Assembly: GCA_914767715.1 (NCBI GenBank) | Contig: OU612068.1 | Location: 25,234,001 to 25,298,000 of the forward strand | Length of the DNA stretch: 64,000 bases | Direction: 5' to 3' | DNA from: Membranipora membranacea | Lineage: Eukaryota; Bryozoa; Gymnolaemata; Cheilostomatida; Membraniporidae | Part shown: positions 1-64,000 of the stretch, piece after piece | Layout: each line of letters begins with the position of its first letter | Position numbering within the stretch: the stretch's first letter is position 1 | Notes under the pieces: generated by a model | Told to the model about the DNA's origin: nothing | Database searches by the model: none | The model's input: only the letters and a program-made list of their open reading frames with translations | Made by a program: the position numbers and the translations under genes

Positions 1-3000
1 GTTCTACTTGGAATTGCCTGTCCATGGTTTGGCATTTCCAACAATCATGATTGATTGTGCGTCCATATAGTAGGAACTAGGCAGCATACAATTGCAGCAC
101 AATCATTTTTTTCCTAAATAAGTTATAATAACTGAGCATGAAAAAAACAACAAACAGACATGACAAATATGTAATTAAAAAGACCTGACATAACTCTTGT
201 TATTCTGGATTCAAATAATGACAGTATTTGTATTTTATGATCTATGAATTTTCACTGAGTTAGTCTGGCGTGTCAGACATTAGGCTTGTATTTACCGTTT
301 TTGGTTAGTCTGGAGTATCAGACAAGAGGTTCGTGTTCACCGTTGTGAGTTTCTACAGATCTGTCAGCTTCTGCTCTATGACTTACAAACCTTCTTAACT
401 TCTGCCAAATTGCTCTCTTTTTCGGTTCATCATTTCTTGTAGTCTCATACTGCAATAAAATACAAAAAACACAATAAACTTGCTTAATATAGCAACACTA
501 TATCTCTATCTAATGCATGAACTATAAGTCAAAGATATCAATCCTAGTTTGTAGAGTTTTGGTTTCGCTTTGTATCTAGGTGTATCTGTTTCAAGAAACG
601 CGTTAAAACAAACCCTATTGGTCAAAAATTAGCGTCACCAATATGTTCTGTTATACCTAATCTTGCTATTTAATTGGCTGTGTTTTACAAGAGGCGGAAA
701 GAGAGAACTGACTCGCTTTTTTGACGACACAATTTAGCCTTAGCTGAGGGCCGTTCATCACATTATATTTAGACCCAGAAATCAAAAAAATCTATCACAA
801 ATTTATAAAACATGTTCCAAAGAAAATAATAATAGCCAACAATTTAATAAAAAATTTTAAATGATACCATTAGGTGTTTAATCTCACCAGATCATTGAAG
901 TGGGCCTCTATTAGCGGAGAGGATACAAGGTTAGTCAGTGGTTATTGTAACTCTTCTAGGATCAGAATCAGAATCCTCTCGGGTTTTAAGGTAGCAGTGG
1001 AGAACAATTCGCTTCCTACAAACAATGTTATATTGCATAAAACCCAGAACTTCAAATAAGGTAGAAGTATATTGATATTGTTTCGTGCGGGCCCAAAGTT
1101 CTTTGCTGGATACATCCACATTACCGCAAAAGATAAATGTTCCTTATATTGGATGCACACATATTTGTCAAATTAATAAAGAGCATTTGCTTGTACCTGC
1201 AAAGGTAGCTTCGGATATGCACTCATCTTCTCTGAGAAATGAGTTGGAAAGAACCAGTATTATCTTCCTGCTTTGCTTCATGATTTTACAGCGTGAGTCA
1301 AACTTTACACCACCGCTGATATCATCTCGCACTCGGATATAAATCAAGTTCTCCTTTAGATATTGGAAATAATTACAATAGATCAACCATGGGTACTGGA
1401 TATATCTATCCACACTGCTCAATGCATGGGAAATTATTCTTCATGGAATAAAGTTAGACTGCAGAAAGTTCTGGGTGTTACTTCTCAGCCATATTTGATC
1501 GAACAACTTTCTGAGGGCTTAGAAAGTGCTGCTTATCAGCGTATACAGTTTCACTTGGGAGTTATCCTCTTACAAAATTGTAAGAGGACAACTACTCAGA
1601 TTTCATATTTCTCAGTGATGTGACGTGGTCGGAAATATGTCATAAAAACTGTAATCCAGAAGTAAAAAAATCATATCTATTCACATTGTAGTGAAAATAT
1701 AAATGCCACAGCAAACAAGAATAGATGGACATCCTTCTTTCACTCACCCGTCCATCAGGTTCCTGAAGATTGATTGGCTGAGAATATTCTCAACCTTCTA
1801 GTTCGATAAGCAACCTCTTCACCCAGTTAGTATCGTCATCACTCTTAGAATTGAACAGAACCATAGCGTCATATTTACATTCATCCTGTTGTTTGATGTC
1901 TACTAGTCGTTCTGCTACAGAGAGGGCTGCAAAACGCAGGTGAGCGTAATACCACCGGAATCGATACATTAGTAGTACTGTCGCAATAATGCTAACTAGT
2001 CCTGGCAATCCAACCAGCACCCATTTGAAATAACAATCAAGGAAAAATTGCTTATAGATAATGATTCTTTGATTCCTCAGTTGGCCAGGACTGTGGCATA
2101 ATAGTTTGTCGCCATACTGTATTTAGCTATGATACTGTTAGCCAATTTCTGGAAATACAGCTGCCCACAAGAACAGTCGAAAGAATCGTTCTCTTTCCTC
2201 AAATAGCTCAAGGTTGATGTACTGTCAACAAAGTGTGTGAAGGCCTCATCAAACACTGAGATCTTGTTTGGACGAAGGGAGAGCACTTTGATTTGTGTAT
2301 CGTTGGCGAATACAGAGACATGGAAGGTTTCCAATAAGTTCTTAGTCATGTCTAAAGTATGTGACTGAGAATTATGGATAAACTGTCCTCGGTCCAGTGA
2401 TGAAATAAGGTTGCTAATCATCTTCAACGTCTGTCTTCAATTTGGGCATATTGTCACAAGATCATTAGGTATGCTCGGTAATGAATTGTCAGACAGATCC
2501 GAATACGTCAAATGGCGGAGACTTTTGATTGTTTGGAAGTTTGGCTCAGGGTTGTGCGTACAGGTTATTTCCATTTATGTGCAGTTCCTGCAAGGATACA
2601 CACATCGTTTCAATGAGAGTCATATAGTTATTGGATAGATCTAGATTTTTAAGGTTAGGGAATTTCTGGCACAAAGCTGTCACTTCACCTTCTTTGATTT
2701 GGTGCACACTCAAACTAAGGTTTGCTGTGTAAAGCGAGCCGTTCTTTATAAAGGTCGGCAATCGAACCATAATGTTTTTGCTCAGATCCAATTGACGAAG
2801 TGAGGGGAAATTTTGCGCGATGAAGTCGGTATAGAATGGGAAATCGTCCTCAGCAGTAATTGTACATTGTTTGAGTACTAAAAGGTCAAAGTATGCTGTC
2901 GTCGTACTCAAAGTCGAGAGTAGATAGCTGTTTCAGTTGAGCCAGGCCGCTCAAAGTTTCTCCACTGATGGTACAGTTTGAATTCAGTTTTCTATCTGTG

Positions 3001-4523
3001 CGCCAGGATCTTGCTTGGATAAATTTAATACTGCCACTCAGGTTACCAAACAGGTCCTTGGCCAATCTCAGAGGCTCAAGAAACTTGTCACTTATATTTT
3101 TACATCCAAATGGATCACCTAAACCAGCTAAACTCAAATCGACCAGATTCTGAAGCTTGCAGAAGTCCTCACCAATGTTTACCCTTCCTCCACACATTTG
3201 GAATTTGTTGTAAGAGAGATCTAGATATTTTTAAGTTTCTCTAGACTATGGAAGATGTTTGTAGGCACCTCAATCATCACAGGGTTGTGAGGTAACAGTA
3301 AGTCATTCAGATTTGAAGAGTCGCCAAACGCTGAATCTGGAAATGACTGCAGGCCTGTGTGACTCAGAATGAGTCTCTGCAAATGCAGGGCCAAAGCGAA
3401 GGTGTGATTCTCGATTGAGGAAACATTACCATCAATAATGAGCATCCTCAGAAACCGATATCGATTTATCATCGCAGCAGTCAGGCGGAAGCCCTCTTCT
3501 CCTTCAAATCTTATCGTAATCACCTCTGAGTGGGCGTCAAGGTTCTTCGGGAAGGGATCAGTCTGATTTGTGGTGCAGGCAGCTGATTCATCAGTAATAG
3601 TACATTCTTCATTCGTAGCTGTGAGTTGCAGAATCATAAGAAGTAAACACTGACACAACTCTCCTGAGAAGCCCATCTTTCTTTCCTCTACAAACTGACA
3701 TACAAGCACATGAGAAGCATCCAAACAGTACATAGCATGCAACAGTGTATTATCCCAGCAGCTATTAGTTGTAAGTCCATTAAGCGTGTCAAACTTCAGA
3801 CTGAGTTCCAGAGGTCAGCAGTTTTCTGACAACCTGTACGTGGCGCTGCCCAGAAATTTATTACAACAACCATTCAGGAAGGTCAGAGGTTATCATTGAC
3901 ATTCTGTGTTATTGTGAATCAAAAGTTTAATGACAACTCACATGATTTTAAACTCACTAAGGACAAAAATGACTGTTTTTGGTTAAAAGTTATTGGAATA
4001 TTACATGTAGAAACTGTCATTAAATGTTACATGCAATCGTTAGACAATAGGACCAGGAAGTAGAATGATAATTAGATCTCATGATGGATGGCAGGCATTG
4101 CAAAATATGTATTCATCCCAGCTGTGTTACTATGTCTAGACACTATGGTGTTTGCATAGGCTAGAACCATATAGATAATATTAGTATTTGGTCATTGTGT
4201 ATGGAAATCTAATATCAATTGTTGGTTTTCATGATGAAGGAAGGGGGAAAATGTTGTCGCCAAGCTAAATGCAAATATAACTTGTCAATCATGGTCATTC
4301 TACTCAATTCCTCTAATTTTAGAAAAAAAATATTCCCCTTTTCCTTCACAATGCTTATGGTTTCTTGAGGTTGAGTTTCCTACAGTTAAATCATATAAAA
4401 CACTGTTAGATGAAGCTCAAGTGTTCTTGGAATAGATTATAACTGAGAAAATATTTTGTGATAAGGCAAATCAGACTTGGATTGCTCAATACTAGTGTGT
4501 CTTGTGTCATTCAGATTTTAGCG
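1..4523. repeat. Left arm of a large inverted duplication carrying a TLR pseudogene
   Basis: This segment matches, in reverse complement, the segment around 8340-13468. Matching landmarks run in order: bases 5-18 with 13451-13464; the region around 330-450 with 12660-12770; the TLR exons; the region around 4040-4070 with 8725-8765; and 4470-4520 with 8340-8400. The matches are clear but imperfect, with many small indels, so the duplication is not very recent. The arm probably runs past the left edge of the window. Non-coding parts (1-870 and 3750-4523) hold only this duplicated flanking sequence and two degenerate units of the 45-bp minisatellite near 262-352. Confidence 0.85.
942..3676 (-). 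pseudogene. Decayed Toll-like receptor copy
   Basis: Read on the minus strand, this copy follows the plus-strand TLR at 9154-12285 from signal peptide through leucine-rich repeats, C-terminal cysteine cap, membrane segment and TIR domain, but is broken many times. The start is near 3676. About two extra bases around 3230 (after LEKL) shift the frame. One block of about 40 residues is missing near 3070, between EPL and RLAKDLFG. About 190 bp are missing near 2895. Further frame breaks occur near 2545 and before the membrane segment (around 2080). A stop replaces Gly after the LIELEG motif at about 1790, and a Gln-stop at 942-944 cuts the last TIR strand. The TIR exons correspond to about 1740-2000, 1205-1400 and 942-1030. 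The junction between membrane segment and TIR is intact here (four T bases at 1931-1934), unlike the other copy. No functional receptor can come from it. Confidence 0.9.
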
Positions 4524-4539
4524 GAATTAACCGCCCGCC

Positions 4540-5009
4540 CCTAGAGTAGTTTCAGCTGCCACAATCTCCTGTTTACGAGTAGTAGATCTTTTCTATAAGA
4601 GCAACATACTTATTTGTTGATACAAGCATACTAGCATATACAACCGTGTTGAAAGCAGGGAGTTGGAGATTTTGTCCCTATCACCCTGTTGATAGTATAT
4701 GGGAAACAGAGCAGGAGTTTTCCCCTCATCTGACAGGGTAGTACGACTGCTGGTGCCTACTAATCGCATCTACTGATTCCTTCAATGGAACATGCTGTAA
4801 TTTGCCCTGGTGTTTTGCTTGCAGTTTTGCTTGAAACAGGAGTTCAATTTAGGAAACATTTCTATGGGAAAGAGATTCCATTGATGAAGACTGAAAGAAC
4901 ACAGTTTGACTCTCTACTTGCTGAGTGTAAAGTAAACCCAATAACTCTTGATATTTCAAACCAAAAGGCTTTGCAGCAGATGGAAAGTCAACATAATGTT
5001 CCGAGCTAG
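4540..5009 (+). repeat. Direct repeat, copy 1 (second copy at about 13805-14215)
   Basis: This block is repeated in the same orientation at about 13805-14215. Shared landmarks include the ACAATCTCCTG motif, the TTGACAGCAGGGAGTTG-like stretch, the TCTGACAGGGTAGTAC stretch and the GAATGGAACATGCTGTAA stretch. Within it lies a 74-codon frame from ATG 4785, with a hydrophobic start (VLLAVLL) and then a polar Lys/Glu-rich part. In the other copy the same frame is broken by a poly-T insertion. I do not recognise the peptide; it is probably part of a repeat rather than a gene. Confidence 0.6.
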
Positions 5010-5640
5010 TTTAAACTCTATCACCTGTAGTCACCTAATACTTTCACAATTTGTAACCATTATCTAGAAAATTTCAAATACTTTTTTTTTCAGTTGTATG
5101 CTGGTACCATGTACATGCTTTAACCAGGCTGATTTTTAAGAATTTTGTTGATAAGAGCTTATTTTACATTTAAAACTATTTACCCGGTCAATTCATGCAG
5201 AATTGAAGCGCTGACTTTTCTTAAAAAAATTATCATAATAAGTCTGCAATTTCTGTTCAGACATCCTAAGTCAGCTGACACCATTTATACATTGAAAGCA
5301 TTGCTGTCATTGCTGTGCTGGTTATCTTGACTAGGGATGACAATTTTATAAAAAGTTGTTCGATATTTTTATCTGCTGTCAACCTGGATTCCAGTATTTA
5401 GCAGCATGGATTTTGTTTAAATAAATATTGTTATTTTTAAGCAGATCCGATTTTAATACAAAAACCGATGTTTATGATGTTCTGCTGTAGAAAACACATC
5501 AAAGGCTGGTAGAATTTGCATCGTTGCCGGTGAGAGTCTTACTAACATGCCCTATTGTATTTCTCAGCCAACTCGTTTGATAATATTGGCATCTCTTTTG
5601 CATTTAATGAGAGAACCAAAGAAGGAATCAAAACTAAAAT
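5010..5640. other. Intergenic, no gene seen
   Basis: AT-rich sequence between the direct repeat and the RING-finger remnant. A 61-codon frame at 5145-5330 has no recognisable motif. If the RING exon belongs to a live gene, further exons of it on the minus strand would have to lie here, but I could not identify one. Confidence 0.5.
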
Positions 5641-5647
5641 CTTGTTC

Positions 5648-5814
5648 CTACCCGCACACAGGACAGTCTTTCTTTGAGTCCTCTTCTAAGCAGGGTAAAC
5701 AGAAGACATGAGAACAGGGTAACTGTTTCGGTTCTATAATGATGTCAGCTTCTGTAGACAGAACCCACAGTTCAAGTCTTCCTGCATCTTATCATGTGTA
5801 CTGTCTTCTGTCAT
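5648..5814 (-). pseudogene. N-terminal RING-finger exon (TRIM-like), frameshifted
   Basis: On the minus strand a splice-acceptor-like CTACTTGCAG (about 5823-5832) precedes ATG 5814. The frame begins MTEDSTHDKMQEDLNCGFCLQ. One base before codon GAA appears to be missing; after the shift it continues ADIIIEPKQLPCSHVFCLPC and ends with DCPVCG and a stop at 5648-5650. Together the two frames supply all eight ligands of a C3HC4 RING in the right order: CxxC, then C-x-H-x2-C-x2-C, then CPVC. This is the usual start of TRIM E3 ubiquitin ligases, where the RING binds an E2 enzyme. The exon may end at a GT just after TGCGG. No B-box or coiled coil was found downstream, so this is either a broken first exon or a single-base sequencing error in a live gene. 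Confidence 0.65.
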
Positions 5815-6595
5815 TTTATTGTCTGCAAGTAGAAAAGCCATCACCACAAAATCTAACATTCTAGAACAAAATACTAGTGCAGCTGGTTGTGTTTGATTAA
5901 ATGCGCTTGGAACACAGTAGACCATCAGATTTTTTAATGATTGTGATAATGTACCCTCCTGCGTCTATTCTGTGTTATTTGATCAGTGGTTGCAACCTGA
6001 CCTAGCAGCACCTCAACAGATGAGCAAAGTTAAGTAGCGGCTCCCTGTTATTTCATGCTATCCCCCCCCTACGAGAATGGTCGTGATTGATAACCATGAG
6101 ACTGTTAAGTGTAGTTCATGATGACAGCGGTCCCTAAGCAAGGGCTGAAAGGCCTCAATTTCTGGACTACACCCAACAGTATAAAGATTTATTCTAGATA
6201 ACGGTGAGAGCCAACGGCCAAGATCAGGGCCAACAGAATTGCGGTTGTTCCCCTTATGGTCTCAGCACCTTCTCAATTTCTGTGTTGCAAACCAGATTCT
6301 GCAGAAGTTGGGTATGATCTATCAAGCCGCCTTTTTGGGATCCCTTCACCAACAGAACAGAGGAAAACAAGATAGTTCAAACTTCGGTGGCAGTATATTG
6401 AGCTGAACAGTACACTCTCACTAACATGATACACAACTCAAACTATGATGACATGTAAATAAGGCATAATGAGCAAACATGTCAAAGTGAGATGAAAACA
6501 TGTCAACAACAAAAACACAAAAGTATATCTGAGGGAAGTGAGGATAAATTAGTTCTATAGCGCATCTAGACAGTAATGGGAATCAGATAACATAC

Positions 6596-6760
6596 CTGAA
6601 CTTGCTGTTGATGTATCCTTACTGGAAAGCTTCTTGCTACGAGCTTCTGTAGCCTATTATCACAAGCTTGCACAACGACTACTGATAAACTCAATCAATC
6701 GACTGCCACTAACTATTAAAGCAAGGGGAATCCCCTATCTGCTTATAAAACTTGTGACCT
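6596..6760 (-). promoter_or_regulatory. Possible promoter and 5' untranslated exon for the RING remnant
   Basis: On the minus strand a TTTATAAG TATA-like box (about 6742-6749) is followed by an initiator-like TCAGT some 50 bases on. An exon-like stretch then ends at a good donor, CAG|GTATGT, at about 6596. The distance and strand suit a non-coding first exon spliced to the acceptor near 5823, just before the RING start codon. This is inference from short motifs only. Confidence 0.3.
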
Positions 6761-6769
6761 TGTGTTTTT

Positions 6770-6827
6770 GAAGCGAAGTATTGTCATTTTACAACACTGC
6801 TGCTGTATTGTAAAATGACAAAGCTTC
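6770..6827. repeat. Hairpin with perfect 14-bp arms
   Basis: TTGTCATTTTACAA at 6781-6794 is followed after 13 bases by its exact reverse complement at 6808-6821. Outer GAAGC (6770-6774) and GCTTC (6823-6827) can extend the stem. It resembles the core of a small non-autonomous DNA element or a structured regulatory site, immediately upstream of the proposed RING promoter. No coding content. Confidence 0.6.
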
Positions 6828-7240
6828 GATTGATTGCTTTGCTGTATTGATTGATTCATATTTCAGCGAACACAAATCATTCAGGTACAGCATAAAGCAA
6901 ATTGTATTCCGATATTATTGCCAATTATGATATTTCAATAACCTAAAACTTCCACCACTCGCAGTCCCCTCAAACCTCATGAAAACGCTGATAAGGGGCT
7001 GAATATATTGCTGACTTTAAAGAGAAAAAAGAACCACAATGGGGCCATCTTCAGCTTTGTTTTGTTATAAACCTTCAGGTCCTTTACATCGTTCAGACTC
7101 AAATGCTCATTACAGATCTGAACATAGTCGTTTGCATCTACTCCTCTTTGTTTTTGGTAAGCTTAATTTTTTAATCAGGTTCCCTTATTGCAAAAACATG
7201 CCCGAACTAGTTTAAGCGCTTAAACCTTGCCAGGATAGCC

Positions 7241-7313
7241 GGTAGTAGCATTTCATTAGAAACCACTTCCCCCTTTTTGCTGGGAAAGTGGTTGATACTC
7301 AAATGCTACTACC
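7241..7313. repeat. Hairpin / MITE-like inverted repeat
   Basis: The left arm, 7241-7271, begins GGTAGTAGCATTT and ends AACCACTTCCC. The right arm, 7282-7313, is its near reverse complement, GGGAAAGTGGTT to AAATGCTACTACC, with an internal mismatch block and a 10-base loop. No target-site duplication was identified. The surrounding 6830-7960 sequence holds no gene that I can support. Confidence 0.6.
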
Positions 7314-8016
7314 GTCTACCAGCTTTCCCGACACTAGCCCTAATAGACCAGTGCTAAAATTATCTATGTCCTCCAATGAATCTATAAACAATGGATTGCT
7401 GAAGGGGTTACTCCTGGTTTTTTCCACATTCCTATTGTTTTATCATATCATTTCCACCATAGATGTTCCCATTATTATTATTATGTAAATAATGGAAAAA
7501 CGCATGAATGGTCACTTTGAAAAAATCATACGAGTAAAGATCTGTTTATGCAGTGCTATCAGTTAGCACAGTGCACAGCGAAGTTGATGAAGAAAGTAGT
7601 TTTCACACATATCTGATACTTTGCCAGCTGAATTAAATGATGAATCAAAGAAGAGAGGTAGATTTTTAACATCTAATTCATATTCATTTCCCTCCCTATA
7701 GCCAACAACCATAGTCATTTATTACAGATATAGAAGTACTGAGATGAGGGGAGGAAGGGTCAGCTGGAGGCACAAAAGAGCGGGAATTGGCGTTGTCAAT
7801 ATAATTGCAGCTGCCGCATATATAGTGAGTTATAATAACAGTAATAATAACAGTCACAGAAATATATATAAATTTATTCCATTAACCATACTATATATAG
7901 AGAAATATTCCATATCAGTGGTAGACCCGGCAGTTCTGTTAAATTTGCCACCTTTTGAAAACTGACAGTTGATAAAGAACAGAACAGCAATCTTAATGTT
8001 TCAACATCGAAATTAT

Positions 8017-8306
8017 CAGGCAGGCAGGGTGGTGTAGTGGTTAGGATTCGAATCTGAGAGTTGCAGGTTCGAATCCCAGTCGCTACCCATTCAGCTGAAG
8101 GAGGTGAGCTCTCCGATCAATGGCCTAGCTTGCCCACCCTTACATTGTACAAGGGTGCGCTAATTAGATGAGTCGTATCATGTATCATCAATCTTGTGTT
8201 TCATGTATCTTATGTATCTTATGTATCTTGTATCATGTATCATCGATCTTATCTGTATCTGAATCATTATATTCATGTAAATTTTGCTGGAGAGCAGCTA
8301 AATAAA
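8017..8306 (+). mobile_element. tRNA-derived SINE
   Basis: A tRNA-like head carries a pol III A box (TGGTGTAGTGG, 8030-8040) and a canonical B box (GGTTCGAATCC, 8066-8076). A tRNA-unrelated body follows, then short ATGTATC-type tandem repeats (about 8175-8255) and an A-rich end (AAATAAAAAAG). The insertion is confirmed internally: the inverted copy of the flanks at about 13695-13785 runs directly from one side to the other without these roughly 290 bases. A clear target-site duplication is not visible. The A-to-B spacing is rather short, and the body does not fold as a complete tRNA, so it is a SINE rather than a tRNA gene. Confidence 0.85.
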
Positions 8307-9129
8307 AAAGTGATAACTATTTGTAAGTACCTCTGTCCACTAAAATCTGAATGACACACAAGACACACTAGAATTGACCAATCCGAGTCTGATTTGCCTT
8401 ATGATGGAATATTCTCTCAGTTATACATTTACCAGAGTTTTTTTTACGGTTCAACTGTAGGGAACTCAACTTCAAGAAGCCATAAACATTGCAAGGGAGA
8501 AGGGGAACTTTTTAAAAAGTATGGTAAAAATATTTTCCCTCTTTCTCTTGAAAACAAACAATGGATATTAGATAACCATACACAATGGTTATAGTTTTAT
8601 CTTATGCAAACACCATTAGAGTTTAGACATAATGACTCAACTTCAATATCTGACATCCAGCCAAAACACACATAAAAGTATGAAAGAACAGATGATATCA
8701 TCATAAGATCAGTTTACTTATTCTACTTCCTGGTCCCATTGTCTAATGATTGCTGTGACATTTTATGACAGTTTCTACAGCGGATTTTATGCCAATAACC
8801 TTCAATTTACAAAAGATAGTCATTTGCACTTGGGGATTCTACAATCATGTGAGTTATTAAACTTTTGGTTCACAATAACACAGAGCATCAACAATGATAA
8901 CCTCTAACCTTCCTGAAAGGGTCTCATAACATAATTCTGGGCAGTGCCAAATACAGGTTATCAGACCAGGGAGTTACAGAGAGTTTCAAACTCCTTGATC
9001 AGACAAACTATTTGCTCATAAGTGGAAGGTTTTGCTCATGCATGAATATTGTAAAATATCTGACAGAGTTAATGGACTTACGGACTGTCGGAGGGCTGTT
9101 TACTGTTTGGGTGGTTCTCATATGCTTGT

Positions 9130-11247
9130 ATGTCAGTTTGTAGAGGAATAAAGATGGGTTTATCAGTAGAGTGGTGTCATTGTTTACTTCTTATGCTTCT
9201 GCGACTCACAGCTACGAATGGAGATTGTACTATTAATGATAAATCAGCTGCCTGCACCACAAATCAGACCATTCCATTTCCAAAGAACCTTAACGCACAC
9301 ACAGAGGTGATTACGATAAGATATGAAGGAGAAGAGGGCTTCCGCCTGACTGCTGCGATGATAAATCGATATCGGTTTCTGAGGATGCTCATTATTGATG
9401 GTAATGTTTCCTCAATCGAGAATCACGCCTTCGCTTCGGCCCTGCATTTGCAGAGACTTATTCTGAGTCACACAGGCCTGCAGTCTTTTCCAGATTCAGC
9501 ATTTGGTGACTCTTCCGATCTGAATGACTTACTTTTACCTCACAACCCTGCGATGATTGAGGTGCCTACAAACATCTTCCATAGTCTAGAGAAACTCATC
9601 TATCTAGACCTCTCCTACAACCAATTCCAGATGTGTAGAGGAAGGGAAAACATTGGTGAGGACTTCCGCAAGCTTCAGAATCTGGTTGGTTTGAGTTTAG
9701 CTGGTTTAGGCGATCCAGTTGAATGTAAAAACATAAGCGACAAGTTTTTTGAGCCTCTTAACCACCTTCAACAACTCAACTTGAGTGAAAGCGCGTTCTT
9801 CCATGGAGCGCAGACGATTCTAAGGCCTCTTACTAATCTGACTGACCTTGAAATATACAACATTGCTCCATTCAATGAGTGTCCAAGATTGGCAAAGGAC
9901 CTGTTTGGTAACCTGAGTAGCAGTATTAAGTTCATACAAGCTAGATCCTGGCGCACAGATAGAAAACTGAAGCCAAACTGTACCATCACGGGAGAAACTT
10001 TGAGCGGCCTGACTAATCTGAAACAGCTATCTACTCTCGACTTTGAGTACGGCGACAGCATATTTGGAAACACATTACTCAAGGGTGTAATCCAGCAACT
10101 CACACAGTTAAGACAGCTACATCTTGGCTGGTGTAGAATCACAGAGATTGAGGATGGTGCGCTGGCTGGTCTTCAGCTAACAAACTTGGAGCTCACAGGC
10201 AATCCATTGGGCAACGATCAATTCTGGCCAAATGGCTATAATAGGTCTATGGATACGATTGACCTTTTAGTACTCAAACAATGTACAATTACTGCTGAGG
10301 ACAACTTCCCATTCTATGCCAATTTCATCGTGCAAAATTTCCCCTCACTTCTTCAATTGGATCTGAGCAAAAACATTATGTACCGATTGCCGACCTTTCT
10401 AAAGAACGGTTCCCTTTACACATCAAACCATAGTTTGAGTTTAAATCTACACAGCAACGTGCTGCACCAAATCAAAGAAGGTGAAGTGACAGCATTGTGC
10501 CAGACATTTCCTAACCTTAAAAAGCTAGATTTATCCGACAACTATATGACTCTCATTGAAACGATGTGTGTATCGTTGCAGGAACTGCACATAAACGGAA
10601 ACAACCTGTACGTCAACCCCGAGCCAAACTTCAAAACAATCAAAAGTCTTCGCCATTTGACGTATTTGGATCTGTCTGACAATTCATTACCAAGCATACC
10701 TAATGATCTATTCGACAATATGCCAAAACTGAAGACGCTGAAGATGATCAGCAACCTTATTTCATCACTGGACCGTAGACAGTTTATCCATAATTCTCAG
10801 TTACGTACTCTAGACATGACTAAGAACTTACTGGAAACCTTTCATGTCTCTGTATTCGCCAACGATACACTAATCAAAGCGCTCTCCCTTCGTACAAACA
10901 AGATCTCAATGTTTGATGAGACCTTCACACAATTTGTTGATAGTACATCAACCTTGACCTATTTGAGGATCGAGAATAATTCATTCGACTGTTCTTGCGG
11001 CCAGCTGTATTTCCAGAAATGGGCTAACAGTAGTAAGAAACTACAGTACGGCGACAAACTAATATGCCACAGTCCTGGCCAACTGAGGAATCAAAGAATT
11101 GTAATCTACAAGCAACTCTTCTTTGATTGTTATTTCAAATGGGTGCTGGTCGGACTGGCAGGACTAGTTGGTATTATTACAACAGTACTACTAATGTATC
11201 GATTCCGGTGGTATTTAGCTCACCTGCGTTTGCAGCTCTCTCTGTAG
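9130..11247 (+). CDS. Toll-like receptor, ectodomain plus membrane segment; TIR lost by frameshift
   Basis: Open frame of 705 codons. The best start is probably ATG 9154 (MGLSVEW), because it directly precedes a signal peptide core (CLLLMLLRLTA) and because CTTGTATGTCAG just upstream looks like a splice acceptor. The mature part has an N-terminal cysteine pair, then many leucine-rich repeats (for example LIYLDLSYN, LKKLDLSDNYM, LTYLDLSDNSL). A single C-terminal cysteine cap follows (FDCSCG to FFDC), then a membrane helix (WVLVGLAGLVGIITTVLLMY) and a short basic tail. The frame stops at 11245-11247, just inside the membrane. The left copy has four T bases where this has three (11229-11231); restoring register would lead straight into a TIR domain. 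TLRs of this class sense microbial ligands and signal through TIR adaptors. As read, this one could bind but not signal, unless the lost base is a sequencing error. Confidence 0.85.
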   Translation: MSVCRGIKMGLSVEWCHCLLLMLLRLTATNGDCTINDKSAACTTNQTIPFPKNLNAHTEVITIRYEGEEGFRLTAAMINRYRFLRMLIIDGNVSSIENHAFASALHLQRLILSHTGLQSFPDSAFGDSSDLNDLLLPHNPAMIEVPTNIFHSLEKLIYLDLSYNQFQMCRGRENIGEDFRKLQNLVGLSLAGLGDPVECKNISDKFFEPLNHLQQLNLSESAFFHGAQTILRPLTNLTDLEIYNIAPFNECPRLAKDLFGNLSSSIKFIQARSWRTDRKLKPNCTITGETLSGLTNLKQLSTLDFEYGDSIFGNTLLKGVIQQLTQLRQLHLGWCRITEIEDGALAGLQLTNLELTGNPLGNDQFWPNGYNRSMDTIDLLVLKQCTITAEDNFPFYANFIVQNFPSLLQLDLSKNIMYRLPTFLKNGSLYTSNHSLSLNLHSNVLHQIKEGEVTALCQTFPNLKKLDLSDNYMTLIETMCVSLQELHINGNNLYVNPEPNFKTIKSLRHLTYLDLSDNSLPSIPNDLFDNMPKLKTLKMISNLISSLDRRQFIHNSQLRTLDMTKNLLETFHVSVFANDTLIKALSLRTNKISMFDETFTQFVDSTSTLTYLRIENNSFDCSCGQLYFQKWANSSKKLQYGDKLICHSPGQLRNQRIVIYKQLFFDCYFKWVLVGLAGLVGIITTVLLMYRFRWYLAHLRLQLSL

Positions 11248-12285
11248 CAGAACGACTAGTAGATATCAAACAACAAGATCAATGTAAATACGACGCTATG
11301 GTACTGTTCAATTCTAAAAGTGATGAAGAGACTAACTGGGTGAAGAGGTTGCTGATTGAACTTGAAGGTGGAGAATATTCTCAGCCAATCAATCTTCAGG
11401 AACCTGATGGACGGGTGAGTGAAGGAAGGATGTCCATCTATTCTTGTTTGCAATGTAATATTAACAGATATGTTTCGTTAATTTCTGGTTTGCAATTTTG
11501 TAAGACATAAGGGAGTTTATCCCAAACTCCCTGGCTACAGTGCTAGTGAGAACTCAATGAGTCAGCAACTTGCTATCTGAGAAGTTGTTCTAATATTGTT
11601 CAATGAGTAGATAACTTTCAGAAGAAAATATGTAAGCTGTTAAGCATCACTTTCTAAGCCATTATGAAGTTGTTTGGTCCATAATGGCTAAAAGTAATAA
11701 ATAAATAATTTCCCATACATTCCACAGTGTGGATAGATATAATCATGAGCCTCGGGCTAATCTCTGTAATTATTTTCAATATTTAAAGGAGAACTTGATT
11801 TATATCCGAGCGCGAGATGATATCACTGGCGATGTAAATTTTGACTCGTGCTGCAAAATCATGAAGCAAAGCAGGAAGATAATTCTGGTTCTTTCCAACT
11901 CATTTCTCAGAGAAGATGAGTGCATATCCGAAGCTACCTTTGCAGGTAAAAGTGAATGCTCATGATTATTAGTTCGACAAATAAGTGTGCATCCAATGAG
12001 AAAATATTTATTCTCTTTGGTGATTCGGATGTATCCAGTGAAGAACTTTGAGCCCGCACTACCCAATCAAACATCGATACACTTTCTTTACCTTATCTAA
12101 TATTCTAGGTTTTATGCAATATAACATTGTTTGTAGGAAGCGAGCTGTTCTCCACTGCTACCTTAAAACCAGAGAGGATCCTGATTCTGGTCCTAGAAGA
12201 ATTACAAGAACCACTGACTAACCCTGTATCTTCTCTGCTAGTGGAGACTCACTACATTGATCTAGTAAGTGTGAATACACAATGA
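11232..12285 (+). pseudogene. TIR-domain exons of the same TLR, out of frame with the ectodomain
   Basis: After the one-base deletion, the TIR sequence continues in another frame: 11232-11414 (box 1, KYDAMVLFNSKSD), donor GTGAGT at 11415. The next exon is best placed at 11750-11945 (ENLIYIRARDD, then SRKIILVLSNSFLREDECISEATFAG). The last is at 12137-12285 (PERILILVLEELQEPLT), ending at TGA 12283-12285. For exon 2, the more obvious acceptor ACAG at 11724-11727 gives the wrong phase. The phase-0 site CATGAG at 11744-11749 fits, and the pseudogene has a better CAG at the same place. Exons 2 and 3 join in phase. The TIR is otherwise complete. It would be expressed only if the frame were restored or bypassed. 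Confidence 0.75.
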
Positions 12286-12749
12286 AATCCTGTTTCCATA
12301 TAGCTCTTTTCCAGGCCAGAGAAGGCCTCTGAGTCATGGAGTGTTCGCTCTAGCAAAATTGTGCCATCATAAAGCGAGTCAATGCTCTCTCTTTCCCTCT
12401 TTCCCCCCAGCCAATAGTCTAGAAACTTCAGGTATACCAGAACACATTGTGACATTAATTTTTGACCGATCAGGCTTGTTTTAACAGGTTTCTGGGAACA
12501 GATGCACATAGATACAAAGAGAAAACAAAACACTCCCAACTAGCATCGATTTTTTTGATGAGATACAGGACTGATAGTTTGACTAATAGTTCATACATTA
12601 TATATAGATATAGCGTTACTATGTAAGCGGTATGATGTTTATGATTGCAGTATGAGACTACTAGAAATGATGAACGGAAAATGAGAGCGATCTGGCAGAA
12701 GTTAAGAAGGTTTGTAAGTCATAGAGCAAATCCTGACAGATCTGTAGAA

Positions 12750-13075
12750 ACTCACAACGGTGAATATGAGCCTCTAGTCTGATCCTCCAGACTAACCCAC
12801 AGTGGTGGATACGAGGTTCTAGTCTGATACTCCAGACAAACTCACAACGGTGAATACGAGCTTCTAGTCTGATACTCAAGACTAACTCATAACGGTGGAT
12901 ACAAGCTTCTAGTCTGATACTCCAGACTAACTCACAACGGTGAATACGAGCTTCTAGTCTGATCCTCCAGACAAATTTACCTACAGTAGTGGATACGAGC
13001 TTCTAGTCTGATACCCCAGACTAACCCACAGTGGTGGATACGAGCCTCTAGTCTGATACTCTAGACTAGCCCATG
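12750..13075. repeat. 45-bp minisatellite, about seven units
   Basis: The motif TCTAGTCTGAT recurs at 12773, 12818, 12863, 12908, 12953, about 13001 and about 13048, giving periods of 45, 45, 45, 45, 48 and 47. Each unit contains TAGTCTG and CAGACTA separated by about six bases, so each can fold into a small stem. The homologous place in the left arm (about 262-352) has only about two units, so the array grew after, or shrank since, the inverted duplication. Confidence 0.85.
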
Positions 13076-13694
13076 GATGGTAACTGAGTTTCAAAACTAT
13101 ATCGCTACCATTTGTCACAAGCAGACAGAGTAATGATATCCTGCTCTTACGTCTCTACTCAACTTGTTTGTCTGTCTGTTTGTTTGTTTTATTCATGATA
13201 AGTCATTTATGAAAAAAAAGGATTGAGCTGCACGCTTCCTAGTTTCATCTCTATGGACCAACATGTTCTGTTGTTCCAACTATTATTTTCTTTTCTCAGC
13301 TTTTGTATATTAACTTGCGTAATGTTGTACTCTGTAATTTTACTTGTCATTGTTCTTGGACTTATTCTTCTCCAGAATAAAAATGAGATGCATGTATATA
13401 TATATATACACACTCAATTATGATTCTTTATCAAACGGCCAAATTAAGGAAAGGCAATTCCAAGTAACAAGAGCTGAGTCGAAGGAAGGAGAAAACAGAA
13501 CATCCAAAGCATGAATGGGAGGTTACAATCAGGAAGGATCTCCAATCCTGTTCTCTCAGTGAAAAGGATGCTCAAGATAGGATTAGATGGAGAAGTCTAT
13601 TAGAGCTAGGCCTCCGGCAGGCACCCACTACCCGTACAGGACAGAGCGGAGATAGGTAAGGATTCCAAGTAGTAAGATACAATAATATATTTAA

Positions 13695-14215
13695 ATGAAC
13701 GGCATATATCATAGTGGACAGTGGTACTTACAAATAGTAGTGAAAATTTTGATGTTGAAACATTTAGATTGCTTTTCTGTAGTAATTTCAGCTTCCACTA
13801 GAAATTTAGTTGTAAGCATGACCACAACAATCTCCTGTATACAACTAGATCAAACATACTAGCATTGATAAGCGTGTTGACAGCAGGGAGTTGTAGATTT
13901 TGTCCCGATCTCTCTGTTGACAGCATCTGGAGAAAAGCAAGCAGGAGTTGTCCCCTCTTCTGACAGGGTAGTACAACTGCTAGTGCCTAAAAATCACATC
14001 TACGGATATCTTGAATGGAACATGCTGTAATTGGTTCTGGGGGTTTGCTTGCAGTTTTGCTTGGAAAAGGTGTTCAATTTGGGAAATTTTTCTGTGGGAA
14101 TTTTTTTTTTCGTCAAAATGATGCCGCTGATGAATAGTAAAGTATACCCAGTAGCTCCAATGGGAGCTCATTGATATAACAGACCAAAAGGCTTTGCAGT
14201 AGATAAAAAATAAGT
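13695..14215. repeat. Partial third copy: empty SINE site plus direct repeat copy 2
   Basis: 13695-13785 is the reverse complement of the SINE flanks at about 7970-8015 and 8306-8345, joined without the SINE. It is followed at about 13805-14215 by the direct repeat also seen at 4540-5009. The order (arm end, then repeat A) is that of the left arm, so part of the locus exists in a third copy. A poly-T stretch near 14101 interrupts the small frame found in copy 1. Confidence 0.65.
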
Positions 14216-14981
14216 TGAATATTCAGCGGGCTTTTTGTGCCAATTTAACTTTATATCAGCAAATTGATCTCAGCATTTCGCCTATATTGACAATAAAATA
14301 TGAAAAGGAGATAATAGCATACCAGTGTGTCGGAGTACGAGAGCTTTAAATTGTATGCATAATTTTTATCATCATAATATGTTTTCTTAGAGCAACATAC
14401 AGTAAACATCTAAAATAAGCACATTGACATCAATTTTCTTACAATAGAAAAGAATAACATAAATGATGAACCATTCCCCACAAAGAAACACTATCACATT
14501 CATTACTTAATCTTCTTATCCCTCAATTGGGCCAACATCGGTGAAAAAAGGCACTTTTAGTCATCTTGTTTTATCAGAAAAGTATGTCAGCCATTAGAGC
14601 AAAATATCATCGCTCACAGTGGCATTCATTCATGATGATATTACAACGTGATACATGAGATTGAATGAGCAAATTCAATATGAGTATTGTGTTACGCTCA
14701 ATAAGAAAAGGCAAAGTATGCAATTCTTTTATAGCTCATGTTTTCACTGCACACAATACACTGGCTGAAGTATTGGTGTCCAAGCAAACAAAAATTTCAT
14801 TGCTGATATTGTGCACTGCGTGTAGACACTGTAAGCGAAGACAACAACACACTGCTGCGCTGCTTCACTGACCTAATACTTCAGAACATTATTCAAGTGT
14901 TTTATAATAGCAGCGAGTCTGATTTACTAATAATCTATAGCAAATTAGCTAGTTAGAGAGTGACAGGTGAAAAGCATTGCT
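14216..14981. other. Intergenic; upstream region of the first PTB-like gene
   Basis: AT-rich sequence with no recognisable coding signal. A small frame at 14665-14871 has no motif. The start of the next gene is preceded by an in-frame TGA at 14961-14963. An acceptor-like GACAG at 14962-14966 would allow an upstream non-coding exon here, but none could be placed. Confidence 0.4.
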
Positions 14982-17611
14982 ATGAGAATGGAAGAGCAGA
15001 GATACAACACGCGCCCGCTCGCTGCCTGCTATGCCGAGTATTACGGCAAAGAGACACCAGAAAAGTCTATCAAACCTCCAACTATTATAACAGAACCTCT
15101 AACAAAAATATACTCAAAGGCAAGACTGTCAAGAGATGATCTGAAGAGGAGGACATGTAAGACAGTGGCTATCACAATCTACAGCAGCGGGATTATCATC
15201 AAAAATCAGGTGGAGAAGCATAAAGTACAATGGTTCCCTATTCAGAACCTGTACTGCTCAGCTGGGCTGAGACCGGAAAGCAAGAAAGGACAAGTTGTGT
15301 TCAAAGAGCTTCATGTACCAGTGAAGAAACCACAGAAGCCATTCTTTGCTATGGTGCTGAGGCAGGAGAGAACCGATGGGCGTAAAGTTTTGGTCTGCTA
15401 TGCATTTCTTGTAGAATCCGTTGACATAGCACAGAGACTAGTGTATGCAACACAGGGTGCTTACATGAACAAGGCTGGCTGGAATCACCCCCTCACTGAT
15501 AAAGAGTTCCTGAACGCTAAGATGGCGTACACCCTGGAAAGGCTGGATAAAGAAGAGGACGATAACCTGGAGAGGATGACAAGAGAACGGGAATGGCAGC
15601 TCGCTCAGAAACCTGATCTCTCAAGAGTGGCAACACCTCGTCCACTGAGCTCTCGTACGCCGAGGGCTCGATCAGCAGCCCCAACACTGATGAGCAGCGC
15701 TCCAGCTACACCTAGACGGAGCACATTGTCCACCCCTAGACCTCAGCATATGAATGGTAATGATGGTTATCTAATGGTACCTCAATTATCCAGTCGAGTT
15801 CCCACACAAAGAGCGATCACATACTACCAAGGATTCAGAACTGAAACTTTACAGGGAGACCAGTCGATGAGATCCAGCTTTGTGGTTAAGTCTGCCAGTA
15901 TCAGTGGTTTCCCACTCAGCAGATCATCGAGTAACGCCACCGGAGCAATGTCCCTTCAACCTACACCTCAATATAATGTGATGCCTAACGGGCGAGCAAA
16001 CACCAACGGTCAGAAAGCAATGCGACATGTATCTGATGCTTCAACCTCCAAAAACAAGAAAGACCACCGTGTTCTTGCCTCCTCCGAGCCGCAGGAACAA
16101 GTGAACGGACATGTAAACGGAAACATTGAAGTGCCGGTCGAGGTACTAGATTGGGATAAAATAGAAGACGCGACACCCGTACAACAAAATGGGGATGTAG
16201 TGTACGCGGTTGTGAAGAAAAAGGGACAATCTAAGCATCATCGACCATCAAAGAAGGAAATGGAGAAATTATTACAGAATGGTGATATAAATGGAAATGA
16301 TGCTGACCAATCTGTGGACAGGGTGAGTCCAGTACCATTTCTCTTTTACTAAGGGGGTAAACTTGAAAACTATCAAACCGACTCTAGGTCTCAAATTACT
16401 GTTTTCAGTGGTTTTGAATAGTTTTGAGTTTGAGTACCAATAATTCCGCAAATTAGAGATCATTATGCAGCTGAGTATTTGATGTGTATCATTGGCTGAG
16501 CTGCATGTTATGATGGTGACACTATAAATTTCCCTTTTATGCTGCAAAGTCGTATTCTTTGTAGCTTCAATGGTGTATACATAGCCTGGCAGCTCTGAAA
16601 ATGGGATATGTGCTCCACTATCATTCAACTTTTTTCAAAGCCTCACTTGAGTATTCAAACACTTGGGTTTGCTGCAGTCTATTGGAAAGTTATTTTATTA
16701 ATCAAATGTGGTTTAGGAGGTTAGAATTAAGTAAACAATTTAAGCCGTTAGATCTACATAGAGGCTTTGCTCTCCTTTCGGGCTGGAGTTCTTGATTATG
16801 TAATGCGCAATCCTTGGAATGAATTCATCAACCTCTGTTTACATAGTAAAACCATACAATAGCCGTGGCCGTTGTTTTGTGACATTTTTGTGATGTGTGA
16901 TTAGCGAACAGCTCTGGAATCTATGCTCGCTGGTTACTGGAAGCTGGGTACTTACCAGAATACACAAATCCGATGTCAAGCTCACATTGATTTAGTTGCG
17001 TGAATGCTTCATATATTGCGATGTTCTACTTGCCATGCAAGCTTGTCTTATACTTAATCGACAAGGAGAATATGAATACTGAAGACCTTTGGATTGTCAT
17101 ATCCTGTTAGGATCTTTTACCATTATTGCCTGTTGAAATGTCACCATACCAACTAGTCAGCTAGCTAGCTAGATGTGCAGATTTCGGAAATTAATGGTAC
17201 ACTTAGTATGGCTATCCCAGAATGCAATGTAGAGTTACAGTATTTTGAAAGAGCATCATTTCACTGACATTGAGTTGATATAAGATTCCAAAGGAACAGT
17301 ACAGTAGAATTAAAACAAGCCCTCAGGTGAAGAAGATTAAGCTGTGACATGCACCTCACAGCTTTTAAGCTTGAATTTAATTTGATCATCGGCCACTTTC
17401 AGTGACCTGTAGTAGCAGTTTTCATTTGATGACACAATCATCATTACAATTGTTAATCTTGTCATGTGCTCTGTTGTGTTTATAGGATGGACAGTCATCT
17501 CGCCAGTCAGACCGGAGCGACTCTAGTTACAGCATCACAAAGCTCGATGATCAACCGCCAAAGATTAATGGCTTCTTTAAACACCACGAGCATGCCGATC
17601 AAGCATTATGA
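14982..17611 (+). CDS. PTB/PID-like domain adaptor protein
   Basis: Two coding exons: 14982-16322 (donor GTGAGT at 16323) and 17486-17611 (acceptor TTTATAG), joined in phase 0, giving 488 residues to TGA 17609-17611. The start is ATG 14982 (or 14988), since the frame is closed by TGA at 14961. Residues of about 45-185 look like a phosphotyrosine-binding fold: beta strand VAITIYSSGIIIKN, then KVQWFPIQNLYCSAGL, then FFAMVLRQER, VLVCYAFLV, and a helix ending RLVYATQGAYM. A charged helix follows (LERLDKEEDDNLERMTRERE). The rest is disordered, Ser/Thr/Pro-rich with Lys/Arg clusters, ending in a tail with DRSDSSYSITKLDD. No catalytic motif is visible, so a docking or adaptor role is likely but inferred. 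An ATTAAA at 17921-17926 could be its polyadenylation signal. The convergent neighbour at 20.7-24.4 kb has similar length and architecture and may be a paralogue. Confidence 0.8.
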
Positions 17612-20524
17612 ACACAGACACTGCCCTAACCCAAATGTTTTGAGCGCTAAGCAATCAAATAATGACTCTTGGTTATGTGTTTGGCTTTATTTCACACATA
17701 AATGGTGCTTACGAAAACGACTGAACTGATTGTGGAGAGGAGGAAACTGCTGACATGATTCTATGTGGAGACGACTTCATATTATTTATCTCGTATCTAT
17801 ACCTTGTTATGACGGTTTAGAGGCAGTGTATATTGCGCACTACTACAGGTATCGACCTAGCTGACATAACCTGTGATGCTCACCTATCCCTCAGACACTG
17901 ACAATAGTCTTTTATTATGAATTAAACATAATTTGCTGCCACATTGGATCAATACCGGGATGAAATACTTTGATTGATATCATAGGTATCAGGGTATCAA
18001 CTTGATTAACAATTATTGATGAAATGAATACTAGGAATGCACAGTATTGCTCCCTTTGTACAGGATACTGCTGTAGAGGAGTCCCATTTACCTCATCAAT
18101 AAGTTTAATGTGTTATTTGTTATACTACTAATCTCATGGGGCACTTCAGACCTATTTCAGACCTATTTCAGACCTCTATCCTCAACTGAATTTTACTCAT
18201 ATTCTGACAAAACATGACTTCAACAATCCTGAGTTGTATATTGAGGTTTCTTCAGTTCACTGGCACATGATCATTCCATTGATCATTTTTGGTTATATTT
18301 GCTTAGGATAGTCCTGACCTCCAAAATGTCAAAAATACTGGTACATGTGTTATATTTTATTTACAGTACTGTCAGACAACTCTAACATTATTTTTGTCAC
18401 GCTTTCCATATTTATAAGGATTCAAATTTTAAAACACTCCAATAGGCTTTTAATATAACATTTCAGTAGGTTGTATATACAATTTAACACAACGCTTATG
18501 TTTTGATACACCACATATACGTGAGCAATCATTGATAATACTGAATAAGCTCATGATTTGCACGTATTGTTTTAAAGGAATTCAACAGATATTTACTGAC
18601 GCTATTTTTTTACAAGAGACTAACTATGAAATAAAGACTCACTAATACACTAGCTAGACTGCTGCTAGGCTTTGTGTTGACAACATGTTGACAACATGTG
18701 AAATATCCCAGTATAATACCAAGCCAATCCTACCTTGCACATTGCTGTACGATTCCTGTATTCTTGATCAAGGCTAGACCGTTGACTGATGAAATCATTT
18801 GATTGCATGCTATGCTTAGAACGCTTTAAGTTTTGGGTAATTGAAATACCCTATAGACCGAAAGATTTCATGTCAAACATAACCCACACCTTTGGCCTCA
18901 ACAAGTTTGACAGCCATTTTATAAGTTAGCTTCTAGGTTTTATGTGACGAAAACGTGGTTAAGCGCCAAGTTTTTATTAATAGCTACCTGTGGCAGAGAA
19001 AACGCAAACATTTCACCTGCTGATTACTCTTAGCGCAGTCGGTATGCTTGGATTCCAAACTCAGCAGAGTGACTAAAAGCCAGTGATGTACAGACTACTA
19101 GAGTAACGGCCATCCAAAGAGTATGGAGATGCTAAGCAGGGAGTTGCATAAAATCTCTGAGCAAAGTGAACTGAATCACCAGCGATCTGGTTAGTCATTT
19201 GAGAGGAGATAAATCCTTAGTTACAGGCAATCTTTGGTTTCCTTTCACAAATTTTGAAAACTCAGTGGTTTCTAGTGAGGTCCTCCAGGTTTGGTTTATA
19301 AACTTTGGGAAGCGAAAAAAGTTCCTGCAGCATTGCTCGTCATCACAAAGATAAATGTATCATTATATTAAACCGAGTCTGGAGTGTTTTGATGTTTTGA
19401 TGTGACTAAAGAATGAGTCCTAATGTGAACCAGTACTTAGCTCTAAGAGTAAGTCAATGCTAAGATAGCCAGGTTTTGATTGCTGTCAGTCAAATAGCAT
19501 GGTAGATAGAGTGGTCTCGCCATCTATCCATACATAAGACTTCACAGATACGACAACAGACTAAACCTAAAAAAATTGAAGATAAACTACAGTTTAGAGA
19601 ACAAAGTTTGTAGAATTCCAATAACCCACAACTCCTTATTTAATCACTCTACACTAGTAGACTTGATCTCACATTATAAGTTTCATTGCACTTTTAAACT
19701 CAGGTATAGGAGTAGTGTAGATTATGAATGCAAATCCATTCTGAGCTTTACTAAAGTAATGTATGCTTGAAGCAAATACCGCAACTGTATTCCAAGAGCC
19801 TTTATTTCTCCAAGGGTTTGTATTACAATAAATCCCTATCCCAAATAAAATACTTTGCGTAATAGTTCTCTGAATAGGAATATTGTAGCATAGCGTAGCA
19901 GTAGCATGCTGGCAGAGAAAGATACTCGTCAGCTCGGTATCGAAGGACTGGTAGAGTTTCTAGGTGAGGTCTGGTGATGTGGCAGTGTTTCTCCATATAT
20001 GTCGCACAACCAACCTAGTCAGAATCTACACACCACAAATAATCGGGACCAAGGAAATCCACCTTGCAGCTAATGACAACGATCGATAGACTTCAGCGCA
20101 AAAGCCAAAAAGCCAAATAGACTCATTGATGTGTATTCATTTAATTTGTTGTATTAAAATAATCTGCTTTTGCCACCAATATATACTTCCATAGCAAAAA
20201 TAAATAATAGTCTTCCGAAAAATCCTTCTCACACTCTTGAAGTCATGACATGCCTGGGTAAGGGGATCAAAGACCAATTGAACATAAGTAGATAGAACTT
20301 GATCTTGCAATGTTAACAAAGAATAGAGAAAATGCAAATAATACATACACAAACTTAAACATTTGAGCTAAGATAAGGAAAGAGCATCAGTGACAATTGT
20401 GTTATGAGATGAGAAAACTTTGCATAGCAGTGGTGAGTTTCATTTGGTGAGATTATAAGCGAAGTACCAAAATAATTATTGGTTATATATAGTATATAAC
20501 ATCTAAGATTAATAGGGAAAAATA
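17612..20524. other. Intergenic between the convergent PTB-like genes
   Basis: It contains the 3' untranslated sequence of the upstream gene (possible ATTAAA at 17921) and about 2.5 kb with no coding frame that I can support. A short tRNA-like phrase near 19030 (CGCAGTCGGTATGC) lacks a B box and was not called. No clear tandem repeats. Confidence 0.4.
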
Positions 20525-20530
20525 TTTATT
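20525..20530 (-). terminator. Polyadenylation signal AATAAA of the second PTB-like gene
   Basis: AATAAA on the minus strand lies about 220 bases after the stop codon at 20751, a normal distance for a 3' untranslated region. No cleavage site can be fixed from sequence alone. Confidence 0.45.
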
Positions 20531-20750
20531 GGGTTGTGATCACGACATATTATGTTCATCTCTACCCAAATCTACAGAGCTATACAGTCGTAGGTCAGCG
20601 ATTATGATGCCGTCGAGCTAAAGGAACAGAGGTTGGCCTAAACGCCATGGTATAAAAATATAATATAGAGGTACCCGATTACAAATATGAGCTTCAACAC
20701 AAAAATATCCATATTCAATAAGTGTTATGTTTTTGTTGATTTGAGCAGTT

Positions 20751-23700
20751 TTATCGGTGCTTATGCCTGCCGTTTTCACCCTTAGACTTGTGACTGTGAG
20801 AGCGTTTCACGTGTCCGTTAGTTCTTGTGATTGTATAGTTCTCGTAATCTTGTACTGGTAGTGAGTGTCTGGTCAGAACTCCAGCTGGTGCTGTCCTGTA
20901 ACAAAAGAAAATACTCCTTAGTGATTACTCTGAAGATCCCATGTTGGCCGTTGCCTGCAATCCGTAATTCATCCAGCAGGATTTTGACCCTGTTGCACTT
21001 AGTTTTGAAAGCACTGGAGTTCTTGGGACAAGTTAGGAGTCGAGAGAGTTACTGCAGCTGAAAAATATAGCTAGCGGAAACTCAGGATTAATAAAATTAA
21101 GCTTTAATGCATTTAGGTCAAGCGCTCCATTTAGTCAGAGTTTGTAATATGGATTGATTCGTAATAATTGCTATAAGTTAAAACTACAATACTAGTAACA
21201 GGTGTTGCAAAGAGAGAAAAAAAGTTCAATACGCGTAAAAATACCAGAAATATGTGCTGAGAACAAGAAAAATGCTCATAGCCACAAACATCCCCCCCCC
21301 CATTAAATGAACCGTGATGCAAGCTTGGAGGTGTCAAGGTTATGGTGCATCAAACTACACTTTGGTCATAAATCTCTGCAATACTTTATCTCAAACATCA
21401 TGCGCCCAGCTCATGGGGAAGTTTCTTATTTTATCACTGACCTATTTAACATGTCTCCTTCCTCTTCATGGTGAGTATGCAGATTTCTCATCCCAGTCTG
21501 TCCAAAGCTGAAGCTAGGAGACCACATGGCCATCTGAGAAGAGTTTAGATCCTCCTGAGAGAGACGGTTCTCTTCTCTAGATTTACTTCTGTGGTGTTTG
21601 CCAGCAGGTCGGTAGCCTACAATAGTGACACACTTTTGTCATGGGAGCCTGAGGTCAGGGCAAGGGCTGGAGGAGCATATAACACATGGAAAGCTAAGTT
21701 CTGCATCAAGTATTTCAATTATAATTCAAACTGATTTGAATAATAATTTGATAAGGGAAAGCTAAAGACGAATTGTATAGATATTATTTAGATATAATAT
21801 ATTATTATTATAGTTATTATAGTTATTGTAAGTAGCATTATTGCAGTATGTAACATCATAGGAATTCATGGCACCACTTTGATGGTCACAATTACGCTAC
21901 ACCTAAGTCATGATAACATATACATTGAGGTATATCAAATGGCTAGCAGTTTTTACACTGGGATTTCCTAGTATACAGCATACTTAGAAGAAATGACAGA
22001 CATTGCAATGCATATATAAAGACTGGTATACCTTGATAAAGGCCATCAGCGAAGTATTCGTCAGAGTTGTTGCTCCTGTCACTGGAGGCCTGAGAATGCT
22101 GCCGATGTAGAGATGTAGTCATGTGGTTAGCGTTTGTGTCGCTCTGTGACCTCAACAAACCATTCCCAGCTGCTGGAGTCTTCAGATATCCGTTGTGTTG
22201 GCTTCCAGTACTCGACTATAAAAAGGGAAAAAGTTACATTGTTTTAGTATAGCAGTAGTTGTAGAACGGGGACCCCACTCTATCTTTGTAGCACCTAGAT
22301 ACGGGGTGATACAAACATTGAGCTCACCAGCTGAAATTGAATATTTTGAGGTAGAAAGCAAATAAATTGAGATCCGGTTACTATCTGACACCGCTCATTT
22401 GAAATACTCGAACCGAATCATTAATAGAACATCCAATTACATCGTGAGGATAGGATTGCAATCATGACCTTCATTCACACAAGTCACAAACTCATTGTGA
22501 AATCGTAAGCTCTGCAAATTTCTACTGCTTTCTGCTTTTTGAAAGCTTCTTAGATCTTAGAGTACAAAAAGATAGCTATGTCATCGGGTCATTCGCATAT
22601 TTCCTTTGCAGTCAGTCAAAGAAATCATTGAAAAGAACGAGTAGAAATATTTCCTTGGAAGTCTTCTTTTGAATTGCGCCAGTAAACTATAAACGTCAAG
22701 AAAGTGGACCGTATAATATTATAAAATATAAGGCGATGATCTAATTTTTTAAGAGAAAGTCTGAATGAACAACACCACCTGGCAACATGAGGGTCCTAGA
22801 GAAAGTATTTTCTCACTAAACATTTATGGCTGACTTTGCAACAGCTCGCTGGAGCCGAGCTAGAATGTGTAAAGATAACATTAATCAATTGATTATGGCA
22901 TTCTCTTATATAACATTAACCTTTCAAAAAACAAAAGATTAATATTGAATATTAGTATAGATGACTATGAAATGCTTAGTGATTCTGTTTGCATTAGCAA
23001 ATGAACTGTGTCGGTGGGAATTGCACACGACAGCACTTGCTGCCTAGACGTTATAGATAACTGAAATAAACTGAATGAATTAGGGCCGATCAAGTGATCA
23101 ATTACACCAAATGAGTGAGTTGTCTGCCACGAGCACCAATTTTCCGATGAGCATTGACACACTCAATAGCTAGCCAAGTATGCCGCTTGAACTCTCCATT
23201 CAGCAGCTAATTTGCTGCGCTCAACTAAAACAATATTTGGATGGTTCGAAAAATATTATTTGTATTGAAAGTTTAAACTTATGTAAACTTGTACTTTAAT
23301 TGTTCAGTGCTACTTTTGACAAACGGTATTTCATTTAGGCTTATGACCTCTGTGATTAGGTATAAGGGAGTGCTGCCTTGTGCTGCCGATACACAAACTT
23401 ACCCTATCAGTTTGACTGACGCTGGGCATGTCTACGCTGTCGCTGCCCTGAGTAGTACCACTCTCACTGCTGGCAGCGTCCACCTGACCATTGTATGGCT
23501 GTGCCTCCATATGGCTGAATATTCCGTTCGGGCCGATGATGGAGCGCGATGAGGCCTTAATCTCATCCCTGATTTCTAAGTTGCCATGCCTTCGCACAAT
23601 AGTGTCATAGTCCTTAGGAGGTAAAAGAATGGGAGCGTCTCCGAGGTGCATCTTATATTCAAGTTCTTCTTGCAATGAACTGAACATTCGTTTGACATTT

Positions 23701-24371
23701 TTTTCTTGTTCAGGTGTCTTTGCAGACTTTTGTATTTTGATATCCCGCCGTTGTTTGAGGGCCTCCTCAGCTGATGGGTATTGAGGGCTGAGAGAGTTAC
23801 TAGAGACTGGGGATCTCGTCCCGTACCCTCCGTCAGAGCCCTCTGAGCTGTGCCTAGATGATCGCTTTGCAGCGTCTCGCTGTTCCCTCAGTGTCACATG
23901 ACCAAGCTCGGCCAAATCTTTCTCAATACTCAAGATACGATTGCGGAATTCAGGCCTCTCAATAATACTAGACAAATGTGTAAAAAACATGTGAGCAGTT
24001 GCTTCGCTGTCAAATCTGTACACGTGAACATGTATGGCACATTTGGTGTAAGGGTTGTAGCCGAGGAATATACAAGCTACAACATCAGTGTCTGGATATA
24101 GTCCCTGTATGACAAAAGACGCATCTTTTGTCGGTATCCCGGGATATTTTGTCTTCTCGGGTTTTGCACCAGGTTTCTTTACGACCTCTTGAGATATTTG
24201 CAGTTCACTAAATGTCAGCTTCAAGGTCATCTTAGGAAGCTCATTGTTCAATCGGCGTCGCGCTAAAAGCTCCCCAATAACGGGTTCCGTGAATTCGCGT
24301 CCGTACAAGCCATGAGATTCCTTCCAACCCAGGTACTCAACATAATAGCGTGAGCCTTCTTTCTTAGACAT
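20751..24371 (-). CDS. PTB/PID domain protein with Ser-rich tail
   Basis: Four coding exons on the minus strand, all junctions in phase: 23403-24371 (donor GTAAGT), 22032-22215 (acceptor TTTATAG, donor GTATAC), 21442-21616 (acceptor ATTGTAG, donor GTCAGT) and 20751-20895 (acceptor TGTTACAG, stop TAA). Total 1473 nt, 490 residues. ATG 24371 sits 13 bases after a strong acceptor (TTTCTTTCAG at 24385-24394), so a 5' untranslated exon lies upstream. The N-terminus (YYVEYLGWKESHGLYGREF) is a typical first strand of a PTB domain. It continues through MTLKLTFSELQIS and ACIFLGYNPYTKCAIHVHVY to a C-terminal helix, EATAHMFFTHLSSII (about residues 8-140). The remainder is Ser-rich and charged, with Arg/Ser clusters and a His/Lys-rich end. 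It is probably a scaffold binding NPxY-type peptides or lipids; partners are unknown. Confidence 0.85.
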
Positions 24372-24385
24372 GGTGCGGATATACC

Positions 24386-27300
24386 TGAAAGAAAAGGTTA
24401 TACATGTGAGTATTAGGCCAAAAATCCTTACTCACAACTAAACATATAAAAAATTAATATCTTTCACGGAGAATCAGGGCAAGATTTTTGTAATTACCGT
24501 TGAAACATTCAATTTATTAAGCCGATGTTCCAGTCGAGTTGGGTGCAAAACTGTAAGTAGACTCCCAAAGGACAAGAGACCTTGCATTACCCAGTGAAAC
24601 ATTATGAATTATTGACGCCATGAATCTGAAACCTACCTGTGCGCTTACAACTTATCCTGTCAGCTATTTCTCCAAATAGCAAGAAGCCACTACTGGTAAT
24701 CACTCTCTATTAGCTATCTCACCTCGAAAGCTGATGATTTCATCCTACAAGTAGGTAGTATGACAGTTCAGTAAATTACCTGAAATGAATAGCCATATGT
24801 CAGAAATATAGCGTAGACATTCATTTATGAATTCTAACCTAATCAGCAGCTAAACACTCTGAAGAACACTTGAAGTCTTTGACCCCGTGTTTAATGCCTA
24901 TCCCTAGCCGGTATCTCAAGGACAGCCAATTACACCAAACTGTTTGTACTTAGAGCCCCCTCGCCACCTTCGCAGTCACACAAACTAAGCAGCAATTGAA
25001 GCTGTTGTTAGCGCCTTGGATAGGTATGATCTATCGATGATAGAATCGAATACATCAGGCCGAATGTTATAGAGAATTGAGAGTCCAGGTTAGAGAAGTA
25101 TACTGTTGCAAAGGATGTGTAGATTGTGGATCATAAGAAATAAAAGCCAATATCACCAAGACATCAATTACATCTCAAAAACTTGCAAATTTAACTACAT
25201 GCTCAATGCGTGTTCGTTCATCGTCTGTCTGATAAATAATATTTTAAATGACTTCACTTTCCAGTTGGCAAGAAAAAAAGAAAGCATGCTGACTTACCAC
25301 TTTGCAGAAGATAGGATAATCTGTTACAGTAGCATGTCCATGGTATAAATCAGGTAAAAGGACAGCACAGTAGTGGAGAAAGTGGAATGTAAATATCTCT
25401 TATGAGCGGTAACAATGTTTCCAGTCCACTGTCTTTCACTGTATTGTCACAAGTTTGAATAGACGGGTGCGCTGAATAGAATGCTAATCAATTTCCATTG
25501 CATTCACTCTTCTATATTGGGCTTTTCATTAGTCACGTGACAAAAGCACACAATCAAAACACAGGTATCACTGGCTTATAACTGATGTCAATACTGTAGA
25601 GATATTGATAATCAGAGAGCTTCCCCTCATCTAGCGATGTTTCTTAAACGATGTTTCTTAGACGGGGATGAGTTCAGTCTAAATACAATTTGTCTGAGGT
25701 GCCTATAATAAAGCTCTTTGAATAGGTTTTTTTGTATGGCTAATGTCAATAAATTTATACCGGCACTTTTGTTTTATTCATCGCAATGAATGGTTCTATA
25801 TCATTTCATTTAATTGTGCCATGTGCTTGGGCTCAGTTTCGTATTAATCTAGTCTATATTCTACGTGCTAAAAATCTGTCGATAGCTGCTGGTGGCATTC
25901 CACTATCAATTGATAAAGGAATGCCGCTATCAGCTACCCGGCAAAATAAAAGCAGGTATACATGACTAAATAAAACCTCAGGAGGGAAAAGAACACTCAG
26001 TCGACACATGAACAGGCCTTGTTTGACCTGAGCTAGTCAGCACCAATAAAATTACGGTACAGACTTGAGATCCACGCATCAGGAAATGTGCTCAACAAAT
26101 TTCAAACAGAACGTACTGAGAAATCTGGGGCTAACCAAGGGTCACTTGTGTTGAGAAGCACACAATAGTAAAGTGTTGGCATAAGCAGGGCTTTTAAACT
26201 TCATTAGGTAACAATACGCAACCTAAGTTCATTTGGCATTGAGCTAATTAGACTATGATTTCCAGGATTGGCTACATTGCATTGACGGCAATAATATATT
26301 GAGCAGCACTATTGAAAACCAGCCAAATATACCCAGCCGGCTAGGTTTCCACTTATCAGGATTGTAGCAGATTTTCAAGTCAGGTAAATGGGAAACAATT
26401 GCACACTGTGGACCTACTAAAGTTGTGCACTCATGCTCTAAAGCTCCATAAAAATAGACGTCAGACAATTTTTGGGGACATGTTTGCCACTTAACGGTAA
26501 AAGTACGGCTATCACTGAAATACTGTTGAAATGTGACTGTTTTGAGCATGGCCCCATCTTGGAGCCACAGTTGTTTATGCTGCTAAAAATACATAGTACT
26601 TATGTCCACTTCTTATATTAATCAACAATAGGGGAAAAGTTTTACATGAAGTGGTTACGCCTACAATACAAATAACAATCAGTGGTGATCGGTTACGAAA
26701 ATCTGCTACTATGGAAACTTAGAGAATATAGCAGCATTATAACATAATAGCTTGTCCTCTAGCACACTCAGAAGGCGTTGAATCAACATTGGGTCAGTGC
26801 CAGGACTAGAAAGGCAAGTTAACTCCAGGTCAAACAGTTTAGTTATGGCCACCATTAAACCAAGGAGTTTGAGACAATACTTACCACTACTTTAATCTGT
26901 CTTTTTGTCCTTTTGGATAGCTTGGGCCTTGGATACTTTATTAGACCAGAAATAACTATACCAGTACTGACTTTAATCTGTCTTTTTGTCCTTTTGGATA
27001 GCTTGGGCCTTGGATACTTTATTAGACCAGAAATAACTATACCAGTACTGCAGATAGTTACTGTACCTAAACTCTCTACCACCCCTCTCAATGCCAAGAC
27101 ATTTTTTGCATAAACCAACTTATATTTCATAACATTCTTAGTTCAGCATCGAATGTGATTCACATTGTAAATTATGTGAAAAACTAGCACAGCGGGAGCA
27201 ATAAATTTTAATCGTAATATTTCCGGAATCTGTGTCCTGCATATTTTAGTATGTATATCTCTTGAACAATTAAACTTTGCTCTAGGCGTTTATGTGCGCA

Positions 27301-28380
27301 AAGGTTTATGATGATGTAGTTAGGTAGGAATCTTCGGCCAAACAACATGTTATCATTAGAAAATATGTTACACTTTATCATGACTGCCTTGGCACAAATC
27401 ACATTACAAATATTGTATTATGTTGGATTTAATCTGATTTCATACACGGATCAACATTTGGTGGATTTGAAAAGCATTCCAGACATAATCATGTTAGTAT
27501 GTGTCCTGATATAAATGTCTTCACTATGTGCGAGAGAGGGGTGCCGCACTAGCTTCCGCCATAAAGTGTTATCTGTGTTAGATTTACTTAGAGCCGAGGC
27601 TATCAGCGACGGCGGTTAGCTATGATAACATGTGACTGGATACATGCGGCCACTTGTTACTTGTGACAATAATCATCGTCTAGGTCTAGGCCAGTTATAG
27701 CGCTAATCTATTCTGTTGAGTTATGGGTTGTTGGTACCACTGGCCTAGCTCGATTCGTTACATGGCAAATAAAATAACATCTACAGGCCGGAAATTCGTG
27801 TACATCTCACTTACATGAATGCAACCGTCAATTAACTTGTCAATTAACTCGCAGAGTGATGACTTGTACGTGTTTATTTTAATAAATAAATGCAAAAGTA
27901 AAAAAGTACATTCCTAATATGGAGAGTTTGAAATAACAACGTTTGAAAAGCATGCAAGTATGACGCTAGAATTCCATTTCCTGATTAGAATATATCCATC
28001 ATTACGCAGGCTTTACTACTTTACTGATTTCCTTTTTACTTAATTTATGACTCTAGCTCAGACGAAGTTTGCGCTATTCTGGGAGTGGCAGATTATTTTC
28101 AGTACCAAAGTGACATCATCGCCGTAGCTCATTTATGTTTCATGAAAATACACCAGTTCATTGTGATCACTACGGTTATTCCGGCCATTCCACGGCTTTG
28201 CTGATAAATCTGGCCCAGTGCCAAAATCAATCCGTCTCAATACTGGTAAATAAACGAAGAAAACAACTTGAATAGTAACAAGAATGTGTGTTCACCATTC
28301 AATGCATTCCAAAGATGTTCCAAAGTTCAAACTTCTAAGCATTGATTTTCTTCAAAACAAGATCCATTACCTTCTATCTT
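24386..28380. other. Intergenic, including the 5' region of the second PTB-like gene
   Basis: Upstream of the acceptor at 24385-24394 there should be at least one non-coding exon for the PTB gene, but no donor could be chosen among candidates in 24.6-25.4 kb. The rest is AT-rich with short unsupported frames, apart from the 81-bp duplication at 26889-27050. It ends at the presumed 3' untranslated region of CTF18. Confidence 0.4.
26889..27050. repeat. 81-bp tandem duplication, two near-identical copies
   Basis: A unit starting ACTTTAATCTG is repeated head to tail at 26889 and 26970, with essentially no differences, so the event is recent or maintained. The unit is 27 codons long, which keeps a frame open on both strands (minus-strand peptide LIKYPRPKLSKRTKRQIKV twice). 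I see no gene evidence around it. Confidence 0.85.
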
Positions 28381-28433
28381 ACTTATGTTAAAACTTATGT
28401 TAAAACAATAGCAACATCATGCCACATGTAATC

Positions 28434-28511
28434 AAATGAGTGAATATTACCTGACTTGACTTATGACTTGATAATGAAATTATAAAATCAAATGAGTGAA
28501 TATTACCTGAC
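28434..28511. repeat. Short direct repeat in the CTF18 3' untranslated region
   Basis: The phrase AAATGAGTGAATATTACCTGAC occurs at about 28434 and again at about 28490, separated by about 34 bases, immediately downstream of the CTF18 stop codon. It is probably a small duplication. No obvious AATAAA follows within 150 bases of the stop, so the cleavage site is unresolved. Confidence 0.5.
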
Positions 28512-28520
28512 AATGACAGC

Positions 28521-31500
28521 TTATAGCAGATCATGGATGACGACTTTCTTTCGAACAGCGTTAGAGTAACCTTCCTTGAACTTGTACCAGATATCAGTAT
28601 GTAACATGGCCGTGTCTCTCTGTGCTTGTAACGCCTCAGGAGATAATATCCTACTACTCTTATCAATGGGCCGTCCAAAGAAGTCCGTCGCTCCCTTTAA
28701 TGAAAGAAATGGTTGAGGATAACAATTTTCAACTTTTCATTTTTAGTCACTTGTGAGTATTTGACAGTCGGGTGTTTGGATCTCTCTTGTACCAATTCTT
28801 ATGACTGGAAAACGTTCTGTGACTGCAGTGCTGGTAGTGGTTGGGGAGGGGTTGTCAGGAGCTTCGGTATGGAGGCCGTAATAGCATCTCAATTGTGGTA
28901 TCGGTACCAGTTAGTTTGGTGTAAATGGTTGGCTATGTACGTAAAGCTTCATTGCTCCCGGACTTGATCTATAGAGGGGAAGCGACTCACAATGTCATGA
29001 AATAGGCTCAGTTTTAATCAACTTTTCAGGAGCAGGTCAATATAATGGATTTGTTGCTAGTTACCATGCAGGGTTTTCAAAATATTAGAGACTCTGGAGG
29101 ACATGTATACTGTATGTAGGTCAACTGCCGAAATTCAGTCCCATTCTGTGATCTTATCTTTGAAGATACATTATCTGGCGGTGTCAGTGAGCGGGAGCAC
29201 ATAGGAGCCGTAAATCTGTACCTATTGTTACTCAGACTCATTATCACATACTTTTATAAAAATAGGATAACTTTTCTGTGAACATGAGTATTTAGTTTTT
29301 TATTTCAAAACACAGATGAGATCATTCAGTGTTAGGTTAGGTTATGGCATTCTTGAGTGCTAGCTATGTTGTGACCGTCGGCTATTACGTTACTTTGCAG
29401 TCGAGGTCACTAGAACAATGGAGGTGACTAAGTGAACCTCATCCTCCATTCATGTGCAAGTTAGATGTAATAATGAAACCCTACGCCTTCATCAGCCCAT
29501 GTGACTCAAGTGTAAGGCACCAACCTATGCGTATTATCAGTTTTCCCCGAAAAGCTTGACCAACGAGGACATTATTTTGCACTAAGAGAAACTATTCAGC
29601 ATCACACATTTACAAAGAGTATAAAAGGATGAGAGATTTTCCTCATTCCGTCTAGGACGCCTGAATCAACATGATCAATTAAAATTGTTATAAAACTAGG
29701 CCCGATATGACCCAATCAAAGCTTACCTTTTGTGAGGGTGTGATATTCTTGGGCAGGAGTTTCTGTTTGTGGTTCGGTGTTGTTGATGACATCATGTCAG
29801 CTAGACTAGTCTTAGCTCGACTAGTACCACTAGGGGTATAGGCATGAGGGGTTCTCGCTGCGCTCCCCTGAGGCGTCCTGCCCTCATCTGAGGCTTTTTT
29901 ACGTCCGCCAGGTGTGCTCTCCACATTGATCAAACTGTAACATATTATATATATTATTAGATATCCAAGCAGAGCTTTTGGAGAGGTCGGTCAAGAATCA
30001 AGATAGTGCAGCTGTACAAAATCTTCTGTATTCACAAATACAAACTGGATAAAGCTGTATATCAACATATGATCTTGCAACACTGCAAACAAAACCTGTT
30101 TTAAAGTAATGATGAATATCTCTACTCTATTGCATTCCTGGTAAGATTTAGTTGCAGCAAGAGAAAAGCGTGGGCTTTCAAACAAAGTTCTCATTCTTAT
30201 TGCTTGGAGCACCTAACTGAAGGATTGCTGGAGTGAGTGAGAAGTTGATAACAAACCTGGATCGCCTGTCCTGTATTCTCTGTTTCTCAAGCTGTACCTC
30301 ATTAGCTATCAACTGCTTAGCTGTGTAACTCAAACCTTTACGTGTCTGCTTAATATCTGAAAACTTTGTCAACTCATCTACTGGTCTGAAAAAGATATTA
30401 CTCTGAATACAAATATCTCATGTAAGTCATATCGGTTAGGTCAATTCAGTATAACCAATTTTTTATGTGATGAGGAATTGTCCTCTATTTGAAGATGTAA
30501 TCAGATTTCTCTACAGCCAGCGAGCCCATGTTGAAACCAAAATTAACTTTCCTTGTTGTTGGCTAGCTTGCATTTAAGACTGCCTGAACTTGTATTTTAG
30601 CTAGCATTTCACGTAGGGTTGAAAAACATTGAAGTAAAATGATGAGGAACTTACGGCTCCAGGGTGTATGAGTAGGACCCCTCGTTATTTTTATGTTGCG
30701 TGTATGTGAGATTGTAGGCTATCATGGTGGATACCATTCCCTTGAGAACAGCCTTCTCGTTAGCACTATACAACTGGATATTGACCTGAAAAAACACACT
30801 GTGAATCTTAGCTATTGCACACAAACAGACGGGTAGCCTAGAAAACAGCCTAACAAGCGGAAATAAAAACAAGAGGGGATAACTACAATATTGTCACAAC
30901 TGCGATATATTGACTCTTTATAGAAAAGAACACAAAAGACTCAATTGCTGTGCCCGTTTTAACACGGAACCACAAGTCCTTAAACCACTGCTGACACAGC
31001 TGGGCTTTGCCCAGCAGAGCCACCAGTCAAAAATTTAAATAGAGAGTTGTGGCATCAAAACATCTAGCCAGTAGCTTGGCATGGAGTTATATGAGCTCTC
31101 AAATAGTAGTGAGTATCTTCTTCCCCAGCTATCCACCATTAGTGATGACAAATGTTGTTGTTGACCAATCAGGTGCCTTTAAAATCTAGCTGAGATCCAA
31201 CACTTTTATTAGTGTTGGATCTCAGCTCTATTATTCTCACAATGGTTACCAAGAATCCACCCAAGTATCCTTTCCAAAAAGTCCTTCCACTTGCTTGTAA
31301 GAATACCCTGATTCTAATAATGGATCAGGCAACACGCATTATGTTTGCTGTACTTACCAGCCTCATGTTAGGTTGTATGATTATATCGACTAGTAGTGGT
31401 AGTATATCCATACTAAGTACTGCGTTATTCATATACAGAATATACATTAGGGTATATAGACTTACCAGCCTCATGTTAGGTTGTATGATTATATCGACTA

Positions 31501-34500
31501 GTAGTGGTAGTATATCCATACTTAGTATTGCGTTATTCATATATAGATATACATTAGGGTATATAGACTTACCAGCCTCATGTTAGGTTGTATGATTATA
31601 TCGACTAGTAGTGGTAGTATATCCATGCTTAGTATTGCGTTATTCATATACAGAATATACATTAGGGTATATAGACTTACCGGCCTCATGTTAGGTTGTA
31701 TGATTATATCGACTAGTAGTGGTAGTATATCCATACTTAGTATTGCGTTATTCATATATAGATATACATTAGGGTATATAGACTTACCAGCCTCATGTTA
31801 GGTTGTATGATTATATCGACTAGTAGTGGTAGTATATCCATGCTTAGTATTGCGTTATTCATATACAGATATACATTAGGGTATATAGACTTACCGGCCT
31901 CATGTTAGGTTGTATGATTATATCGACTAGTAGCGGTAGTATATCCATGCTTAGTATTGCGTTATTCATATACAGATATACATTAGGGTATATAGACTTA
32001 CCAGCCTCATGTTAGGTTGTATGATTATATCGACTAGTAGTGGTAGTATATCCATACTTAGTACTGCGTTATTCATATATAGATATACATTAGGGTATAT
32101 AGACTTACCAGCCTCATGTTAGGTTGTATGATTATATCGACTAGTAGTGGTAGTATATCCATACTTAGTACTGCGTTATTCATATACAGATATACATTAG
32201 GGTATATAGACTTACCAGCCTCATGTTAGGTTGTATGATTATATCGACTAGTAGTGGTAGTATATCCATACTTAGTACTGCGTTATTCATATACAGATAT
32301 ACATTAGGGTATATAGACTTACCAGCCTCATGTTAGGTTGTATGATTATATCGACTAGTAGTGGTAGTATATCCATACTTAGTACTGTGTTATTCATATA
32401 CAGATATACATAAGGGTATATAGACTTACCGGCCTCATGTTAGGTTGTATGATTATATCGACTAGTAGTGGTAGTATATCCATACTTAGTACTGTGTTAT
32501 TCATATACAGATATACATTAGGGTATATAGACTTACCGGCCTCATGTTAGGTTGTATGATTATATCGACTAGTAGTGGTAGTATATCCATACTTAGTACT
32601 GCGTTATTCATATACAGATATACATTAGGGTATATAGACTTACCGGCCTCATGTTAGGTTGTATGATTATATCGACTAGTAGTGGTAGTATATCCATACT
32701 TAGTACTGCGTTATTCATATACAGAATATACATTAGGGTATATAGACTTACCGGCCTCATGTTAGGTTGTATGATTATATCGACTAGTAGCGGTAGTATA
32801 TCCATGCTTAGTACTGCGTTATTCATATACAGAATATACATTAGGGTATATAGACTTACCGGCCTCATGTTAGGTTGTATGATTATATCGACTAGTAGTG
32901 GTAGTATATCCATACTTAGTACTGCGTTATTCATATACATATATACATTAAGGTATATAGACTTACCGGCCTCATGTTAGGTTGTATGATTATATCGACT
33001 AGTAGTGGTAGTATATCCATACTTAGTACTGTGTTATTCATATACAGATATACATTAGGGTATATAGACTTACCGGCCTCATGTTAGGTTGTATGATTAT
33101 ATCGACTAGTAGTGGTAGTATATCCATACTTAGTATTGCGTTATTCATATATAGATATACATTAGGGTATATAGACTTACCGGCCTCATGTTAGGTTGTA
33201 TGATTATATCGACTAGTAGTGGTAGTATATCCATACTTAGTATTGCGTTATTCATATATAGATATACATTAGGGTATATAGACTTACCGGCCTCATGTTA
33301 GGTTGTATGATTACATCGACTAGTAGTGGTAGTATATCCATACTTAGTATTGCGTTATTCATATATAGATATACATTAGGGTATATAGACTTACCGGCCT
33401 CATGTTAGGTTGTATGATTATATCGACTAGTAGCGGTAGTATATCCATGCTTAGTACTGCGTTATTCATATATAGATATACATTAGGGTATATAGACTTA
33501 CCGGCCTCATGTTAGGTTGTATGATTATATCGACTAGTAGTGGTAGTATATCCATACTTAGTACTACGTTATTCATATACAGATATACATTAGGGTATAT
33601 AGACTTACCGGCCTCATGTTAGGTTGTATGATTATATCGACTAGTAGTGGTAGTATATCCATACTTAGTACTACGTTATTCATATACAGATATACATTAG
33701 GGTATATAGACTTACCGGCCTCATGTTAGGTTGTATGATTATATCGACTAGTAGTGGTAGTATATCCATACTTAGTACTGTGTTATTCATATACAGATAT
33801 ACATTAGGGTATATAGACTTACCAGCCTCATGTTAGGTTGTATGATTATATCGACTAGTAGTGGTAGTATATCCATGCTTAGTACTGCGTTATTCATATA
33901 CAGATATACATTAGGGTATATAGACTTACCGGCCTCATGTTAGGTTGTATGATTATATCGACTAGTAGCGGTAGTATATCCATGCTTAGTACTGCGTTAT
34001 TCATATACAGAATATACATTAGGGTATATAGACTTACCGGCCTCATGTTAGGTTGTATGATTATATCGACTAGTAGTGGTAGTATATCCATACTTAGTAC
34101 TGCGTTATTCATATACATATATACATTAAGGTATATAGACTTACCGGCCTCATGTTAGGTTGTATGATTATATCGACTAGTAGCGGTAGTATATCCATGC
34201 TTAGTACTGCGTTATTCATATACAGAATATACATTAGGGTATATAGACTTACCGGCCTCATGTTAGGTTGTATGATTATATCGACTAGTAGCGGTAGTAT
34301 ATCCATACTTAGTACTGCGTTATTCATATACAGATATACATTAGGGTATATAGACTTACCGGCCTCATGTTAGGTTGTATGATTATATCGACTAGTAGTG
34401 GTAGTATATCCATACTTAGTACTGCGTTATTCATATACATATATACATTAAGGTATATAGACTTACCGGCCTCATGTTAGGTTGTATGATTATATCGACT

Positions 34501-37500
34501 AGTAGTGGTAGTATATCCATACTTAGTATTGCGTTATTCATATATAGATATACATTAGGGTATATAGACTTACCGGCCTCATGTTAGGTTGTATGATTAT
34601 ATCGACTAGTAGTGGTAGTATATCCATACTTAGTATTGCGTTATTCATATATAGATATACATTAGGGTATATAGACTTACCGGCCTCATGTTAGGTTGTA
34701 TGATTATATCGACTAGTAGTGGTAGTATATCCATACTTAGTACTGCGTTATTCATATACAGATATACATTAGGGTATATAGACTTACCAGCCTCATGTTA
34801 GGTTGTATGATTATATCGACTAGTAGTGGTAGTATATCCATACTTAGTACTGCGTTATTCATATACAGATATACATTAGGGTATATAGACTTACCAGCCT
34901 CATGTTAGGTTGTATGATTATATCGACTAGTAGTGGTAGTATATCCATACTTAGTACTGTGTTATTCATATATAGATATACATTAGGGTATATAGACTTA
35001 CCGGCCTCATGTTAGGTTGTATGATTATATCGACTAGTAGTGGTAGTATATCCATACTTAGTACTACGTTATTCATATACAGATATACATTAGGGTATAT
35101 AGACTTACCGGCCTCATGTTAGGTTGTATGATTATATCGACTAGTAGTGGTAGTATATCCATACTTAGTACTGTGTTATTCATATACAGATATACATTAG
35201 GGTATATAGACTTACCGGCCTCATGTTAGGTTGTATGATTATATCGACTAGTAGTGGTAGTATATCCATACTTAGTACTGCGTTATTCATATACAGATAT
35301 ACATTAGGGTATATAGACTTACCAGCCTCATGTTAGGTTGTATGATTATATCGACTAGTAGTGGTAGTATATCCATACTTAGTACTGCGTTATTCATATA
35401 CATATATACATTAGGGTATATAGACTTACCGGCCTCATGTTAGGTTGTATGATTATATCGACTAGTAGTGGTAGTATATCCATACTTAGTACTGTGTTAT
35501 TCATATACAGATATACATTAGGGTATATAGATTGACAAAGCATAGTCATCAGACTTGTACTGTGTTGCTTCTTCTGTGTAACCTGTAGAGTGAATATTCA
35601 TAATGTTATAAGGGGGACTGTTGCCAATATCTGTCCAGATTGACAGAGGGAGCCATTGATAACTTTGCCCTGTTGCCCTGTTGACGACAAAACAGAGTGT
35701 GGGCTGCCCCTAAAGAGGGACGCAAGTTGCCCGAAATCCCCATACTCATTCTGAGACTGTGATACATCATAGTAAACTAGAATGCATCCTAGAGGTGAGG
35801 CCATGGTGGACCTCCTATTCGTGACGGTACAGCAAGCTGCCAGAAACTGAAACAGGCACTAATCGCCCATCGGCGTCACACTTTGATCTTAGCCAATAGG
35901 CCGAGAAGCGATCAACTTTCATTATATATGCAATATCATATATAATACAATACTGCCCAATGGCGATTCAGTGCTCAGGTTTCCCTAAATATCTTATAGA
36001 CTTAAAGTCAGATGTCAGTCAGCAGGACTGGTACAATATGCTACTGATTGCTGCAGTCTCAATGAAAAACAATCAACATAAATAGAAAAATAGGTATCAG
36101 CATAGAAGTTTCTATTGCACATGAAATTTTGAAGGCACGAAAACCCATAAACAATTTATATGAAAGTTTGAACAAGTAGAACCAGTAGGTACTCACCTCA
36201 TATTGTACTTTAGGATACTGTATCTTAGGTTTAGCTCCTTGTGAGAAGTTAAGATGGAAAACTACGGATAAATAGGGGAGATAACTCATAAGCACATACG
36301 CCTGCTGTGAGAATATCTTTTTATTTAGTATGTCTGCATAACACAACCAATCAGCTCCACTGCTTACCTGAATAATACAAAACAATCGCAACCAGTACAG
36401 TATAGAGCGTATGATATACATGTAGACAGTGCAATAAACGAAATACAATGTATGCACCTCAATATGCAATGCATATATCATAATTAATATGCTGTATTTA
36501 TGGTTCTAAGCAAAAGAAAAACAAGCTATCACTTTATTACCGTTTAGATTAGAATAAAGAATTAAGTTTGTATGGAACGGATGACAAAGCAACTCAGATT
36601 CAATATGGTATAAGACTTCAAAACTGTCAATCTCACGGGAGTTTAACCTCTTACTTATTAGAAAACCTTTTGAGTGCATCAAAACATAAAACATTGAAAT
36701 TTCTATTTCCCTTCATACATTGGAGTTGTCTTCCCACAATCTAAGATAGGATAAATGCGAATTCATGGATTAGGAAGTTCTTATGCGCAATCGGTTTTCA
36801 ATTTCCAAGTATGACTGATTTATCTTTTAACTGAGGGAGTAGTATTTGACTTACAGATCTCATAAATGGGTCTTTATATTTCATGAGAGGGAAGTTTTCA
36901 TGTAAACCCTGAACTAGTCTGTTAAATTCTCCACAAGCTTGAGCCTCTCTGTATATCGTATCCATTCTAAAATAAAGTCAGAGAGCAGGGTATGTATTAT
37001 ATATCTGTAACCCTACTGGCAATGGAAATAGTAACAGTAATAGTTAAAGTAGTAATAGTACTAGTATTAGCATGAGAAATAGCCATCTTTTGTAATAGTG
37101 ATAGTAGTAATAGTAATGGTGTGGTAAAGCAAACAGTCAATAGTCATGATGATCAGACTAATGCAAATTCATGAAGATTGATACATTTGTACCTTTTAAC
37201 ATTCACAACAGGATGTGAATTGTTTTTTTGTTAGGCTACATGTCATATTTTGACTGACGCAAATTTGTGGTTAATATTTACCCTTGTCTGACATCAAATT
37301 TGAATCATCAATCAGTATCCCGAAAAAAATCCCAAGTCATTCCAGGCAAATATCAGACCATACAAAGGAAAGGTTTTACTGGCCATTTTTCATACAAAGA
37401 TATTCTCTCAGTTGTAAAACATATTAGAGCAGACATTCTTAAATGAGAATATCATCTTACCTCCCAGATATTGATATGTCTTGAGCCTCTGTATTTGGGT

Positions 37501-40500
37501 TCGAGGACGGTTCATCATATATACTTGGCATCATCGCTCTAAAACAAAAAAGTAAATACATAAACTTGAAGTGGTGCGCAAATTTGTCATAATAAGAAAA
37601 CCAGGAAAGACCAAGGGAGCACAACTCAGTTAATCTCTCGATGGTTAGACACTGCCATAGACAGCAATATAGAGAATATCAGTTTGACTTCAACATCCAG
37701 TTTATCAGGGACAGAACAAGACTACTTTACAGTTATCACCAATAATTATTGTTTCTGTTTGAGTAGCGTGTTTTTGTATTATACATATCCGGGATGCAAA
37801 ACTTTTGGTGGAAAATCCTGCGCGCAGCAGACATTTGCAGCATGAAAAAAAAACAAAGCACAAAACTGTGCATCGGTCTCCGGAAAGTGCAAATAGCTGG
37901 GAGAAGTCCGGAGGCATATTTCTGGTAGGCCAATGATGTCACCAAGAGGTTTTATCAAGAGCCAGAGGGCGCAGAGCCATGAACGGCCCACACCTTGATG
38001 ATATTTTATATGACCTCAGGCTACAGTGTGACGACTGATGCCATTCAGTCAGCTGTAGCCTCAGGTCCTATTACTATCTCCCAAAGCTTAGTGAAACCTT
38101 TCGTGTTGAGCTGATGGCAAACAAGATGGTTATGTAACATTTAGAAAGCACATAATCGTCATAAAAATGCATTCCTGGTCAGAATCCAAGAAATGCCATG
38201 ACACGGGGCGAGTCCTCAGAAGAAACCGAGTAACCAAAGCTTGAGGGTTAAACTGTTTCCTGTGGGATTTTCGCAGGTCAACCAGAAAATTCTCCTTCCT
38301 TCTTCGGAACTCTGCAGTGGAGACTCAGAAGTTCAGAGAAACTGCTGCCAGCCATGATACACAAACAAGTCTCTTACATATCACAATTCAAAAAATATGT
38401 TTTACTGCTTATTTTTATGAGTTTTTCCGTGAATAATAACTTCTGCCTTGGTTCTTTTACCTAACGGGTAAAAGTTACTGGACTTTTTAGCCTACATGAT
38501 TAATCTAATATCATCAGACATGTTATACTCTTGTCTACACCTTCTCATCAAAATATTGAAAACTGAAAGAAAACAATTTACATCTTCAAACCGCAACATA
38601 CCTGTAACGCAGCAGCGTCAACAGTCAGAATAACTGCTGAAGACAATTTGATGACTTGAAAGTGTCTTATCACATTTTTTATTTGGATACATTCTGTGGT
38701 TTTGAAAACAATGGTTGTTTGATTACAATACCTAAAAAATGTAGTTCATTAATGATGAACACAGAAATATTTTTACTGGGTAAGGTCTCATTCAGACTAT
38801 TGTTTTTATTATTATGCTGATAAAAAGTGTCCCGAACTTGCTAACAGATCGGATTTCTATGAGATATTGACAGAATTGAACTCAGTAAATTTGGAGAGAC
38901 GAGGAAAGACTTTCTACCTGGTGAAGGTTTGATATTATTACTATAATTATGCTGATAAAAGTGTCCCAAAATTGGTAACAGATCTGATTTCAATGCTATA
39001 ATGACTGAATTGAACTCAGTAAATTTGGTACGATGAGTATACATTGCAGACGAGGTGATGGTTTGATATTGATAGCCAGAGTATCATGACATTGGATTTC
39101 AATGAAGTCCAGGACTGTTGCCAAAGGTTTTGAGAGAGCCTAGATTTTCTCAGCCGAAGGGGAAATTCTTTATTTCAGTCCAATTTATTTCTGCCAGATT
39201 TGATAGCTAAATCGCTCGGACAACCTTATCCAATGTTACAAAAAAACTTGCACATAGTCGTGAACATTATGTGGGTGGGGTTAAAAACAGCGCTAGAGAC
39301 GTGCGTATGGGAATGATGGTATGACCGACATTTCTATGAAATAGCTAGCAGGGTTTTGAAGGCTCTGATGGGCCAAAGTACGTCTGCTGCAACGCCTCAT
39401 ATTCAAACTTGTTAAATCTGGCTTATTTTTCTGAATTCGAGGTTTATGGGAGGCCACTACTAGTGCATACTGATCCATACAGGCAGGGATGAAGTTATAA
39501 CCACGAGATAAAAAGAAAAGAGTGACAGGGTCAGGAATTAAAGAAGTATTTATCGATGGTAAGCTCAGATGCGTAGCTTTGCATATCTCAGTGCACGTGG
39601 CGACTTTTGCATAAAATTTTAATAAGTGCCTCTTTCTACAGCACTGACTGATCATACTACAGTTGAAAAAAAACAAAGTAAAATTTCATTTATAGTTCAG
39701 AGTTGTTGCCCCCTTCTTCAAACACAGGTATTTCATTTATTTATTTATTTATTTATTGTCTGCTTAGATCATATGGGCAGACCAGACTGACAATATTGGA
39801 GCATTAAAAGTGCAGGTTAAATCAATCCCATTATTGAGTCTGCTGTTAGAGCCAAAACAAATAAACTGATGAGATAGTACCTGCTTACCTGGATTGTGAA
39901 GGCTTGTGGAAGACCTGCTGCCAGAAGTTAAAAAGGCTTTTCTGTTCATCTTTAGACCCGACTTTCATCGACATTAAGGCTTTCATCGTCAAATCACTTC
40001 TCCGCCTCCTTATAAACTAAAGAGTATACATAGAAGTTATAGATTGAAGATTCATTGAAAATATAAGGCAGCATTCAAATTGACATTTTTGGAGTTGCTG
40101 CCCCATTTGAGTCGGAGATGATACCATCATTGCTTATGTTTTCATCATACTGCAATTCTCCCCACACTTGCAGCAGGCAAATATGATAAAATGGTACAGT
40201 CATGTAAGCAGTTATATTGTTGATTTTTCTTTCCAATATGATGATGATGATGTAATATACATTGAGCATTGCCGTTATTGATCATTTACCTTTAAAGTGG
40301 CTCCAACTCATAAGATGATACTATGCGGCAATTTAGGTGAACTTTGATTTGTTAGAGTCTACAAACTAACTAACAGAACTGTGCTGGAGTTTGGGAAAAC
40401 AAGACTTTATTTTGGAAGCTGGCGCTTTTGCAAAACAAGATGATTATTTTGCACCAAGAGCCAGAACCCTGCTGTTTTACGGCAGTTTCATCCCTACGTA

Positions 40501-43500
40501 ACAGTAGTACAGTATATTATTTGTTATTATAACATAATGACTCAGAGCTATTGGTGAACTTTTCAATAATATACCTGTAAACTGACTCACAACCAATGCT
40601 AAATCTAACATTCAGCACCAAAATCTGAAATCAATGTGCGAGCTTGTATACAGATCGTGGCGCCAGTTGCAATTATTTTATAACACACTTTGTCTATAAT
40701 GTCTGTAGATAGGAAACTTGTTGAGTAACCTCCGCAGCAATGGCATCATTAAAATCAAGCGCTGCTCATCTCTTCTAAATTATAACTCAGTATTTCACTG
40801 ATCCGTCCGCTGCCAATCCGCTGCCGATTCTATGGTAATCAATTTGTCAGTAAGCAATGAGGCAGCAAATCTACCGCTGCTCATTAGCGCCGCTGACCCT
40901 AGTATATCAACATAACACTCTATATATCATATACATGTATCGTCAGCCGTTTATATTGTTACATTACACTATAAATTATAGGCAATCGAGGGGCCCGTTT
41001 TTACATCATCGCTGGGGTGAGTAATGGCGCAGTTATGTTTAAAACTGCCTAAATTGATAAAAATGGTACACACACACTTCCACTAATATAGATGATAGCC
41101 GGGAACGATCGGTTTTATGAATGAGGAATATAACCTCTATATAATAATGTACTGACTTATAATGCTATTTGAAATCATTAGTGAAGAGTAATTAGTGTGC
41201 TATGTCTATTAACCCTCTATCTGTAGGGGTATAGAGGAAACTGACTCACTTACTACATCCGCGACCCCCTGAACTCTCTTCTCTAACTTATAAGGGCTGG
41301 CGTTACAAAACCCCCTACTTTGGTCCAAACGTACCATAGCAAGCTGTTTGGTTCAAGACCACATGAACTCCCTTCTTTAATTTATATGGGTTGGCATTGC
41401 AAACCCCTTTACCCTGGTCTGCACACACCATAGCACGCTACTTGGTTCAATCATCATGCAACTATTTATGAGATCTGAAAGGTTGAAACAGCCTGAAACC
41501 ATGCTGACTTTTTTTATTTTGGCCCAGTTTTTTTTTTATCACCGCCACCACATTTTCCTATTTTTACCGGTCACTACAGTACAGGTAGCCTCAAATCTAT
41601 TAATAACCTCTAGTGACAGCAGGGAGCATGATGACAACGCCTTGATAACGCTGTAAGCCTATTACCTTGGCGGTACAAATGTAAAACTATCTATAAATAA
41701 ACTGGCAATTGACCAAAGCGGATTTTTGGAGCAGAGGTCAGCAAAAATAACATTCTTATAGATGACTACACGAGTTATATTCAAACTCCCTGAGGTAGTG
41801 CTATATTGTATATATATGCTTTGATTCCTATTATGCGTTTTACCGCAAAGCCAACGCAAATGAATGTTTTTTTTTTTTTAGAATTGTATGGGGCTAATTA
41901 TCGTACACATTGTAAATAAATGATGTATTGAACTGAGTTTGGAGTTGTATGCTCCTTGTAAATATACTATACACTCTGCCATTGTTGACTAGACCAACAC
42001 CTCAACAAGACTTTTCCACACATGTCCCAAGAACAAGGTGACAAGGTCATCAAGGTGAGGGCTCTATCTTGTGATGTTAGGGAATTGGAAATTGCACTCA
42101 AGGTACATTTTTGTCTGGATTAATTCCGTATGTCGAATCATAACATCACTGGAATCTTTCAAACTTGGTACACCGTTTGGTGCAGACGAATTATTTTGAA
42201 GCTCCTTAAAACCTCAATTTTGTGGTTTTGATACATCAGCACTTTTGCCTCCTCACCAATTGATTCACATCTCAGTAACCATCAGACAAAAATGCACCAC
42301 CAGAATGTTTCAAACTGTCTGGAGATGCAAAACTTTGTATGACCTCACAGAAAAATTTCCAGCACTGACATATACACTGACTGAACCTATTGGCCAGGTG
42401 GCTCGCTGCAGTAGGAAGCGATTTAGCTGCAGAATAATAGCTTTGTTTGGCACTGGTATGTTTATCGTGGTGGTATATTATTTTGCTTAGATGGGTCATG
42501 AGTAATGGTGAGGGCTTCTGGGTACTTTGTCAGCACACAGCACACTTCTGGTGTGATGCTTAGATTGGTTTTAGATCTTTGATAAGGAAACCTCCTATCA
42601 TAACAAGGTAGCAGCTTGCAATAAGTGACGCAATATACCCCAGGTCAGTCTCTACAACCTTACAGTAGACTTCGATGCAAGTTCATACCCCTCGTAGTAA
42701 TAAAACGAAATGTTCTTTGTTTAGTCTTTGTCGTAAGCATGTTGTTGTTTACTGAAAAACTCAGCATTTTATGTTATTTTTCAATTTCAAAATAATTCAT
42801 CGTCAATATCTTTTTTGCACCTCCCTTTGAATTTTCAAAAAACACTCAGAAGTTATGAATGAAATCTTATTTCACATAAGAAAGTCATAAATTTGAGCAC
42901 TCATACACAGTCTGCTCTTCTCATCATGCCCACCTATGTAAAGATCTCTTCAAAGACGTTTCAAGTTTAGACAGGTCAGTGCAATGTCATCAACAAAGGT
43001 TTTTGTCTTTGATGGCTGATTTGAATCTGAGAAAACTTTACTTGATTTCAATGTTTTTCAATTTCGGTTCAGCTGAAGTTCTCGAGTCAAGATCTAGAGT
43101 GCCGGATTGATTTGGCCTTGCCTTAAATAAATCACCGAGCTTTAACCTCAAAGTTGTGAACGCTATCACTTGTTGACCAGGTTAATCCCAGATTAGCCCA
43201 CCCACAAACTGGGGGAAATGGGGGACAAAAAAGAGTGATTTGTGGGAATCAGTACGTAAGGGGCCTCTAATCTAAATTCATTACAAACCTGCAGTGTGTT
43301 AAGACATGATCTTATATCACTAGATGATCTTCTACACAGAGCTATCAGGGTGGACATATCTGTATTCAATCCCTCGTACTTACAAACCTATACAACATAA
43401 ATAACACCTATGAGCTGATAGCAATGATAAATTGCTAGCGGAAATTAAAGTTACAAATTAATACCAAGAAATTAAAATTTGCGATGTTATTTGAACTTTT

Positions 43501-46500
43501 TGAGTAGGAAGCCACAAGTGAATTTTAGACTGTCAAAATAAAGTTTAAAAGGCTCCAGAACATTACTATACAAAAATAGCTGATTAATAACAAAATATTA
43601 CATCAAACAAGACTAAATGTTTTCTAACTAATTCTGGCACAGTCACTTGTAGGTGGCAAGGCATTCCAAAATATCCGGTTATGGGTTTGTTTGCGTCATA
43701 ACAAACGTATCTTTCCTCATGTAAGCCGGCACAACATTATGCCTAAACTACAATTAGCCAAATAAATTCGAGCTAGTTTATGTCTTTTGATGTTTTAATT
43801 CACATGAAAAGGATTTCAGGCCCAGCCCAACGACCTAAAGTTCAATAACACCAGGATATTCAATATTTAATTTTGGGGAAAAACAAGGAAGGCGGGGTAG
43901 ATATGCACTTTTAACACGCTGAGATTTGACGTCCGGTATCTGAATACCGACGCCGCTATGTGTCTACTGAGAGCTTGCATGCTCAGACTTGCCTAGAAAC
44001 TGAGATAAGCTTGCCCATGAAGACTCCAGTGGACGTGATATTGTTTGACCAATATGAACTACTTTGTATTTGTGAGGACTGGATGTTATGGCACACAGAA
44101 GGGTAGGGAAGGGGAATATAGGGTTGGGTTGGTGGGGAAGGATAGGGTAGGGAAGTGCAGGTTAAGGGTAGGTTTACGGTAGTGTCTACGATTACCTCGA
44201 GTAGCCTGGTAGCCAGTCTGGAAGGGCACTGTGAAGGAAAGTTGAGCACTAAAGCTTGCTGTCTCAGGTTTCTCAGAGCCGGTGTGTATCTGTCCAATAC
44301 AAAAATATGAGAAGATAACACATGGATAATCTGAGGATAATATTATAGATACGCTTAGCTCTCATCTACTACTTTTAAAATCAGCTACTCTCTTACAGAA
44401 GGGGATCTGTTTCTCTTCGCAAGAATACCCGGTTCTCAAATACTATGAACAAAATAGGGTTGTCTTGGCAAGTGAGCGGTCATTATTCATACATTTTAAA
44501 AACAAAATCACACAGTCAATGACCAGGTGAATCAGGTGAATCGACAAAGTGACATGGATAGATTGATCATGTTAAATTTAGTTTGTAAGGTATACATACC
44601 AGCAAACACAATAAAAAACTGTGCCAAAATAAAGTAATTCAGTCAAAATCCATTTGGAAATTCCATTCTCTTCCGCATTGCGCAAGGTTTTGATCAACAT
44701 TATTTTTGAATGATTATTCTACCCTATTAATGAATAACATAATTTTGGGGAACATTGGAGGTGTTTTTTTCAATCTATCTTATTAATTTGTCAATAAATG
44801 CTGGCAATGTAACGTTTAATGTGTAACAAAACTATCAAAAGTGATAAATTGAAAGTGGTTAAAGGGACCGAGAGAATCAAAGGCATCAAACACGGCGGAA
44901 TGTATTGCACAGGTAGTCATGAATCTCAAAATCGCAAACAAGGTTGAGATTGAAGCAAATTTAAATTACATCAACCTTAGTTAATACCACATTCAAAGTC
45001 CTGTAATTAGTTCCTAGCAAATTTAAGCGCCTGACTAAATAACATATTATGAAGAGCCAATGTGTTTACGTGATTATGAACTGTTATTTCTGTGCTGACT
45101 GAAATGTTATCACTCTACGAGAACCTAGCAGGCAATTAACTTGATTATAACAGCCGCTCAAGGAAGTGTTTCGTTTAACACCTTGGAGGCTTTTTGTCCA
45201 GATTAATCACTTACAAATCGTTGCATATGCAAATTATCGGCCGCATCAGTGCTGATGACTGAGCCTTCTTCTTCTTGGACTGATCAGCGCTGCCGCTGCC
45301 CGACTCGGTTATCTTAGACAATAAAGCGTTGATTGCCGGCTGTAAAATACAACATCATAACTTTGTGTTACCAGAGAGTTTACTTACAATACACTCACAA
45401 CATTATCAGAGATTTTAGTTTGGTGCAAAATACTAGTAGAGTGCTTGTTTTTACTCAATAAATGTTTGAGGTTCTGTAGATAAACAAACTGGGGCTCATC
45501 AGTAATTCAATAAGCATTATACTGCAGTCAAAACTCAACCTGCTATATTTACTTTGGTTTACCATTTAAATTCTCCAGATTCCAGGACTGACCTGTAGAC
45601 AAAGCACAGAATTTGCTTGCCTTCTATGTTGGCAGAGTAGTAAGAATTGCTTGTATTTTATAGCATGACTTTTGCTACGAAACAGTGTCACAGGCAAAAG
45701 ATTTAATTATAACCGATGAAATATGATAAAATCTGATCATTCAGAGAGCAAATTCCTCCCATCCCCTAATTGAGGCAAGACAGTAAAAAGATAAAACAAT
45801 GATGGAGTTCTGTGACAAATCCTGGCGAGGAAATCTACTCACAGCCGGTGCTCCATCAATCTCATCGATGACTAGACAGTTGGGGCGGGGGTCATGTACC
45901 CCCAACAGAGGCTTCATAGTCAGAGAATCCTCAATCCTATCTTTGAATGACTGGGCGGTTCTCTCATCTGATGCATTCATTTCGATCACATTGTATCCGG
46001 CGTGCCTGGCCACAACGTGAGCTAATGTGGTCTTTCCTAATCCTGGCTTTCCACAGAGCAATACCACCTATATCAAAAACAAACAAACATGCAAATCATA
46101 CATCAGCATGAATGACGAGAAGCTGGTTATGGAAGTTATTCATAATGGCTTTCACTGGCTTTGATGTTGTACTTGTTTAGAAGGACACAGAATGTCGATA
46201 TAGCAACAAGTATGGGTGAAAGTAAGGGTCATGACGCTGTTGGTGACTGAAGAATATGTGAAATATTTATGCAAATCAATTGAAAGCTCAGCAACTGGCA
46301 CCAACATTCCATCAATGACGCAACATGTGGGGCCTTCAGAAACTTTCCCTGCGAATGACAGAAAAGAGAATAACGAAAACGTCAATCAATCATTGAGTAC
46401 AATACAATAATGATTGAGATGTGTGTGTTACATATAAATATACACATGTCGAGTGTGTAGTTGAGCAATCATAGGCCACTGTAATACCAATCCAATTTAT

Positions 46501-49500
46501 GGTGTATAAGATAGGCAGTAAAGGGCAATGCATTCATTTACATTCTACAAAACATCAACATAGGAAATATTGCTGAAATTTCTGACAGCATATAAAACAG
46601 TAGTAACACAATAAATGTACCGGCCATGCATTAAAATGATGGGCTATGTTAAACGTAGATGCCCGGCTAGCCGCCATGTATCAGCAATGAAAAGCCGCAC
46701 TTCAAATTTGAAGTTGTCTGCTCATTGTGAACAGAGAGTTGTTTATTAACTCGTACAGATGACAACATCAAGGATATCTGATAAAAATTGAATTACAATA
46801 TCATGTAGGTGCATGTTAATGAGTTTGAGTAATGGGCCAAAACTGTCATAATTGTGCCCACCTTTTGTTGGGGTCTGTATTGAGTGTCGAAATCTTCATC
46901 TAGACCGAGATCCTCATATTTCATCTTCATAAACTCTTTATAGTTGAGCTTATTACCACCTTTCCCCTTCCCTGCACCTGCTTTACTTTTCTGGACCACA
47001 GGCTTTGGCTTTTTGAAGACAACATGATCCCACATTTTAAGCCACCTCAGCAATACTCTGTTGACTGCCTGCAACAAATTAGTAAGAAAGTAAGAATAAT
47101 ACAGATGGCATCACGGACAGTTACGGCGGCAGCACGCGTTCAAAATTGAAACATATGCTAATTGACAGATTGAAAAAAATTCCAAATATCATTTCAATTA
47201 TTGTTCAGCCAGGGAGGGCATATGGTTCGTTACATTACATTATATACGCGAGCATATGTCCAGACCTGGATTTAATAATATTCTACACGCTTCAGGTACA
47301 TTTTGATGACTCACAATGCTAGGTTTGCATATTTTTTCATTTTTACACATATGTCTAGTTTAAGATTCCTCAAATTCAGTTTGGATACTTTGGTAATATT
47401 TACAAGCTGCTACTGGTCTCGGTACATTACCCAGGGCTAAGGGTGCAGTGTAATAGTGAAATGTTATCCTAAGCGTAAAGGATGTGTGAATTTTGAATGT
47501 GTAACATTATTGCAATGTTTCCTTTGATAATAACACTATCACTACCCACTTGGCAATCACTTCCAAAAAGGTAAACGGCCAAGTATAAAAATAGATATCA
47601 GTCATTCCAAGGCAATAACTCAGTGTCTATTTTTATGGTAACTAGGAGTTGGTCAGCCGGAACTTTGTTTTCTTACTCGGTTATGATTGTGAACTCTCTA
47701 GCGCAGGCCAAACAGGCCTATGCTGTTATGTAGAATACTATAAGCAGATATTAGAAGGAGCAGCGAATGAAGTGGAGATAACATCAAATCTGAACCAGTT
47801 GCGCCCAGCAGGAAGCGCATAGACTCAGGCCCAGCAGACGTGCATATTGATAAAGGGGGTGCTACTCGACTGCCCCATCTAGTCTAGGGCCATAGATAAA
47901 GTTGTAGACATGATATCAACGGAAAGTCTGACTCCTCCAATGCTTATTTAGGTGCAAAAATAGGATATAGTAGGTAGTGTTGGTCAAAAGATAACGGGAG
48001 TTTGAAGTAATTCATTATACAGTTCTTATACATTCTGGTCATAAAATCCTAATAATTATATCTTACTCTAAATGATAGCTAGCAATTAGCGAGCCATAAG
48101 ACTATCAAAACATCATTACCTCAACCCTCGTATCATATCAGGCAGCGGGTATATAGCATCTAAGAGTAGATACAATTTTGCTTATCACTCGGCTGAGTAA
48201 AGCTAAACTGTGGCGTAACAGCACAGCAGCCGTACCGCTGCCCACATCCCTTTAGCTTTTCATGAATGAATCGTTTGCCTGATATAGTAAAAGCCAAGTA
48301 AAAGCTAATTGTTTTTCGTTACTCAAATTCTGTTGGTCAGCGCAATATGTATATATGCCGATTCACCGACAGGTAGTTTTCAAGTTTTACCAGGGATTTT
48401 GTGTCTGGGTTTTTAGAACATCTAGCATGGAGAGTGAGGGCGAAATGTAGAAAAGAATTTAGGCAGAACTAAATAGTGTTTACATAGGAGTGATTGTTTC
48501 AAAAAGAAGGGCATCATATTGCATATGTTAAACTGTGAATAAGCTATTTTCAAAATAACTGGCAGTAAATTAAGAATGTAAGTGCAAGTTAATAAGAAGA
48601 TATTCATGTTGATTTGAGAACATTTCATTACAACGACCAATGATGCGCTTGTAGTTCATGAAGTCATGGTAGTTTGGAGTTGTGTGCCCGCATCCACACT
48701 ATATAGGTAATAAATGACAGCAGTAGAGTGCTGCATGTCTCTTTGCAAACCATAATTCTACTTCCCAGGCATCATGACATAAATCTTGATGATTTTTGTG
48801 GTAAACAATACAACACAATAGGACAGACTAACAATAATTTCATCATTCTGTGGTTACTGTACAACATGGTACAAAAACCACTGTCTGTGTCATAGCACCC
48901 AAGTTGTAACGATTTGTACCGAAATACATTATACAGGCAACTAGTGTGTGATATCGAAAATCCATCACCAAAAGTTTGTATTCTGACATTACGTGAAAAT
49001 GAGTGAGCGGTTGTGACAATGACAATTCATTCAGTCAGCACTAGCTGTCATAAGGCTACCGAGAGGAAGTAGTGTATGACTTGATGACCATGGCACAAGT
49101 GACAAACAACTGAGGCTTGTGATGCGGCTTTCTAACAATTGGAATTGACCCACTGGCCACAGGTTTTACCAGAGCAAAACGGCATCCTGGTTTAGTGTAG
49201 GGATTGGAGTTCACAAACTTGTTGTCATAATAATGGTTTTCACCATCAATATGTCAGTTTAAAAAAATACATCTTGGTTACAATGACCTAAGAGTGTGGG
49301 CTCATCCTACTTGTGTCTTGTGACATGGTCTGGAAGACTCTTTCCATATTATTCCAAGATTCTTTCAGATTTTACCCACTATACCACATATACTCTCACA
49401 TATCCATCTTACAAATGTTGCATCAACAACTTTAGTTTTCTAACCTGTGCGGGTTGACAAGCCACCCAGATGTTAAATTGAAAACAACATTGCTGGCCGC

Positions 49501-52500
49501 AATAATAATATTTGTAGTATTTAGCATTACAGGGAAACATAGTTGTGTTGAATCACATCAAGTTAACGGGATGGAAGGTCATGACGAAAATAAGTCATCG
49601 CCAACATCTCGCTATCTCATATCTCAACAAATTAAATTTGAGAAAATTGATAAATTGCTGTTCACAATAGCAACAATGTTTATATTGGCAGACTTTCAAT
49701 TTTCACCAAGTTACGTAATAAACGCAATAGAATTATATCATAACTGGCAGAATTAGATAAATCAAGGCTACTGAACCTGCACCATGTGAATTATCTCCAT
49801 ACGTGTTCTCAACATTGTTGTTATTTATTACGAGTTATAGGACAGGATAAAAAAAAGTAGAGTAAACTCAATCCAAGCAGACGCTGCTGTTTAATAGGTG
49901 CAGTTATCGAAACGAAATACTAAGTCAAGTTGATTTAGTAGGTGTACATTAAGATCGGAGGCGGTTGAAATTTACATTCAAAGAGGTTCATCTGTCAGCA
50001 AACGGTCATCATGTTACAGTAAACACTAAGCGGAATAGCTTAGCAGCTTCAATTCAATAATTGTAGATAATTTTCACTGTTCTTCCATATATTATGATAA
50101 TTAATTAATCTGCAGTTACACATGTGCTGTTGAATGATGCAACCGCATCTGAAATATAGACTTAATCAAATTACTGCTCATGTATATTGAGGATACCGAT
50201 TGGCCTCATTATTGCAATGGCCTGTATATTAGTCAGCCCTGCTGCTGTCCAATGCCACAATGTCCTCACATGAGGATATTAAACCACATAAGAGACAACA
50301 TAATGTCATAAGCTGATGATGCAAATCATGAAGTTTTGTTCCAAAGGACAGATGGCATCATTTCTGCCCTCTATTGTTGTAAGCTAAGTTTTTGCCCATT
50401 TCCTAGGTTGTTCGGTGCATTTCACATGGAAGTACGAGTAACCGAGGTTTAGAACTGGTGTATATCTTGATGTTTTTTTTAGTTTCTGACCCAAGGCAGT
50501 ATTTGGTATGACGCACTGGTACCGCCATGTGTATGGGTTTGTTGTCAAAGTATCTCTGCCCCTGGAGACATTGTGTGTGAGGTTGAGCGCGGACAAAACA
50601 GCATTTCTTTATCCAATACTGGAGGTCATAAGAAGTCGTCGACGTGCCTTGAAAAACATTCCTGATATTTATGCTAAAGACATACTGATTAAACATAATT
50701 GTCTACACCTGTAGTCAGTGCAGTTATAAGGGCACACACCACTGAGCTATCCAGCCAACATATACATCGCCGCTAAGAACTGATAATATTATCTAAATAC
50801 GCTCAGAATTATACTTTTTCATAGCTGTATGCTTTTAAAATTAAATTAATATGCAGAGTGCATAGATTGCAACATATTTTCATGTTTTGAAATGAAATCA
50901 CTTATTGCTGCAGTAGCTAGCGAGGTCATATAGCCGTAGGGGAAATATTTACTGGTTGAGTAGTTGAGCTGCAGGGTATTTCACACACTGCTCATGATAC
51001 AGTTTAATCTGATTACCTCTATCAGCGTAAAATTGTGTCTCCACTATAATACACACTGACCAAAAAACCACATTAGGGGAAAATTGAATTTGATAGTCAA
51101 AACAATGCACCCTGGGTGTCCATAATTCCGTCGAGTTTGATCTGGAGTCAAATGTCACTTGGATAGAGAGAGTGAATGTAAGTGTAGAGTTATTCGGTTA
51201 CAGCGCTCCGCTCACTCGCTCACTCAGCTCTCAAGCTCTCCAGTTTTAGATGTTAGTACATTAACCGATCCTATGATAGGAATGCAACAGTGACCACTTT
51301 TTATCCAGCGTCAAACATTTGTTACGTTTGATGTGGGATGCATCGACAACCTGTTTACATCATAGCAGTAATTGCCTTTGCCATATTGATGACTTTCGGT
51401 ATAAGATAAGAGCATACCAAAAATGGTTCCATCCCTATCTGAGATGCTCAAAGCACCCGGTACACTTTCCTTCAGCGAGATTCACATAAAAATATCGCCA
51501 CCTGACGTCGGTGAGTTTTTTTGGGTAAAATATGAGTCTTAAGAGGCCAGTGCAAAATTAGCGTGGGAACTTGAATTTTGTTTTGTTGGGGGGGGGGGGG
51601 GGCAATGTTACTATATATATGACATGTGACCTGATTGTATAACATGTTGTATCCTCAGGGTGACTGATGGGACAGGATCTGCTTCTGAGTGACCCACAGT
51701 TTAATCCTGATTTTCTTTAAATGGAAGGTTAAACAATAATTTACAATTTAATTTCTTTTGACAATGACTTGCATGGTCTGCAATTTTTTCTTGGAAAGTG
51801 TTTCAACCTCCCAGTGGATTTGTATTTGAGCTATCCTTACATTATAATTTCAAAGCTCGGCTCATTTGACCACCACGGGCAACTCAGCTTTATTTCCCAG
51901 ATTTTAATATTTCATGTCAACCTCTCACAAAATGTGGTCAATTTTTTTCTCTCCATCTCCGAAATTCCGTCACATGCATTGGTACAAATTGGATACGAAT
52001 TAGGAAATCTTAGTTGATATTACACCATATAACTTCCTGATATTATCTGTTGACCAAGCGGGACATAGAGGACGAGAGCGTAGGCCTTTATAGTGCAAAT
52101 ATCAGTCAGGGGGATGGAAATACATTTTTTTGTGGAAATTTGTCACGTAGTTTGATGTCATAAAATATGCTGAAAAACCGTATTGACGACTTGCAAAAGA
52201 AAGTTTTGATGTAGAACACTGTGATCAGCCAAAATTGACAGAATGGCATGTGCCACCAAGCCCTCCTCATACATGAGAAGTAATATATATGAGACAAATA
52301 TTTTATCAATTGTGACACGCATACACATCTGGCAAGGCAATTAAGAAATATCGCTACATATTACCTCATCGCTCATAAGATCTATGTAAGATTTGGGAGA
52401 GTACAGATCCACCCACAGCCTGGAGTTCTGAACCTGGGGTACCACCTGATCCTCTTTTCCATGTGATCCGCCATGTGATCCACCATCATCCATGTCATCA

Positions 52501-55500
52501 CTACAAATATGAGTCAAAGTGGTAGGAAGGAAAGAAATTTCAGCATATTTGGTCCGACATGAATGTGGATATCCACTCATGAAATAGTAAACAGTGGGTC
52601 ACAAGCAACATCATTATCTGTTGCATAAAATAAAATTGAAATTGTTTCACCAGTTTGAATGTCACGATTTTTGATGACATTATGAGTACACAAGATTACT
52701 ACAATCTGTAAGTCAAGGGGCCAGCAATGTATCACCTCAGGCGTCATGTGTAAATAAAGCAACAGGAAAAAACACTGTGAATCAAACTCTAAACGAAAAG
52801 TATCTGCCACCGATAAATCAATAATATTTGGCAATAAAATTTGCTATTTGAGTCTTTTACTTAATCAAAAGCACATTTCTGATGATTGGGGGAAGACAGT
52901 TTTAAGACCTGCACACAGTGATGTCACTAATGTTACAGGTTGAATGGCCGGCAGCTCCAGGTTAGGTCGGAACCGATTCACTGCTGCTTACTTTGTTTAG
53001 ATTTGCATAGTCAGCGATGACACATTTACACTTCTGGAAAAATCAGGTTAGGTTTTGTTGTGAAATTTTATGATCCCACTATGGACTATGATCGCTAATA
53101 AGGACATTACCACCAAACCTTGGCTCGGATAGAGTAACAAAACTGTCACAAGTCATTTAAAAAGTTGCGTAACGACTTTGATACCTCTCTAGTTTATCGC
53201 CAAGCTCTTTCAAACGTTCGAGAGCATCTAGGGTCTCCCTGGATCTCTAAAAAAAACAACAGTAAACAAGTAAAAAAAACTCCCACCAATTTAACTCAAA
53301 GTCATAAACAAGCGAGGGTCAGTTAAATCATAACAGTTGGACACTTCTGACAAGAGTTTACAAGTTAGAATTTGACCTTGTCTTGTATAGGGTCAGGCTG
53401 TGAAAGCTAGGGAGCACTTTGTGACAGCTATGGGTCAGCCTGTAACAGTATGTTGTGGCTGCAGAGGTTATTTTGATGCCACTGGTTAACATTATCCTCT
53501 CAAGTCAGGTTTACAGTTTTTCTCCAGGAATAGCGAGTGAACCCTGACGTCCTATTCCAGCATGGTCCATTGGAGAGAGGGATGCTCGGTACTTCCTGTG
53601 AAGGCCGTAAACAAAACGTTGAGAAACACCTCCCATATTAAACATTGGGTGTGGTACTAGAAATCATAAAACCAACCCACCATTATTCTCTCAGTGGGCA
53701 ACCTAAGTTTATGACTTGAATCAGACAATAGTTTGCGCAGGTGGGGAGGGGGATTGCAAAAAGGTATAAAACCATTCACTTAATTTCTATCCAGAGTGTG
53801 TGTCTGGTAGGTCTTACCCTGGTTGCTACTTGCTGTTTAAGAGTCTGGAAATCAACACCAAGTAGGTCCCTGGATGCCGCTTTCTGAGAATCGCTGCTAT
53901 GCTCTGCCTACAAACACAGAATTTACACCAGGCATGAAAACTTTCATGTAATTCAGTAGTATTTTTGTAATGGTGATGTTTATTAAAATCTAAACAATAA
54001 TGTTGTCAAGCCTATATGAGAAGGCAGCATCGGTTGCGTCACAAATTGGATTAGAGGCTGATCATATTTCCAGAGTGCGATGTACATACACCGAAAAGAG
54101 CGAATTGAATTAGAGCATCCGTCTATCAATACAAAGTTATAGGATTAATACGTTAAAATAAGGTGGAGTCGAGATGATAGGTCCGCCTGAGACTAGACAG
54201 TGACAATTGGCCAATTTCAATCTGTCTACATACTGGGCGTTAGCGCACAGGTTGGGCTTGCGTGTGGTTGAAGAAACATTGTTTCATCATATGATGTGAG
54301 AATTTGTAAGTCGACACCTGAGCGAGTGATGACTGTCAGCGATATTTGGGTGTACCCTCTCAAGGCCACGAGAGACAATGGGAAACAATCCATCCTAAAT
54401 TAACACTAGTACAAACAAAACAACACATTAACACTAATGATTATGAGGAAGAAATATGCCATCATGCACTGGGGGACCGGGCCATGAGAAGTGTACTTTT
54501 GATTTAAATCTGTTTTTGCAAACTTTTATTGAGTTTGATTTATTGGTGGTGTCCTTGTCTTATGGGCTGCTGAGTACTTTTCCAGGAACATTATTAACAT
54601 AACAATAAATTTCTCTTTTACAACGAAGATTAAATGAGATCTTGCTTATCTGTAGAAATTTATAATCACATTGGTAATTGCTGAGAAATTGGTTATATAT
54701 GCCTGATATAAAGCAGTATGACTTTTGATTTCATTCAACTTTAAAGTTTTATATTCGTCTAGCTAGTCAGTTTTCCCAGGCCAGCCAGGTTACAGCTCTG
54801 ATACTTATCAATGAGAGACCACATTCAGTGTTTGCTGAGTATCGCTGTGGCCTGCCGAGTGCATAAAGCACTTGAAAACAACCAAAAACAAGGTTTATAG
54901 AAGTATGCATCCAGCAGCCTTGTTTCTCAGTTGAGAAAAAACTTATTGTGGTGAGAAGTTGACCGAGGGCAACCGCAGAGAGGCTTCACGCTGAAATGAC
55001 ACATGGCCAATCAAGACCACCGTGTCTGATCTAACCTAGCGCTGGTGAAAATGTCTGAGCCTCTGCAAAACAATATGAGCCAGCAAAAGGGTTTGGCTAG
55101 CTTTACTTATTGCGGCTTAGCCCCTATTAAGCTGCTTTTGCCTTATAAGAAAAGAGAATAAAACATATTCCCTTATTATTGGTAAGCATTTCTGCAAGTC
55201 TAGAGAATTTATAACACAGATATTCACAGCAGATTTAGGAGCAGGTGGAGGTCTTACAATTTTTATGATTTTAAAATAATAAACCACCATGTGAATAGCC
55301 TTGTCCTGCGGCTAATTTTTTTTTTAACCACAAAATAAACCATGGCTACCATGTGACCATTATCTAAAAGCAGTTCCTTTGGACACATTTTTTGTTTCCG
55401 TTGGCCCTTGAAGCTTTGTTAAATTAATGTGTAACTAATTCTCTGGCCACAATGCAGCAAGGACAGATTTTCAGGACGAGTTTGGACATGACTTTTAAAT

Positions 55501-58500
55501 TGAATAAGTGATGGGCATTAGAGTCAAGAGGTTTTGTCTCAAATACTCCTAATCAAAGTTCCATTAATCAAATCTACTTTTTATGAATGAATGAAATAAA
55601 GACGCATACCAGAAATAATATTAGCCTCAATCATCTACTTTGTCAACATGATGAATAATTATTTCCATGAGGTCATTTTATTTTTATCGTAAGAATCATC
55701 AGCATACCCTGCAAGTTGCTCAACATATGTCCAAAGACACATATATTATGTGATGTACGAAGTATGACAGTATGACAGTCATGGCAAACTCCCAAAACAC
55801 CGAATAAAAAGATATTAAGTCTTCAAAACAGCCTGGTCACTTTGTAGGGGTATAAAGATTGCCATTAAAATTTAATGTAACCATAAAAAGAAGATTTAAG
55901 AGTACATGTTGGGATCACACAGAGTTTTTTTTATAATGCAGGACAGGTGGTTTAGATTGAATTGACTTGATAACAGTAATAATTTCTTCAAAAAGCAACG
56001 CTGCTTAAATCACAAGGCTTGTCAATCATGACAATCTATAAGCCAGTGACATGTGACTTTTCAACTGACTATTTTATTGAAAATTTTTCATTGAACAATA
56101 AGGGCTACACCCAAAGACAAAGCATGAAAATTTAACATTAGGGCTAGCCTACTATGTGAGATAGACGTGGAAGACAGTGACACTTTCACATGGCAATAGG
56201 CCAACTATCCCTCTATCATTTTTCGTGTGCGAAGCAGGATGTTTAGTCTTAGTAAGTCTGAAAATACGACTAGTCTAGTGTACTTAGCTTGAAATATTTG
56301 GGTATTTCTTGATCACTATAGAAATACTACATGATTATTTTTAAGGATGTAGAACAAATGATTGATGTCCACCTATTTAGACAGTTGCTTCTTCATTATA
56401 TTCACATCATCACTGACCTCAAATAAAACATACTTTCCCTGCCCAGATAATTATTTGTATCTATTTCTGTATTCACTAACCAAGTAAACTTTAACTTTTT
56501 CGCAAAATACTAACACCCTACTGTGTATGGTTGTCTTACTCGAAATTTTAATTACAATTACAATCTGGGGTGTATATGTATATATCTGTATCACGCTAAT
56601 CAAAGAAACTTCATTATTTCTTCCTGGGATAAATCCTCTGCAAAAACTTACACCAGCTGTGTATGGTTGTCTTACTTGGAAATTACAATCTGTGGTGTAT
56701 CTCTTGGCCCGCCCAATCAATGAAAACTAACTGAGCCAAGCAGGGGTAAAAGGTGCAATGTGAGTTCAACACCAAAGTATTTGACAACACTTACTGAGGG
56801 ATCTTTATCCTCCTTGCTCTCACATACAGACATATAACCCGACCTGACACCGTCGGTGCTTGTTACAGGTAGATAGTCACCTGTCTTAGGTATACGTCTC
56901 AGTACACGCTTACGTCTAGTCTCTGTGTGAATACAAAATAGAGAAACATGCCTCATGATGACTGTGGAAGCTTGTGGGTTTGGAAAAAGATGAAAATTCA
57001 AAGGGTCTATTTCAAAAAGGATGAATTATGTGCTCTAAATCGCTGTGCATACTAGACTGCAGAAAAGTCATCATAAGGTCCAAATACAGATTTGCAATCA
57101 GAAATGAGGCTTTATTGGGGTATCAGAATCAGTGTTTGCATTGATACTCCAACTGGTCCACTTTGACAAAGGCGAAACATACTCTCACAGAGTACGGACA
57201 TCTTCACTCTGTAATGGTTTTCCCTATACATCACATGTACGGTCACAAACCTGGTACTCTGGGTTTGACCCACACAGAGGAGCCCTGTGTGTCACCGTTC
57301 TCCTCCTTTTTCTTCTTATTAGAGAAGGTGAGAGGTTTAAGTTTAGCTGGAGGGGATGTGAGAGGTGCCAGATCATCAAAATCAAAGTCATCGAGCTCAA
57401 AACCCGCTCCATTACCACCGCTGGGTGCTGCTGGTAACGCAACTTTCCTTCTCTTTGAAGCAGCTGTCAAATAAGATTAGGAAATGGGAAATAATAAGAG
57501 ATAGGAAATATTAATAATACCCACAACTACATTTGTATCTCACTTTAGCTCATCAATCGGTAGTTAAATCGAAATTAGTAGAACAATTGCTTTTCTAGGA
57601 AAAGAAAGTCGCCATATGATTTGAGTATTTTATGTTATGGATTTCTGCAGAGCATAAAACTAAATAGGACAATGAGCATTTTTAGGGTTTTGGGGTTGAT
57701 GAGCTAGACTTTGCTATTAAAACAAGCCCACAGCAATAGTAACCCAAGCAGGGCTGGGGTAACCGCTAATTATTGAGAGAGCATAAGTTTGGTGGATTAA
57801 GGCCGTAATTAGTTGTATTTCTAGCGAACCCTGATACCCTCTGTACCGCATTTACTTAAAATTCTGAGATCGTTTACAAACGCTGGCATTCTTTGTTGGA
57901 GAGTTTTCTACCACAACTCTAGATATTTTCAGACTGCTACTTAAAGATTTTACAACTCACTGAATTAACCGATGGATCAAAAGACAAGGGGTCAGTAATG
58001 AGCGATAATTAACATCTAGCCACTTAACTAACATCTCAAGGACATTCACACCAAACATGTTTTGTGGTGTTATAATTTGTTTGCTGCTGTTGCTTAAGGT
58101 CTGCAGCATCTATTTTTAGAACATTATTCATAAGATCAAAGCATACCGTTGTTCTATTTTTGTCTCAAGGTACTTGACATGCAACCAGAAGGGCTGATTT
58201 ATTCAATCTTAGCAGATATGACCAATAGTTCTTTTTGTGTCTGCAGTGGAGTGTTTGTGGTTGGTGAAAATTGGTTAAAATCCCCAGGTCAGCTGTTCGT
58301 TAAATACATAAAATCACCAGACAACAGTCTGTTTCTTTGTCCCAATGCTTTGGAGAGAGAAATACTTTTGGATTCTTAATTTATTCACCACATTTCTTGG
58401 GTTTGGCCCTTGTAGGGTGTGAAAAGTGCCGGGATTTCAGGATGTGGCACAGTTTGGGCTGAAGTTACATGATTAACATCTTCCTGTGAGCTCTCTCATA

Positions 58501-59418
58501 TTAAGAGAAATGCAGGGTGGGTTGATATGTCACAAGCGTAGGGAGATAAATTGACTGAATAAAAATAACATTGTCTCTCCAATAAGCTTGATTTCAAAAT
58601 CTTAGGTGTTCTGTTTTGAGTGCCCAACAGATGCATGCCAGGAAATTATGTTGATACAGTTCCCAATTGTAACCTGTCTACATGTCAGTCAATCCTTGTC
58701 TATAAGCTGATCAAAATTTGTTATCTTTTTATAATAACTCCGTCGACTGTGGGTGCTGACGCTACAGAGACTTTTCAGTGAGACTTTTGCCATCCGTTGC
58801 ATTTTAGTCAGTATTACTAATATGGAATTCTCCTGCTATAAAAGTCCTGCAATAAGCTTACCAATGAGGAGAGGACTGTTTGGTACGGCAAGATCAGGGG
58901 AAGAACCGTCATCATGTTTTCTCTTTTCTTGATTTGAGTCATTTAGGCGATCCGGTGTCTGATCAAGAGCAGTGGGAAACGAATCATCTAACTTAGCAAC
59001 CCTCTTAGGAGTAGATTTGACAAATAGCGTCCTCTTTGTGGCAGATGGTGAGAGATTTTCTGCAGAATAGACAGACAGTAAGCAAACACAGGCTCCTGGA
59101 TCCCACAGTAAAGACTTTTTTACCTACCACCTTAAAATACTGGTTATTTTTCCTATCATACAGCAATCTTATTTTAATTTATTCTGTTGCTAAGTTTAAG
59201 GATGAAGTGTTCGGATGTTATCCAACATTAAACTTGGCTCTTGATGTCTCGCTAAATATAAATGTATTGACAGTTAAACTATTAACATGCTTCAAGAGTG
59301 TGATTGATAAAAAATAAACAAACTATAGGAATAGAGAAGTTCACATACCTTCCATCTCCATGTCTCTAAGAGCATCAAGCTCATCCTCAAACTCATGTTC
59401 AAAATACTCCTCATCCAT
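28521..59418 (-). CDS. CHTF18: CTF18 (CHTF18), large subunit of the CTF18-RFC clamp loader, 21 coding exons
   Basis: Exons 5' to 3' on the minus strand: 59349-59418, 58862-59059, 57251-57463, 56795-56922, 53818-53907, 53185-53246, 52365-52500, 46862-47068, 45843-46067, 45215-45339, 44196-44289, 43289-43387, 39889-40016, 37461-37538, 36855-36966, 36197-36367, 35430-35582, 30655-30785, 30257-30385, 29727-29934, 28521-28694. All have GT/AG borders and matching phase, totalling 2931 nt, 976 residues, close to vertebrate CHTF18. It has an acidic N-terminus, basic nuclear-signal-like KRRKV, and the CTF18 signature RLWVDLYSPKSYIDLMSDE. Next come Walker A GKPGLGKT (about 374-381), Walker B CLVIDEID (about 432-439) and sensor ICICND. 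The C-terminus WYKFKEGYSNAVRKKVVIHDLL is the conserved end that binds DCC1-CTF8 and polymerase epsilon. The family loads PCNA at forks for cohesion and checkpoint signalling. Introns total about 28 kb. Oddity: exon 17 has seeded a 39-copy array. Confidence 0.95.
31188..31227. repeat. Perfect 17-bp hairpin beside the exon array
   Basis: AGCTGAGATCCAACACT (31188-31204), a six-base TTTATT loop, then the exact reverse complement at 31211-31227. It lies in CTF18 intron 17, about 125 bases beyond the last array copy. A stem this perfect with a short loop can extrude or stall replication forks, and may relate to array expansion, but that link is inference. Confidence 0.8.
31352..35529. repeat. 39-copy tandem array of the 3' part of CTF18 exon 17 plus GTAAGT
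   Basis: The period is 107 bp, with six units of 108 bp (an extra base giving CAGAATATAC on the plus strand near 31435, 31652, 32720, 32829, 34010 and 34226). The donor complement ACTTAC occurs first at 31352 and last at 35424: 4072 bases = 38 periods, so 39 copies. On the CTF18 sense strand each unit is the final 101 bases of exon 17 (LLVDIIIQPNMRP or NMRL) followed by GTAAGT, then directly the next copy starting CTATATACCC. The first sense copy continues upstream into unique exon sequence and its acceptor. The last copy continues into non-repeated intron (GTAAGTACAGC). Copies differ at a few positions only (CCG/CTG before the donor, TACTGCG/TATTGCG/TACTGTG, TAGTGG/TAGCGG), and some variant combinations recur, suggesting multi-unit duplications. 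Confidence 0.95.
35430..35582 (-). CDS. CHTF18: CTF18 coding exon 17, the parent of the array
   Basis: Acceptor CTCTACAG is at 35583-35590, then 51 codons (residues about 713-763) beginning VTQKKQHSTSLMTMLCQ and ending IIIQPNMRP, and donor GTAAGT at 35424-35429. It joins exon 16 (ending KVQYE) and exon 18 (starting VNIQLYSANEK) in phase 0. As I recall human CHTF18, the equivalent junction reads LRPV followed by STQLYS, and the spacing between the conserved blocks agrees, so this exon is needed for a normal protein. Its last 101 bases are the founder of the array. Confidence 0.93.
36990..37135. repeat. Degenerate AGT/AAT trinucleotide repeat in a CTF18 intron
   Basis: Imperfect GTAATAGTA-type repeats between exons 15 and 14 (for example AACAGTAATAGT and ATAGTGATAGTAGTAATAG). 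Simple sequence with no coding meaning. Confidence 0.5.
38811..39075. repeat. Two diverged tandem copies, period 135 bp, in a CTF18 intron
   Basis: The segment starting ATTATGCTGATAAAA at 38811 recurs at 38946. Both continue through AGTGTCCC, AACAGAT, GAATTGAACTCAGTAAATTTGG and GGTTTGATATT. They have diverged noticeably, so this is an old duplication in the intron between exons 14 and 13. Confidence 0.75.
39731..39758. repeat. TTTA microsatellite
   Basis: A run of about five TTTA units in the intron just 3' of CTF18 exon 13. Confidence 0.7.
41265..41450. repeat. Two diverged tandem copies, period about 95 bp
   Basis: A unit containing TGAACTC, CTTCT, TTATA, GGG(C/T)TGGC, the ACCCC run, TGGTC, ACCATAGCA and TTGGTTCAA occurs twice head to tail (about 41269 and 41363), inside the intron between CTF18 exons 13 and 12. 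Divergence is about 20-25 percent by eye. Confidence 0.65.
44101..44152 (+). other. G-quadruplex-forming motif in a CTF18 intron
   Basis: The plus strand reads GGGTAGGGAAGGGG, then AATATA, then GGGTTGGGTTGGTGGGG, followed by more GGG runs. There are more than four runs of at least three G with loops of one to seven bases. It lies 44-95 bases beyond the donor of exon 11, on the template strand for CTF18 transcription. Structure formation is predicted, not shown. Confidence 0.7.
49466..49756 (+). other. Antisense frame with two hydrophobic segments in CTF18 intron 7
   Basis: A frame of about 97 codons opposite to CTF18, with two membrane-like stretches (LLAAIIIFVVFSI and LLFTIATMFILADFQF) separated by a charged loop. 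The pattern weakly recalls TM5, loop 3 and TM6 of a rhodopsin-like receptor (FEKIDKLLFTIATMFIL), but the usual Trp-x-Pro is missing and there is no ATG before codon 37 or so. It could be a decayed receptor fragment or chance. Confidence 0.2.
51588..51602 (+). repeat. Homopolymer of 15 G
   Basis: An uninterrupted G run in CTF18 intron 7. Such runs are prone to sequencing and replication slippage, so the length is uncertain. Confidence 0.8.
56515..56705. repeat. Short direct repeat in CTF18 intron 4
   Basis: TGTGTATGGTTGTCTTACT occurs at 56522 and again near 56659, each followed by GAAATT, ACAATCTG and GGTGTAT. The two copies are about 137 bases apart, a partial duplication beside exon 4 with no coding content. 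Confidence 0.6.
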
Positions 59419-62400
59419 ACTGACCAATTACTTCACTCTAAAATCTTAAATAAAGTGTTCTTGTCAATATTACTATACACATATGCACTCCATAATAAGA
59501 GATTGCCAGCATCACCATCTTTTCTGTGATCCCATAACTGAAAACATGCCAAACTATATCTGATCAACAGGGTTCTTGTATTGATTATTATAATTATTCA
59601 TATTTTGTACTATCTCTTCTGTTTCTAGTGTCATGGTTCTACCTTCCATAGGTCACATCAACTGATAGAAAGGATATGATATTAAATGGGTAGTTCACAA
59701 TAATAGTATGAGATGGTTGATGTATTAGGTACATCGGCATGATGTAAGCATCAATTGAGTGTTGTGTATTCGTCCACCATATAATGCATCATAAATCTTA
59801 TTCTTGAGTTTTTTTTTAGAGAAAGCCACGTATTTGAGGTCAGTTAAGGCTTGCTATGAAAATCGACCCTTAGGCATCGCTTAGCATAACTTGATTACCA
59901 ATAATTGCTTTCCAACCACATAAGCATGGATTATCAGGAGACTCAGTTGGTTGGTCTTTCAGCTATCCTGGGATTTAGACGAATCGTTGGGAGCCTTGCC
60001 TGAAACTCTGCTAGCGTGTATTACATTATTTCACAGAAACCAAACCACCAGCGAATGTCATTTAGCTACAGTAATCAGCTGGTGTACCGAGCTATTAACA
60101 AAGAGGAAGACAACGGTAAAACATTCGGTAATCAAAGTATACAGAGAAGGCTCCCTGCGTTGGGTCAGAATCCCAGGATAAATTTCAGCACAATATAAAA
60201 ACTGAGGGGCATCGGTTGGAATCCTCTGCAGCCCAATGACAGTATGATCTATACGGTAATTGCCCCACAGGTGGGCTCTGATGTGCCTGCAAACTGGGAG
60301 ACACCGTGAGCAGATATTGCAGCTAAATCACAGGCCTTCTGTAGTTTGTGCAAGTCCAGTAGTCGAGGCCTTGACCACTGCGTAATGCGACTACTGGACT
60401 TGCACGGACTACAGAGGGCCTGTGATGAACATTGCATCTAGTTGTTTTATCAACAATGCCAATCCTTTACATAGGCTTTTCTTTTGTGGGGTCTCAAGAA
60501 ACACAGGCGTTGTAAGGCCAAGCTAGTGCGCATAACTTTCTAGTAGTAACAAATAGATTCAGTTGCAGGCAGTAGTATACAGTATTTGGACTCAATAAAG
60601 CAACCATCTTGCCACTGGCGCTAGGCCATCGATAAGATTGTTTGGGTTGCTCCACAGACTACTAAAGAGTGGCTATCCAATGCATTGGCTGTGATAGGTT
60701 GGGTTGGGACCTGACTGAAGCTCAACTTTGGAAGTGTGATAGGAAAAGCCTAGAGGCTAGTCTATTCATTGTTGGACTCTGGAGCTGCCAACACCATATA
60801 ATATATATAATAAAACTTATGTTGCTTAAAATATCTATACAAAATATCTATATGACACAGATATATCTATCTTGTCATCAGTCAAACAGCAAGGAGGTCC
60901 CCATAACTCCTTGCAGCTAGGCAGCACTCACACTCCAGTCGACTCAATTGGCCCCTGCCCTGGGCTTGCTTGCTAGACTGACTTTCCACTATCTATAAAT
61001 TAGTTGAATGCTATTTGTGTCTTGTGTTTATAAGGCAGCAGTATGTGTGGACCAGGCACTAGCTGGTAGTTCTTCACACTGTCATACATACAATATTTTG
61101 TAGATTGTGATAAAGAAGATGTAAGGGAGAGTTATTTTGAGGAGAAAATTGTTTCTCTTCAGTCCTTGTTCACAGGTTCCCGCCATAGATGTCAAGGTTA
61201 TGTTATGGCTCAGATTTATATACAATTATGCAAAGTTTTCAGACTATCTAAGTTTTCTAACTAGATTACGCGGCTAAACAAAGGGATTCATTCAGGTTTA
61301 GTGGTTTTCCCAGCCAGTGTTTGGAATGCTGAGTAGATTCTACATGTAGCCAGCCGTGACAAGTTAAGCAGACTCAAGAAAGATAGGGAAATCAACTGAG
61401 GTTTGGGCAAGTTGGATGATCTATGAAAGCAATGCAGAATACATACAAAGTTATTAGTTTTGTTGAATTTTAATGTTTTATCGCAATGATGATGTCTTGT
61501 CTTTACCAACATTAGTATCATAACGTGAAATAGTATTATCGATGCGGAGGTACACAGAGCCAGATGAAACAATAATAATCCCTACACGCCAAGACAAGAC
61601 AAGGAGAGTCAAGACAGACCCTATTGCTCACAATTCACAGTGGTTAAACTCAAGATTTTTATTTAGTTGATTCCAGCTTATTCCTGCCTGAATTGACTGG
61701 TTGACCTGTCCGAGATATCAGCTATCAAAACAAGTTATATTCCCATGTTGCTAAAGAAAAACGAAAATAATAATTCAAAAATAAGTGGACATGAATATCG
61801 GCACTGTGAAACGCAGTTAAGACCAGTTGGTGCTGCTTCTGTCCACTCAACAAGCCAAATCCGATTTTTTACGCTGTCTTCTATGACTTCACAAAAGGGT
61901 TAAACTAGTGCATTAGGCGATTTTTCCCAAATGTGTTTTCTTTCAGTAAGTTTTAGGAGAGGTAATTGCAAGAAGTAAAAGACTCCTTGGGTAATGCTAT
62001 ATAATTATTGACATAAGCGTTAAAATTGATCATTTTATTATCGTACTATAAAAAGTTCACTCAAAAAAATAAAATCAAGAATCATTGTCAAATTAATAAT
62101 ATAATACAACGAAACAGAATATTGACGATCGCTCGTCACAAGTCCCAGTAAGAGGTTGTGCTCACATAAGCCTCATTATCAGCATGCAATAGAGGTGCCA
62201 ACCACTACGAACAGTTGGCGACAAAATGCACTGAATGAAGGCTGAAATTTACTCTTCTCATAACTTGACTGGCCGTAATTTCCATGAGTAAGACCAGCAA
62301 CACAGGGTAAAAAATTATCTTATGTACAGAGGCAGAGGAAGCATAAATAAATACTGTGAAATCTGTACAGGTTTAAGAGAGAGATTGCTATCAATGAAAT

Positions 62401-63073
62401 GCAATAATGCCGAATATACAGTGAAGCCAATGAGCCAATCAACTGCTTCGTTACAGTCAGTTGTCCGGGTGTTAAAGCGGGCGGGCTCATGAAAATAAAC
62501 CATCAAAGGTTGTACAGCTTTTACTGGTCTATAAGACACGCATGCACAACTTGTGGAATGAAATGAATGTCTACTTTAATATAACCCCCTCATAACTGTT
62601 ACCTAGTTCTGTTTCGTTGTGTCATCGACTTTTTTTTGAGTGATGGATTCAGGTATTCTAAAAAGATACATCATTCCCTGATTGACTAATACTTGATCTA
62701 GAATATTCTTATGGCGGATCTGTGTTCACTAAAAATAAGGAGGACTATACAGCTGGGCCGTATCTATATGATAATACTAATATTAGTTATATATAATACA
62801 GCAATAAATTACTAATTCTATGGACATAACAGATTACCATAAAAAAATTGTGAATTACGAATATAAAAAATCACTAGCAGCAGTAGAATGGCTCGTAACA
62901 AAATATAATGAAGAAATTAAACGTTGTAGCATGGTAGTAAATGATAGTACCGCATATATATTTTTTGACACTACAAAATAAGCGCGCAAAGCTATAATAT
63001 TCATTTAGATAAAATGCATCGTATATGAGATTTTCATCCGGTTTTGAAGTAGTGGTTGAAAGCTAGATTCTTT
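59419..63073. other. Intergenic between CTF18 and the right-edge gene
   Basis: Upstream of CTF18 (its promoter must lie just above 59418; no clear TATA box is seen) and downstream of the right-edge gene. Several short frames, such as 59951-60181 plus and 61288-61572 minus, lack motifs or splice support. The one structured element is the hairpin at 60327-60426. Confidence 0.4.
60327..60426. repeat. Long hairpin with 39-base arms
   Basis: The left arm, 60327-60365 (ATCACAGGCC to CCAGTAGTCG), is matched by its near-perfect reverse complement at 60388-60426 around a 22-base loop. Only about three mismatches are visible. This could be the core of a MITE or an inverted duplication of a short segment. 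The folded RNA would resemble a small-RNA precursor, but no transcription evidence is available. Confidence 0.75.
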
Positions 63074-63079
63074 TTTATT
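63074..63079 (-). terminator. AATAAA polyadenylation signal of the right-edge gene
   Basis: AATAAA on the minus strand, about 90 bases after the stop codon at 63169. Position and strand suit the 3' end of the gene whose last coding exon is at 63169-63738. Confidence 0.5.
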
Positions 63080-63168
63080 ATGGACTGATTGGCTTGCAGT
63101 CGTTTGACCGTCAGTTTTGGGTATATAAATAATAATGGTGTGCTGCAATCTCACAATGGATTTTTATA

Positions 63169-63738
63169 TCAGTTACCATTGTATTGTCGAGGCGTGAACT
63201 GTTTGGAGTTATTGTTGGCGGTAATACCGGCGGCGGCAGGGTGAGATTTGATAAGAGCTGCAGGTTTGTGAGGTGGACGATGACGTATTAAACCATTCGT
63301 CTCACATGCCCTCTTCTTATCTAGGACCTCATCACCGTCAGATGACGATGAGCCCGTGCTCGATTCTGATATATATAAACTACAGTTAGTTTCTATACTA
63401 TCTTGATCACAGTTGGCTTGAGGTGAATCACTGCTTGAATTGTCGTATCTTGCTGTATCTGGGTGTAATGATGCTGATGATGGTACTTGCTCTGACAGGA
63501 CGTTGAACTCGCTGTCTGGTCGTCGTTTATTCTCGTTTATAGTTGAGGTGGCACTGAGACGTGATCGGGTTGGTCTCCGATCAATAGGCTGACTAGCTGG
63601 CCTGGCGTGAAGATGGCCGGCGTTAGAACCTTTACGTCTCAGCACAACGTCACAGGAAGAATGAGGGAAATAGTTTTCGAGATTGAGAGATCTCCTTATC
63701 TGCTGCAAACTTGTCTCATCTGGTTCTGTTTGTGAAGC
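63169..63738 (-). CDS. Last coding exon of an unrecognised gene (partial)
   Basis: The acceptor TTTTGTTACAG (63739-63749) is followed by a frame of 189 codons and TGA at 63169-63171. The exon starts in phase 0 if GCT is the first codon (ASQTEPDETSLQQIRRSLNL). Apart from that short amphipathic start, the sequence is disordered: Arg-rich patches (IDRRPTRSRLS, NENKRRPDSE), a Ser/Asp-rich block (SESSTGSSSSDGDEVLDKKR) and a Pro/His/Ala-rich end. These look like a regulated, phosphorylatable tail. Upstream exons lie beyond the right edge. I do not recognise the family. Confidence 0.65.
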   Translation of the reverse strand, partial: ASQTEPDETSLQQIRRSLNLENYFPHSSCDVVLRRKGSNAGHLHARPASQPIDRRPTRSRLSATSTINENKRRPDSEFNVLSEQVPSSASLHPDTARYDNSSSDSPQANCDQDSIETNCSLYISESSTGSSSSDGDEVLDKKRACETNGLIRHRPPHKPAALIKSHPAAAGITANNNSKQFTPRQYNGN

Positions 63739-64000
63739 CTGTAACAAAAAATTAAAGTTTGAAATTAATAATATTGACTTCATGTTAAATGTTTACAGAT
63801 ATGCTATGCAAGTCTTTGAAGGATGGCTTGATTTGGCTGAATCTATATTTTGACTATCAGGTGTGCCAAGGTTTTTGTTTTAATTCTCTACAGAAACAAG
63901 TGATTTTCACAGTATGAACTTCCTACCCACCCATTCACTCACTCATTAACAAAACTGCATTCACAATTTGTCTAATTTGCAAACTTCCAGACATTACAAA

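Follow-up and report, generated by a model that had tools for sequence, protein, structure and literature searches.

A segment of 107 or 108 bases spanning the border between exon 17 and intron 17 of the CTF18 gene is repeated 39 times in tandem in the genome of the bryozoan Membranipora membranacea. The array lies on the minus strand of a 64,000-nucleotide stretch of DNA (the window, whose positions are used throughout), and the gene that hosts it looks intact. Most likely, CTF18 survives because splicing, as predicted here, uses the first copy only. On the evidence laid out below it appears quite probable that a duplication across the exon border grew to 39 copies, that exon 17 is spliced at the first donor, and that the remaining copies persist as an intronic minisatellite.

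The CTF18 gene occupies 28521..59418 on the minus strand and is modelled with 21 coding exons running from start codon to stop codon. In the curated model the coding sequence measures 2931 bases including the stop codon, specifies 976 aa and contains no internal stop. Exon borders are predictions, based on spliced alignment to the CTF18 protein of Watersipora subatra with one correction made by reading the sequence, in which an exon at 57006-56795 was exchanged by hand for two exons, at 57463-57251 and 56922-56795. After this correction the array-bearing exon is number 17 of 21 (before it, 16 of 20). A mixed protein template was also tried in spliced alignment and gave false exons; the Watersipora template was used instead. 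The CTF18 product shares 58.8% identity with that of W. subatra (986 columns), 53.5% with that of Bugula neritina (942 columns) and 39.3% with that of Lingula anatina (1005 columns), and the joined exon translations match solved chains of CTF18 homologs, which we take to be human, at E 3.6e-78. Homology over the full length, AAA+ domain and C-terminal region included, supports identification of the gene as CTF18, the clamp-loader large subunit. A preliminary description of this DNA had likewise named the host gene CTF18, numbered the exon 17 and regarded the gene as having stayed intact; the homology to the solved chains and to Watersipora CTF18, the curated model, its open frame and its in-phase joins bear out all three. 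The same description called the gene essential, which is not supported: CTF18 mutants are viable in yeast and mouse.

Exon 17 (35430..35582, minus strand) has 153 coding bases in phase 0/0 according to the spliced alignment to the Watersipora protein. Its first 52 bases are unique, and the following 101, i.e. the last two thirds, are the exonic bases of array unit 1. The acceptor reads ACTCTACAG and the donor CCG/GTAAGT, the slash marking the exon border. Exon 16 (36197..36367, minus strand, ...YPKVQYE) ends in TATGAG/GTGAGT and exon 18 (30655..30785, minus strand, VNIQLYS...) begins at CAG/GTCAAT. Both exons join exon 17 in phase 0, and the translation across the three reads ...KVQYE/VTQKK...NMRP/VNIQLYS... 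in the order 16-17-18. The Watersipora and Bugula proteins pass over the exon 17/18 join (...MRPVNIQLYS) without insertion. The intron upstream of exon 17 measures 614 bases. Intron 17 (30786..35429, minus strand) measures 4644 bases; 4072 of these separate donor 1 from donor 39, and without them its length would be 572 bases.

Tandem Repeats Finder returns a single array at 31352-35531 with a period of 107, 39.0 copies and 97% matches, and splitting of the minus strand resolves it into 39 units over 4179 bases (31352..35530). Each unit consists of the exon 17 3' end, 101 bases long or 102 where a T is inserted, followed by GTAAGT of the intron. Thirty-three of the 39 units are 107 bases long and the other six (units 13, 15, 26, 27, 37, and 39) are 108 bases long, with one extra T. 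Unit 1 (35424..35530, donor 1 G at 35429) is by donor-by-donor translation the sole unit within the open reading frame, and unit 39 (31352..31459, donor 39 G at 31357) runs on into the native intron at the far array edge, GTAAGTACAGC. One base (T) is common to both ends at the duplication junction. The copy number, unit length, unit make-up and extent of more than 4 kb are thus as the preliminary description had given them, and so are the edges, genuine exon on one side and native intron on the other, with amplification in place. Its further wording, that the array carries 39 identical 5' splice sites, holds for GTAAGT and fails for the nine-base site, which is CCG/GTAAGT in 27 of the 39 units and CTG/GTAAGT in 12. 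On the minus strand GTAAGT occurs 39 times within the array versus eight times across the remaining 26.7 kb of the gene, and for this reason the array cannot be ascribed to chance. Tandem arrays are prone to mis-sizing, so an assembly artefact was considered. It is scarcely credible as an explanation of the array, given that the published assembly (tzMemMemb1.1; 339,374,674 bases in 21 scaffolds) is reported to derive from 66-fold HiFi data (PMC10290214) and that the unit variants are distinct and ordered, though the exact copy number, which comes from one haplotype, may still be off. The alternate haplotype is given the accession GCA_914767555.1 (PMC10290214).

The repeat unit was found at this locus only, among the matches listed. 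A probe made of units 1-3 and the upstream flank was compared with the species' own genome (339,339,785 bases in 18 contigs, i.e. the published assembly less a few small scaffolds), and all 17 matches listed fall in the CTF18 array; the count is a lower bound, as repeats are undercounted and very common words skipped. The preliminary description had named as a counter-indication the same repeat as a satellite away from CTF18 in a related species; in the present genome no such dispersed satellite appears among these matches. A sample of 26 stretches of 10 kb, regularly spaced through the same genome (260 kb), contains seven arrays with a period of at least 30 and at least 2.5 copies; the largest array of period at least 30 in it has 7.1 copies, versus 39 in CTF18. 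Rfam gave no matches at gathering score for 30800-36400, and an exact 50-base probe had no match in viral contigs.

The effect of each donor on the reading frame was assessed by extending exon 17 as far as that donor, attaching exon 18 and translating the product. Donor 1 gives an open join with exon 18. Donors 2-39 (38 of 38) give a premature stop, always at codon 63 counted from where exon 17 begins (after 62 codons), within unit 2; the protein therefore requires donor 1. Array donors, CCG or CTG before GTAAGT, agree with the consensus at eight of nine bases. The 19 donors of the Watersipora-template model agree at five to eight of nine, and apart from the array's own only one reaches eight. 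The donor and acceptor lists used here are those of the Watersipora-template model before hand correction, with array donor 1 counted among the 19 donors; compared with the curated model, they miss a single donor and two acceptors and include an acceptor that it no longer has. The five AGs within a unit have 41-53% pyrimidine upstream, by a crude measure that overlaps the range for modelled acceptors (47-82%, n=19), and on the same crude measure one of them, a CAG with 47%, equals the weakest modelled acceptor.

Predictions for the choice among such donors can be drawn from work on human transcripts and transfected cells by Carranza and others. That study reports that, among near-equal donors, the one closest to the upstream acceptor is preferred where the introns on both sides are longer than 250 bases. 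In its minigenes, an exon with flanking introns of 365 bases carried two identical CAG/guaagu donors at a distance of 52 bases, and the upstream donor was used exclusively (PMC9225289). An older proximity rule, quoted in the same paper, favours the donor nearest the downstream acceptor and so predicts use of the distal donors (PMC9225289). The introns flanking exon 17 are 614 and 4644 bases long, and therefore exon definition should pick donor 1, a prediction carried over from human cells to a bryozoan and from two donors to 39. Against this reading, the exon 17 acceptor is ordinary, with 59% pyrimidine, and predicted RNA openness is higher at donor 39 (0.182-0.252) than at donor 1 (0.071-0.095) under three settings. 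Donors 1 and 39 are both predicted to be more open than most inner donors in all three settings, the medians for donors 2-39 being 0.010-0.018. Since medians for the gene's remaining native donors are no higher than 0.022-0.029, the openness prediction proves nothing on donor use. Because each copy has a strong donor, none has an outstanding acceptor, and both introns are long, the spliceosome would take exon 17 to run from its one acceptor as far as donor 1. Under this model units 2-39 would have turned into intron on arising, and the protein would stay unchanged.

The one early stop to which all 38 later donors lead is also what a dampener made of decoy donors would need: some transcripts would use donors 2-39, run into the premature stop and be degraded, and copy number would lower CTF18 output. 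A human array of like anatomy, the 31-bp VNTR of CBS, is reportedly associated with reduced CBS activity, going by the title of Lievers 2001. Such dampening is nevertheless judged unlikely, since in the minigene experiments two equal donors under exon definition left the upstream one in exclusive use (PMC9225289), and the intronic copies of CTF18 show no sign of selection.

This last point comes from variation among the units. When aligned, they vary internally at 12 substitution columns and one indel column, a count that omits two end-of-row gap columns made by the cut points. Eight of the substitution columns are nonsynonymous and four synonymous, and the indel column is frameshifting; the expected ratio of nonsynonymous to synonymous changes is 233:70 for all single changes and 69:32 for transitions only. 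The inner copies look like untranslated DNA by this measure, and with 12 events weak selection would be compatible as well. The array of coding sequence envisaged in the preliminary description is accordingly one of coding sequence in unit 1 only, the other copies varying as untranslated DNA does. All six GTAAGT columns are invariant. Other long stretches of the unit vary no more (e.g. alignment columns 78-101), so invariance of GTAAGT is no sign of selection.

The packing of 39 GTAAGT sites at one exon-intron border could suggest that repeated U1 sites are beneficial in themselves, for instance by blocking premature cleavage and polyadenylation in a long intron, and U1 'telescripting' is a known effect (PMC4889658). 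Such a benefit seems very improbable for CTF18. Intron 17 contains a single AATAAA, which lies beyond the array on its 3' side (intron offset 4219), and no ATTAAA; most of the length of the intron came from the array itself; and the constancy of GTAAGT is uninformative when the rest of the unit is in places equally invariant.

Adjacent units (lag 1) are more alike than in shuffled orders (0 of 2000 as low), and weaker likeness is present at lags 2, 13, and 14 (p 0.0135, 0.0165, and 0.0045, respectively; 2000 shuffles, 25 lags tested, p uncorrected). Likeness at such lags is the pattern predicted for an array shaped by unequal exchange and block duplication. The preferred history, namely border duplication followed by splicing at donor 1, would begin with 107 bases straddling the border of exon 17 and intron 17 being duplicated in tandem, in place. 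Growth to 39 copies would then have proceeded via unequal exchange or a like process, and the array would drift and homogenise as an untranslated minisatellite.

Unit 1 is identical, letter for letter, to units 4, 17, 24, and 29. Either the coding copy is not shut off from the other units, or the array is of recent date; identity with four inner units is expected under concerted evolution, but a recent origin explains it equally.

The CTF18 array provides a natural test of splicing choice among dozens of equally strong donors, going beyond the published two-donor minigenes. Should splicing rely on donor 1 only, exon definition would allow the harmless uptake of many copies of an exon's own border. 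The array also lays a coding exon open to exchange with unselected copies. In an extended form of this idea, the 3' two thirds of exon 17 would evolve in concert with the 38 untranslated copies, unselected variants (the 108-base frameshift type, P-to-L) would enter the coding copy, and copy number would tune CTF18 output via decoy donors; taken together this is unlikely. For the start and growth of such arrays, CTF18 offers a second, larger case next to human CBS.

The preliminary description knew of no described example of this arrangement, yet the human CBS '31 bp VNTR', given as c.1444_1467+7(16_21), has such an anatomy (PMC2630376). Taken from these coordinates, the CBS unit comprises 24 bases of exon and 7 of intron, 31 by addition, present 16-21 times. 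By the same coordinates each CBS copy should carry the donor region, as the CTF18 units do. The VNTR has been placed at 'exon 13-intron 13' and mentioned with raised homocysteine (PMC1395315), in a table row whose activity entry is shared among several polymorphisms and is not drawn on here. In both genes the tail of a coding exon, together with the opening bases of the intron that follows, makes up a unit that is tandemly repeated in place. The CTF18 array fits the CBS type of exon-border VNTR in unit composition (101 + 6 bases), in its expansion in place and, on predicted splicing, in a frame kept through the first copy.

Other repeats and duplications in or near introns can be compared with the array. 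Internal tandem repeats at exon-intron borders were described in human segmental duplications by De Grassi and Ciccarelli in 2009 (PMC2812944). Like the CTF18 array, these are minisatellites that sit at an exon-intron border and change the structure of introns, and they are reported to be linked to new introns and to repeat-retaining transcripts, whereas in CTF18 the intron is merely longer. In potato RdRp, tandem duplication of a stretch reaching over an intron-exon border created a new intron (PMC4974935). There too the duplication spans an exon/intron border and former exon sequence turned into intron, but the potato case involves the acceptor border and an intron gained, while in CTF18 it is the donor border that is present in 38 additional copies, and prediction shows no new intron. 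For intron gain, donor and acceptor would both come from the duplicated segment; CTF18 units bring donors, and their AGs score as weak on a crude measure whose values for real acceptors overlap theirs. A 38-bp VNTR in TERT intron 6 (PMC3948165) is comparable in that it is an intronic tandem array and splicing of the gene can reportedly depend on copy number. Among the matches listed in a search of open-licence literature, no exon-border array from an invertebrate was noticed.

In CBS a 31-base unit (24 + 7) in 16-21 copies, about 0.5-0.65 kb, is polymorphic in human; the CTF18 array, as seen in one bryozoan haplotype, has a 107-base unit (101 + 6) in 39 copies. It belongs with CBS-like arrays and differs from them by its size of 4.2 kb, its copy number, its long exonic share, and its phylum.

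A large inverted duplication, with arms at 256-4525 and 8336-12844 that share 74-91% identity across their matching pieces, contains two receptor genes. These genes give LRR matches, together with TIR matches that fall slightly under the Pfam cut-off, and from these predicted domains they look Toll-like. The open frame of the right copy (8336-12844) extends over 724 aa; the left copy (256-4525) reads as multiple shorter frames. Downstream of each receptor copy lies a related 45-bp minisatellite, with 1.9 units on the left (259-344) versus 7.1 on the right (12749-13073), and the minisatellite may therefore have expanded after the inverted duplication arose.

Further tandem repeats are present in the window. 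An exact 81-bp tandem duplication at 26889-27050 (2.0 copies, 100% identity) is apparently very recent. Two others, each of two copies, lie within introns of the clamp-loader gene CTF18: a 134-bp repeat between exons 13 and 14 (38798-39070), with copies approximately 79% alike, and a 94-bp repeat between exons 12 and 13 (41263-41450), with 76% matches.

Two long open frames, one of 462 aa on the plus strand (14964-16352) and one of 366 aa on the minus strand (23331-24431), gave nothing above cut-off in a Pfam search. Judged by eye, both look similar to adaptor-type proteins.
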